This document shows, in pieces, positions 1-52,527 of a stretch of 52,527 nt of DNA. The DNA is from Candidatus Omnitrophota bacterium (GTDB lineage Bacteria; Omnitrophota; Gorgyraeia; Aquiviventales; Aquiviventaceae), in contig JACPRA010000038.1 of assembly GCA_016190215.1 (NCBI GenBank), forward strand, positions 1 to 52,527, in the 5' to 3' direction. The notes under the pieces are model-generated. The model saw only the letters and a program-made list of their open reading frames with translations. It searched no databases and had not been told where the DNA came from. The position numbers and the translations under genes are program-made. The stretch's first letter is position 1, and each line of letters begins with the position of its first letter.

Positions 1-73
1 GCACCGTATCGGTCAGCGGCCGCAACCGCTCCCCGCGCCCGCCCGCCAGGATCACCGCCTGAGTCGCCCGCAT
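1..73 (-). CDS. Sugar-phosphate nucleotidyltransferase, N-terminal fragment (runs off left edge)
   Basis: Reverse strand from ATG at 73 reads MRATQAVILAGGRGERLRPLTDTV, the GGxGxRLxPLT nucleotidyltransferase signature. Confidence 0.8.
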   Translation of the reverse strand, partial: MRATQAVILAGGRGERLRPLTDTV

Positions 74-82
74 CAGCGTACG

Positions 83-166
83 CAGCACACAGCACACAGC
101 ACACAGCAAACAGCAGACAGAGGAAACGCCGTCATGAAATGCCTGTGTGCTGTGTGCTGTGTGCTG
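83..166. repeat. Heptad-repeat hairpin element, copy 1: 24-bp perfect inverted repeat (83-106 / 143-166) around a 36-nt loop
   Basis: cagcacacagcacacagcacacag at 83-106 is the exact reverse complement of 143-166; intergenic between gmhA-like gene and nucleotidyltransferase. Confidence 0.9.
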
Positions 167-178
167 AATTCAGCAGGT

Positions 179-793
179 TCATGCGGGATACTCGGCGCGG
201 CCGATGACCAGGTCCACCAGCGCGAGCAGCCACAACTGGTGCAGTGTCTCGACCAAATTGTAGGCGGAACTGTCCGCCCAAAAGTTCACGTCTCCCAGCC
301 GCCGCAGCGGGTTATCCGGCGCAAACCCGGAGAGCGTGACCACCGCCGCGAACGATGCGCGGCGGGCCGCCTCGCAGGCACGCAGCACGTTGGCGGATTT
401 TCCGCTGGAGGAAATGGCGATCAGCACGTCGCCCGCATCGCCGTAGAGCTCCACCGCCTGCTCCATCCACCGCTCATAGCCGTAATCGTTCGCCAGGCAG
501 GTGATCAAATCCGCCTCGTTGAAGTTGACGGCGCGGATGCGCGCGTTTTTCGTCAGGTCCACCGCCACGTGGCTGGCTATCGCCGCACTCCCGCCGTTGC
601 CCACGAGGACCACTTTCTTCCCGTCCCGCGAGGCAGCACTCACCAGCTCCTTGACTCGCACCAGGTCCGGGATCCAAGCGGCGGAGTCGCGCAGCATCGC
701 CTGAAACTGCTCCAGGTAGCGCGCGAGAAATTCGCCGTCGCGGATGTCCGCCGGCTCACGCGCCACGCGCGGCTCAGGCGGCGTGGATGTCAT
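179..793 (-). CDS. SIS-domain phosphoheptose isomerase (GmhA-like)
   Basis: VVLVGNGGSAAIASHVAVDLTKN and ISSSGKSANVLRA motifs of sedoheptulose-7-phosphate isomerases. Confidence 0.85.
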   Translation of the reverse strand: MTSTPPEPRVAREPADIRDGEFLARYLEQFQAMLRDSAAWIPDLVRVKELVSAASRDGKKVVLVGNGGSAAIASHVAVDLTKNARIRAVNFNEADLITCLANDYGYERWMEQAVELYGDAGDVLIAISSSGKSANVLRACEAARRASFAAVVTLSGFAPDNPLRRLGDVNFWADSSAYNLVETLHQLWLLALVDLVIGRAEYPA

Positions 794-2652
794 CCGGCGG
801 CTCCCACCGGTTGCGGAGCGGCCGGCTGCTCGGACCCGCCCGACCCTTCGGCATATAGCCGCGCGTATAGCCCGCCGCGCTGCACCAGCTCCTCGTGCCG
901 CCCCTGCTCCTGGATCCGCCCGTCCTCCAGCACCAGGATGCGATGCGCATCCTTCACCGTGCTGAGCCGGTGCGCGATCACGATGACGATCGCGTCTTCA
1001 TGCAGGCTGTGGATCGCCTGGTACACCGCGCGCTCGGTCAGGGTGTCGAGGGCGCTGGTGGCTTCATCAAAGATCAACACCTGCGGCCGGCGCAGGATGG
1101 CGCGCGCGATCGCCAGCCGCTGGCATTGCCCGCCGGAGAGCCGCAGCCCCCGGTCTCCCACCACGGTGTCATAGCCCTCGGGCAGCGACACGATGAAGTC
1201 GTGGAGCTGCGCGATGCCGGTCGCCCATTCCAGCCGCCCCGGCTCGATGCCCTCCTGGCCCAGCAGCAGGTTGTCGCGGATGGTCGCGTTGAACACGAAC
1301 ACGTCCTGCGACACCGAGCCGATGCCGCCGCGCCACGCCGCCAAATCCAGCCGCTGTAAGTCCACATTGTTCACCGTGATCGTGCCGGCCTGCGGGTCCG
1401 CCAGCCCCAACAGCAGGTGCGCGATGGTGCTCTTGCCGGAGCCGGTCGGCCCGACGATCGCCGTCACGGTGCCGCGCGCCATCGCCGCGCTGACGCCGCG
1501 CAGCACGCCATGCTCCGGCCGGCTCGGATAGGCGAACGCCACGTCGCGCAATTCGATGCGCTCCACGCGCCCCACGCTGGCACCGCCGCGGCGCTCCTGG
1601 GGCAGTTCGCGCAGCACTTCGTCAATCACTTCCAGGTTGCGCGCGTACTTGTGCATCTCGACGCTGGCCCGGTTGATCGTCGCCAGCGACGGAGCGATCC
1701 GCCGGATGGCCAGGAGGAACGCCGCCAGCATGGACACGCGGAAGCCCCAGCCGGGCCGAAAACACGTGACCGCCCCCAGCGCCAGGACGATCGCCACCGC
1801 GATCACCTCGTTGACCAGCATCGGGCCGTTGCGATAGCCCACCAGCCGCAGCTCCGGGACCAGCTCCTTGGCGAGCAGCGCATCCTGCCGCGCCACCAGC
1901 GCCGCCTCCAGCCCGTGCGCCTTGACCACCCGCAGCCCGTCAATGGCATCCACTTGCAGCTTGCTCTGCTCGGAGCGCACGTCATAGAGCGTGCGGCCGT
2001 GCGCCGCCGCGCGCCGGTCGGCATACCAGCGCCAGCCCTGCACGCCGGCGACCGCCAGCAGGCCGATCACCAGCGTGGCCCACCATGAGAGATACAGCAA
2101 CAGCCCGATCATAAGCGCGCTGGTGACGATCCCGGTCAGGAACAACCCCAACTGCGTGATCGCGCCGGCCAGCGATTCCCCGGGCGCATTGATGTCGTTG
2201 ACCACCGCGCCGCGCGAGCGCCGCGCCATCGCGTCGTACCGGGCGTGCAGGAACCGGTCCAGCATCAGCGTCTTGACGCTCCGGCGCAGCTTCACCGCGA
2301 TGGCCGCCGTGTAATACTGGCCGAGCAGCACCGAGACGCCGTGCGCCACAAACAGCACCGAAGAGACGGCCAGCACGCTGAAGATGAGCGCCGGCAATGT
2401 CGCCGGCCATCCGGCGGCTTGCACGACCCCGGCCATGGCGCGCACCACCCCGTTGCCCATGGCCCGGTCCGGCAGGGTCAGCAGGTCCAACAGCGGCACG
2501 GTCAAGCCGATGGTCAGCGTTTCCAGCAGCGCCCCGCCCGCCATGAGCAGCAGGATGGCCAAGGTGGGCTTCGGGTACGGGCGCACCGCCACCCGCCAAT
2601 AGAAATCCCAGGTATTGGCCGGCCGCTCCAGGGCTGCGGACTCCATCGTCAT
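790..2652 (-). CDS. ABC transporter, fused permease/ATP-binding protein (MsbA/heterologous lipid-flippase type)
   Basis: TM N-terminal half; Walker A GPTGSGKST, signature LSGGQCQRLAIARA, Walker B VLIFDEATSALD. Confidence 0.92.
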   Translation of the reverse strand: MTMESAALERPANTWDFYWRVAVRPYPKPTLAILLLMAGGALLETLTIGLTVPLLDLLTLPDRAMGNGVVRAMAGVVQAAGWPATLPALIFSVLAVSSVLFVAHGVSVLLGQYYTAAIAVKLRRSVKTLMLDRFLHARYDAMARRSRGAVVNDINAPGESLAGAITQLGLFLTGIVTSALMIGLLLYLSWWATLVIGLLAVAGVQGWRWYADRRAAAHGRTLYDVRSEQSKLQVDAIDGLRVVKAHGLEAALVARQDALLAKELVPELRLVGYRNGPMLVNEVIAVAIVLALGAVTCFRPGWGFRVSMLAAFLLAIRRIAPSLATINRASVEMHKYARNLEVIDEVLRELPQERRGGASVGRVERIELRDVAFAYPSRPEHGVLRGVSAAMARGTVTAIVGPTGSGKSTIAHLLLGLADPQAGTITVNNVDLQRLDLAAWRGGIGSVSQDVFVFNATIRDNLLLGQEGIEPGRLEWATGIAQLHDFIVSLPEGYDTVVGDRGLRLSGGQCQRLAIARAILRRPQVLIFDEATSALDTLTERAVYQAIHSLHEDAIVIVIAHRLSTVKDAHRILVLEDGRIQEQGRHEELVQRGGLYARLYAEGSGGSEQPAAPQPVGAAG

Positions 2653-3683
2653 GGCGCCACCAGGTGTTCGGTTGGGGCCGGCGCCGCGGCCGGCGTCTCC
2701 TGCGGCTCGTAGAAAATGATGCGGCTGCCGTCGTGCTCGAAGCGGAAGGGCACGTGCAGCAGCCCGTCCAGCGCCTCGCGCACCCGGGCCTGCTCCTCCG
2801 GCCGCACGAACAGCAGGAGGAACCCGCCGCCGCCGGCACCCAGCAGCTTGCCCCCGATGGCGCCGGAGCGCCGGGCGGCATCGTAGCAGTCGTCAATGTG
2901 CGGGGTGGAAATCTTCTCCGTCAGGCTCTTCTTCACCTGCCAGCTCTCGTGCAGCAGCCGGCCGAACTCCTCCAGGCCGCCCCCGCCCTGCAGCACCCGG
3001 ATGCCCTCGTCCACCATCTGGTGCATCGCCCGCAGCTCCTGGGTCTTGGCGGGTGTCACGCGCACCTGCTGCTCCGCGATCTCCGAGGCCGTCCTCGACA
3101 ACCCGGTGAAGAACAGCATGAGATGGTCCTGAAACGCGGCCAGCCGCGCGGCGTCCACGATCACCGGCGAGACCCGGAACGTGTCGCGGCTGGCAAACTC
3201 GATGCGGTTAAGCCCGCCGTAGGCGGTGACCACCTGGTCCTGGCAGCCGACGTGCTCTTTGAGCAGCTCCTGCTCCACGTGGATCGCCTCGCGCGCCAAT
3301 TGCGGCTTGCTGGGCATCTGCCCTTTCAAGCCGTAGAGCGCGTGCAGCAGCCCGACGGTGAACGAGGAGCTGGAGCCCAGCCCGGTGCGCGCCGGCAAGT
3401 CGCCCACGTGGTGCACTTCCACGCCCTGCCCGATGCGCAGGAATTTCAGCGTGGCCCGCACCGAGGGGTGCTGGATCGCGTCGTGGTCGGTCACCTGCTC
3501 GATGCGTGACCAGACAATGCGGCTGGTGTGCCCGAAGAACGGCGGCAGCCACCGGCAGGAGAGGTAGCAGTACTTGTTGATGGTGGTGGCCAGCACCGCC
3601 CCGCCGTGCTCGCGGTACCACACGGGGTAGTCGGTCCCCCCGCCGAAGAACGAGACGCGGAACGGCGTGCGGCTGATGATCAT
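2649..3683 (-). CDS. GHMP kinase, D-glycero-D-manno-heptose 7-phosphate kinase-like (HddA type)
   Basis: MIISRTPFRVSFFGGGTDYPVWYREHGG...PARTGLGSSSSFTVGLLHAL; start placed at 3683, not at 3773, because the longer N-terminus is repeat-encoded. Confidence 0.88.
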   Translation of the reverse strand: MIISRTPFRVSFFGGGTDYPVWYREHGGAVLATTINKYCYLSCRWLPPFFGHTSRIVWSRIEQVTDHDAIQHPSVRATLKFLRIGQGVEVHHVGDLPARTGLGSSSSFTVGLLHALYGLKGQMPSKPQLAREAIHVEQELLKEHVGCQDQVVTAYGGLNRIEFASRDTFRVSPVIVDAARLAAFQDHLMLFFTGLSRTASEIAEQQVRVTPAKTQELRAMHQMVDEGIRVLQGGGGLEEFGRLLHESWQVKKSLTEKISTPHIDDCYDAARRSGAIGGKLLGAGGGGFLLLFVRPEEQARVREALDGLLHVPFRFEHDGSRIIFYEPQETPAAAPAPTEHLVAP

Positions 3684-3700
3684 ACTGCGCCACCACCATT

Positions 3701-3820
3701 TGAAGCACACAGCACACAGTAAACCGGCACACAGCACACAGCACACAGCACACAGCCAACAATCCACAGGCATTTCATGACGGCGCTTCCTCTGTCTGCT
3801 GTCTGCTGTGTGCTGTCTGC
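3701..3820. repeat. Heptad-repeat element, copy 2: CACACAG units (3707-3756) + conserved core (3765-3813, inverted relative to copy 1) + CTGTSTG units
   Basis: Reverse complement of 3765-3813 matches 99-147 at 47 of 49 positions by direct comparison. Confidence 0.88.
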
Positions 3821-5337
3821 AAGGAAGGCTCTGCGGCGTATTGCCGCTTGAGTTTATGTGCTGCCATGTCCTTGATGTGCGCCGCGGTCGCCGCGCCGAA
3901 CTTCCGCTCCACCATCTCCAAGTACCGGGGGGCGCGGAAATAGGTTTGGAACGCCTCGTCCCGGAACCGCAGCACCTCGCCCGCCGTCAGGTGCTTCGTG
4001 GGCAGCGGCAGGGTGTCCTCCGCGTGCTGCGAGTAGCCGGCCCAGGACGAGGGCAGCGCCCAGCCCTGCGCCAGCGCGTCGCGGTAGAGCGGCGAGCCGG
4101 GGTACGCCATCGTCGAGTAAAAGTTCGCGAACTCGCAGTTGAGCTCCAGGGCCATGTCCAGCGTCTCCTGCATGGTCCGCAGGTCGTCTTCCGGCAGGCC
4201 GAAGATGTAATTGCCGATGATGTGGATGCCGGCCTCGCGGACTTTCGTGATCGTGCGGTAGACGTCGTCCTGGTCGAAGCCCTTCTGCACGTCCTGGCGC
4301 ACCCGCGCGTTGGCCGCCTCGATGCCGAAGGCCAGCCAGTTGACGCCGGCGCGCTTGAGCTTGTCGAGCATCCCGTCGCGCACCGTGTCCACGCGCGCGT
4401 AGGCCCAGATGTTGAGGTCGTAGCCGCGCTCGATGATCCCGTCGCAGATGCCCAGCACGTGCTTGGGGTGCAGCACGAACATTTCATCCGCGATCTTCAC
4501 GTTGCGCACCCCGTAGCGCTCGACGAGCAACCCGAGCTGGTTCACGACGTGCTCCACGCTCCAGAAGCGGTAGCTGTTCACGCCGGATTTATAGCCCAGC
4601 ACCCCCTCGCCGCTTTTGAAGGGCGCCTGGATGCAGCAGAAGCTGCAGTGGTACGGACAGCCCAGCGTCGTGTAGACGGCGGCATACGGCTGGCGCTTCA
4701 GGCCGTCAAGGGTATGCCAATTGTGCGCGCGGTACTTTCCCATCGGCAGAAGGTCCCACGCGATCATCGGCATCTCGCCGTTCAAATCCTGGAGCAGCGG
4801 AGCCGGCTCGGTGGAGCGGATCGCGCCGTCCTCCCGGTACCACAGCCCGCGCACGCGATTCAGCGCGGGCGAGGAGGACTTCAGCGCCTCCAGCAGCTCG
4901 GCCATCGTGTAGAGCCCTTCGCCGCCGGCGACGAAATCCACGTCCTCTTCCTCCAGCGTGCGCTCGGGGAGTGCGGCCACATGGCCGCCCACCATCAGCA
5001 CCTTGGCCTCGGGCCAGCGCCGCTTGACGGCGGTGCAGATCGCCCCGGCCGCGGTCATGTTCTGCGTGGAGGCCGAGGGTTGGTGGCCGTAGACCACGAC
5101 GGCGACCAGGCGGGGCCGCATCGCTTCGATCCGTTTCGCGGCGTCCTCGGCGCTTAAGCTGTCCGCTTCGGTGTCGAGGATCGCCACCCCGTAGCCTTTG
5201 CGGCTCAGGAAGGCGGCCATCAGCCCGGCCCATACCGGCGGCTCGATCGCGGAGAGCGACTCCCCCAGCGATTGGTACGTCCGCAGCCGGTCTCCCGGAT
5301 TCACCAGCACGATATCCAGTGGTCTGTTTGACATCAC
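3775..5337 (-). CDS. B12-binding-domain radical SAM protein
   Basis: N-terminal cobalamin-binding-like domain; radical SAM motif GCPYHCSFCCIQAPF; C-terminal tail SLQTAHSRQQTEEAPS encoded by heptad repeat. Confidence 0.88.
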   Translation of the reverse strand: MMSNRPLDIVLVNPGDRLRTYQSLGESLSAIEPPVWAGLMAAFLSRKGYGVAILDTEADSLSAEDAAKRIEAMRPRLVAVVVYGHQPSASTQNMTAAGAICTAVKRRWPEAKVLMVGGHVAALPERTLEEEDVDFVAGGEGLYTMAELLEALKSSSPALNRVRGLWYREDGAIRSTEPAPLLQDLNGEMPMIAWDLLPMGKYRAHNWHTLDGLKRQPYAAVYTTLGCPYHCSFCCIQAPFKSGEGVLGYKSGVNSYRFWSVEHVVNQLGLLVERYGVRNVKIADEMFVLHPKHVLGICDGIIERGYDLNIWAYARVDTVRDGMLDKLKRAGVNWLAFGIEAANARVRQDVQKGFDQDDVYRTITKVREAGIHIIGNYIFGLPEDDLRTMQETLDMALELNCEFANFYSTMAYPGSPLYRDALAQGWALPSSWAGYSQHAEDTLPLPTKHLTAGEVLRFRDEAFQTYFRAPRYLEMVERKFGAATAAHIKDMAAHKLKRQYAAEPSLQTAHSRQQTEEAPS

Positions 5338-5358
5338 TCTTCTGTCTCCTGGTGGGTG

Positions 5359-6291
5359 CTAGACATTGGCATACCCTGACCGGCGGATGACCTGGTACCC
5401 CTTGATCAACTCGGCGATGCCCGCCTGCAACGACACGGCCGGCTTGAACCCGGTGCGTTCGATCTTGGCGTTGCTGACGATGTAGTTGCGCTGGTCCGGG
5501 TCCTGGCCGATCTCCGCCTCCGCGATGGAGAACTTGGGCCACTGTTTCTTGATCTCGTCGCACAATTCCCGCTTGGACAGGTTGGCGTCGCTCAACCCCA
5601 CGTTGTACGGCTGGCCCTGCATCGCCTCGAAATGGGCCAGGCCGTGCAGGAACGCCCGCGCCACGTCCCGCACATGGATGTAGTTGCGCTTGAAGTGCGC
5701 TTGGAACAGCACGATGAAGCCGTCCGTCACCGCGCGGTACACGAAATCGTTGACCAGCAGGTCCAGCCGCATCCGCGGGCTCACGCCGAAGGCGGTCGCC
5801 AGGCGGAACGTCAGGCTGTTGCCTGCCTCGAGGACGCGCTGCTCCGCGTCCACTTTCAGGCGGCCGTACAGGGAGATGGGCTTCAGCGGGGTCTCCTCGG
5901 TGCAGTGGATGCCCTCCTGCCCCACGCCGTAGCCGCTGTTCGTCGTCGGGAACAGCACCCGCTGCGAGCGGCTGCGCAGCTCCAGCACCAGCTGGACCGC
6001 CTCCAGGTTCACGCTGCGCGCCTCCTGCGGGTGCCGGTCGCACAACGGGGCGCCGGTCAAGCAGGCCAGCGGCAGGATGATGTCCGCCGTCTTCAGGCAG
6101 CGCTCCACCAGCGCGCGGTCCCGCGCGTCGCCGCGCACGATGGTCAGCTTCGGGTCATGGCAGCAGTCCAGTAGCGAGTTTTGCTGGTAGAGAAAGGCGT
6201 CCAGCACCGTGACCTCATGCCCGGCCGCCAGGAACGCCGGCACGATGACGGAGCCGAGATAGCCGGCCCCGCCCGTTATGAAGATACGCAT
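5359..6291 (-). CDS. NAD-dependent epimerase/dehydratase
   Basis: MRIFITGGAGYLGSVIVPAFL (GxxGxxG); TTNSGYG and YGRLK region. Confidence 0.88.
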   Translation of the reverse strand: MRIFITGGAGYLGSVIVPAFLAAGHEVTVLDAFLYQQNSLLDCCHDPKLTIVRGDARDRALVERCLKTADIILPLACLTGAPLCDRHPQEARSVNLEAVQLVLELRSRSQRVLFPTTNSGYGVGQEGIHCTEETPLKPISLYGRLKVDAEQRVLEAGNSLTFRLATAFGVSPRMRLDLLVNDFVYRAVTDGFIVLFQAHFKRNYIHVRDVARAFLHGLAHFEAMQGQPYNVGLSDANLSKRELCDEIKKQWPKFSIAEAEIGQDPDQRNYIVSNAKIERTGFKPAVSLQAGIAELIKGYQVIRRSGYANV

Positions 6292-7235
6292 GCCACCTCC
6301 GATGATCGCCGTGCCTGATGCTCACGAAACCACGCATACGTCCGCTCGATCCCCTCGCGCAGCTCCGTGCGGGGCGCCCAGCCCAGCGCCCGGATCGCCG
6401 AGGAGTCCAGCCGCTTGTCCGGCGCGCCGTCCGGCCGCGACGCATCCCAGCCGATCCCGCCCTCATATCCCACCACCCCGCGGATCAGCTCCGCCAGCTC
6501 GCGGATGGTCTGCGACGTTCCGGAGCCGACATTGATCGGCTCCGCGCCCTCTGCCCGGCTCAACAACGTCTCGCAGGCCGAGGCCATATCGTCCACGTGC
6601 AAAAACTCCCGCCGCGCGTTGCCGCTGCCCCACAGCGTCACGGACGGCCGGCGCGCGGCCTTTGCCTCATGGAACTTGGCGATCAGCGCCGAGAGGACGT
6701 GCGCATCGGGCCCCTCGAAATGGTCGCCGGGCCCGTATAGCGTGCATGGAATCGCGCTGATGAACCGCGTGCCGTATTGCCGGTTGTACGCGGCGCACAG
6801 CGACAGCCCGGCCAGCTTCGCCATGGCATACGGCTCGCTCGTCGGCTCCACCGGCCCGGTCATGAGCTGCTCCGGCCGCATCGGCTGCGGGCACGCTGTC
6901 GGATACATGCAGCCGCTGCCGAAATTCAGCAGGCGCGCGACCCCGGCTTTCCAGGCGCCGTGAATGAGGTTCGCTTCGATCATCAGGTTGTCGTGGATGA
7001 ACTGCGCCGGCTGCGCCTGGTTCGCGGCAATGCCCCCGACCCGGCCGGCCGCCAGGATGACCGTGTCCGGCCGCGCCGCCGCGAGAAACCGCTCCACCGC
7101 GCGCGCGTCGGTCAGGTCCAGCTCCTGCCGGGTCGCCGTCACAAGCCGCAGATCCGGCCGGCCCTCCCAGGCCCGCAGCAGCGCCTGTCCCAGCAGCCCG
7201 GTGTGTCCGGCGATGTAGCGCGCCTCGATGGGCAT
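6276..7235 (-). CDS. GDP-L-fucose synthase-like NAD-dependent epimerase/reductase
   Basis: Start at MPIEARYIAGHTGLLGQALLRAW; NFGSGCMYPTACPQPMRPEQLMTGPVEPTSEPYAMAKLAGL typical of WcaG/Fcl family. Confidence 0.88.
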   Translation of the reverse strand: MPIEARYIAGHTGLLGQALLRAWEGRPDLRLVTATRQELDLTDARAVERFLAAARPDTVILAAGRVGGIAANQAQPAQFIHDNLMIEANLIHGAWKAGVARLLNFGSGCMYPTACPQPMRPEQLMTGPVEPTSEPYAMAKLAGLSLCAAYNRQYGTRFISAIPCTLYGPGDHFEGPDAHVLSALIAKFHEAKAARRPSVTLWGSGNARREFLHVDDMASACETLLSRAEGAEPINVGSGTSQTIRELAELIRGVVGYEGGIGWDASRPDGAPDKRLDSSAIRALGWAPRTELREGIERTYAWFREHQARRSSEVACVSS

Positions 7236-8200
7236 TACGGGCGGCCTCCCTGGTAGAGCACCGCCGCCGCGGCCGCGGCCCACAGCACCAGGTTCACCAG
7301 CATCGGCCGGTCGGTCAGCACGCTTTGCGTGGGATCGCCGCCTTCTTCCTTTCGATACACCAAGTACAGGTAGCGGAAAAATCCATAGAGGACGAACGGC
7401 ACGGTCAGCAGCATCCCGGAGCTGGAGCCGGCCTTGCGCGCCATTTCTTCGCTGGCGGCGTAGAGCGTGTAGCTGACGAGGGCGGCGGCGGTCAGCGCGC
7501 CGATCATCATGTCGAGAAACGCCAGCGGGTACTCCGCCAGCACCTGCCGGTGGCCCTCCGCGCCGCCCTCGAGAAACACCTGCTCGTGGCGCCGCTTGCA
7601 CAAGCCGATGAAGAGCGCCAGCAGCGTGGTGCAGATCAGGAGCCAACTGCTCATTGCCACCCCGATCACCACAGCCCCGCCAACCACGCGCAGCAGGTAG
7701 CCGGCCGCGATCGTGAACACGTCCAGGATCACGACGTGCTTCAAGCGGATCGAATACGCCAGGTTCAACACCCAATAGACCGCCAAGACCGTCGCGAGCG
7801 CCGGGCTGAAGGTCCAGGCCGCGGCCATGGACACCGCCAGCAGCCCGGCCAGCGCCAACTGCGCCTCCCACCCCGACAGCGCGCCGGAGGCCAGCGGCCG
7901 CAGCCGCTTGTGCGGATGCCGCCGGTCCGTCTCCCGGTCGCGCAGGTCGTTGAGCAGGTAGATCGAGCTGCTCATCAGGCAGAACAGCCCGGTGGCCGCC
8001 GCCGCGCGCCAGACGCTGCCCGGATCCCGCAGCCCCTGCGAGAAAAAGAGCGGGGTCAGGACAAAGAGATTTTTCACCCACTGCGCCGGGCGCAGCGCCG
8101 CGCCCAGCGCGCGCAGCCGCCCCCATCCGCGAGCCGCGCGGCGAGCCGGCGGCGCGGTTTCCAGCACCGGGTCCAATACGTTCAGCTCCGATTCGCTCAT
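7235..8200 (-). CDS. UbiA-family prenyltransferase, decaprenyl-phosphate phosphoribosyltransferase (DPPR synthase)-like
   Basis: RPAQWVKNLFVLTPLFFSQ and NDLRDRETDRRHPHKRLRPLASGALS, with multiple TM segments. Confidence 0.85.
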   Translation of the reverse strand: MSESELNVLDPVLETAPPARRAARGWGRLRALGAALRPAQWVKNLFVLTPLFFSQGLRDPGSVWRAAAATGLFCLMSSSIYLLNDLRDRETDRRHPHKRLRPLASGALSGWEAQLALAGLLAVSMAAAWTFSPALATVLAVYWVLNLAYSIRLKHVVILDVFTIAAGYLLRVVGGAVVIGVAMSSWLLICTTLLALFIGLCKRRHEQVFLEGGAEGHRQVLAEYPLAFLDMMIGALTAAALVSYTLYAASEEMARKAGSSSGMLLTVPFVLYGFFRYLYLVYRKEEGGDPTQSVLTDRPMLVNLVLWAAAAAAVLYQGGRP

Positions 8201-8205
8201 CGCGC

Positions 8206-9246
8206 TCAAAACGGCCCCTTGAACCGCTGCTCGTAGCTGTAAAACGATTCGCCGCTCAGGTCGGTCGGCTCCAGGTCCAGCAGCCGCTCCACGCTGCGGA
8301 TGATGCTCACCGCCGAGGGATAAAAGAGGTTCTCCAGCGGCCGCGTCGTCGGGCACGGCACGTGCGCAAACCCCAGCCGCTCCACCGGCGCCTTCAGGGC
8401 CCCGAAACACCGCGCATGCAACTGCGCGGCCAGCTCCGCGCTGAAGCCGCAGAACGTCCAGTCGTAGTCGGCCACGACGCACCGCCCGGTCTTGGCGACC
8501 GAGGCCGCGATGGGCTCGATGCCCAGCGGGGCGATGCTGCGCGCATCCACCACCTCCAGCTCGATCCCCCGCTTGGCCAGCACCTCGGCCGCTTTCAACG
8601 CTTCAATCGTCATCCAGGAGGTGGCGACCACCGTGGCGTCGCGCCCGATCCGGCGCACCGCCGGCTCGCCCAAGGGCACCTGCAGCCGCTCATCCACCTC
8701 GCCTGGCACGTCATACAGCCAGCGGTGCTCCAAGACCAGCACCGGGTTGTCCTCGCGGATCGCCGTGCGCAGCAGGCTGTAGGCATCCTGCGCGGTGGTC
8801 GGCATCACCACCTTCAGTCCGGGAATATGGCCGAAGACGCCGTGCAACGATTTGCTGTGCTGCGCGGACTGCCCCCAGCCCCGCCCGATGATCGCGCGGA
8901 TCACCAGGGGCACCTGGAGCCGGCCGCCGGTCATGTAGCGCAGGTTGGAGACCATGTTGACGATCTGGTTCATCGCCAAGAGCGTGAAGTCGGCGCGGAT
9001 GTGCACGTGGATCGGCCGCAGCCCGGACAACGCGGCCCCGAGCGCGACCCCGGTCATCGCCTCTTCGGAGAGCGGCGTGCCGAAGCAGCGCGACGCCCCG
9101 AAGCGCTCCACGAGGCCCTGCGTGCTGCCGAAGATGCGCTTGTGGTCCGGCACGTCCAGCCCGAAGACGAAGACGTTCGGGTCCGCGGCCATCTCCTCTT
9201 CCATGGCCCAGGTCAGGGCCCGCCGGTAGGTCACGAGCCGGCTCAT
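8206..9246 (-). CDS. TPP-dependent dehydrogenase/transketolase-like E1 beta subunit
   Basis: MSRLVTYRRALTWAMEEEMAADPNVFVFGLDV...FGTPLSEEAMTGVALGAALSGLRPIHVHIRADF; C-terminal transketolase_C-like. Confidence 0.88.
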   Translation of the reverse strand: MSRLVTYRRALTWAMEEEMAADPNVFVFGLDVPDHKRIFGSTQGLVERFGASRCFGTPLSEEAMTGVALGAALSGLRPIHVHIRADFTLLAMNQIVNMVSNLRYMTGGRLQVPLVIRAIIGRGWGQSAQHSKSLHGVFGHIPGLKVVMPTTAQDAYSLLRTAIREDNPVLVLEHRWLYDVPGEVDERLQVPLGEPAVRRIGRDATVVATSWMTIEALKAAEVLAKRGIELEVVDARSIAPLGIEPIAASVAKTGRCVVADYDWTFCGFSAELAAQLHARCFGALKAPVERLGFAHVPCPTTRPLENLFYPSAVSIIRSVERLLDLEPTDLSGESFYSYEQRFKGPF

Positions 9247-10262
9247 GCGCGCGGCTCCCCGCCCGCGAAGACGTCGCGCAAGAGTTCCTCCGGCGGCGGA
9301 AACGGCGCGGCTTGCGCCGCGGCGATGCTGCGGGAAATCTTGGCCTCCACCGCCTCGGCCGCCGCCTTCAGCGCCTCCGGGGGGCAGCCCTGCTCCCGCA
9401 ACGCGCGCTCGACACGGCGCAGCGGATCCAGGCGCTCGCGCGTGTCCGCGTCGGGGGCGCTGCGATAGCCCGCGTCGAAGTCCTCGCGGTTGCCCACGTG
9501 CTCGAGAAACCGGAAATAGGTCAGGTGCAGCAAGCCCGGGCCGGGGTCCTGGGCCATCGCGCTGAGGACCGAGCGCGTGAGGGCCTGCACCTCGGTCACG
9601 TCGCTGCCGTCGCCGCTGGCGACGTGGCACGTGAAGCCGTTCACCGCTTCGGGGATGGAGCGGAAGCCTTGGCGCTGCGCCGTCGCCGTGTGGATCGCCA
9701 GCCCGTTGTCCTCGCACACGAACAGGACGCGCAGCCGGTGGAGGCAGGCGAAGTTCAGGCTTTCCCAGAAGACGCCTTCTTCCACGGCGCCGTCGCCGAA
9801 GAACACGGCCGTCAACCCGCCGGTGTTTCGATACGATTCGGCGAAGGCCGCGCCCACCGCCACCGGGATCGTGCTGGCCACGACCGCCGAGGTGGCCACC
9901 AAGCCGTGCGCGGGCGACGCCAGGTGCATCGAACCGGCCTTGCCCTTCCCGGCCCCGGTGATTTTGCCGTACAGTTCGCCGAAAAACCCGTCGGTGTCTC
10001 CGCCCGTGACCGTCAAATAGAGCGCGTGGTTGCGGTAGGTGCCGAAGGTCTTGGCCCCGGGCGGCAGGCAGGAGCACACGCCCACCGGAATCGCTTCTTC
10101 GCCGATCCCCAGGTGCACCGGCGTTTTCATCTCATCGTGGTGATATTCCGCGCAAATGGCCTCTTCAGCGCGCCGGATCAGCAGCATCCTGGAGTACAGC
10201 TCGAGCGCTTCCGTCAGGTCCGGCGTCCGGCGGGCCGGCTGCACCGCGCTGGGCAGGGTCAT
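9243..10262 (-). CDS. TPP-dependent dehydrogenase E1 alpha subunit
   Basis: LIRRAEEAICAEYHHDEMKTPVHLGIGEEAIPVG; TPP motif FFGDGAVEEGVFWESLNFA. Confidence 0.9.
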   Translation of the reverse strand: MTLPSAVQPARRTPDLTEALELYSRMLLIRRAEEAICAEYHHDEMKTPVHLGIGEEAIPVGVCSCLPPGAKTFGTYRNHALYLTVTGGDTDGFFGELYGKITGAGKGKAGSMHLASPAHGLVATSAVVASTIPVAVGAAFAESYRNTGGLTAVFFGDGAVEEGVFWESLNFACLHRLRVLFVCEDNGLAIHTATAQRQGFRSIPEAVNGFTCHVASGDGSDVTEVQALTRSVLSAMAQDPGPGLLHLTYFRFLEHVGNREDFDAGYRSAPDADTRERLDPLRRVERALREQGCPPEALKAAAEAVEAKISRSIAAAQAAPFPPPEELLRDVFAGGEPRA

Positions 10263-11584
10263 CGTCCCGCCCCGGCCGCGGCCGGCTCAGCGGCGTCGGT
10301 GGCCTGCGGCAGGACCGGCTCCGGCCGGCCGGCCGAGGAAGCCCGCCGATGCGCGTCCACCAACACCAGCATGGCCAAAATCGCGCCGAACCCCGGCAGC
10401 GACCAGCCCTGCAGCACCCGCGCCGCGATCACGTTTGGATATCCCATCAGCCGCCCCCAAATGCTCATCGGCACGATAAATCCGGACAACAGCACCGCGG
10501 CCACGAGGGCGGCTTTCGTCATCCGGCCCAGCGCGTTGGGATCGCGCAGCCACGCGGCCACGCCGACCGACAGGGCCGGCAGCGCAAACACCAGGTAGTA
10601 CGTATGGGCGTGCGGTGCTGTGATCACCACCAACAGCAGGAGGAACGCCATTTCCATGTCCAGCAGCGGGCTGCGGCGCGCGCGCCACAGCCACCACCAC
10701 CCGGCCAGGAAGACCGTCCCGCGCAGCGCGAGGCCGACCGGCCACAAGACCGCCCCCAATTGCACCGGCGGATTGGTGAGGTCCGGATTGAAGACGGTAA
10801 ACATCTTGTAGAGAATGCCGGAGAGGGCCTGGTTGGAATAGGAGGTGGGCACCCATTCGGCTTGGAACCCGCCGATGACGACGCGCATGGTCAGCGAATT
10901 CTCAAACCCGAGCAGCCATTGCCCCAGCCCGGCGAGCGCCAGCAGCACGGCCAGCGCGGTCCAGCCCGCTTTGCGGAACCCCTTCAGAAACAGGTACGGC
11001 ACCAAGATCGCCGGCAGGAATTTCGTCATGGCCGCGATACCGATCGCCGCCCCGGCCAGCCCTTCCCGGCCGCGCCGCAACGCCCACAGCGAGGCGGTGA
11101 TGAGGCAGAGCTCCAGCACCTCGATCTCCCGGCCGGCGAGCGTTTCCACGAAGGGAAAATAGTTCAGCCACACGCAGGCCAGCAGCAGCCACGCCGCCGG
11201 CCTGGGGCGCGGGCCCAGCAGCAGCCGGACCCACAGCGCGAACGCCGCCGCCGCCAGCGCATAATCGATCCACAGCACCACGACCATCGCGTGCTGCTTG
11301 GTCGGAGCGAGCATCAGCGGCACCGTCAGGAAATGCAGCACCGGCCCGTAGTTCCAAATGTCCGTGGATTGCACGAACCAGGGGACCAGCCATTCCTTGC
11401 TCAGCCAGGGCCAGCGCTTCGCAGCATCGAAGATGAGCGGCCCGGGGAACGCCGAGCGGAAATCCCCGCCGCCTGATCCCATGGCATCCAGGACGCCGCT
11501 CTTGAGAAAGTGGACCAGCGAATAGGCCACAAGCAGCCCCAGGGCGGCGCGGAGCAACCACCGGTGCCGGGTGATCGCGCTCAT
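10259..11584 (-). CDS. Polytopic membrane protein, GT87/DUF2029-like glycosyltransferase
   Basis: Start MSAITRHRWLLRAALG; many TM segments; KFLPAILVPYLFLKGFRKAG region. Confidence 0.7.
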   Translation of the reverse strand: MSAITRHRWLLRAALGLLVAYSLVHFLKSGVLDAMGSGGGDFRSAFPGPLIFDAAKRWPWLSKEWLVPWFVQSTDIWNYGPVLHFLTVPLMLAPTKQHAMVVVLWIDYALAAAAFALWVRLLLGPRPRPAAWLLLACVWLNYFPFVETLAGREIEVLELCLITASLWALRRGREGLAGAAIGIAAMTKFLPAILVPYLFLKGFRKAGWTALAVLLALAGLGQWLLGFENSLTMRVVIGGFQAEWVPTSYSNQALSGILYKMFTVFNPDLTNPPVQLGAVLWPVGLALRGTVFLAGWWWLWRARRSPLLDMEMAFLLLLVVITAPHAHTYYLVFALPALSVGVAAWLRDPNALGRMTKAALVAAVLLSGFIVPMSIWGRLMGYPNVIAARVLQGWSLPGFGAILAMLVLVDAHRRASSAGRPEPVLPQATDAAEPAAAGAGR

Positions 11585-12594
11585 CGCGCCCCCGTCCGGG
11601 CCATGTACCACTCCAAGGTCTTCGCCAATCCCTGGTCCAAGTCCACCTGGGCTTCGCATCCGGTCAAGCGCGTCAGCTTGCTCGTATCCGGGCAGCGGCG
11701 CGCCACCGAATCCTGCCGCCGCCCCCGCTCCACGATTTCCAGCTCCTCGCCCATGGCGCGCATCACCCGCCGGGCCAGCTCCCGCATCGTCAGCTCCTCG
11801 CGGCTGTTGCCGATGTGCACGATCTCGCCGGCGCACGAGGGCGATGCCGCCGCGGCCCGCGTGGCTTCCACCGCGTCGTCCACGTAGCAGAAGGCGCGGG
11901 TTTCTTCTCCGCCGTAAATCGAGAACGGGTGCTCGCGCGCGTGCACCCGGGCGATGAATTCCGGAATCACGTGCCGCGATCCCATCCGCGGGCCGTAGAT
12001 ATTGTGGTATCGCACCACCGTCCATGGAACCTGGTGCGTCCGGCCGAACTGCTCGCAGAGCACCTCACCCATGAACTTGCTCGTGCCGTAGGAAAACCGC
12101 GTCGGGGTCGGCTGCGGGAACACCACGGGCACGCGCTCATCCGTCGGCAGCCGCAGGACCCCGATCGCGTCCGCCCCGGCGTACACTTCCGAGGTGGAGC
12201 TGTAGAGCAGCCGTCCCACCCGGATCGCGCTGCGCTGGATGGCGTCGAGCAATTGCACCGTCACCATCACGTTGGTCCGGGCCACGTCGTACGGGCGGTC
12301 GTAAAAGAGCTGCGTGCCGTTGATCGCCGCCAGGTGATACACCACGTCCACCGAAGGCGGGACCAGCTCGCCCAGCGGAACCGGCTCCGTCAAGTTGCAC
12401 GGGTGGATCGACACCCCCGGCTGCCGGCTCAAGGCGTCCAGCGCCTCATCCTGGCGGCCGTCGAGCTTGGCCAGATTATCCAGCACGATGACGCGGTCGC
12501 CCCGCTGCGCGTGGAGGCGCGCGAGGTGATAGCCGATGAAGCCCGCTCCGCCGGTGATCACCACCGTCATCGCGCCGTCTCCCCGGCCCGGCAA
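11581..12594 (-). CDS. NAD-dependent epimerase/dehydratase
   Basis: MTVVITGGAGFIGYHLARLHAQRGDRVIVLDNL; SSTSEVY...YGTSKFMGE. Confidence 0.9.
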   Translation of the reverse strand: MPGRGDGAMTVVITGGAGFIGYHLARLHAQRGDRVIVLDNLAKLDGRQDEALDALSRQPGVSIHPCNLTEPVPLGELVPPSVDVVYHLAAINGTQLFYDRPYDVARTNVMVTVQLLDAIQRSAIRVGRLLYSSTSEVYAGADAIGVLRLPTDERVPVVFPQPTPTRFSYGTSKFMGEVLCEQFGRTHQVPWTVVRYHNIYGPRMGSRHVIPEFIARVHAREHPFSIYGGEETRAFCYVDDAVEATRAAAASPSCAGEIVHIGNSREELTMRELARRVMRAMGEELEIVERGRRQDSVARRCPDTSKLTRLTGCEAQVDLDQGLAKTLEWYMARTGAR

Positions 12595-13406
12595 GAGACC
12601 CCCTCGCCGGAGCGGTCCGCGATCGCGGCGGCATCCAGAAACCGCCGCGCCACCTGCGCCGACGCCGGCATGGGCCGCAACGAGGACACCTTGGCGGCGC
12701 TCACGTCATAGCGGTAGGTCACGGCCTCCGCGCCGGGCGCCAGCCGCGGCGGGACGGGCAGCAATCCGGCCAGGTCGCCCAGCCGCACGCCGCCGATGCC
12801 GGTGACGTTGAAGATCTCGCGGTCAGGCCGCGAGGCCGTCACGGCGTCCAGCGTGTCGGCGATGGTCGCCGTGTCAATCAGCGTCAGCTCGGAGTCCAGG
12901 GACATGTGCAGCGGCTCGCCGCGCATCAGGTCGAAGATCGGCCCCTTGCGCAGCCCCGGCCCCACCACTGTCCCGAGGCGCAGGATCGCCCACCGCGAGG
13001 CGAAGCGCTCCACCAGCCGCTCCGCCACCCACTTATGAAACCCGTAGACGTCCAGTTGCGCCGGATCGATCACCGCGTCCTCGTGATTCTGCGCCGGGTT
13101 CTGCCGGTTCGAATAGACGTCCACCGTGGACAGATAGACGTACAGCTCCGCGCGGATGTCCTGCAGCGAGCGCGCCACGCTGGCCACGCTCTTGTCGAAA
13201 TCCCACACCGGGTCCTGGTGTGCGCGGTAGCGGAAGGTATTCCCGTTGCAGTTGACCACCACGCGCGCCGCAGCGCCCGCCGCCTCCGCGTAGGTCGCGG
13301 AGTTGACGGCGCGGAACGCCGCCCGCCGCCGCTCCAGGTGGCGGCAGAGGGCCGAGCCGATCAGCCCGGTGCCGCCCAGAATCAGGTAGTCCGTCTCAAG
13401 GGCCAC
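12567..13406 (-). CDS. NAD-dependent epimerase/dehydratase (short, RfbD-like)
   Basis: DYLILGGTGLIGSALCRHLERR; STVDVY...YGFHKWVAE. Confidence 0.82.
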   Translation of the reverse strand: MALETDYLILGGTGLIGSALCRHLERRRAAFRAVNSATYAEAAGAAARVVVNCNGNTFRYRAHQDPVWDFDKSVASVARSLQDIRAELYVYLSTVDVYSNRQNPAQNHEDAVIDPAQLDVYGFHKWVAERLVERFASRWAILRLGTVVGPGLRKGPIFDLMRGEPLHMSLDSELTLIDTATIADTLDAVTASRPDREIFNVTGIGGVRLGDLAGLLPVPPRLAPGAEAVTYRYDVSAAKVSSLRPMPASAQVARRFLDAAAIADRSGEGVSCRAGETAR

Positions 13407-14253
13407 CGCCGGCCTCCCCCCTCATCGCGCGCGGCGCGCCGCACCAGCGCGCCAGCCAACGGGCCGGGACGCGCGCCACGCGGTTGCGCAGCAGTGCCAC
13501 CCCGAACCACGGCAGGTACGTCACGATCGCGCGGCCAAGCCTGAAACGGCTCGTCCCATGCCGGCGGTCCCGCCAGACGGTGGGGATCTCCCGCATCTCG
13601 TAGCCCAGCACGTGCGCCTTGGCGACGATTTCCAGCGTCACGCTGAAGCTCTGGGTGCTGCGCAGCCGCAGCGCCTTGAGCATCCGGCCTGAATAGAGCT
13701 TGAAGCTGTTCGTCGGGTCATAGGGCAGCCCGGCCAGCCGGTGCAGCAGCCAGCCGGCCAGCCACGGCACCCAGGCCTTGATCAGGATGGTCCCCGCCAA
13801 GAGCTGTTCGCCGCCCTGGCAGTACCGGGAGGGCACGACGATATCCACCCCCTCCGACATCCAGCGCAGCCAGGCGCTCACCTCGGCCAAATCGTCGGAG
13901 CCGTCGCCCATCACCACGAGCACGGCGGGAGCCGTGGCCTCCTCGAACCCGGTGCGCAGCGCGCCCGAGGGGCCGCGCGCCACCCGGTTCTTCACCGCGC
14001 GCACGTGGGGGCGCGTCTGCGCGAGCCGCCGCACCACGGGCAGGGTCGAATCGTCATCCACGTCGTAGATCACCAGCACCTCATGCGGGGCGGGCACATG
14101 CTCGGCGATGGCCTGCAAGGTCGGCAGCACGTGCTCCCCTTCGCGGTACACCGGCACCACGACGGACACGACCGGCGCCACCGCCGAGGCGGCGGCGCGG
14201 TCCTGATCGCGGCCCTGCGCAGCCGCCGGCGCGGAGATTCCGGAGATCGTCAT
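13396..14253 (-). CDS. Glycosyltransferase family 2 (dolichyl-phosphate-mannose synthase-like)
   Basis: VSVVVPVYREGEHVLPTLQAIAEH...VMGDGSDDLAEV. Confidence 0.88.
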   Translation of the reverse strand: MTISGISAPAAAQGRDQDRAAASAVAPVVSVVVPVYREGEHVLPTLQAIAEHVPAPHEVLVIYDVDDDSTLPVVRRLAQTRPHVRAVKNRVARGPSGALRTGFEEATAPAVLVVMGDGSDDLAEVSAWLRWMSEGVDIVVPSRYCQGGEQLLAGTILIKAWVPWLAGWLLHRLAGLPYDPTNSFKLYSGRMLKALRLRSTQSFSVTLEIVAKAHVLGYEMREIPTVWRDRRHGTSRFRLGRAIVTYLPWFGVALLRNRVARVPARWLARWCGAPRAMRGEAGGGP

Positions 14254-14260
14254 GCGCTCC

Positions 14261-15502
14261 TCACGGCACCATCCGGGGCGCGGGCAGCGGCACCAGGAAT
14301 CTGCCGCCCCGCCGGATGTACTCGCTCTGCTTCAAAAAGAAGTCCAGGTAGTTCCAGCTCAGCAGCAGCGCGCACTCGGGCATGCGCTCCAGGAACTCCT
14401 CCTCGCTGACCACCGGGATGTGCGAGCCGGGGGTCAGCGTCCGCTGCTTCAAGGGGTTCGTCTCGGCGATGCACTCGATCAGCTCCCGCGTCGCGCCCAA
14501 GTAGTTCAGCAAGGTGTTCCCTTTCGCCGGCGCCCCGTAGCCGCCGACCCGCTTGCCGCTGCGCCGCAGCGCGTGGAGCAGCTCCAGCGTTTTGGTTTTC
14601 ACCGCTTCCACCTGGCGGGCGTAATCCTGGTAGCGCTCCAGGCGCGACACGCCCCACGCCGCTTCGTCCTTCAGCATGCCGGCCACGGACGGCTCGACCG
14701 GCCACGGCCCGCCGCGCCGCTGCATGAAGACGCGGATCGCCGGGCCGGACGCGCCGAAGGGCACCCGGACCACGTCGAAGACGTCCAGCCCGTGCCGGGC
14801 CAGGAACGGCGCCATGGGCGTCAGGCTCAGGTAGCAGAGGTGCTCGTGATAGATGGTGTCGAACAAGGTCTGGTCGATCAGGTCGATCAGGTAGGGCGCT
14901 TCCACGATGCACACGCCCTCCGGCGCGAGCAGTGGGGGCAGGCCGTCGGTGAAGCGCCCGATGTCGTCCACGTGGGCGAAGACGTTCGTCGCGGTGACGA
15001 CCTTCGCGGCGCCGAAGCGGCCGACGATCTGCTGCGCCGCCTCCGGGCTGAAGAAGGCGTTCACCACGTCCAGGCCGGACGCGACGGCATGCTGCGCGAC
15101 CTTGGACGGCTCCACCCCGACCCGCACCAGGCCCGGCAGCGCGTAGCCGTGCAGCAGGATGCCGTCGTTGCAGCCGATGTCCGCCACCACGTCGCCCGCG
15201 CGCAGCGCGAAGCGCTCGGTCGCGTGCGCGGCCAGCGTGGCGTAGTGCGTCTTGAGCGCCTTGGAACTGGACGCCAGGTAGACGTAGTCGTCGAAGATGA
15301 GCTCCGGCGGCACGACGTCCAGCAGCTGCGTCAGCCAACAGTCCTGGCACACGTAGACGTCCAGGGGATAGCGCCGCTCGGACGCCACCTGCTCCACCCG
15401 CAGAAAACTGTTGGAGGGCGGGTGCTGCCCCAGCGACAGGAACGCCGCCAGGCGTGTCGAGCCGCAATAGCGGCAGTCGGCGCGCGTGCGGGCGTCGCTC
15501 AT
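14261..15502 (-). CDS. Sugar C-methyltransferase-like class I SAM methyltransferase
   Basis: Zn-binding N-terminus CRYCGSTRL...YVCQDCWLTQL; SAM motif VVADIGCNDGILL; C-terminal GYGAPAKGNTLLNYLG typical of C-methyltransferase family. Confidence 0.86.
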   Translation of the reverse strand: MSDARTRADCRYCGSTRLAAFLSLGQHPPSNSFLRVEQVASERRYPLDVYVCQDCWLTQLLDVVPPELIFDDYVYLASSSKALKTHYATLAAHATERFALRAGDVVADIGCNDGILLHGYALPGLVRVGVEPSKVAQHAVASGLDVVNAFFSPEAAQQIVGRFGAAKVVTATNVFAHVDDIGRFTDGLPPLLAPEGVCIVEAPYLIDLIDQTLFDTIYHEHLCYLSLTPMAPFLARHGLDVFDVVRVPFGASGPAIRVFMQRRGGPWPVEPSVAGMLKDEAAWGVSRLERYQDYARQVEAVKTKTLELLHALRRSGKRVGGYGAPAKGNTLLNYLGATRELIECIAETNPLKQRTLTPGSHIPVVSEEEFLERMPECALLLSWNYLDFFLKQSEYIRRGGRFLVPLPAPRMVP

Positions 15503-16764
15503 GCGGCGCGTCCCTGGCGCGTCAGGCCCCAGCAATCCACCACGTCTCTTCCCTCGAAGGAGAGCTGCCGGTAGGCGGTGTGCGGGCAGCCGATGAACAC
15601 GACGTCGCACCGCAGCGCCTGCGCCGCCGGCACGAAGGACGGGTCGGCGATGTACGGATCGCTGCACAGCACCGTCGCGCCTTCATACTCCAGCAGCTTG
15701 CGCAGCTTGTAGGCCAGCGACTCGCGATGGTCGTCGTTGTCCGCTTTGAACGCCATGCCCAGGATGCCCACCCGGGCGCCGGAGAGCGCGCGGCGCCGCT
15801 TGACCTGCTCGACCAGGAAGTCCGGCAGCGTCTCGTTGAGGAGCATCGCGGCATGGCCCACCGCGAAGTGCTGGCGGTTATACGCGGCCAACTGCATCGT
15901 GTCCTTCAGCAGGCAGGGGCCGGCCGCGAAGCCGGCGGCGGGAAAATCCGCCACGCGCTCGTAGCGGCGCATCATGGCATCCCGGATCCGGTAGAAGTCC
16001 AGCCCCTTCTCCGTGGCCGTCATGTAAAACTGGTTGGCCACGGCGAACTTGATGTAGCGCCACGCGTTGGTGAACAGCTTGGCCAGCTCCGCTTCCACCA
16101 TCCCCAGCTCGATCACTTCCCGGTTGAAGGCGGAAAACACGCGGCGGACGATCGCCAGGGTGCGCGCGTCGCTGGCGGAGATCAGCTGCGGCAGCTCGCC
16201 CAATTCTTTGATGGCCTTCCCCTGGGCGATCCGCTCCGGGCAGAAGCTCACCCCCACCTTCAGGCCCAGCGCGCGCAGCCGTTCTTGAATTTTCTCGGAC
16301 GTCCCGGGAAACAGCGTGCTGCGCAGCACGAGCACCTGGCCGTCGCGCAGCGACGGGCGGATCTGCTCGATGGCGCCGTAGACCTGCGTGAGGTCGGGGT
16401 TCAGGTGATCGTCCAGCGGGGTGCCCACGGTGAGGATGATGACATCGGCCGTCGCCACGTCCTGGTGCGACGAGCTGAACGCCAAAGCCGGGGCGGCCAA
16501 CGCATCCAACAGCGGCTGCGCGCCCTCTTCGAGGAACGGCAGGCGCTTCTGCTTCAGCGCCTCGATCTTGCGCCGGTCATGGTCAATGATCGTCACGGGA
16601 AACCCGTGTGTCGCCAGCACGAGCGAGAGCGGCAGCCCCACGTGCCCCGCCCCGCCGACGACGGCGATCCGCAGCGTGGCGCGGGGCGCGGCCGCGGTCC
16701 GGCCGCCGGCACGGCGCGCCGGCGCGCTGGAACGCTTGCGGGAGGATGCCAGGGTCGCAGGCAT
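15499..16764 (-). CDS. UDP-glucose/GDP-mannose dehydrogenase family protein
   Basis: RIAVVGGAGHVGLPLSLVLATHG; LRSTLFPGTSEKI; GILGMAFKADNDDHRESLAYKL. Confidence 0.9.
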   Translation of the reverse strand: MPATLASSRKRSSAPARRAGGRTAAAPRATLRIAVVGGAGHVGLPLSLVLATHGFPVTIIDHDRRKIEALKQKRLPFLEEGAQPLLDALAAPALAFSSSHQDVATADVIILTVGTPLDDHLNPDLTQVYGAIEQIRPSLRDGQVLVLRSTLFPGTSEKIQERLRALGLKVGVSFCPERIAQGKAIKELGELPQLISASDARTLAIVRRVFSAFNREVIELGMVEAELAKLFTNAWRYIKFAVANQFYMTATEKGLDFYRIRDAMMRRYERVADFPAAGFAAGPCLLKDTMQLAAYNRQHFAVGHAAMLLNETLPDFLVEQVKRRRALSGARVGILGMAFKADNDDHRESLAYKLRKLLEYEGATVLCSDPYIADPSFVPAAQALRCDVVFIGCPHTAYRQLSFEGRDVVDCWGLTRQGRAA

Positions 16765-16772
16765 GGGCGAGC

Positions 16773-17930
16773 TTATGCGCCTCGGAAATGCGACTGGACG
16801 GCCTGGGCGATGAAGTCCAGATCGTCCTCGGTCAAGTATTGGTGCACGCCGAAATGCAGGCCGGTCCGCCCGATCCGCTCCGCCACCGGGAATTGCCCGA
16901 GCCGGTGTCCCAGGAAACTGAAGACCCGGTGCTGGGTAGGCAGCGAGCCGAAGAGCGTCTTGCACTGGATGCCCTGCGCTTCCAGGTGCCGGTACAGGGG
17001 CTCCATCGAGGCGTTCGGGTCGCGCAGCACCAGCGGCACCGCGTGCGGGCAGATGACCTCCCCCGGCCCGTCGCGGTAGAGAAGCAGCCGGTCCTCGAAG
17101 GGTGCCAGCAATTCCCACAGGCGCGTCAAATACCGGCGCCGGGTGGTGAATGTCTGCTCGAACTGCTCCAGCCCTTCCAGGCCGATGGCGGCTTCCAGGT
17201 CGTTCATTTTGGAGTTGTAGCCCACGCGGTCGAAGTGGAAGTAGAGCTGCCCGCCCCGCCGCCCGTGGCTGCGGATCGAGCGGCACAGATCCGCCAGCTC
17301 GCCGTCCTGCGTCACGATCATGCCGCCTTCCCCGCTGCAAATCATGTGGGCCGCGTAAAAGCTGAACATCCCCAGCGACCCGAATGAGCCGACCACCCGC
17401 CCGCGGAGCGTCGCGCCGTGCGCCTCGCAGGCGTCTTCCAGCACCATCAGCTTGTGCCGCCGGGCAATCTCCGTGATCCGGTCCATCGCGCACGGCTTGC
17501 CCATCGTGTGCACCACCTGGATCGCGCGCGTGCGCGGCGTGATCGCCGCCTCGATCAGCTCCGGGTTGATGTTGAGCGTCTCCAGCTCCACGTCCACGAA
17601 GGTCGGCGTCAGTCCGGCGGCGACGATGCAGTTGGCGGACGCGACGAACGACAGCGCCGGGGTGATGACCTCATCCCCGCGCGCGGCGCCGCGGTCCAGC
17701 AGCGTTGACATCGCCACCAACCCCGCGTCCGTGCCGGAGCTGACGGCCACGGCATGGCGGTAGCCGAACTGCTGCGCAAACCGGCGCTCCAATTCCTGCA
17801 CGTTCGGCCCCTCGGACACCCAGTTGCGGTTCAGCGTCTCGTCAATCCGCCGCCGCCCGGCCGGGCCGATCTCGATGTGGCCGAACGTCACCCGGAACGC
17901 GCTTCGCGCCGACGCTGTCTCTGTGGGCAT
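16773..17930 (-). CDS. DegT/DnrJ/EryC1 family aminotransferase (RfbH-like)
   Basis: SEGPNVQELERRFAQQFGYRHAVAVSSGTDAGL; EDACEAHGATLRGRVVGSFGSLGMFSFYAAHMICSGEGGMIVT. Confidence 0.9.
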   Translation of the reverse strand: MPTETASARSAFRVTFGHIEIGPAGRRRIDETLNRNWVSEGPNVQELERRFAQQFGYRHAVAVSSGTDAGLVAMSTLLDRGAARGDEVITPALSFVASANCIVAAGLTPTFVDVELETLNINPELIEAAITPRTRAIQVVHTMGKPCAMDRITEIARRHKLMVLEDACEAHGATLRGRVVGSFGSLGMFSFYAAHMICSGEGGMIVTQDGELADLCRSIRSHGRRGGQLYFHFDRVGYNSKMNDLEAAIGLEGLEQFEQTFTTRRRYLTRLWELLAPFEDRLLLYRDGPGEVICPHAVPLVLRDPNASMEPLYRHLEAQGIQCKTLFGSLPTQHRVFSFLGHRLGQFPVAERIGRTGLHFGVHQYLTEDDLDFIAQAVQSHFRGA

Positions 17931-17953
17931 GGCTCCTCCTGCGAGTGGCATCG

Positions 17954-19390
17954 TTAGCGGCTCTCGACGTGCGCGAGCGGCTCCGCCTGGGCGCCCAGGG
18001 TGCGGGCCGCCTCGGCGTAGCATTCCGGCGTGCCGATGTCCAGCAGCCGCGCCTCGGAGCAGAACACGCGGGCGCGCCGGTGGCTGAGCAACGTCTGCAA
18101 ATTCGCTTCCAGGCTGTAGGCCCCCATGGGCCAGGACAGCACCAGCTCCCGGCTCAACACGTAGAGGCCGGCGTTCACCCAGCCGTCCGGCACCTCGGCC
18201 TGGGTGCGGAACCCCCGCACCTCGCCTTGCGGCCCCACGTCCCACACGCCTTTGTTGAGCGCGCGCCCTTCCACGTGGGAAGCGCGCACCGCCACGAGGG
18301 TGCCTTCCCGCGCTTCCCGGCTGTGCTGCTGCAGCACCGGCAGGATCGGCTGGGTCACCCACGTATCGCCGTTGAGCGCGACGAACGTGCCGGAGCGCAC
18401 CCGTTCCGCCGCGTAGCGCAGCGCCCCGCCGGTGCCCAACGGCTCCGGCTCCACGACCAGCTCAAGGTTCGGGATCGCGGCGGCTGCATCGGCGATGAAG
18501 GCTTGGAATTGCTCGGAGAGGTACTGGGTGGCCAAGATGAACCGGCTGAAGCCTTCCTGCTGCAGGCGGCGAAGCAGGTGCAGCAGGAAGGGGCTTTCCC
18601 CGACGGGCAAGAGCGGCTTGGGCGTGGCGGTCGTCAGCGTGCCCAGCCGCGTGCCACGCCCGCCGCACAAGATGATCACGTCGGTGGCCTCAGGGGCCGG
18701 CGCCGAGAGGCCCGGCGAGTCGGAGGCGGCACGGGCGGAGGCGGCCTCGCAGATCGGCGCCACCTGCACGACGGCCGGCCTGGGAAAACTGATGATGCGC
18801 TCCGGCGGCACCCCGGCCTCTTGCAAGCGCCTGACCACCGCCTCCTGGCCCGGCAGGGCGGAGACGACGATCTGGTCATACGCGAGCGAGTGGATGGCGT
18901 CCAGGGACAGCACCGGATAGCCGAAGAACCATGCGCTCGACGGCGAAAGCTCGGTCACCCCGGCGATCTCCAAGCCGAGCTCGCGCACCGTCAACAGCGC
19001 GATCTCGGCCATTTCATCCGTGCCGCACAATAAGACGGTGCGCGAGCCGGATTTGGCCAGGGCCGACAACCGCTGGCGGAGGAAGCGGCGCACGCCGCTG
19101 TAGAGCGTCAGCGAATGCTGGATGAATTCGTAGGTGAGGCGGGTTTTCTCGAGCAAGCCTTTGGGGGTGATGAGGTAGCGGATCCGGCTGCGCTTGGTGC
19201 CGGTGATTTTGATGTAGCCTTTCTTCGCCAGCCGGCGCAGCATCAGGTTGGTCAGCCCCAGCGCCGCGCCGATTTGGACGGAGAGGTCGCGCTGGGTCAC
19301 ATCGGGACGCTGCTCGAGGGCGTCGAGCAGATGCATGTCCCGGTACGCGCTGGGTTTGAGCTGGGGTGAGCTCTCACTGGCCCGGGGCAT
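17954..19390 (-). CDS. Three-domain fusion: winged-helix (MarR/EPS-associated type) + Rossmann-like domain + sugar-1-phosphate nucleotidyltransferase
   Basis: N-term DVTQRDLSVQIGAALGLTNLMLRRLAKKGYIKITGTKRSRIRYLITPKGLLEK (wHTH); middle RTVLLCGTDEMAEIALLTVRELGLEIAGVTE; C-term DVIILCGGRGTRLGTLTTATPKPLLPVGESPFL; one continuous 478-aa ORF. Confidence 0.87.
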   Translation of the reverse strand: MPRASESSPQLKPSAYRDMHLLDALEQRPDVTQRDLSVQIGAALGLTNLMLRRLAKKGYIKITGTKRSRIRYLITPKGLLEKTRLTYEFIQHSLTLYSGVRRFLRQRLSALAKSGSRTVLLCGTDEMAEIALLTVRELGLEIAGVTELSPSSAWFFGYPVLSLDAIHSLAYDQIVVSALPGQEAVVRRLQEAGVPPERIISFPRPAVVQVAPICEAASARAASDSPGLSAPAPEATDVIILCGGRGTRLGTLTTATPKPLLPVGESPFLLHLLRRLQQEGFSRFILATQYLSEQFQAFIADAAAAIPNLELVVEPEPLGTGGALRYAAERVRSGTFVALNGDTWVTQPILPVLQQHSREAREGTLVAVRASHVEGRALNKGVWDVGPQGEVRGFRTQAEVPDGWVNAGLYVLSRELVLSWPMGAYSLEANLQTLLSHRRARVFCSEARLLDIGTPECYAEAARTLGAQAEPLAHVESR

Positions 19391-19420
19391 ACGATCCCAT
19401 CAGCGTGCGCACCCTCAATT

Positions 19421-19435
19421 GTTCACAGTATGAAC
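19421..19435. promoter_or_regulatory. Operator-like palindrome GTTCA-cagta-TGAAC
   Basis: Perfect 5-bp half sites, 5-bp spacer, in the intergenic region upstream of the wHTH fusion gene. Confidence 0.6.
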
Positions 19436-19485
19436 GCAACACGTGAGTTACACCCCTGGAGTTCCGCTCAATGCTGGTGGAATTT

Positions 19486-19512
19486 GAAGATGTTCAAGTG
19501 GTGAACATCTTC
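19486..19512. promoter_or_regulatory. Operator-like palindrome GAAGATGTTCA-agtgg-TGAACATCTTC (same GTTCA-N5-TGAAC core)
   Basis: 11-bp perfect inverted repeat with 5-nt spacer; minus-strand TTGACA at 19535-19530 lies 17 bp upstream of GAAGAT at the palindrome edge. Confidence 0.65.
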
Positions 19513-19531
19513 CCTGAATTCGCCTGTCCTG

Positions 19532-21301
19532 TCAACGAAAAACGCGGGGACGCAGCAGGCGCACCAGGCCGGCGGAGGCGATGAGGATGAGGTAGGGTTC
19601 GAGCGGAGCGCGGTGCCGGTAGGCTGATTCCAGAAGGAGGTGCACCACGAGCCGCGACGCCACCACGGTGATGATGAGCCACCATCCCAGACGCGCCTGC
19701 GGACGGCGCAGCATCTCCCGGCCCATCACCACCAGGCCCGCCAGCGCCGCGCCGTACGCATACGCCCACAACCCGGCGGAATAGACGCTGCGCCGCACCA
19801 GGAACAACAGGTCGAACGATCCATAGCCCTGGTCCAGCAGCATCGCCGAGGCGTTGGCCGCCATCGCCTTCACAATCCGGCCGATGACCAGGACGGGGTG
19901 CGTCTGGAGCAGCTCCCAGGCCGCCGCCGGGTCGCGCCAGGGGTTCCACCAAAACTTCAGGTGCGGCGTCGTGTACGGGTAGGCAAACCACTGGTCATTG
20001 ATGCGCGCGTGAATCCCCGACCCGGCGCCGTGCACGAACGGAAACAACACCAGCAGGAACCCGCACGACAGCAGCGCGGCGTGCCGGAGCGCGGTGCGCC
20101 ACCCCACGATCAGCCGCATCCCCAGCACGATCCACAGCACCGCCGCGCCCCAGAAGGCAATGTTCCCTTCCCGCGTGGCGGCCGCCCACCCGAGCAGCAT
20201 CCCGATGCCCAGCATCCACCGGCCCACGCGCCGGGGCGACTCGGCGTAGCGCACCAGCGCCCACACCACCAGCAGCGTCCAGAACAGATCCAGCGCCTGA
20301 TGGCCGATGGCCGCCGCGGAGAACACCAGCAAAAAGTTGAGCGCGGCGAACGCCGCCGCCACCCGGGCCGTGGTCTCGTTGAACAACCGCCGGGCCACGT
20401 CGTAGAGCACCAGGCAGGCCGCCGCGCCGAGGAGCGATTGGATCGCGCAGACCGCGACATAATTCCGCCCGAGGAGCCAATAGACCAGCGCCAAAAACCG
20501 CACGTAGCCGGGCGCGAACAGCGGCAAGCTGCCCAGGGATGTCGAGCCTTCCCCGCTGACGAGTTGCCACGCGATGGCGTCATAAATCGGTCCATCCGAG
20601 CCGGTGTTGAGGAAATCCGGGCTGGAAAGGATGCGCGCCGCATAGAACAGCCGCAGCCCCAATGCCGCCAGGAAGATCGTGATGAGAAAGACTGCGGGGC
20701 GCCGCCACCATGCCGCCGCGCGGCCGGCAAGATCGCGCCGCAAGGATGAGGGAACCACGCGGCTTAGCCCGACGCCGGCCATCGCCGCGCCGATGGCGAA
20801 TCCGGGCGCGGCCAGGATGGACACGACCCACAATCCGAGGAACGCCACGGCCGGCGGCGCCCACTCCAATGAACAAACCCCGCCATCACGAACCCGTCGC
20901 CGGCAGGAGGCGATCCAGCCCTCCAGGCCGATCGTCCCGCCCACCAGCGCCACAGCCCAGACCAGCTGCCAATACCGGACATACCAGGCCGACAGGCCCG
21001 GCGGCAGGTGCCGCGTCAGCGACCAGGAGAGATGGGCCAGCAGGATGCACCAATGCGCGCCGAAGATGATGCCCAGCCGGCGCGGCCGCGGCACCGGCTC
21101 CGCGCCCGGCTGCCGGGCGATCCAGGCGAGATAGCTCCACAGGCTCATCCACGACAGGATCGGAAGGGGAAACACCCGCCCCTGAACCAGTAGGGGGATC
21201 TTCAGCGCGCCGCCGTCCCACCACCACACCTCAGCGAACATGACGGCGCAGACGATCAGAGCGAGGAAGGCCGCAGCGAGCACGCGCAGACGGGAACTCA
21301 T
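19532..21301 (-). CDS. Polytopic membrane glycosyltransferase (GT39/ArnT/PMT-like)
   Basis: 589 aa, many TM helices; DGPIYDAIAWQLVSGEG and ALNFLLVFSAAAIGHQALDLFWTLLVVWALVRYAES. Confidence 0.75.
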   Translation of the reverse strand: MSSRLRVLAAAFLALIVCAVMFAEVWWWDGGALKIPLLVQGRVFPLPILSWMSLWSYLAWIARQPGAEPVPRPRRLGIIFGAHWCILLAHLSWSLTRHLPPGLSAWYVRYWQLVWAVALVGGTIGLEGWIASCRRRVRDGGVCSLEWAPPAVAFLGLWVVSILAAPGFAIGAAMAGVGLSRVVPSSLRRDLAGRAAAWWRRPAVFLITIFLAALGLRLFYAARILSSPDFLNTGSDGPIYDAIAWQLVSGEGSTSLGSLPLFAPGYVRFLALVYWLLGRNYVAVCAIQSLLGAAACLVLYDVARRLFNETTARVAAAFAALNFLLVFSAAAIGHQALDLFWTLLVVWALVRYAESPRRVGRWMLGIGMLLGWAAATREGNIAFWGAAVLWIVLGMRLIVGWRTALRHAALLSCGFLLVLFPFVHGAGSGIHARINDQWFAYPYTTPHLKFWWNPWRDPAAAWELLQTHPVLVIGRIVKAMAANASAMLLDQGYGSFDLLFLVRRSVYSAGLWAYAYGAALAGLVVMGREMLRRPQARLGWWLIITVVASRLVVHLLLESAYRHRAPLEPYLILIASAGLVRLLRPRVFR

Positions 21302-22425
21302 GCGCGCAGGAGGCGGGCCAGGCTGTCCACGACGGCGGAGAGCTGGTCCGTGGAGAGCTCCGGGTAGAGCGGAAGCGAGAGGCAGGTCCGCGCGGCGGCT
21401 TCAGCGTTCGGATAACCGCCGGGGCGGGCCGTGATGAACGGCGCGAGCGCGGGCTGGGACGGCAGCGTCGTCGGGTAATGCACCGCCGTGACGATGCCCT
21501 GCTCGGCCAGCGCGGGCTGGATCCGGGCCCGCTGCTCCAGGCGCAGCGTATACAGGTGGTATATGTGATGATGGCCGGGCAATTCGCCGGGTAGGTGTGC
21601 CAGCTCCGCCACGCCCGCGCGGGTCAGCAACTGCGCGTACTGCCCCGCGTGCCGCCGCCGCGCCTGGTTCCCGGCGTCCACGTGGCGCAGCTTCACCCGC
21701 AGGATCGCCGCCTGCAGCTCATCCAGCCGGCTGTTGCGGCCGATGAGCTGGTGGTCGTACCGGCCGCGGTCTCCGTGATGGCGCAGCAGGCGCAGCCGCT
21801 CCGCGAGCGCGGCATCGCGGGTCACGACCATCCCACCGTCGCCGTAGCCGCCGAGGTTCTTCGTCGGATAAAAGCTCAGGCAGCCGGCATCGCCGAAGCT
21901 GCCCACGCGCCGGGCCGTGATCTGCGCGCCGAAGGCCTGCGCGCAATCTTCGATCACTTTCAGCCGGCGCTGCCGGGCAATGGCCAGCAGCTCATCCATC
22001 CGGCAGGGATGGCCGTAGAGATGCACGGGGATAAGGGCTTTGGTGCGGGGGGTGATGGCCGCGTGCACGGCCGCCGGGTCGAGCGTGTAGGTGTCGAGGT
22101 CAATGTCCGCGAACACCGGGGTCGCGCCGACGGCGACGATGGCTTCCGCCGTCGCGATAAAGCTGAAGGCGGTGGTGATCACCTCATCGCCCGGGCCGAT
22201 CTCCAGCGCCCGCAGCGCCAATTCCAGCGCATCGGTGCCGGAGGCCACCCCCACCCCGTGCGCGGCCTGGCAGAAGGCGGCGATCTCCTGCTCAAGTGCC
22301 TGCCCTTCCGGCCCCAACACAAATTGACCGCGATCCAACACGCGCTGGATCGCGGCGTCAATCTCCGCCTTCAAGCGGCGGTACTCAGCCGGGAGATCGA
22401 GAAAGGGTACCGGTACCGGCATCAT
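21298..22425 (-). CDS. DegT/DnrJ/EryC1 family aminotransferase
   Basis: VPFLDLPAEYRRLKAEIDAAIQRVLDRGQFVLGPE; EDCAQAFGAQITARRVGSFGDAGCLSFYPTKNLGGYGDGGMVVT. Confidence 0.92.
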   Translation of the reverse strand: MMPVPVPFLDLPAEYRRLKAEIDAAIQRVLDRGQFVLGPEGQALEQEIAAFCQAAHGVGVASGTDALELALRALEIGPGDEVITTAFSFIATAEAIVAVGATPVFADIDLDTYTLDPAAVHAAITPRTKALIPVHLYGHPCRMDELLAIARQRRLKVIEDCAQAFGAQITARRVGSFGDAGCLSFYPTKNLGGYGDGGMVVTRDAALAERLRLLRHHGDRGRYDHQLIGRNSRLDELQAAILRVKLRHVDAGNQARRRHAGQYAQLLTRAGVAELAHLPGELPGHHHIYHLYTLRLEQRARIQPALAEQGIVTAVHYPTTLPSQPALAPFITARPGGYPNAEAAARTCLSLPLYPELSTDQLSAVVDSLARLLRA

Positions 22426-23356
22426 GTTTCGCTTTAAACCAGGCCGCCGTTTGGCGCAGCCCATCCGCAAAGGTGACCGTCGGCTCCCAGTGCAGCACGC
22501 GCCGCGCCAGGGAGATGTCGGCCCGCGTGCGCCGCACGTCGCCGACGCGGGCCGGCAGGTGCGTCGGCGCCACGTCGGTGCCGAAGAGCGCGTTGAGCGC
22601 CTGCAACACGTCCAGCACCGAATGGGTTTCCCCGCAGGCGATGTTGAACACCCCGCCGCCCGCCCCCGGCGCCACCGAGGCGCGGATGGTGCCGGTCACC
22701 ACGTTCTCGATGAACGTGAAATCCCGCGACTGCTGCCCGTCCCCGTAGACCGGCGGGGACTCGCCCTGCAGCACGCACGCGATGAATTTGGGGATCACGA
22801 CCGCATAGTCGTTGTCCAGCCCTTGCCGCGGGCCGAAGACGTTGAAATACCGCACGCTCACCGCGTCCAGCCCGAAGCTGCGGGAAAAGAGCCGGCAGAA
22901 CTGCTCGCCGCAGAGCTTGGAGAGGGCGTAGGGGGAGATCGGTTCGGTCGGCTGCTGCTCCGTCGAGGGCAGCCGCTCGGTGTTGCCGTAGACCGAGCTG
23001 GACGAGGCCAGCACCAGGCGCCGGACGCCCGCGGCCTTCGCCGCCTCCAGCACGCGCACGAGGCCGAGGATATTCACGTCGGTATAGCCGGCCGGGTCGC
23101 TCATGGACTTCGGCACGCTGCGCCACGCCGCTTCATGGATCACGTACTCGATGCCCTGCATCGCCCGGCGCACCGGCTCGGGGTCGCGGATATCCCCCTG
23201 CACGAATTCCACGTGGCTGCGCACCGGCTCGAGGTTCTCCAGCCGGCCGGAAGAGAGATCATCCAGCACGCGCACGGCATGGCCCTCGCGCACCAGCCGT
23301 TCGGCGATGTGGGAGCCGATGAACCCTGCTCCGCCGGTGACGAGATAGCGCGCCAT
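22385..23356 (-). CDS. NAD-dependent epimerase, UDP-GlcNAc/UDP-glucose 4-epimerase-like
   Basis: RYLVTGGAGFIGSHIAERLVREGHAVRVLDDLSSGRLENL; SSSSVYG; YALSKLCGEQF. Confidence 0.92.
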   Translation of the reverse strand: MARYLVTGGAGFIGSHIAERLVREGHAVRVLDDLSSGRLENLEPVRSHVEFVQGDIRDPEPVRRAMQGIEYVIHEAAWRSVPKSMSDPAGYTDVNILGLVRVLEAAKAAGVRRLVLASSSSVYGNTERLPSTEQQPTEPISPYALSKLCGEQFCRLFSRSFGLDAVSVRYFNVFGPRQGLDNDYAVVIPKFIACVLQGESPPVYGDGQQSRDFTFIENVVTGTIRASVAPGAGGGVFNIACGETHSVLDVLQALNALFGTDVAPTHLPARVGDVRRTRADISLARRVLHWEPTVTFADGLRQTAAWFKAKHDAGTGTLSRSPG

Positions 23357-23361
23357 CGCGG

Positions 23362-24699
23362 TTACAGCTTCACCAGGCGGGCGGACCGGACCGAACGATA
23401 TTGATTGCGCGTATCGAGGATGAGCGGAGCGTGCCGGAGGACCAGGCCGTAATCCACGCCGGAATGGTTGGTCAGGATCACCACCCCGTCGGCCTGTTTC
23501 AGCCGCGCCGCCGTCAGCGGGACGGAGCGGTACACGCCGCCGTGCAGTTGCGCGGAGGGCACGTGCGGGTCGTGGTAGCTCAGGCGCGCGCCGCGCTCGA
23601 CGAGCTCATGCGCGACGTCAAAGGCGGGCGAATCGCGCAGATCGTTGACATCTTTCTTATAGGCGAGGCCCAGGAGGAGGATGCGCGACCCCTTCAGCGC
23701 CTGCCGGCGCTCGTTCAGCGCGGCGGCCAGCTTCTCCACGACGTGGCGCGGCATCGCGCGGTTGGTTTGGTCCGCCAGCTCGATGAACCGCGCCTCAAAC
23801 CCGTGCAGCCGCGCCTTCCAGGCGAGGTACATCGGGTCGGAGGGGATGCAATGGCCGCCGATGCCCGGGCCGGGGTAAAACGGCATGAAGCCGAACGGCT
23901 TGCTCGCGGCCGCCTCGATCACTTCCCAGACGTCCAGCTTGAGCGTGTCGCACATCAGCGCGATCTCATTGACCAAGCCGATGTTCACCGCGCGGAAGGT
24001 GTTCTCGAGCAGCTTCACCATCTCCGCCACCTTGGTGGACGACACCGGCACCACGCGGGTGATCACCTGCCCGTAGAGCAGGCTGGCCGCGGCCAAGCAG
24101 CGGGGCGTCACCCCGCCGATCACCTTGGGGATCGTCGTGGTCTGGTACGTGGCGTTGCCCGGGTCAATCCGCTCCGGGGAAAACGCCAGGCAGAAATCCC
24201 GTCCCGCCTTCAGGCCGTCCGCTTGCAGCATCGGCAGGATCACCTCGTCCGTCGTGCCCGGGTACGTCGTGCTCTCCAGCACGATCAACTGCCCCCGGCG
24301 CAACGACGCCGCGATCGGGTGGGCGGCGGCGAGGATGAAGGAAATGTCCGGCTCCCGCGTCTTGCGCAGCGGGGTGGGCACGCAGATGATGATGGCGTCC
24401 AGCTCATCGAGCCCCTCCAGCGTGTCGGCGGCCCGCAGGCGCCCGCCGCGGATGAGCCGCGCGAGCTCCCCGTCGGCGATGTCCGGGATGTACGACCGCG
24501 CGGCGTTGACGTTCGCCACGCGCCCCGCATCCACGTCCAACCCCGTGACCTGGAACCCCGCCTTGGCGAACTCCACCGCCAGCGGCAGGCCCACGTACCC
24601 CAGGCCGATGACGCCGACCCGGGCGGTCTTCTGTTCCAAGCGCCGGGTTAGCTGGTCCAGCGGCGTTGCTGCAGATACGCGTCCAGTGCGTTGTCCCAT
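23362..24699 (-). CDS. Nucleotide-sugar dehydrogenase (WecC/WbpA type)
   Basis: RVGVIGLGYVGLPLAVEFAKAGFQVTGLDVD; LESTTYPGTTDEV; PGPGIGGHCIPSDPMYL. Confidence 0.93.
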   Translation of the reverse strand: MGQRTGRVSAATPLDQLTRRLEQKTARVGVIGLGYVGLPLAVEFAKAGFQVTGLDVDAGRVANVNAARSYIPDIADGELARLIRGGRLRAADTLEGLDELDAIIICVPTPLRKTREPDISFILAAAHPIAASLRRGQLIVLESTTYPGTTDEVILPMLQADGLKAGRDFCLAFSPERIDPGNATYQTTTIPKVIGGVTPRCLAAASLLYGQVITRVVPVSSTKVAEMVKLLENTFRAVNIGLVNEIALMCDTLKLDVWEVIEAAASKPFGFMPFYPGPGIGGHCIPSDPMYLAWKARLHGFEARFIELADQTNRAMPRHVVEKLAAALNERRQALKGSRILLLGLAYKKDVNDLRDSPAFDVAHELVERGARLSYHDPHVPSAQLHGGVYRSVPLTAARLKQADGVVILTNHSGVDYGLVLRHAPLILDTRNQYRSVRSARLVKL

Positions 24700-25562
24700 G
24701 GTCTCAGTGCCCTTCCAATCAGCGCCGGCAGGTTCCGGCTCGTGAGCATCGAATAGCGCGGGCGCGGGGCCGACCGTCCGGCGTCCGACATCCGAACGGC
24801 GCGCAGCAGCGAGGCCGGGCGCCCCAGCCGCTCCAAGATGCGCTGCGCGAATTCCACCCGCCGGCAGCCGCCGGCATTCGTCACATGATACACGCGCGGC
24901 AGGCGCTCGTTCCGGCGCGCCGCCAGGGCGCCGGCCAGCGCCTCCAGGGCGTCCGCCGCGTCCTCGGTATAGGTCGGCGATGTCGCCTGGTCCGCAAACG
25001 CTTCAATCGGCTCGCCCCGCTGCGCGGACTCGACGATCGCATCGCAGAAGTTCCGCCGGCCCGGCCCGTACAGCGTGCTCACGCGCGCGACATAGCCGCC
25101 GGCGTATCCCAGCGCCACCGCTTCGCCGGCCAGCTTCGTCCGGCCGTAGACGCTCAGCGGGCGCGGCACGTCCTCTTCGTCGTAGGGCCGCCCCTGCTCG
25201 CCGTCAAAGACGTAGTCGGTGCTGAGCGCGACCAGCAGCGCGCCGGTGCCCTGCACGGCCCGGCAGACATGCTCCAGCGCCCACACGTTGAGCCGCTCCG
25301 CGTCCTGCGGCTCCTGCTCGCAGCGGTCCACGTCGGACATCGCCTGCGCATGCAGCACCACATCCGGCCTGGCCGCCCCGATCAGCCGCCGCACCGCATC
25401 CTCGTCGGTCAGATCGCACGCGCGATACGCCGCGTCCGCGGGAGCCCCGGGCAGCGCCGCCGGGCGCCTGGCGGCGCCGGTGACCTCGTTACCGGGACGC
25501 GCGAACCGCGCCAGGAGCGCTTGTCCCAGCAGACCGGTCGAGCCAGTGATAAGAATCTTCAC
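24648..25562 (-). CDS. rfbD: dTDP-4-dehydrorhamnose reductase
   Basis: MKILITGSTGLLGQALLARF; LSTDYVFDGEQGRPYDEEDVPRPLSVYGRTKLAGE. Confidence 0.9.
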   Translation of the reverse strand: MKILITGSTGLLGQALLARFARPGNEVTGAARRPAALPGAPADAAYRACDLTDEDAVRRLIGAARPDVVLHAQAMSDVDRCEQEPQDAERLNVWALEHVCRAVQGTGALLVALSTDYVFDGEQGRPYDEEDVPRPLSVYGRTKLAGEAVALGYAGGYVARVSTLYGPGRRNFCDAIVESAQRGEPIEAFADQATSPTYTEDAADALEALAGALAARRNERLPRVYHVTNAGGCRRVEFAQRILERLGRPASLLRAVRMSDAGRSAPRPRYSMLTSRNLPALIGRALRPWDNALDAYLQQRRWTS

Positions 25563-26526
25563 GCAATCGCTCTTTCAATGGCTGCCACCACGGCTGGTTG
25601 GCTTGGTACCACCGCACCGTGGCGGTCAGCGCCTCTGTGAACGTGGCGCGCGGCTTCCATCCCAAGGCCTGGAGCCGCCGGCAATCCACCGCATAGCGGC
25701 GATCATGGCCGGGGCGGTCCGCCACGCGCCGGATGAGCGTCTCGGGCTTGCCGAGCGCCCGCAAGATGGCATGCGTCATGTCCAGGTTGGCGCATTCGGA
25801 CGCCGTGCCGATGTTGTAGACGCCGCCGGGCTCGCCCTGCTCCAGGAGCAGCTCCAGCGCGCGGCAGGTGTCCTCGACGAAGAGCCAGTTGCGCCGCTGC
25901 AGCCCGTCGCCATAGACCGGCAGGGCCGCATCGGCCATGGCGTTGGTGATGAATAAGGGGATCAGCTTCTCGGGAAACTGGAACGGTCCGAAGTTGTTGG
26001 TCGGCCGCGCGACGATGACCGGCAGGCGGTACGTGCGGAAATAGGCCTGGGCCAGCAGGTCCGCGCCGGCCTTGCTGGCGGCATAGGGGCTGGTGGGCGT
26101 CAGCGGATCCGTTTCGCGGAAGGCCACACCCTCCGGGGCGGGCCCGTACACCTCATCAGTGCTCACATGCAGGAACCGCGGCACCTTGCGCTGGTGGGCC
26201 TGGGCCAAGAGCTGTCCGGTGCCCTCCAGATTGGTCCGCAGGAACGCGGCCGGGTCGGTGATGGAGCGGTCCACGTGCGTTTCCGCCGCGAAATGGACGA
26301 CGGCCTCGCAGCCGTCCATCGCCTCGGCCACCGCGCGGCCGTCGCAGATATCGCCTTCCAGCAGCGCATAGCGCCCGCCGCCGTCCACGTCGGAGAGGTT
26401 GGCCCGATTGCCGGCATAGGTGAGGCGGTCCAGGTTGCGAATGTCGTCCTGCGGGTGGCGGCTCAGCCAATGGCGGATGAAGTTCGACCCGATAAACCCC
26501 GCCCCGCCGGTGACGAGCAGTTTCAT
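25489..26526 (-). CDS. rfbB: dTDP-glucose 4,6-dehydratase
   Basis: MKLLVTGGAGFIGSNFIRHWL; HVSTDEVYG; SPYAASKAGADLL; VARPTNNFGP. Start set at 26526, not 26658. Confidence 0.93.
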   Translation of the reverse strand: MKLLVTGGAGFIGSNFIRHWLSRHPQDDIRNLDRLTYAGNRANLSDVDGGGRYALLEGDICDGRAVAEAMDGCEAVVHFAAETHVDRSITDPAAFLRTNLEGTGQLLAQAHQRKVPRFLHVSTDEVYGPAPEGVAFRETDPLTPTSPYAASKAGADLLAQAYFRTYRLPVIVARPTNNFGPFQFPEKLIPLFITNAMADAALPVYGDGLQRRNWLFVEDTCRALELLLEQGEPGGVYNIGTASECANLDMTHAILRALGKPETLIRRVADRPGHDRRYAVDCRRLQALGWKPRATFTEALTATVRWYQANQPWWQPLKERLREDSYHWLDRSAGTSAPGAVRASR

Positions 26527-27305
26527 ACCGGGAGGCCCTGTCTGCTGTGTGCTGTCTGCTGTGTGCTCTGGGAGGCGTGCTGACGCTTGAACTCCCGTTC
26601 CCGCACGAGTGTAGTCGCGCGATAGAGGGTTTCCGGCAAGCCGGCGTCCGTCCACCATCCCTGCAGCGTGTCATAGGCCAGATCGCCGGCTCGGAGGTAG
26701 GCGTTGTTGACGTCGGTAATCTCCAGCTCGCCGCGGCCGGAGGGCCGGAGGGTGCGGATGATCTCGAAGACGGAGGGATCGTACATGTAGATGCCGGTGA
26801 CGGCGAAGCGCGATTTCGGCTGGCGCGGCTTCTCCTCGATGGACACCACCCGCCCCTCGCGCACCTCGGCCACGCCGAAGCGCTCCGGGTCCTCGACTTC
26901 CTTCAGCAGGATGCGGGCCCCCTTCGGCTGCGCGGCAAACCGCTCCACGAACGGGCGGATGTTGTCCTCCAGGAGGTTATCGCCCAGGACCACTACCACC
27001 CGATCGCCTTCGGAGAAATGCTCCGCCAGCCGAAGCGCGGCCGCGATACCGCCTTCGCCGCGCTGGTAGGTATAGTTAAGGTGCTTGAGGCCGAACTCTT
27101 CCCCGTTGCCCAGCAGGCGCAGGAAATCCCCCGCGTTGTTGCCGCCGGTGACGATCATGATCTCCGTCACGCCGGCGTCCACCAGCGTTTGGATCGGGTA
27201 ATAGATCATCGGCCGGTTATAAATCGGCAGCAGGTGCTTGTTGGTGATGCGGGTCAGCGGCTCCAGCCGCGATCCCAACCCTCCCGCCAGTACCACGCCT
27301 TTCAT
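26523..27305 (-). CDS. rfbA: Glucose-1-phosphate thymidylyltransferase
   Basis: MKGVVLAGGLGSRLEPLTRITNKHLLPIYNRPMIYYPIQTLVDAG; C-terminal tail QHASQSTQQTAHSRQGLPV encoded by heptad repeat. Confidence 0.93.
   Translation of the reverse strand: MKGVVLAGGLGSRLEPLTRITNKHLLPIYNRPMIYYPIQTLVDAGVTEIMIVTGGNNAGDFLRLLGNGEEFGLKHLNYTYQRGEGGIAAALRLAEHFSEGDRVVVVLGDNLLEDNIRPFVERFAAQPKGARILLKEVEDPERFGVAEVREGRVVSIEEKPRQPKSRFAVTGIYMYDPSVFEIIRTLRPSGRGELEITDVNNAYLRAGDLAYDTLQGWWTDAGLPETLYRATTLVREREFKRQHASQSTQQTAHSRQGLPV
26538..26568. repeat. CTGTSTG heptad tract inside the 3' end of rfbA
   Basis: ctgtctgctgtgtgctgtctgctgtgtgctc; flanked by GGGAGGC at 26530-26536 and 26570-26576. Confidence 0.85.
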
Positions 27306-28654
27306 CGCTTCTTCCCCGCTTTTTCTGTGTGCTGTGTGCTGTGTGCTGTCTGCTGCATCTGCCCCCGGCCAATCCCGGCGTAGCGCATGCCCGCGCGCCG
27401 CATCGCGGCCGGGTCATACAGGTTGCGCCCGTCGAAGACGACCGGCTGCCGCATCAGCGACGCCATCCGAGTAACATCCAGCTCCTTGAATTCGTTCCAC
27501 TCGGTCAGCAGCATCACCGCGTCGGCCCCCCGGGCCGCCTCATAGGCGTTCCGGCAGAACGTGACGCCGCGGCCCAGCAGCTTCTTGGCGGCAGGCATCG
27601 CCTTCGGATCGAACACCCGCACGCGGGCCCCCGCCGCGCGCAGCTTCGGCACGATGTCCAGCGCGGGGGCGTCCCGCAGGTCATCCGTGTCCGGCTTGAA
27701 CGCCAGCCCCAGGACGCCGACGGTCCGGCCCCGCAGCGGGCCGAGCAGCCGCCGCAGGCGCGCCACCGCGTACGGGCGCTGCCGCCGGTTGATCCCGGCG
27801 GCCGCCCGCAAGAGCGAGGCATCGCAGCGATGCGCCGTCGCGATCCGCGTGAACGCGGCGACGTCCTTGGAAAAGCACGAGCCGCCCCAGCCGACCCCGG
27901 CATCCAGGAACGCGCGCCCGATGCGCCGGTCCAGGCCCATGCCGTCGGCCACTTTCACCACATCCGCGCCCACGCGCTCGCACACCTGGGCGACGGCGTT
28001 GATATACGAAATCTTCAGCGCCAGAAACGAGTTCGAGGCGTGCTTGAGCAGCTCGGCGCTGCTCACGTCCGTCACGACCAGCGGCGCGTGGAAGGGCGTG
28101 TAGAGGTCCACCAGGAGCCGGCGCGCCCGCTCGCTCTCCGCCCCGATGACGATCCGGTCCGGGTGCAGGAAATCCTGAATGGCGCACCCTTCCCGCAAGA
28201 ATTCCGGGTTGGAGGCCACGTCGCAGTCCACGCCGCGCCGCACCATCTCGCGCAGGGTGCGGCGCATCCACGCGCCGGTCTGCACCGGCACGGTGCTTTT
28301 TTCCACCACCAGGCGGTACGCGCGCATGCTGCGGGCGATGCGCCGGGTGACGGTTTCCACCGCGCTGAGATCCGCCTCGCCGTTCGGCCGGGTCGGCGTG
28401 CCGACGCACACAAAGAGGAGGGTGGAGCAGTCCACCGCTTCCGGGATGGCCCGCGTCACCCGCAGGCGGCCGTGCGCCATGCCCCGCCGGACCAGCTCCT
28501 CCAATCCCGGCTCAAAAAACGGCACCCGCCCCGCGCGGAGGGCGGCCACTTTCCGGCGGTCGTCGTCCACCATCATGACCTGGTGCCCCAGATCCGCAAA
28601 ACAGGCCCCGGTCACCAGGCCCACGTGCCCTGCGCCGATAATGCCGATCTTCAT
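27302..28654 (-). CDS. UDP-glucose 6-dehydrogenase family
   Basis: MKIGIIGAGHVGLVTGACFADLGHQVMMVDDD; GWGGSCFSKD; GVLGLAFKPDTDDLRDAPALD; C-terminal tail MQQTAHSTQHTEKAGKKR encoded by heptad repeat. Confidence 0.93.
   Translation of the reverse strand: MKIGIIGAGHVGLVTGACFADLGHQVMMVDDDRRKVAALRAGRVPFFEPGLEELVRRGMAHGRLRVTRAIPEAVDCSTLLFVCVGTPTRPNGEADLSAVETVTRRIARSMRAYRLVVEKSTVPVQTGAWMRRTLREMVRRGVDCDVASNPEFLREGCAIQDFLHPDRIVIGAESERARRLLVDLYTPFHAPLVVTDVSSAELLKHASNSFLALKISYINAVAQVCERVGADVVKVADGMGLDRRIGRAFLDAGVGWGGSCFSKDVAAFTRIATAHRCDASLLRAAAGINRRQRPYAVARLRRLLGPLRGRTVGVLGLAFKPDTDDLRDAPALDIVPKLRAAGARVRVFDPKAMPAAKKLLGRGVTFCRNAYEAARGADAVMLLTEWNEFKELDVTRMASLMRQPVVFDGRNLYDPAAMRRAGMRYAGIGRGQMQQTAHSTQHTEKAGKKR
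27325..27355. repeat. CTGTGTG heptad tract inside the 3' end of the UDP-glucose dehydrogenase gene
   Basis: ctgtgtgctgtgtgctgtgtgctgtctgctg. Confidence 0.9.
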
Positions 28655-28721
28655 AGGAACACCATTGGGGGAACCTCTTAGTATAGACGACTCGCCTCGA
28701 CGCCGCAACCGAAGGAGGCGA

Positions 28722-29384
28722 TCAGGCGCGGGAAGACGGATGGAGCGCGCCGGCGGAGGCGGGCACGGGGCGCGCCGTGAGCTTGCAGGAGAAAAAGAAC
28801 GGCTCGCGCCTCAGCCAGACGGTCTCAAAATACCGGTCCAAGAGCGCAAAAAACCGCCGGTGGCTGGCCAGCCATTTCGGGTACAGCCCCGTGCGCACTT
28901 CCTCGCTCATCACGACATACCGCGAGCGCAGGGGGCCGCCGATCCACTCCGGCAGCGGCGTGCGGAACGTCAGGGCATCCATCGCCCGCCGCCAGATGGA
29001 ATTTCTCGGCTCCACGAAGCACAACAGCCCGCCCGGCCGGAGGATGCGGTGCAGCTCCTGCAGCGCCGGCGCGTAGTCCTCGATGTGATGAAACACGTTG
29101 TGCGCCAGCACGGCGTCCACCGAGCGGTCCGGGTAGCCGGTCTGCGTGATCTCCGCGCAGGTGATGGGCAGCTCCCCCCGGCGCGAGACGCAGTACGGGT
29201 CCGGCTCGATCCCCCGCACGTTGGCGTACCCCAGCGCCGCCAGGCGCCGCAGGTCGTCGCCGAACCCGCAGCCGACGTCCAGCACGGCGACATGCGTGGG
29301 CACATCGAACGCCCGCAGGTCGAATCGCGCGTAGCGGTCCAGCACGCTGCGATATCGTTCGAATTCCTTGGCGTAGTGGCTCAT
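28722..29384 (-). CDS. Class I SAM-dependent methyltransferase
   Basis: VAVLDVGCGFGDDLRRLAALGYANVRGIEPD; DAVLAHNVFHHIEDYAPALQELHRILRPGGLLCFVEP. Confidence 0.9.
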   Translation of the reverse strand: MSHYAKEFERYRSVLDRYARFDLRAFDVPTHVAVLDVGCGFGDDLRRLAALGYANVRGIEPDPYCVSRRGELPITCAEITQTGYPDRSVDAVLAHNVFHHIEDYAPALQELHRILRPGGLLCFVEPRNSIWRRAMDALTFRTPLPEWIGGPLRSRYVVMSEEVRTGLYPKWLASHRRFFALLDRYFETVWLRREPFFFSCKLTARPVPASAGALHPSSRA

Positions 29385-29404
29385 CGCGGAGGGGGGCCGG
29401 CGCG

Positions 29405-32400
29405 TTACAGCCGGGGCACGGGAGAGAACGGGCTGGACTGCGACCCCAGCTTCGGCTGGTGGTACGAGGTGGCGCTTTCAATAGGCATCTCGGGAAACGC
29501 TTTCAACCGGAAGGTCAGGAAGATTTCCTCCCCGAACTCCCGGTCCATGCGGTAGACCAGCTCCGCGATCCAGTCATGCAGGTCGCGGGTCAGGGTGTAC
29601 TGCAGCTCGCGGACGTTGTTGAAGCGCTTGGAGCCGCCGGCGACCTCCTTGAACGTCAAGCGATGGAACGTGCCGATCTGCCACTTCTCGCTCACGCGCC
29701 AGTCGAATTGCAGCACGCCCTCGGTTTTATCGTTTTGAAAATAGCGCTGGCCCAGCCCCATGTACCACTGCCCCACCGGCAGCAGCGCGACTTCCGTGGA
29801 TTGCGGCCCGACCTGGAACGCCCGCGGCGTGGGCGCCTGGATGTCGGGCGCCTTGGCGGCGTTCGCCTGCCCGAGCCCGCCGCCCACCATGATCCAGTCG
29901 AGGTTGAACTGCGTCAGGCGGTCATCGCGGGTGAGCGGGTCGAAGTGGCTCGGCACGATCCAATCCATCTCCAGCCGCGACCACGGCCAGGGGTACGCCT
30001 CCATGTCGAACCGCCAATCGCCCAGCCGTCCGCCCCGCTTGTTGCCGTGCCCCTGAAACGTGTACGGCATGGAGATGAGAAAGCGCCCCAGGTCCACGCT
30101 GTCCGTCTTGCCTGTCTTGTCTTTCCGCCGCCGCCGAGTCTGCAGCTTGTTCTCGATGCCGAAGGACAGTTGGTTCAGCTCGCCGTCGTCCACGGGAAAG
30201 CTCAGGATCTCCGACGGCACGGTGGCATCATGGACATAGCTATGGGAGAGCGACGGGCTCAGCACGTGCCGCAGCCCGTTGATGTTCAACCCGAGCCAGT
30301 TGGTCGTGACGGGGAAAATCCGGAACAGTTTGAGGCTCGCGTCCGCGCCCAGATTGACCTGGCCGCTGATGAGGTGGCGGTAGCCGTCGGGCCGCTCGGA
30401 GCCGCCTTGCTTGTCCTTGTTGTAATAGGTCTGCCGCACGCCCACTTTCGGCGTCACCAGGATCGGGCGGAACAGGTTCATCGCGTAGCTGAGCTGCTGG
30501 AACCAGCTCGCCCGGACCACGTCGGTGTCGTCGTCGGAGTGGGCGCGCTTGGTCTGAAAGTTGGACACGGTCAGCTTGGATTCGGTGAACAGGTTGGTGC
30601 CGCCGATGGGCTGCGGGCGCAGATCGAGCGTGGCGTCCGGAAAGGACTCCGTCACGGTGTCGAACCGGTTCATCCGCTTGCGGGCCACCAGGTTCAAGGC
30701 ATACTGGGGCGTGCCGGTGACCATGGAGATATACGTGTCGGGATTGTCGTCGTGGATATACTCGTCTCGGAACAGGAACTCCTGGCGGAAATCCGCGTCG
30801 CTGAATTCCTGGATGTTCGTCAGCACCGTGGTATCCGGCATCGGCTGCCACGTGTGGCGCCAGAGCGCGCGGTACCGGTGCGAATACGATCCCTTCACCC
30901 GCGAGGCCTTGGGCCGGCTGATGTTGGGCGAGTCGTTGTAATACAGCTTCAGCAAGCCCCGGCCCCAGTCGGCGGATTCCAGCCGGTGGTCCAGCCCGAA
31001 CCCCCAGAGCATGTTGCGGCGCCAGTCCATGTGCAGCGTGCCCCGCTGGCCGGAGGGCCATTCATACCGGTATCCGCCGAGGGCGTACTCCCCCCATTGC
31101 TTGTTTTTCCCCGGGATGATGAAGAAGGGCGTCTGGCGGTCCGCGATGGTGAGCCACGGCAGGTAGATGAGCGGCAGCTCTTCCACCGTGAAGGTCGCGT
31201 TGCGGCCGCGGGCGATCTTGTCATCGGTAAACACGGTGGCCTGTTGGCCCTGGAGGCGGAAATGCGGCGGCTCAAACTCGCAGGAGGTCAGGTAGCCGGA
31301 CCGCACCCGCATCACGCCTTCCGCGATGTTCTCGATCACCTCGCCGTGCTCGTACCACACGCCATCGAAGGCCGTGCCGCCGAGGAAGCGGCCCTTCTTG
31401 GTGTGATAGTTGTAGTGGATCAGCTCGCCGCGGAAGCCTTCTTTGCCCTGGCGGAAGACGACATGGCCCTGGGCGTAGATGTCCTTGGTGTCGGTGAACA
31501 CGGTCACGTCGTCGCAGGTCAGCACGCCGCCCTTGAACACCACGCGGACATGCCCCTGCGCGCGGGCGAGCTGCCGGTTGGGATCCACGTCCATGTAATC
31601 GCCGAAAATCTGCACGGCCCCGGCCGGCGCGCCGGCAGGCGCTTCCTCTTCTTCGAACGCCGGCGCCTCCGCTTCAGCAGAGGGCTGCAGCGGCTGCGCG
31701 GCCGGCACGCGGACCGGCTCCAATTCGACGGCCGAGGGAGCCGGCTCGCCGGTCTCAGACGGCGCAGCCGGAGCCGCTCCGGGCGACACCGTCCCCTCCG
31801 CCACCGGAGCGGACGGCGCAGCGGCCACCGACGGCTGCGGCGCGGCGGGGGCGGGGGTTGCGGAACCTTCCGGCGCGGGCGTCTGCTGCGCCGCGGCCAT
31901 GGCCGCGCGCTGCGCGGCTTCCTGTTGTTCCGCCTCCGCTTTGGCCGCTTCCGCTTTGGCCGTCTCCTGCGTAGCGGCAAACTTCTGCGCCGCTTCCTGC
32001 TGCGTCTGCTTGAGCTGGGCGGTCCAGCGCTCCTGGTCCCGCGTGATTTGCCGTTCAAGCGCTTTCGCTTGCGCGGTCGCCCGCTTCTGGGCCGTTTGCT
32101 CGCGCCGCAGCGTTTCTTCCAGGCCCAGCAGTTGGCCGGGCGTCAAGGCCGTCAGCCGCCCGGCGTCCTGCAGCCGCTCCTGGCAGAGTTTCCGGTAGGC
32201 GGCCGCGATCGGATGCCCCGGATCCAGCTGGAGAATGATGTCCGCTTCCTGCAGGGCTTCGCGATACGCGCCGCGGGCGACGAGCTGTTTGAGGGCTTGG
32301 ACTTGGGCGGGATCCACGGCGCGGCGGGACGACACGGCAGATGAGGCGGGCGCGCCGCCGGAGGCGGTGCCTCCAGGCGTGTCCGCCGAGCTGAACGGCT

Positions 32401-32470
32401 CGGAGAAGCTGGCCGTCAACAGCGACGCCGCCACGATGACCTTGGCGACGCGATTTCGCAGGCGCTTCAC
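29405..32470 (-). CDS. lptD: LPS-assembly protein LptD/OstA-like with long N-terminal coiled-coil and Pro/Ala-rich extension
   Basis: GDYMDVDPNRQLARAQGHVRVVFKGGVLTCDDVTVFTDTKDIYAQGHVVFRQG; SCEFEPPHFRLQGQQATVFTDDKIARGRNATFTVEELPLIYLPWLTI; likely GTG start at 32470 (VKRLRNRVAKVIVAASLL). Confidence 0.88.
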   Translation of the reverse strand: MKRLRNRVAKVIVAASLLTASFSEPFSSADTPGGTASGGAPASSAVSSRRAVDPAQVQALKQLVARGAYREALQEADIILQLDPGHPIAAAYRKLCQERLQDAGRLTALTPGQLLGLEETLRREQTAQKRATAQAKALERQITRDQERWTAQLKQTQQEAAQKFAATQETAKAEAAKAEAEQQEAAQRAAMAAAQQTPAPEGSATPAPAAPQPSVAAAPSAPVAEGTVSPGAAPAAPSETGEPAPSAVELEPVRVPAAQPLQPSAEAEAPAFEEEEAPAGAPAGAVQIFGDYMDVDPNRQLARAQGHVRVVFKGGVLTCDDVTVFTDTKDIYAQGHVVFRQGKEGFRGELIHYNYHTKKGRFLGGTAFDGVWYEHGEVIENIAEGVMRVRSGYLTSCEFEPPHFRLQGQQATVFTDDKIARGRNATFTVEELPLIYLPWLTIADRQTPFFIIPGKNKQWGEYALGGYRYEWPSGQRGTLHMDWRRNMLWGFGLDHRLESADWGRGLLKLYYNDSPNISRPKASRVKGSYSHRYRALWRHTWQPMPDTTVLTNIQEFSDADFRQEFLFRDEYIHDDNPDTYISMVTGTPQYALNLVARKRMNRFDTVTESFPDATLDLRPQPIGGTNLFTESKLTVSNFQTKRAHSDDDTDVVRASWFQQLSYAMNLFRPILVTPKVGVRQTYYNKDKQGGSERPDGYRHLISGQVNLGADASLKLFRIFPVTTNWLGLNINGLRHVLSPSLSHSYVHDATVPSEILSFPVDDGELNQLSFGIENKLQTRRRRKDKTGKTDSVDLGRFLISMPYTFQGHGNKRGGRLGDWRFDMEAYPWPWSRLEMDWIVPSHFDPLTRDDRLTQFNLDWIMVGGGLGQANAAKAPDIQAPTPRAFQVGPQSTEVALLPVGQWYMGLGQRYFQNDKTEGVLQFDWRVSEKWQIGTFHRLTFKEVAGGSKRFNNVRELQYTLTRDLHDWIAELVYRMDREFGEEIFLTFRLKAFPEMPIESATSYHQPKLGSQSSPFSPVPRL

Positions 32471-32507
32471 GAATCCCCTATGATGTTGGACGCGCAGATG
32501 ATCAAGA

Positions 32508-33221
32508 TCAACGCGAGGCGCGAATGCCGGCCTTGCCGCGCGGCGCGGCCGCGGCCGACGCTTTCCATTGCTTGGCTTCCGGCGGCAGGCGCTCCCAATC
32601 CGAGAGAAACCGCTCCAACCCGGCATCCGTCAGCGGATGCTTGACCAGCATTTCCAGCACGGCAAACGGCATCGTCGCGATGTCCGCCCCGATCTTGGCC
32701 GCCTCCGCGACGTGGATCGGGTGCCGCACGCTGGCCACCAGAATCTGCGTGGCGAACCGGTAGTTGGCATAGATGGTCTTGATGTCTTGGATGAGCAGCA
32801 TGCCGTCCTGGCTCAAGTCATCCAGCCGGCCGACGAACGGTGAGACGAAATAGGCCCCGGCCTTGGCCGCCAGCAGCGCCTGGTTGGGCGAGAAGCACAG
32901 CGTCACATTCACCCGGATGCCCTCGTGCGAGAGCTGCCGCGTGGCTTTCAGCCCTTCCTTGGTGAGCGGGCATTTCACGACGATGTGCTGATGCAGGGCG
33001 GCAAACGCCCGGCCTTCCTCGATCATGCCGGCGGCGTCCCGGCTGACGGTTTCCATGCTCACCGGGCCGTTCACCCGCTCGCAGATCTCCTTCATCAGCG
33101 GCACAAATTCCCGCCCCTCTTTCGCGACGAGCGTCGGGTTGGTCGTCACGCCGTCAATCGCGCCCCAGCTCACCGCTTCATCAATCTCTTTGAGATTCGC
33201 CGAATCCAAGAACAGCTTCAT
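32508..33221 (-). CDS. Transaldolase / fructose-6-phosphate aldolase family
   Basis: [65 protein letters not shown]. Confidence 0.95.
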
Positions 33222-34189
33222 GCATGCCCTCCGCGATCTTCCTCAAGCAAATAGGTCGCCCCCACCACGCCGGCTCGCACTCCCAACTGCCCCCGCACGA
33301 TACGGGCGGTCCGGGCCGGCAGCGAAAAAGCTGACCGACGAACAGTCGCGCGTAATGCAGGCGAAAACCAGGGCCACGCATTCCCCACCCCGCCGCCGAT
33401 CACCACACACTCCGGATTCAAGAGGTTCACCAGGTTGGCCACACCGATGCCAAGCCATTCACCCACTCCAGCCCAAATGCGCCGTGCTGCAGCATCGCCG
33501 CGCGCGGCGGCTGTGCTGATCACGGCAGGCGTCAGCTCGCCGGCCTCCTCCACGCACGCGCGCAGCGTCCGATGCCCCCACCGCATCGCGGCGCGGGCCT
33601 GCCGCAGGATGGCGGCAGTGCTGACGAGTGATTCTAAACATCCACGCCGGCCGCAGCCGCATCGCGGTCCACCCGGCAGGAGCACCATATGGCCCGGCTC
33701 TCCGGCCGAGCCGGTGGCTCCGCGCACCAAATGGCCGTGGCTGATGATGCCGCCCCCAACGCCGGTGCCCAACGTCAAATAGACGCCGTGCGAGGTGCCC
33801 CGGCCCGCGCCCGCGCGCCACTCGCCCAGCGCCACGACGTTCGCGTCATTGTCAATCACGCAGCGGCACCCCAGGCGGCGCGCCATCAACTGCGCGAACG
33901 GCACGCCCTGCCATCGCCCCGGCAAGTTCACGAGCTGGTGCACGATCCCGCGGGAGCCGTCCACCAACCCCGGCAATCCGATGCCCACGCCCCGGCAGGA
34001 CCGGCGCGGCAACCCGTGGATCCCGCGAAGCTCCTCGATCGTCCGGCTCAATCCCTCCGCAAGCTTCGACGGGCTGGCATAGGACCGCGTCGGCAAGATC
34101 CGGTGCGCGAGCACCCGGCGGCCCTGGGCGGATACTACCCCCATCTTAATCTGTGTGCCGCCCACGTCAACCCCAACCATCCAGACCAT
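33218..34189 (-). CDS. ROK-family sugar kinase (glucokinase-like)
   Basis: [38 protein letters not shown]. Confidence 0.93.
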
Positions 34190-34210
34190 CGGCTTTGCGC
34201 GGTTCCGCTC

Positions 34211-35377
34211 CTATGGACAGCGATAACACGTTCGGATATTTCCCTTCACTAGACCACATTTGTAATCAGCTTGGGTCCATCCCGCCGGGCAGAGGGCGGG
34301 AATGATGCCGCTACATCCGTTGCCTCCGTACAAGACCATGACCTGACAGACCGTATCGGTCCGGTAGCACGTTCGGACGTTTCCCTCTTCCACGCCGCAT
34401 GCGTAATTCGCTTGGGTCCATTCCGCCGGGCAGGGGGCGGGAATGTTGCCGCTACATCCGCCGCCCCCGTACAGCAGCATCACCGAATCGCCTCCAGAAC
34501 CGGACGAAGCGGCCTGCCAACTCGCCAGCCCGCTGGCATCCGAGGTGAGGACTTTGTTCGCCCCCGGGCTGCCGCCGGTGATCTTGATCCGACCGGCGAT
34601 CTCCAGCCTGGCTCCGGGATTCGCCACCCCGATGCCGACATCGCCGGTTGGTGTGATCGTCAGGCGTTCAATTCCTGAACCCGTATAATTATCACTGGTG
34701 ACAAAGAATAACCCGCCGCCGACCGCCGTGTTGATTCGCGAGCCGATTTTCGAAACCGTCCGGCCTGTATTATCCATAAAGACGATATCCGCGTACGAAA
34801 AACCTGGGGCCGTGCCATCCGTGGTGGTTTGAATCGCCACGCCCCCATTGGCCGCGCCCGGCCCCGTCCCGGCCGATCTCACCTGCAGCGCATTCACCGG
34901 ACCAACCGTCCCGATGCCGACATTGCCGGTGTTGGTATTGGAGATGTTATTGCCCGTGGCGGTCCAGTACGTGCTGAATGGCTGGCCGTTCCTACGGTAC
35001 TCGGCGGCATTCACGACCCCGTTGATGTTCAGGGCGTAGCTGGCCGGATCTGCCGTCCCAATGCCGACTTGCCCCTCGCTGTTGATCACGAAGGGTGCGG
35101 CAACTCCACCGGGGGTCTCCGCCAAGAAGGTCGGATGAAAGTTGTCGCCGATCACGTAGAGCCGAGGCGGGAGGGCCAACGGGGTCGTCGTGCCGATGGT
35201 GACGTCCCCGCTGGTTCGGAGTTCCTGGTACACCCCTCGCGGTGAAGGATAGTAGGTCGTCAGGATGAGATCTTCGGCGAGGGCATAGACAACGACACCC
35301 GCCAACAATCCCCCCGCCACTCCATATGGAACCCACCGATGGTTTCGGACCGATGTTCTCATGAAGGCCTTTTCCAC
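34211..35377 (-). CDS. Putative surface/tail-fibre-like protein with VGIG(T/V)xxP repeats and duplicated Cys-rich C-terminal module
   Basis: N-terminal TM segment; repeats VTIGTTTP, VGIGTADP, VGIGTVGP, VGIGVANP; two ~45-aa Cys-rich copies at C-terminus. Confidence 0.7.
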   Translation of the reverse strand: MEKAFMRTSVRNHRWVPYGVAGGLLAGVVVYALAEDLILTTYYPSPRGVYQELRTSGDVTIGTTTPLALPPRLYVIGDNFHPTFLAETPGGVAAPFVINSEGQVGIGTADPASYALNINGVVNAAEYRRNGQPFSTYWTATGNNISNTNTGNVGIGTVGPVNALQVRSAGTGPGAANGGVAIQTTTDGTAPGFSYADIVFMDNTGRTVSKIGSRINTAVGGGLFFVTSDNYTGSGIERLTITPTGDVGIGVANPGARLEIAGRIKITGGSPGANKVLTSDASGLASWQAASSGSGGDSVMLLYGGGGCSGNIPAPCPAEWTQANYACGVEEGNVRTCYRTDTVCQVMVLYGGNGCSGIIPALCPAGWTQADYKCGLVKGNIRTCYRCP

Positions 35378-36633
35378 TGAACGACGCGGTTGCGCCCGGC
35401 GCGTTTGGCGGCATAGAGGGCGGCATCCGCATGGGCGATCAGCTCCTGCAGCGTCGCGGCGTCGTCGGGAAAACAGGCCACGCCGATGCTGATCGTCTGC
35501 CGCAACACCTCATCATACGCACGGATCGAGTGCATTTCCACCACTTCGCGCAGCCGCTCCGCCGCCCCCATCGCCCGCGGCGGGCCGCTCTCGACCAGCA
35601 GGCAGATGAACTCCTCGCCGCCATAGCGGGCCACCAGGTCCATCCCGCGGATATTCTGCCGCAGGAGCTGCGCCGTCTCGCGCAGCACCACGTCGCCCAC
35701 GAGATGGCCGTACGTGTCGTTTTTCGCCTTGAAGTGGTCCAGATCCACCATGAGGATCGCGCACGGAAGCCGGTGGTGCGCGCAGCGGCGCAACTCCTCG
35801 GCGGCGAATTCGTTGAAATACCGGCGCACGAACAGCCCGGTCAGCGAGTCGGTGACCGCCAGGGATTCCACCGCTTCATAAAACAGCACGCGCGCCACCT
35901 GCAGGGCCAGCTGATTGGCCACGATGGCCAGCGTCTCCAGGCGGTCCGCCGGCAGGTCGTCCACGACCAGCATGCCGATCACGCCCTGCTCGGCCGACAG
36001 GGGCGCCCAGGCCACCGTCGCGATATCGGAGGGCGCCGCCTCGCCGAATTCCACGGCGGCGCTCTGCCCGACTGCGGGCGCCTGCGCGGCCCGCTCGAGC
36101 ACCGATCGCTCCCACGGTTGAAGCTCGCCATGGGACCCATCCGCCACCCGCCACGCCGTAGGCGCCCCACCGCCCGCCGGAGCAACGATGAGACGCGCCC
36201 GGCGCGTCTGCAGCAGAGGCGGCACGCATTCCGCCACCGCGGCCGCCAGGTCTTCCATCCGCAGCGCCCGGCCGGCTTCTTTCGTCACGTGGTACAGTTC
36301 GGTGATCCGGGCGATCTCGGATTCCACCTGTTGCGCCGCGCCTTCCAGCTCCCGCAGCGTCCGCGACCGCTGCTGCAGCCGCCCCAGCCGGGAGGCTTCC
36401 TTCGCCTGCAGCCGGTGGATCCGGCGCTCATGGCGCTCGCGCTGGGCCCACAGCAGCCATGGGCCCAGGCCGAGCATGATCCCTTCGAACGCGCCCGCCG
36501 GCGTCCACGCCCATGGGCCGGCGCCGGCCGCCCAGACCACCAGCGTCACGCCGGTCCACCCGCCGACCATGACGCGGTTCCAGCACGCCCCGGCCGCCAT
36601 CGCCAGGACCCAGCACAGCAGCGCCCAGCTCAT
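35359..36633 (-). CDS. Membrane-associated GGDEF diguanylate cyclase
   Basis: DSLTGLFVRRYFNEF...MVDLDHFKAKNDTYGHLVGDVVLRETAQLLRQ...ARYGGEEFICLL. Confidence 0.93.
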   Translation of the reverse strand: MSWALLCWVLAMAAGACWNRVMVGGWTGVTLVVWAAGAGPWAWTPAGAFEGIMLGLGPWLLWAQRERHERRIHRLQAKEASRLGRLQQRSRTLRELEGAAQQVESEIARITELYHVTKEAGRALRMEDLAAAVAECVPPLLQTRRARLIVAPAGGGAPTAWRVADGSHGELQPWERSVLERAAQAPAVGQSAAVEFGEAAPSDIATVAWAPLSAEQGVIGMLVVDDLPADRLETLAIVANQLALQVARVLFYEAVESLAVTDSLTGLFVRRYFNEFAAEELRRCAHHRLPCAILMVDLDHFKAKNDTYGHLVGDVVLRETAQLLRQNIRGMDLVARYGGEEFICLLVESGPPRAMGAAERLREVVEMHSIRAYDEVLRQTISIGVACFPDDAATLQELIAHADAALYAAKRAGRNRVVQWKRPS

Positions 36634-38072
36634 GCGGACACCACTTGGTTCTTCCCCGCCCGTTTCGCCTGGTACAACCGCTGGTCCGAGCGGCGGATTA
36701 AGTCCGTCTCCGATTGCGCGTCCTCCGGAAAGATCGCCACGCCGATGGACACGGTCACCGGCGCGCCCGACGCCCCATCGGCGCGCACCGCGGATTCGAT
36801 CTGCCGGCGAATCCGCTCCGCCAGCGCGGCGGCGTCCTGGCGGGAGGTCTGAGGAAGGAGGACGGCGAACTCTTCCCCGCCATAGCGGGAGCACATGCCG
36901 TGCGGCGGGATATGCTCGCGCGCGAGATCGGCGATGGTTTTCAAAATCCGGTCGCCGGCCGGGTGCCCGAGCGCGTCATTGTGGCGCTTGAAATCGTCAA
37001 TGTCGAGCATGAGCATGGCCAGCGGCTCGCGGGCCCGCACGGCGCGCGCCAGCTCGCGGCTGAGCTGCTCCAGGAACGGCTGGCGGCGATAGAGGCCGGT
37101 CAAGCCGTCGGTCAGCGCGAGCTGCTGCGTCTGGGCGAAGAGATGGGCGTTGGCGACCGCCGCGCTGATGAGGCTGAGGAAAATATCCAACAGCCGCAGG
37201 TCGTCCTGGGTGAACGTGCTGGGCGCGGCGCTGTCGAGGCGCAGCACCCCGTCGGCGCCGGGGGCGGCGCGCAGCGGACAGGCGATCACCGACGCGATGA
37301 CCCGGCCGCCGGACTGCCGCGCGTTAAAGCGGAAATCCCGCCGGACGTCGTTGACCAGCAGCGGGCGCTGCGTGCGCACGACGTATTGCTCGAACTGGTC
37401 GCCCTGCTTCTCGCGCACCGCCGGAACGCCGGGCGACTTCCGCGAGGCGAACAGCGCGAGTTCTTGCCGCTCGCGGTCCACCAAATACAGCAAGCAGGCA
37501 TCGGCCTTGCCGATCAGCTCGAACCCCCGCTCCACCGCCAAACGCCCGATGGCCTCCAGCTCGACGAGCTGGCTCAAATCCCTGGCAACAGCCTGGAGGT
37601 CTTGGTAGCGCGCCCGTTTGCGGTGCAGCGACACGGACGCGTCTCGGGCGACCGCCAGCGCTTGCTGCTTCACGTAGAGGTTCTCGGCCACGTCATCCAC
37701 CTGCTGCTGGAGGCGCTGCAGCCGCTTCCAGCGCCGGCTCTGCTGGATCGCCACCACCCCCACCAGCGCGGCGCACATCAGGAGGTCGTACGCCAGGAGA
37801 GCGGAGCGCCGCGACAGCCAGCCGATCAGCAGCCCGAGGAGGACGGCGCCGCTCAGGGGCGCGCTGATGGTGCGGGGGAAGAGCGACCAGGCATAGGCGG
37901 TCACCACGATCATGGCCAGCGCCCAGGGATGGAGCGCGCGGGCGGCCGGCGCGTGGCCGGACAGGAGGAGGAAGACAAAACCCGCGTAGGAGACGAGCGC
38001 GCAGGCGGCCGTCAGCCCGCGCAGGTACCGGAGGGCGGCCACGCCGGACCTGAGGCCGCGGGGACGCGCCAT
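36630..38072 (-). CDS. Membrane GAF-GGDEF diguanylate cyclase
   Basis: N-terminal TM segments, GAF-like region; DGLTGLYRRQPFLEQL...MLDIDDFKRHNDALGHPAGDRIL...CSRYGGEEFAVLLP. Confidence 0.93.
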   Translation of the reverse strand: MARPRGLRSGVAALRYLRGLTAACALVSYAGFVFLLLSGHAPAARALHPWALAMIVVTAYAWSLFPRTISAPLSGAVLLGLLIGWLSRRSALLAYDLLMCAALVGVVAIQQSRRWKRLQRLQQQVDDVAENLYVKQQALAVARDASVSLHRKRARYQDLQAVARDLSQLVELEAIGRLAVERGFELIGKADACLLYLVDRERQELALFASRKSPGVPAVREKQGDQFEQYVVRTQRPLLVNDVRRDFRFNARQSGGRVIASVIACPLRAAPGADGVLRLDSAAPSTFTQDDLRLLDIFLSLISAAVANAHLFAQTQQLALTDGLTGLYRRQPFLEQLSRELARAVRAREPLAMLMLDIDDFKRHNDALGHPAGDRILKTIADLAREHIPPHGMCSRYGGEEFAVLLPQTSRQDAAALAERIRRQIESAVRADGASGAPVTVSIGVAIFPEDAQSETDLIRRSDQRLYQAKRAGKNQVVSA

Positions 38073-38082
38073 CCGTGTCAGG

Positions 38083-39186
38083 CTACTGGATAGCCTGGTC
38101 GGTGTCCGGATCGAAGAAGTGCGCCTTCCCCATGTCGAACACGAGGTCGAGGTCTTGATTCACTTCCGGCCGCACCTGGGGATTGACGCGGGCGATCAAG
38201 GTCTGCCGGCCCGCGCGCAGGTGGAGGTTGACTTCCGAGCCCATCGGCTCCACCACCTCCACCGTCGCCGTCACGGTGCTCTCCTGCGGGGCCTCGGCGA
38301 TGAACAGCCGGTCATACAAATCTTCCGGCCGCATGCCCAGCGTCACTGGCTTATTTTCGAAGGCGCGCAGCGACTCCGCCATGTCGTCCACGACCCGCAG
38401 GCGGAAGACCCCTTCATCAAAGAACAGCGTGTCCTCATCCCGCGTGATGCGGCCCGCGATGAAATTCATCGGCGGCGAGCCGATGAAGCTGGCCACGAAC
38501 CGGTTGGCCGGGTGCTCGTAGACCGTCAGCGGATCGGCGACCTGCAGCATTTCCCCTTTATTGAGCACGACGATGCGGTCGCCCATGGTCATGGCTTCGG
38601 TCTGGTCGTGCGTCACGTAGATCATCGTGGTCTGCAGGCGCAGGTGGAGCTTATGGATCTCGGTGCGCATCTGGACGCGCAGCTTCGCGTCGAGGTTGGA
38701 GAGCGGCTCATCGAACAAGAACACCAGCGGCCGGCGGACAATCGCCCGCCCCACCGCCACGCGCTGCCGCTCGCCCCCGGAGAGCTCCTTGGGCCGCCGC
38801 TGCAGCATCGGGTCCAGCCCCAAGATCTGCGCGGCATCGCGGACCCGCGACTCGATTTCCGGCCGGCTGTAGCCCCGGAGCTTCAACCCGAACGCCATGT
38901 TTTCGAACACGGTCATGTGCGGATACAGCGCGTAATTCTGGAACACCATCGCGATGTCGCGGTCTTTGGGGGGGAGATTGTTAACCAGCTTGTTGCCGAT
39001 CCAGATTTCGCCGGAGCTGATGTCTTCGAGCCCGGCGATCATGCGCAACAACGTGGATTTCCCGCACCCGGAGGGGCCGACGATCACCAGGAACTCCCGG
39101 CTTTCCACGCTGAGGCTGATGTCCTTGACGGCCATGACATCGCCCTTGTACACCTTGGAGACGTTGCGGATGCTGACTTGGGCCAT
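38083..39186 (-). CDS. Sugar ABC transporter ATP-binding protein (MalK/UgpC type)
   Basis: VGPSGCGKSTLLRMIAGLEDISSGEIWIG; LSGGERQRVAVGRAIVRRPLVFLFDEPLSNLDAKLR; C-terminal TOBE region. Confidence 0.95.
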   Translation of the reverse strand: MAQVSIRNVSKVYKGDVMAVKDISLSVESREFLVIVGPSGCGKSTLLRMIAGLEDISSGEIWIGNKLVNNLPPKDRDIAMVFQNYALYPHMTVFENMAFGLKLRGYSRPEIESRVRDAAQILGLDPMLQRRPKELSGGERQRVAVGRAIVRRPLVFLFDEPLSNLDAKLRVQMRTEIHKLHLRLQTTMIYVTHDQTEAMTMGDRIVVLNKGEMLQVADPLTVYEHPANRFVASFIGSPPMNFIAGRITRDEDTLFFDEGVFRLRVVDDMAESLRAFENKPVTLGMRPEDLYDRLFIAEAPQESTVTATVEVVEPMGSEVNLHLRAGRQTLIARVNPQVRPEVNQDLDLVFDMGKAHFFDPDTDQAIQ

Positions 39187-39192
39187 GGATTA

Positions 39193-39256
39193 GTGGCTGA
39201 GTGGCTGAGTGGCTGAGTGGCTAAAAGGCTGGGGGACTGAGTGGCTGAGTGGCATC
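39193..39256. repeat. Octanucleotide GTGGCTGA tandem repeat (about 8 units, some degenerate) filling the accD-ATPase intergenic gap
   Basis: gtggctga gtggctga gtggctga gtggctaa aaggctgg gggactga gtggctga gtggcatc. Confidence 0.9.
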
Positions 39257-40109
39257 ATGCGGTCACCTGGGGGCTGCCGGCGTAGGCCAGCAGGTTGGCC
39301 AGCGACGCTTTCAAGTCGCGGCGATGCACGATGAGGTCCAGCAAGCCGTGCTCCAGAAGGAATTCCGAGCGCTGGAACCCCTCCGGCAGCTTCTGCCGGA
39401 TCGTCTGCTCGATCACCCGGGGCCCGGTGAACCCGATGAGCGCCTTCGGCTCGGCAATGATCAGGTCGCCCAGGCTGGCGAAGCTGGCAAACACGCCCGC
39501 CATGGTCGGATGCGTCAACACGGAGATGAAAAACCCGCCGGCCTCATCCAAGCGCATGAGGGCGGCGGAGGTCTTGGCCATCTGCATCAGGCTGAGCATG
39601 CCCTCGTGCATCCGGGCACCCCCGCCGGAGCCGGACACGATGACGACCGGCCGGCGCGACTCGGCGCCCCGCTCGATGGCGCGGGTGAGTTTTTCCCCCA
39701 CGACCGAGCCCATGGACCCCATGAGAAAGCGCGAATCCGTCACGCCGAACGCCACGCGGTGCCCGCCGATCATCCCGGCGCCGGTAATGCAGGCATCGCG
39801 CATCCCGCAGGTTCGCTGCGCCTCCTGCAGCTTCTCGGCGTAGCGGGCCGGCCCGCGGAAATTCAGCGGATCCATGGGCGAGAGATCGGCGTCCCACTCG
39901 TCAAACGTTCCCGCATCAATCACTTGGGCGAGCCGTTCCGGGGCGGTCAATAAAAAGTGGAAATCGCACTTCGGGCACACTTTGAGGTCTTCTTCAAGGG
40001 CTTTGTTGTAGAGGAGCTGCCCGCACCCGCCGCATCTGCTCCAGAGGTCGGGTGGAAAACGCTTGGTGTTGCGGCCGAATGACGGGGAGGCCCGCCGAAA
40101 CAGTTTCAC
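39255..40109 (-). CDS. accD: Acetyl-CoA carboxylase carboxyltransferase subunit beta
   Basis: LWSRCGGCGQLLYNKALEEDLKVCPKCDFHFLLTAPER (zinc ribbon); VSGSGGGARMHEGMLSLMQMAKTSAAL. Confidence 0.95.
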   Translation of the reverse strand: MKLFRRASPSFGRNTKRFPPDLWSRCGGCGQLLYNKALEEDLKVCPKCDFHFLLTAPERLAQVIDAGTFDEWDADLSPMDPLNFRGPARYAEKLQEAQRTCGMRDACITGAGMIGGHRVAFGVTDSRFLMGSMGSVVGEKLTRAIERGAESRRPVVIVSGSGGGARMHEGMLSLMQMAKTSAALMRLDEAGGFFISVLTHPTMAGVFASFASLGDLIIAEPKALIGFTGPRVIEQTIRQKLPEGFQRSEFLLEHGLLDLIVHRRDLKASLANLLAYAGSPQVTA

Positions 40110-40162
40110 CGTGTCACCTGTCGTTGCTGCGGAAACACCATACTTTCAAACGTCTGGTGTCC

Positions 40163-40199
40163 CCGGAAGCCGGAAGCCGTGCGGAAGTCGGAAGCCGTA
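40163..40199. repeat. CGGAAGC heptad tract upstream of accD
   Basis: cggaagccggaagccgtgcggaagtcggaagccgtat. Confidence 0.7.
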
Positions 40200-40224
40200 T
40201 CGTAGCACACCGCTCACCGGGCCG

Positions 40225-41493
40225 TCAACGCACCGTCCCGTTGAACGGGTGGATGAACAAGCCGGAGAGGAGTTTGGGATAAAAATAGGTGGTTTTTTGG
40301 GGCAGCGTCAGCCCGTTCGAGGCCAGCTCGTACACCTGGGCCAAGGGAATCGGCCGGACAAACCAGGCGCACGTCCCTTCCCCGCGCTGAACGGTGGCGA
40401 CCGCATCCGAGGGATCCGGCGTATACCGGAACAGCCGGTCATGCTCGGCGGTTTCCTCCACCAGCTTCGGCACCAGCGCCCGGTGCAGCAGCACCACGTC
40501 CAGGTCCGCCAGGGCGGCCGGCACCGCCTGCTGCCGGTGCCACTCGGCGCGCACGGCCTCCCGCAGCCGCATGAGCGCGAAGCCGCCCTCGCCGTAGAAG
40601 CCGAAGCACCCCGGCTCGGCCGATTGCGCCAGCCGCGCGAAGAGCTCCTCGGCATTGGCGCAGGGCTGGCGCTCGACACTCGCCTGCAACCGCGCAGCCA
40701 GCGCCGGCTTGGCCTCCGCCGGCACCACCATCACCCGGTGGATCGGCCGCACGCGCACCGCCGGATCGCCCAGCCACGAAAAATAGACCATCACCGCGCT
40801 CGACATCCGGCGGTTGGTCCACGCCACCTCAAACCGATGATGCCCGTCCGCGATCAACACCTTGGTGGGCGCGAGGAGTGCCTGCAGCTCCCGGATCGCC
40901 TGAGGATCGGTCACCGCCCACACACGCGCGCGCTCCTGGTCCAGCGCGCACGCGCCCACCGGCTCCAGCTCGCGGCTGAGGCGGTCCGTCAGCGCCAGCC
41001 CGCGCCCGCCGGCATCCGGCGCGATGCAGAACACCGGGCTGAGATTGGCGCGGACGGCTTGCAGCAGTTGGGTGCGGTCCGCCTTAGGCGCGGAGAAGGT
41101 GGCTTCATGGCGCAGCACCTGCTCCCGCGTCGAGTCGTGCAGCTCCAGCAGTGCCACGATCCCCAGCCGCCGGAACGACTCGCCCTGGAAGGCGAAGGCG
41201 TGCTCATACACGTAGATGGCCGGCTGGGCGTCCTGCACCAGCACGCGCTCGCGCTGCCAGGCGTCGAAGACCTGCTTGGCGCGGGTGTAGCGGTTGTCGG
41301 CGTCGCTGTCGTGGGGGGATTGCTTGCCGTAAATCAGGCGCACGACGTTGTGCGGGGAGATGTCGTAGAGCTGCTCCTGCCGCGCCGGAGAGATCACGTC
41401 ATAGGGCGGGGCGACCACCTGGCTGAGGTCGCCGACCGCGTCGAGGTTATAGCGAAGGGCGCGGAACGGCGCGATGGCTACCATGGGCACCAT
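40225..41493 (-). CDS. DUF1015 family protein
   Basis: APFRALRYNLDAVGDLSQVVAPPYDVISPARQEQLYDISPHNVVRL; LIADGHHRFEVA. Confidence 0.88.
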   Translation of the reverse strand: MVPMVAIAPFRALRYNLDAVGDLSQVVAPPYDVISPARQEQLYDISPHNVVRLIYGKQSPHDSDADNRYTRAKQVFDAWQRERVLVQDAQPAIYVYEHAFAFQGESFRRLGIVALLELHDSTREQVLRHEATFSAPKADRTQLLQAVRANLSPVFCIAPDAGGRGLALTDRLSRELEPVGACALDQERARVWAVTDPQAIRELQALLAPTKVLIADGHHRFEVAWTNRRMSSAVMVYFSWLGDPAVRVRPIHRVMVVPAEAKPALAARLQASVERQPCANAEELFARLAQSAEPGCFGFYGEGGFALMRLREAVRAEWHRQQAVPAALADLDVVLLHRALVPKLVEETAEHDRLFRYTPDPSDAVATVQRGEGTCAWFVRPIPLAQVYELASNGLTLPQKTTYFYPKLLSGLFIHPFNGTVR

Positions 41494-42124
41494 GTTTCTG
41501 TAGAGCGCCGATGGGAATGACGATGTCACCCAAGCAGCAGGGGATCCACACGGCTAACACGACGACCGACAAGACGGGAAAAATGAAATGGGCATCCATC
41601 AACCATCGCGTGAATCCGAATGATACGAGATACAAGAGCGCCGCCGAGCTGGCCACGAACACATGGGCCCCGTGGGAAAACACCGAGCTGGCGGCCAGCC
41701 GCTCTTCGAACAGGAACCCGCTGAGGATGCCCAACCCCAAAAACGGCAGGATAAGCTGCGGGTGGTCGATCAGGCAGATGTGCAGCTCCATCGGCTGCCC
41801 GAGCACGCGCCCGCCGATGAACGGCACAATATAGTCGGATAAGGCGCAGGGCACCACCGAGCTCATGCCGATGAGGACGGTCTTGAGCCATTTGCGGTCA
41901 AAATGCCACACCACCGCGGTCGTGGTGATGGCGCTCAGGCAGACGTGCAGCGGGTGCAGCACATGGAACGACCAGCCCATCTCGCTGCCCCACCCGGGGC
42001 CGTAGAGCTTGATCTGGCTCATCCCGAAGTACCACACCACCGCCATCGCGATCAAGGAGCTGACGATGGTATAGGGAAGATGGTGGGACAATTCGCTGAT
42101 GACCGCCTGCCAACGCCGTTTCAT
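41447..42124 (-). CDS. Polytopic membrane protein of unknown function
   Basis: MKRRWQAVISELSHHLPYTIVSSLIAMAVVWYFG...; several hydrophobic segments and multiple conserved-looking His residues. Confidence 0.7.
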   Translation of the reverse strand: MKRRWQAVISELSHHLPYTIVSSLIAMAVVWYFGMSQIKLYGPGWGSEMGWSFHVLHPLHVCLSAITTTAVVWHFDRKWLKTVLIGMSSVVPCALSDYIVPFIGGRVLGQPMELHICLIDHPQLILPFLGLGILSGFLFEERLAASSVFSHGAHVFVASSAALLYLVSFGFTRWLMDAHFIFPVLSVVVLAVWIPCCLGDIVIPIGALQKHGAHGSHRAVPRPSL

Positions 42125-42131
42125 TGAATGT

Positions 42132-42419
42132 TCACTGTTTCCGCTCAACGAGGATTACGCCGATGGCGGCTCCGAGCGCATTCGCCGCCGCGTCGCCCCA
42201 TTCCGCCGACCGGTAGGGGAGGAATGCCTGCACGATTTCGAGGAGCGCCCCGTAGCCGCTTGCCGCTCCCCACGCCGCCCACCCGCGCGGAACACCGCTG
42301 GACCGCAGCGCCCGGCACAGGCACCAGGCAAACAGGAGATACTCGCAGAGGTGGAGAAATTTGTCAAGACGACCGACGCTGACGCCGGGTTGCGGAGGCC
42401 ACACCGCCAGCGCGGCCAT
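42132..42419 (-). CDS. VanZ-like membrane protein
   Basis: DKFLHLCEYLLFAWCLCRAL...EIVQAFLPYRSAEWGDAAANALGAAIG. Confidence 0.75.
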   Translation of the reverse strand: MAALAVWPPQPGVSVGRLDKFLHLCEYLLFAWCLCRALRSSGVPRGWAAWGAASGYGALLEIVQAFLPYRSAEWGDAAANALGAAIGVILVERKQ

Positions 42420-42465
42420 GCCGGCGGCTTCGACACAGACCGCCGCCCACCACAGGCGGGATCGT

Positions 42466-42765
42466 TTATTTGTCAGCGGAGGGCTTCTTCGAACACGGGC
42501 CCGAGCAAGAAGAAGAGGAAGACGAGGAAGAGGAGGACGGCTTGGACTGCTCGTCGCGCTTCTTGCCTTCCTGGTAGTTCTTGCTGCGGTAATCGGTGAT
42601 GTAGAACCCGCTGCCTTTGAAGAGAAAGCCGGAGCCGCTGCCCATGAGGCGCGTGAGCTTGCCCTTCTTGCAGTTCGGGCATGTGGTTAACGGCTTCGCC
42701 GTGATGGACTGAAAGGCCTCGTGCAGTTTTTTACACGATTGGCACTGGTACTCGTACGTCGGCAT
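42466..42765 (-). CDS. FmdB-family zinc-ribbon protein
   Basis: MPTYEYQCQSCKKLHEAFQSITAKPLTTCPNCKKGKLTRLMGSGSGFLFKGSGFYITDYRSK. Confidence 0.92.
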   Translation of the reverse strand: MPTYEYQCQSCKKLHEAFQSITAKPLTTCPNCKKGKLTRLMGSGSGFLFKGSGFYITDYRSKNYQEGKKRDEQSKPSSSSSSSSSSCSGPCSKKPSADK

Positions 42766-42767
42766 CT

Positions 42768-43907
42768 TCAATGTCCTTTGAGCTTCGACAACAACGAACG
42801 ACGCGCCGGATAGGATTCGTCTCCGAACGCCTTGTTCAATTCTTCCAAGAGCTGCCGCTGCTTCGCGCTCAGATTGACCGGCGTTTCGACCACCACGCGC
42901 ACGAGCAGGTCGCCGGCGCGCCCGGTATGGACATCCGGAATCCCCTTGCCGCGCACCCGGAACACCGCACCGCTCTGCGTGCCCGCCGGGATCTTCATCG
43001 TCACCCGCCCGGTCAGCGTCGGTACGTCCACTTCCGCGCCTAATGTCGCCTGCGACAATGGCACCGGGTACTCCAGCAGCAGATTCGGCCCGTCGCGATG
43101 AAACACGAGGTGCGGTTCCACATGGATTAATACATATAAATCGCCGCGCTGCCGCGTGCCGCCCTCGCCCTCTCCGCTGACGCGCAGCCGCATGCCGCTT
43201 TCAATGCCGGCCGGCACGCTGACTTCGATTTGGCGCTGCGCCGACGTGCGGCCGCTGCCCTTGCAGGTGGAGCAGGCTTTCGTGAGCGTCCCGCCCTGCC
43301 CTTGGCACTTGGGGCACGTCCGGGCGATCACCATGAACCCGGCCGATTGGCGGATCTGCCCACTGCCCTGGCAGGTTGAGCACGTGGCGCGCGTTCCGCC
43401 TTCCCCGCGGCAGGCATGGCAGACTTCCCGCCGCGGCACCGTGATGGTCTTGCGCGCGCCGCGGGCCGCGTCCTCGAACGAGAGCACAAGCTCATATTCC
43501 AGGTCGCCGCCGCGCCCGTTGCGGCTGCGCGCGCCGCCGCCACCGCCCCCAAACCCAAACAACCCGCCCAACAAATCCTCGAACGCCGAAGCACCCCCGC
43601 CCCCGCCCATGCTTTCGAAGATGCTGGAGAAGTCGGCGTTGCGGAAGATGTCCTCAGTCGAGTAGCGCTGGTCAAACCCCGCGTGCCCGTACTGGTCGTA
43701 CACCTGCCGCTTCTGCGGATCGGAGAGCACCGCGTAGGCTTCAGAGATTTCCTTGAACTTCTCTTCCGCCTCTTTCTTGTGCTCAGCCGACACCCGGTCG
43801 GGATGGTGCTTCATCGCGAGCTGCCGATAGACCCGCTTGATCTCGTCAACCGTCGCGCCCTTCCCCACCCCCAGGATGTCGTAATAATCTTTCTTCGTCA
43901 CCGCCAT
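42768..43907 (-). CDS. dnaJ: Chaperone DnaJ
   Basis: KDYYDILGVGKGATVDEIKRVYRQLAMKHHPDR; four CxxCxGxG-type zinc motifs. Confidence 0.96.
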   Translation of the reverse strand: MAVTKKDYYDILGVGKGATVDEIKRVYRQLAMKHHPDRVSAEHKKEAEEKFKEISEAYAVLSDPQKRQVYDQYGHAGFDQRYSTEDIFRNADFSSIFESMGGGGGASAFEDLLGGLFGFGGGGGGARSRNGRGGDLEYELVLSFEDAARGARKTITVPRREVCHACRGEGGTRATCSTCQGSGQIRQSAGFMVIARTCPKCQGQGGTLTKACSTCKGSGRTSAQRQIEVSVPAGIESGMRLRVSGEGEGGTRQRGDLYVLIHVEPHLVFHRDGPNLLLEYPVPLSQATLGAEVDVPTLTGRVTMKIPAGTQSGAVFRVRGKGIPDVHTGRAGDLLVRVVVETPVNLSAKQRQLLEELNKAFGDESYPARRSLLSKLKGH

Positions 43908-43914
43908 GCTCTGG

Positions 43915-44130
43915 TTATGAGACCAGCACTTCTATAGGTAAATTCTTAACTGTGTGATGTTTGCCGGGTAAAAAGTTGAGTTTCTCAAATCCGATGACCT
44001 TGCCTTGGCGATTTTTTACCAAGACAACCTCTTCTCCGGTTTCCTCGCACACATACTCATTCTTGGGATTATCAAACCACACGTTGAGGGTATTACCATG
44101 AGAGTCGTAATAGACCCTTATCTTTTCCAT
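43915..44130 (-). CDS. DUF2283 family protein
   Basis: MEKIRVYYDSHGNTLNVWFDNPKNEYVCEETGEEVVLVKNRQGKVIGFEKLNFL. Confidence 0.8.
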   Translation of the reverse strand: MEKIRVYYDSHGNTLNVWFDNPKNEYVCEETGEEVVLVKNRQGKVIGFEKLNFLPGKHHTVKNLPIEVLVS

Positions 44131-44471
44131 GCAACCCGTCCCTCCTTCACCCTGTCAGTGATGTAAGCCGTCATGATGAAACCATCGGCTGACGTCACCC
44201 GTTTCGTGACCACGCAGAAATACCTCTTCCCTGATTTCCGGTAAAATAAATAGACAGCCGGGTCAGTTTTGCTGACTCGAATTTGATCCGGTTCGGTCAA
44301 CGTCCGAATGACTGCACGCTCTTGCCCGACAAGTTTCGGGTGCTTGACTGCCGTAATCAACGTCCAATAGGTCTGCGTTGTTCGGACGGAATAACCTAGC
44401 CGCGACTGGACCACAAAGGCCCACTTTTTCGACTCTACAGGTCGCAGTTCTCGCCGATGAGGCTTTTTCAC
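44118..44471 (-). CDS. Small DUF4258/BECR-like protein, putative toxin-like partner of DUF2283
   Basis: DPAVYLFYRKSGKRYFCVVTKRVTSADGFIMTAYITDRVKEG; overlaps DUF2283 start. Confidence 0.5.
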   Translation of the reverse strand: MKKPHRRELRPVESKKWAFVVQSRLGYSVRTTQTYWTLITAVKHPKLVGQERAVIRTLTEPDQIRVSKTDPAVYLFYRKSGKRYFCVVTKRVTSADGFIMTAYITDRVKEGRVAWKR

Positions 44472-44499
44472 TTAGCTGTCCGACTGTTCGATCACTCAG

Positions 44500-46377
44500 T
44501 TACTTGTTGTCGTCGTCCTTCACCTTGAACTCGGCGTCAACGACACCGCCGTCCGGGCCGCTCGGCTTCTCGCTTGAACCGCTCTCGCCGGGTTCCTGTG
44601 CGCTGTGTGCTGTCTGCTGTGTGCCCGGCTGCGCTTTCTTGTACACTTCCTCGGCCAGCTTGTGCGAGGCTTCCGTCAGCTCGTCGGTTGCGGTCTTGAT
44701 GCGCGCGGCGTCCTCGCTCTTGAGCGCCTCTTTCAGCGCGGCGAGCTTGCCCTCGATCTTCTGTTTGTCCTCGGCGGCCAGCTTGTCGCCCAGCTCTTTC
44801 AGGCTCTTCTCGGTTGAGTAGGCCAGCGAGTCGGCTTGGTTCTTGGCTTCGGCCAGCTCTTTGCGCTGCTTGTCTTTCTCGGCGAACTGCTCCGCCTGCT
44901 TGACCATCTTGTCGATCTCATCGGGCGCCAGCTTCTTCGGCGCGCTGATCTTGATGGACTGTTCTTTCTTCGTCCCCAAGTCCTTTGCGGAGACGTGCAC
45001 GATGCCGTTGGCGTCAATGTCGAAGGCCACCTCGATCTGCGGCATGCCGCGGGGTGCGGGCGGGATGCCCACCAGGTCGAAGCGGCCCAGCTCGACATTG
45101 TCCTCGGCCATCTGCCGCTCGCCCTGCAGCACGCGCACGGTCACGGCCGGCTGGTTGTCCGCCGCCGTGGAGAACACCTGGCTCTTGCGCGTGGGGATCG
45201 TGGTGTTGCGCTCGATGAGCTTGGTGAACACGCCGCCCATCGTTTCGATCCCCAGCGATAGCGGGGTGACGTCCAGCAGCAGCACGTCCTTCACGTCGCC
45301 GGTGATCACCGCCGCCTGGACCGCGGCCCCCAGGGCCACGCATTCCATCGGGTCCACCCCGCGCTCCACCTTCTTGCCGACAGTCTCCTCGACGAACCGC
45401 TGCACGATGGGCATGCGGGTGGGGCCGCCGACGAGGATAATTCGGTCGATCTCCTTGGAGCTCAGTTTGGCATCAGCCAGCGCTTTCTGCACCGGGCCGC
45501 GGCACCGCTCGATGATGGGGCCCACGAGCTGCTCCAGCGTCGCTCGCGTGAGCTTCATCGTGAGGTGCTTGGGGCCGTTGGCGTCCGCGGTGATGAACGG
45601 CAGGTTCAAGTCCGTCTCCACCACGTTGGACAGCTCGATCTTGGCCTTCTCTGCCGCCTCGCGGATGCGCTGGGTGGCCATCTTGTCGTTGCGCACGTCA
45701 ATGCCGGACTCTTTCTTGAATTCGCCGGCGATGTAGTCAATCAGGGTGTTGTCCATGTCCGTGCCGCCCAACTGCGTGTCGCCGTTGGTCGCCTTGACCT
45801 CAAACACCCCTTGCGCCATGTCCATGATCGTCACGTCGAGCGTTCCGCCGCCCAAGTCGAACACCAGCACCTTCTGCTCTTTGCCGGCTTTGTCCAGCCC
45901 GTAGGCCAAGCAGGCCGCGGTCGGCTCGTTGATGATGCGCAGCACCTTCAACCCGGCGATTTCGCCGGCGTCTTTCGTGGCGGTGCGCTGGTTGTCGTCG
46001 AAGTAGGCGGGACAGGTGATCACCGCCTCGCTCACCGGCTCGCCGAGGTGCGCCTCGGCATCCCGCTTGACCTTCTGCAGGATGAACGCCGAGATCTGCT
46101 GCGGCGTGTACTCCTTGCCGTAGATGCGGAACTTGTGGTCCGTGCCCATCTTCCGCTTAGCCGCCAACACGGTACCTTCAGGATTGGTGGCGGCTTGGCG
46201 CCGAGCCGGCTCGCCGACAAGCAACTGCCCGTCCTTGGTGAACGCCACGTACGACGGGAACGCTTTCCCGCCGACGGACGTGCCCTCCGCCGAGGGGATG
46301 ATCGTCGGCCGCCCGTGTTCCATCACGGCGCAGGCCGAGTTCGACGTGCCGAGGTCAATGCCAATGACTTTTGCCAT
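44500..46377 (-). CDS. dnaK: Chaperone DnaK (Hsp70)
   Basis: [47 protein letters not shown]-terminal linker contains heptad-encoded TQQTAHSAQ. Confidence 0.97.
44596..44624. repeat. CTGTGTG heptad tract within the dnaK 3' coding region
   Basis: ctgtgcgctgtgtgctgtctgctgtgtgc. Confidence 0.88.
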
Positions 46378-46389
46378 GTGAGGTCCTCC

Positions 46390-46953
46390 TTACGATATGG
46401 GCTTGTGTGCTGTTTGCTGTGTGCTGTCTGCTGCTTTTTTCGCCACGCGCACCATCGCTGGGCGAAGCACTTTGTCATGCATCGTGTAACCGACTTGCAC
46501 CTCTTCGGCCACGGTGCCGTCCGCCTGTTTGTCCGTGGCGTCCACCTGCCCCACGGCGTCGTGGCGGCTGGGGTCAAACCGCTCCCCCACGGTGGCAATG
46601 CGTTTGACGCCTTCCTTTTCCAATACGCCCAAGAGCTGCCGGTAAATCAAATGCACGCCTTTGATGATCGCGTCGGGGTTCGACTGCTTGTCCACGGCGA
46701 CCAGGGCTTGGCTCAGGCTGTCCACGATGGGCAGCAATTGGCGCACCACCGTGTCGGAGGCATACCGGACGAACTCGTCTTTCTCCCGCTGAAACCGTTT
46801 CTTGGTGTTTTCCAAGTCGGCCAATTGGCGGATGTATTGCTCCCCCTTGCCGGCCTGCTCGAGCAGCCGCTGGTGCTCGTCGGCGGACAAGGTGACCGTG
46901 TCGGCCTTCGGGGCCGGCTCAGGCGCGGCTGGGGGCTGCGGCTGCTCGGCCAT
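46390..46953 (-). CDS. grpE: Nucleotide exchange factor GrpE
   Basis: MAEQPQPPAAPEP...DLENTKKRFQREKDEFVRYASDTVVRQLLPIVDSLSQAL...VGYTMHDKVLRPAMVRVAKKAADSTQQTAHKPIS; start 46953, not 47550. Confidence 0.94.
   Translation of the reverse strand: MAEQPQPPAAPEPAPKADTVTLSADEHQRLLEQAGKGEQYIRQLADLENTKKRFQREKDEFVRYASDTVVRQLLPIVDSLSQALVAVDKQSNPDAIIKGVHLIYRQLLGVLEKEGVKRIATVGERFDPSRHDAVGQVDATDKQADGTVAEEVQVGYTMHDKVLRPAMVRVAKKAADSTQQTAHKPIS
46404..46434. repeat. CTGTSTG heptad tract within the grpE 3' coding region
   Basis: tgtgtgctgtttgctgtgtgctgtctgctgc. Confidence 0.85.
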
Positions 46954-48008
46954 CACGCCCCGGCCTCCCACCGCGCCATCGTTGTGGACACCAATTGCGC
47001 CACGTGCTCGGTCAGCGCCCGCGCGCGGCGGTAGTCCATCCGCTTCGGCCCGAGCACCCCGACCCCGCCCACAATCGCATGGTGGTGGCGGAACGGCGAG
47101 AGCACGTAGCTCCATTCGTCCACGCCCTCGACACCCAGCTCCTGGCCGATGCGCACGTGCGTGCCCTCGCGCGCCAGGTCCTCGCGGATCAGCTCGCGCA
47201 ACAGTTCCGGCGAATCCAGGTAGTAGAGCAACTGCTGGACTTTCTGCGGCTCGCGCCTGGCTTCCGGCGCGGTGAACAAATTGAAGATGCCTTCGATGAA
47301 CAGCCGCTCTTCCGGCTCGGTCGCCAGCACGATCTGCAGGAGGTGCAGCGAGCGCTTCACCAGATAATACAAGGAATCGTTCACCGCCAGCAGCCGCCGC
47401 TCCAGCGACACCAACCACTCTTGCGTGGGCAGCCCCACCAGCTCGGCGTTGAGGAAATGCGCCAGGGCCGCCACTTCCTCGCGGCTGAGCGGCTCTTCTG
47501 TCTCGACCACGTGCGAGACCACCAGCGTTTCCTGCCCCACCAGCACGCACAACAGCTTGCGCGCGCTCACGGGTACGAGCTCGATCTGCTTCACCGTGGT
47601 GCGCTTGATGGTCGGCGCCATGACGAAGGCGGCCTGCCCGCTCATCTCCGAGAGCATGTCGCTCACGCGGTGGAAATAGGCGTCCGCCTCCAACTGCTGC
47701 AAGAGCTGCACCGCTTCTCCCAGCCGGCCGGACTCATCCGTGGAGAGACGCATGGCCTCCATGAGGCTGTTGATGTAATAGCGGTAGCCCCGGTCCGTGG
47801 GCACGCGGCCGGCGGAGGTATGCGGCTGTTCCAGGAATCCGGCTTCCTCCAGCTCCACCATGATGTTGCGGATGGTGGCCGGGCTGAGGCTCTCCCGCAG
47901 CTTGCGGCTGATGAGCTCGGACCCCACCGGCGACGCGGTGGTGACATAGACCTCGATCACCGCTTCGAGGATGCTGTTTCTTCTTTGCTCAAAATCAGTT
48001 ACAGACAT
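46953..48008 (-). CDS. hrcA: Heat-inducible transcription repressor HrcA
   Basis: LEAVIEVYVTTASPVGSELISRKLRESLSPATIRNIMVELEEAGFLEQPHTSAGRVPTDRGYRYYINSLM. Confidence 0.96.
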   Translation of the reverse strand: MSVTDFEQRRNSILEAVIEVYVTTASPVGSELISRKLRESLSPATIRNIMVELEEAGFLEQPHTSAGRVPTDRGYRYYINSLMEAMRLSTDESGRLGEAVQLLQQLEADAYFHRVSDMLSEMSGQAAFVMAPTIKRTTVKQIELVPVSARKLLCVLVGQETLVVSHVVETEEPLSREEVAALAHFLNAELVGLPTQEWLVSLERRLLAVNDSLYYLVKRSLHLLQIVLATEPEERLFIEGIFNLFTAPEARREPQKVQQLLYYLDSPELLRELIREDLAREGTHVRIGQELGVEGVDEWSYVLSPFRHHHAIVGGVGVLGPKRMDYRRARALTEHVAQLVSTTMARWEAGA

Positions 48009-48023
48009 CGTCGTTTCTCATGG

Positions 48024-48050
48024 TTAGCACTCTAGCAACACGAGTGCTAA
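48024..48050. promoter_or_regulatory. CIRCE element (HrcA operator)
   Basis: TTAGCACTC-N9-GAGTGCTAA, exact canonical inverted repeat, 16 bp upstream of hrcA start. Confidence 0.97.
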
Positions 48051-48076
48051 TAGATTAAAGCAAAATATTGCGGCTG

Positions 48077-49201
48077 TCAAGAGGGGCCGTCGGCGGGGAC
48101 GTTCAACATGCGCTGGATCGTGGCGAGCAGCTCATCAATCCCCTGCCCATGCAGCGCGGAGACCGGCACCGCGGGCAACAGCTCGTTCTCCAGCCGGATG
48201 AGCGTTTGAGGATGCTCAACGCGGTCTACCTTATTGAGCACAGTCAGGAGCGGCTTGTTGGCCAGCTCGAGCATCCGCAGGACGGATTGCACCGCTTCCG
48301 CATGTTCCATCACCAGCGGATCGCCGGCATCCAGCACGTGCAGCAGCACGTCCGCATCCTGCGCTTCTTCCAAGGTGGCCTTGAACGCTTCCACCAGATG
48401 GTGCGGCAGCCGGTGAAGGAATCCCACCGTATCCGTCACGACCACCCACTGCCCTGAGGCGAACCGCAACCGGCGGGCCAGCGGATCCAGCGTGGTGAAC
48501 AGCCGGTTCTCCACCACCGTCCCGGCCTTCGTCAAACGGTTCAGGAGCGTGCTTTTTCCGGCGTTGGTGTAGCCCACCAGCGCCACCACCGGCATGCCCA
48601 CTTCCTTGCGGCGCTGCCGGGTGGCATCCCGCCGCTGCGCCATCTTGTCGAGTTCGCCCTTCAGCCGGCTGATGCGCTGGCGGATGCGCCGCCGGTCCAC
48701 TTCCAGCTTCTGTTCGCCGGGGCCTCGCGTGCCGATGCCGCCCCCCAGCCGCGACAACGCGTCGCTCTTCCCCACCAGCCGCGGCAGCAGATACTGCAAC
48801 TGGGCCAGCTCCACCTGCACCTTCCCTTCCTGCGACGTGGCGCGCTGCGCGAAGATGTCGAGGATGAGCTGCGTGCGGTCGATCGTCTTGATGTCGAGGG
48901 CCTCTTCGATATTGCGCTGCTGCGCGGGTGAGAGCTCTTGGTTGAGAATCGCCACGTCTGCTCGCTCGCTGACGGCGAGCGCAGCCAGCTCCTCCAGCTT
49001 GCCGCTGCCGAGGAACGTGGCTGACACCGGCGTATGGCGGCGCACCTGGACTTCCGACGCCACGCGGCACCCCGCCGAGGCCACCAGCTCGCGCAGCTCG
49101 TTCGCCTCGTCTTCAATCGGCCAGGGCGCGCCCTGGTTAAACCGACGCTCCAGCTCAATAGTGACCAGCAGCGCTCGCTCGGCGGACGACAACGGACTCA
49201 T
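48077..49201 (-). CDS. hflX: GTPase HflX
   Basis: ELSPAQQRNIEEALDIKTIDRTQLILDIFAQRATSQEGKVQVELAQLQYLLPRL; GYTNAGKSTLLNRLT; LNKVD. Confidence 0.95.
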   Translation of the reverse strand: MSPLSSAERALLVTIELERRFNQGAPWPIEDEANELRELVASAGCRVASEVQVRRHTPVSATFLGSGKLEELAALAVSERADVAILNQELSPAQQRNIEEALDIKTIDRTQLILDIFAQRATSQEGKVQVELAQLQYLLPRLVGKSDALSRLGGGIGTRGPGEQKLEVDRRRIRQRISRLKGELDKMAQRRDATRQRRKEVGMPVVALVGYTNAGKSTLLNRLTKAGTVVENRLFTTLDPLARRLRFASGQWVVVTDTVGFLHRLPHHLVEAFKATLEEAQDADVLLHVLDAGDPLVMEHAEAVQSVLRMLELANKPLLTVLNKVDRVEHPQTLIRLENELLPAVPVSALHGQGIDELLATIQRMLNVPADGPS

Positions 49202-49250
49202 GATGACCTCACGGTGGCAATCGTATGGCGCTTATGCGCCGGAGGGTATC

Positions 49251-50240
49251 TCAAGTACCAGGCACCTGGTACTTGCTTGAAAGATGCTTCCACGCCGGAC
49301 GGCCGGCGATTGGTGGAGTGGCAGGAGAATGCTGGATCACTTCATGCACGCGCGCGGCAGCATCGGAGGGCGTCTCCTCGGAGGACACGGTCACCCATTC
49401 CAACCCCTCGACCGCGCGGAACCAAATCCCTTGCCGCCGGGCATAGTTGCGCACCTGCTGCTGCCAACTCGCGATGGTCTCCTCACGGGTGGCCTCGCCG
49501 GCAAGATACGCGCGCAAGTAGCGCAGCCCATGCACCTGCAGCGCCGTGCGGCTCAACGGCAGTGATCCAACGCGCCGGGCTTCTTCCAGCACACCTTCGT
49601 CGTCGAGCATCCGCACCACGCGCTGGTTGATCCGCTCGTACAGCTCCGCGCGCTCGCGGGTCAACCCGATCACCTGCACAGCCAGCGACGGATCAGACGT
49701 GCGCTCCCAAAAGCTCGACAGCGGCTGGCCGGTGGATTCATACACCTCCATCGCCCGCACGACACGCCGCGCGTCGTTGGGGTGCACCACCTTGGCCGCT
49801 CGCGGATCCACGCTTTTCAGCCGCGCGTGCAGCGCCGGCGCCCCCGCGCCCTCAATCGCCTGCCACAACGCCTCGCGCACCTCCGGACGTCCCGGCGGCG
49901 CCTCGCACAACCCATGCGTCAGCGCTTTCAAATAGAGGCCGGTCCCACCCACGAACAGCACCGCCTTCCCTCGCGCCTGGATCGCGTTGACCGCGTCCAG
50001 CGCCGCGCGGCGATACTGCCCCACATTGAACGACTCAGTCGGCTCCACCAGATCGAAGAGGTGGTGCGGCACCATCTTCCGCTGCGCCGCCGTCGGCTGC
50101 TGGCTCAACACCGGCATGCCGCGGTAAACCTGCATAGAGTCGCAGTTGACGATCTCCGCGTCCAGCCGCGCCGCCACCTCCAGCGAGATGTCGGTCTTGC
50201 CCGTCGCGGTGGGACCCACTAAAGCGATGAGAGAAGACAT
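49251..50240 (-). CDS. miaA: tRNA dimethylallyltransferase MiaA
   Basis: IALVGPTATGKTDISLEVAARLDAEIVNCDSMQVYRGM; C-terminus LSSKYQVPGT encoded by a palindrome. Confidence 0.95.
   Translation of the reverse strand: MSSLIALVGPTATGKTDISLEVAARLDAEIVNCDSMQVYRGMPVLSQQPTAAQRKMVPHHLFDLVEPTESFNVGQYRRAALDAVNAIQARGKAVLFVGGTGLYLKALTHGLCEAPPGRPEVREALWQAIEGAGAPALHARLKSVDPRAAKVVHPNDARRVVRAMEVYESTGQPLSSFWERTSDPSLAVQVIGLTRERAELYERINQRVVRMLDDEGVLEEARRVGSLPLSRTALQVHGLRYLRAYLAGEATREETIASWQQQVRNYARRQGIWFRAVEGLEWVTVSSEETPSDAAARVHEVIQHSPATPPIAGRPAWKHLSSKYQVPGT
49252..49275. repeat. Palindrome CAAGTACCAGG-ca-CCTGGTACTTG over the miaA stop region
   Basis: 11-bp perfect inverted repeat with 2-nt spacer. Confidence 0.88.
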
Positions 50241-50246
50241 TTGAAG

Positions 50247-51770
50247 TTACTGTGGACCGCGGACTGTGGACTGTGGACGCTCTTCCGTCAGCACTTCCCC
50301 AAACAGCGTATGCGGCAGCGCGCGAGTAATGCGTACGTTCGTCAGCCGCTCCGCCAGCTCCGCCCCACCCTCGATGACCACGCCGTGGTTCCCGCGCGTG
50401 CGCCCGAACATCTGTCCCGGCCGCTTCGCCGCGCCCTCGATCAACACCTCGACCGTGCGCCCCTCGAACCGCTGCAAGCGCTTCTGAGAAATCTCATCCT
50501 GCAATGCCAACAGCGTCTGGTTGCGCGCATTCTTCACCTCCACCGGCACATCATCTTCCTTCGCTGCCGCGTCGGTGCCAGGCCGCGGCGAATACTTGAA
50601 GATGTAGGCGCTGTCATACTCCACCTCATGCATCAGCCGGACGGTCTCGTTGAAATCCTCATCCGTCTCGCCGGGAAACCCGATGATGATGTCGGTGGAC
50701 AGGCTGACGTCCGGCAGCCGCTCGCGCAAGCTGGCGATCTTCTCCAGGTACGCTTCATGCGTGTAGCCCCGCCGCATCGCGCGCAGCAGCCGGTTCGAGC
50801 CGGACTGCACCGGCAGATGCAGCCAGTCACACACCGAGCCGCACTCCCGCATCGCATCGAACAGCCGCACGTGCGCGTCAAACGGATGGCTCGTCGTAAA
50901 CCGCAGCCGTGGTAGGGGTCTGACCCCAACAGGGGTCTGACCCCGAAGTGAAGCATCAATCATTCGCAGCAGCATCGGAAAATCCAGCAAACTCTCCGGC
51001 TCGTCTTCCAGCATCCGCAGCCGTCCGAGTGGCCCCTTGAAGCCCGACCCGTCCGGAAACCGCTTGCCATACGAGTTCACGTTCTGCCCCAGCAGCGTGA
51101 TGTCTTGATACCCCGCCTCCACCAGCCGCTGCACCTCGCGGATGATCTCCTCCGCCGGCCGCGACACCTCCTGCCCCCGCGTCTTCGGCACAATGCAGTA
51201 CGTGCAAGACTTGTCGCACCCCTCCATGATGGTGACGAACGCGCCCACCCCCGGCCGCCGATAGTCGCCTGCCGGCTTTTGCTCAAGCGGACGGAAGGCG
51301 CGGTCTACCGCCAGAGTTCTAGCGGACAGAGTACAGCGTTCAGCGTTCAGGTGTTCGCTTTCCGATGTCCTGTCCGCTCTACGCTGCACGCTGTACGCTA
51401 GACGTTGTCGCTTCTCTTGTATTTCCGCCAGCAAGTAAGGAAGGTCGTACAACTCCGCCGGCCCCGCGACGAGATCCACCTTCGGCAGTCGCTTAAAAAT
51501 CGTCTCCTGCTGCAGCTTAGCCATGCAGCCAATGATCCCCAGCACCAGCTCCGGCCGCTCCCGCTTGAGCACCGAGAGCTCGCCCATCTTCCCAAACGCC
51601 CGCTCCTCCGCATGCTCCCGCACCGAGCAGGTATTGAGCAGGATCACGTCCGCGCCCTCAGGCTGCGAAGCAATCTGGTAGCCTTGCGCCGTCAGCATGC
51701 CAAGTACCTCTTCCGAGTCGCGCTCGTTCATCTGGCAGCCGTAGGTAGCGACATACAGGCGCGTTCTCAT
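50247..51770 (-). CDS. miaB: tRNA-2-methylthio-N6-dimethylallyladenosine synthase MiaB (carries repeat-derived inserts)
   Basis: YVATYGCQMNERDSEEVLGML; EGCDKSCTYCIVPKTRGQEVSRP; TRAM-like C-terminus. Confidence 0.95.
   Translation of the reverse strand: MRTRLYVATYGCQMNERDSEEVLGMLTAQGYQIASQPEGADVILLNTCSVREHAEERAFGKMGELSVLKRERPELVLGIIGCMAKLQQETIFKRLPKVDLVAGPAELYDLPYLLAEIQEKRQRLAYSVQRRADRTSESEHLNAERCTLSARTLAVDRAFRPLEQKPAGDYRRPGVGAFVTIMEGCDKSCTYCIVPKTRGQEVSRPAEEIIREVQRLVEAGYQDITLLGQNVNSYGKRFPDGSGFKGPLGRLRMLEDEPESLLDFPMLLRMIDASLRGQTPVGVRPLPRLRFTTSHPFDAHVRLFDAMRECGSVCDWLHLPVQSGSNRLLRAMRRGYTHEAYLEKIASLRERLPDVSLSTDIIIGFPGETDEDFNETVRLMHEVEYDSAYIFKYSPRPGTDAAAKEDDVPVEVKNARNQTLLALQDEISQKRLQRFEGRTVEVLIEGAAKRPGQMFGRTRGNHGVVIEGGAELAERLTNVRITRALPHTLFGEVLTEERPQSTVRGPQ
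50250..50277. repeat. CTGTGGA heptad tract (4 units) at the miaB 3' end
   Basis: ctgtgga ccgcgga ctgtgga ctgtgga. Confidence 0.85.
50915..50944. repeat. Two GGGGTCTGACCCC palindromes (50915-50927, 50932-50944) within miaB
   Basis: aggggtctgaccccaacaggggtctgacccc; encodes GQTPVGVRP. Confidence 0.9.
51316..51403. repeat. Heptad-based inverted-repeat element within miaB
   Basis: AGCGGACAG (51321-51329) pairs with CTGTCCGCT (51370-51378); GTACAGCGTTCAGCGT (51331-51346) pairs with ACGCTGCACGCTGTAC (51381-51396) with one mismatch. Confidence 0.85.
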
Positions 51771-51776
51771 GGGCGC

Positions 51777-52046
51777 TTACCGGTAGACATCCTTGCGGTC
51801 ATCAATCGTGATGATGTAGATGACCAGCTTGGCGTGCTCGATGCGGTAGATGATGCGGTAGTGGCCCGTACGATACTTGCGGTAGCCCTTCCACTCGCCC
51901 CTGAGAAACTCGCCACGCTCTGGATGGGCTGCCAGCCGCTCAATCGCTTTGGCGAGTTGTTCGCCCAGCGCGCGGTCAGCACGGATGAAACGGTCAAATT
52001 GTTCCTGGGCAACTTTGGAGAAGACAACCGTGTAGTGGGCCGTCAT
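51777..52046 (-). CDS. RelE/ParE-family toxin
   Basis: YTVVFSKVAQEQFDRFIRADRALGEQLAKAIERLAAHPERGEFLRGEWKGYRKYRTGHYRIIYRIEHAKLVIYIITIDDRKDVYR. Confidence 0.9.
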   Translation of the reverse strand: MTAHYTVVFSKVAQEQFDRFIRADRALGEQLAKAIERLAAHPERGEFLRGEWKGYRKYRTGHYRIIYRIEHAKLVIYIITIDDRKDVYR

Positions 52047-52306
52047 AACCCGTGCTGGCGCTTCACCTCAGACCAGGGGACAACCTCCCCGCGCTTGATT
52101 TGCCCTTCGGCTTCGAGGATTGCTTGCCCCAATCGGTAGGCGGGATCATCGGCGTCAATGAGCTTCTTGGGCTTCAGCAGCAGCTTGTGCCCGGACATAA
52201 TGATCACCTCCAGCCGGTCCCCGCCTCGCAAGCGGAGCGCCTCACACACCACCTTTGGAATGGTGATTTGGTGCTGTCGGGTCAGCTTCACCTCAGTTGT
52301 CTGCAT
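52043..52306 (-). CDS. AbrB/MazE-type antitoxin
   Basis: VKLTRQHQITIPKVVCEALRLRGGDRLEVIIMSGHKLLLKPKK; overlaps RelE-like toxin start. Confidence 0.88.
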   Translation of the reverse strand: MQTTEVKLTRQHQITIPKVVCEALRLRGGDRLEVIIMSGHKLLLKPKKLIDADDPAYRLGQAILEAEGQIKRGEVVPWSEVKRQHGL

Positions 52307-52443
52307 CTGTCCTCCTGGGCTGATAATTACTTTATCATTATAATAATATCACATTATTGGAAAACCTGGCGGGAAAACCTGGTGCCGTGCTCAATAGTGC
52401 CGCCTAAGACGTCGGCGGTACTATTTAGGCCGGCACCGCCTCT

Positions 52444-52527
52444 TTACCGACGGCTGCGCAGCTTCGCCAGCAGCCGGATGATCTCAAGATAGAGCCAGAC
52501 CAGCGTGACCGTCAGGCCGAAGGCCGC
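52444..52527 (-). CDS. Bax inhibitor-1/YccA-like membrane protein, C-terminal fragment (runs off right edge)
   Basis: Reverse strand reads AAFGLTVTLVWLYLEIIRLLAKLRSRR-stop, typical BI-1 family C-terminus. Confidence 0.65.
   Translation of the reverse strand, partial: AAFGLTVTLVWLYLEIIRLLAKLRSRR

Follow-up and report, generated by a model that had tools for sequence, protein, structure and literature searches.

Analysis of a 52,527-nucleotide stretch of DNA from a Candidatus Omnitrophota bacterium (contig JACPRA010000038.1; the whole stretch is referred to as the window) showed that a single gene encodes a winged helix-turn-helix (wHTH) regulator, a Rossmann-type domain and an HddC-type sugar nucleotidyltransferase, and that it is preceded by two copies of the palindrome GTTCA-N5-TGAAC, which recurs upstream of most relatives of the regulator. 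We lean towards reading the product as an autoregulator fused to a pathway enzyme, which would repress its own operon at the palindrome and supply GDP-heptose.

The fused gene ran from an ATG at 19390 to a stop codon at 17954 on the minus strand as an uninterrupted 478-aa frame, as the sequence-only reading had claimed. Domain assignment with Pfam, NCBIfam and an AlphaFold model (AF2; alignment of 43 sequences, mean pLDDT 87.9) gave wHTH, Rossmann-type and transferase domains in the following layout.

17954..19390, minus strand: fused gene, wHTH + Rossmann + HddC-type nucleotidyltransferase, 478 aa, with full-length homologues
19166..19354, minus strand: winged helix-turn-helix, residues 13-75 (HTH_24, TIGR04176 at 61 bits, AF2, Foldseek MarR matches of a stand-alone relative)
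19052..19165, minus strand: long 38-residue helix, residues 76-113 (AF2 secondary structure)
18788..19039, minus strand: Rossmann-type domain, residues 118-201, alternating alpha/beta in AF2, with the conserved G-x-G/D-E-x-A/T-E-I/L (alignment, AF2, weak Rex and PglD_N similarity)
18683..18787, minus strand: interdomain linker, residues 202-236, of which 206-224 are predicted to be disordered (AF2)
17987..18682, minus strand: HddC-type sugar-1-phosphate guanylyltransferase, residues 237-468 (Pfam, structure match, motifs)

In Pfam, residues 17-61 matched HTH_24 (E 2.5e-7) and residues 239-465 matched NTP_transferase (PF00483, E 1.3e-23), both over cut-off. Residues 19-102 matched the NCBIfam model TIGR04176 (MarR_EPS) with E 1e-16 and 60.9 bits, under the cut-off of 88, and the score in the genome search (64.5 bits) was also under 88. 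The MarR_EPS wHTH core, TQR-LS...LG-x-x-N...KKGYIK...Y-x-x-TP-G, was present in the alignment. These matches and the predicted wHTH fold agreed with the earlier claim of an EPS-associated MarR-like regulator. The long helix is probably the dimer interface, judging from the model. The C-terminal part matched NCBIfam models of mannose-1-phosphate guanylyltransferase and HddC.

Sequence and fold searches gave the Rossmann-type domain weak links only, to Rex, PglD_N and a Clostridium protein of unknown function, and no Rex or CoA_binding Pfam match was obtained in 38 relatives. The relatives carried G-x-G-E-x-A-E followed by VGVVDD, the window having GTDEMA in the first motif. This conserved pair suggests a nucleotide or nucleotide-sugar ligand.

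A search for the same architecture covered the 99 nearest genomes and 384 from the class. Homologues spanning the whole protein, with no internal stop, were found in five Omnitrophota genomes: that of the window, G001 (58% identical to the window fusion), G098 (52%), G171 (49%) and G207 (54%). G001 belongs to the genus and family of the window, and G098, G171 and G207 represent three genera of another family. Because five genomes carry the same fusion, an assembly join or a frameshift was ruled out as the origin of the 478-aa ORF. In G074 and G011 the two parts were neighbouring genes whose stop and start codons overlap at TGATG. In G015 and G020 the transferase kept its place before the same DegT gene, but the regulator was some 20-26 kb further upstream on that contig. 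In addition to its fused gene, G207 had the regulator and the transferase as separate genes on another contig (C31, 9205-14904), on one strand and 4.3 kb apart. Stand-alone wHTH-Rossmann proteins of 200-240 aa were common in Omnitrophota and also occurred in Nitrospirota, Rokubacteria, a deltaproteobacterium and an alphaproteobacterial plasmid. Trees of the regulator and transferase parts were unresolved, and for the fused proteins the AU test gave no rejection (transferase p 0.49, regulator p 0.11); therefore, one or several fusion events are both possible.

The nearest solved structure to the transferase domain, by sequence and by fold, was HddC of Yersinia pseudotuberculosis (Foldseek E 1.7e-21; TM-score 0.89-0.90 over HddC). 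In the HddC structure (PMC6981941), guanine is held by Glu80 of the motif ExEPLGTGGA, which selects GTP; Lys24 and Lys157 bind the citrate found in the active site, and waters bound to magnesium are held by Asp210. The fused protein kept the motif as E314-P-E-PLGTGGA, with E314 as the GTP-selecting Glu, together with R248, the PKP lysine K258, D342 and D451, and the HddC signature GGxGTRL...PKP and the NGD and DIGTP metal/phosphate residues were present. The equivalent of Lys157 (EK motif) was absent in all seven aligned subfamily members, fused or free, and the same seven carried Lys380 instead of tyrosine at a nearby position. Against the HddC equivalog NF049965 the fused protein scored 93.1 bits, under the cut-off of 300. 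The description of the domain as a complete-looking nucleotidyltransferase thus stood for R248, K258, D342, D451 and ExEPLGTGGA and failed for Lys157; of the two nucleotides proposed earlier, GTP was favoured over CTP by the conserved GTP-selecting Glu motif. The fused protein is likely to have guanylyltransferase activity.

Three genes in the polysaccharide array around the fused gene bear on its substrate and product.

16773..17951, minus strand: DegT/DnrJ aminotransferase, the next gene, with its start at ATG 17951 or 17930; it follows the transferase in the relatives checked
2649..3773, minus strand: HddA-like GHMP kinase (NF049969, 133.5 bits, under the cut-off of 600)
179..793, minus strand: GmhA-like SIS isomerase (TIGR00441, 81.7 bits, under the cut-off of 209)

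The DegT ORF as listed (16773-18362) begins far inside the fused gene, ahead of either real start. The GmhA- and HddA-like enzymes would supply the substrate of the transferase. No GmhB phosphatase was found within the window; the contig comes to its end next to the GmhA-like gene. The gene order regulator-transferase-DegT was kept among relatives, and HddA-like, B12-radical SAM and transketolase-like genes accompanied it in G000, G001, G098 and G011. Because of the GmhA- and HddA-like genes in the array and this conserved order, GDP-heptose or a derived sugar is the likely product of the transferase. The heptose chemistry suggested by the sequence-only reading is thereby supported, HddC being the nearest structure as well, and so is the position given to the gene, as the first of a distal EPS block: one fused gene with its own predicted promoter heads the polysaccharide genes.

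Several neighbours were observed in addition. The B12-binding radical SAM gene (window 3775-5337) and the transketolase-like gene (8206-10077) also accompany the heptose genes in G001, G098 and G011, and given these companions the final sugar may be unusual. A transaldolase/fructose-6-phosphate aldolase gene and a ROK sugar kinase gene (window 32508-34189) adjoin the array and could feed sedoheptulose-7-phosphate. Two overlapping ORFs of tandem diguanylate cyclases (GGDEF) lie upstream of the polysaccharide array (window 35359-38072). On a Loktanella salsilacus plasmid (L102) and a Sulfitobacter plasmid (L103), at about 5200-6300, MarR_EPS genes were divergent from adjoining RfaH/NusG-like antitermination genes, and these pairs stood at the head of polysaccharide clusters, an arrangement that suggests two layers of control.

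The 141-bp gap upstream of the fused gene contained GTTCACAGTATGAAC at 19421-19435 (O2) and GTTCAAGTGGTGAAC at 19492-19506 (O1). The elements predicted there were as follows.

19530..19535, minus strand: -35 box TTGACA, which overlaps the upstream gene's stop codon
19507..19512, minus strand: -10-like hexamer GAAGAT, 17 bp after TTGACA and abutting O1; weak match to TATAAT
19492..19506, no strand: candidate operator O1, GTTCA-N5-TGAAC, within an inverted repeat (19486-19512) with 11-bp arms; family-wide pattern
19421..19435, no strand: candidate operator O2, GTTCA-N5-TGAAC, in the predicted leader

A regulatory region had been predicted at 19391-19531, and the two candidate operators, not noticed in the sequence-only reading, and the predicted promoter fall there. 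In the 980-kb genome GTTCA-N5-TGAAC occurred three times, twice upstream of the fused gene, and a mirrored control pattern occurred 0 times. The third copy (34666-34680) lay within an ORF (34211-35377, minus strand) that had no Pfam match, and is probably due to chance; being at chance level, it was not counted, and a genome-wide regulon was rejected.

The exact palindrome was present within 260 bp upstream of 38 of the 49 homologues (shuffled null 0.007) and, with one mismatch allowed, of 43 (shuffled null 0.32). All five fused genes had it. The rule covered fused, wHTH-Rossmann and short MarR_EPS proteins, with examples in Nitrospirota, Rokubacteria and Alphaproteobacteria. An independent set consisted of 24 MarR_EPS genes over the curated cut-off, drawn from the phylum via TIGR04176 and not used to discover the palindrome. 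A first scan, ending at the start of homology, gave 12/24; because palindromes overlap the presumed start codons, the scan was then lengthened 45 bases into the frame, and the exact palindrome was found at or just before the start in 23/24 (null 0.005). The palindrome extends over the presumed start codon in about half of these 24, where one half-site may therefore be partly constrained by coding; the other half-site lies upstream. About half of the short MarR_EPS genes (L113-L142) had GTTCA-ATG-AATGAAC over the presumed ATG; since the palindrome overlaps the ATG, repression may act at the translation start in such genes, or their mRNA may be nearly leaderless.

On alphaproteobacterial plasmids, one wHTH-Rossmann gene had GTTCA-N5-TGAAC and two of three MarR_EPS genes had exact GTTCA-N4-TGAAC. 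One Omnitrophota clade (L023, L027, L095 and L097) had the variant GTTCA-N5-AGAAC, 35 bp after TTGACA in 4/4. In the family alignment the spacer and outer flanks were free, save for a preference for T before the arms and A after them, as expected of a dimer that would touch two half-sites. The distance between two operators, considered for phasing with the helix, varied from 21 to 128 bp. The fused protein very probably binds GTTCA-N5-TGAAC as its operator.

The upstream regions were aligned on the palindrome and searched for TTGACA with at least 5/6 matches, 21-42 bp before it. Such a box was present in 35/43 homologues; counted by site, it was found at 36/56, against 7.1 in shuffles (largest 15). 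In many homologues the -10 position lies directly before the palindrome, as in TTGACA-N17-TATTGT-GTTCA of two Nitrospirota genes, and the window has the order TTGACA-N17-GAAGAT-[O1]. Transcription of the fused gene would start within O1. We infer this start from the layout, because GAAGAT is a poor match and a generic promoter scan did not report it. Lying over the predicted start, O1 has the place of a blocking repressor.

In the mechanism that we propose, a wHTH dimer, held by the long helix, would bind GTTCA-N5-TGAAC in its own promoter. Because O1 covers the predicted transcription start, the bound protein would block RNA polymerase and thereby repress the polysaccharide block headed by the fused gene. 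Such repression of its own operon is probable from the promoter layout. The C-terminal domain would convert GTP and the sugar-1-phosphate from the GmhA- and HddA-like enzymes to GDP-heptose or a close sugar, and the fusion would keep repressor and enzyme levels tied to each other. Most likely, DNA binding would be released or strengthened when a ligand occupies the Rossmann domain, the transferase or both. Some MarR proteins act as activators, and several of the genes have two operators with variable spacing, as might suit activation of the operon by the fused protein; however, the operator typically lies right after the -10 position and over the start site, which suits blocking, and we regard activation as unlikely. 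That the palindrome acts as an RNA hairpin (attenuator or terminator) rather than a DNA operator is highly improbable: the O1 inverted repeat is perfect with 11-bp arms, but the arms beyond the 5-bp core are not conserved, the spacer is free, and the position of the palindrome is tied to the promoter, where many copies would cover the transcription start. The terminator form was rejected for O1, which has no T run and gave an empty terminator scan.

For a trigger enzyme, the analysis covered the joining of both functions in a single chain and the operator at the gene's own promoter; that the ligands of the enzyme would govern DNA binding is a tentative hypothesis. The fullest version, in which occupancy of a built-in GDP-heptose synthase sets the grip of a MarR-type repressor on its own polysaccharide promoter, would be a new trigger-enzyme combination and a late step of a family with one operator across several phyla; we put it forward as a possibility. 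The fusion may instead be mere convenience, the regulator answering its Rossmann ligand like its stand-alone relatives and the transferase being carried as a read-through passenger with no cross-talk. Stand-alone wHTH-Rossmann proteins with the same palindrome are indeed far commoner, the overlapping genes of G074 and G011 are one small indel from fusion, and the linker is predicted to be disordered. However, five genomes from two families retain the full-length fusion (49-58% identity), longer than is expected of a neutral accident, and this account is possible while falling short of probable. It is quite improbable that the transferase is a catalytically dead ligand sensor, as absence of the Lys157 equivalent might suggest, since the remaining active-site motifs are intact, that lysine is also missing from free-standing subfamily members adjoining the same DegT gene, and the genome, which is 79% complete, yielded no second HddC-like gene.

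Searches of an incomplete paper collection turned up no account of the operator, the wHTH-Rossmann family or the fusion, and gave one passing mention of MarR_EPS and no characterised member. The parts are of known kinds; the combination and the family-wide operator are apparently new. A candidate operator and a promoter layout are now assigned to the MarR_EPS family, which is annotated in many genomes, and a palindrome directly after a TTGACA promoter gives a rule for predicting targets in uncultured phyla. Since the palindrome recurs before nearly every regulator relative, the control switch is directly testable, and through the fusion one can examine directly how expression of surface-polysaccharide genes is matched to precursor supply.

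The fused protein shares with MarR_EPS (TIGR04176) the type of wHTH, the association with polysaccharide clusters and the palindrome in its own promoter, the last being a trait found in the present analysis and not part of the published family definition. MarR_EPS members, however, are about 105 aa and have no Rossmann or enzyme domain, and in Alphaproteobacteria their palindrome spacer can be 4 instead of the 5 at the fused gene. With HddC it shares the fold, the active-site motifs, ExEPLGTGGA and the company of GmhA- and HddA-like genes; it differs in carrying a regulator, in the replacement of Lys157 and in scoring 93 bits where the equivalog cut-off is 300. Rex likewise has a wHTH followed by a Rossmann domain, and the best Foldseek match of a stand-alone relative was 3wg9 (E 1.9e-5), but membership of Rex was rejected because the TM-score of that match was low (0.33) and there was no Rex Pfam match; the operator is also different and the classical GxGxxG is missing. 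The trigger enzymes NadR and BirA of E. coli likewise unite, in a single polypeptide, a DNA-binding domain with an enzyme of the pathway that they regulate, and NadR also contains a nucleotidyltransferase (PMC8249747). Their domains are unrelated to those of the fused protein and serve other pathways, and ligand control is established for them, whereas it is proposed here. If real, such control would make the fused protein comparable to NadR and BirA in how it works, though not in its ancestry.
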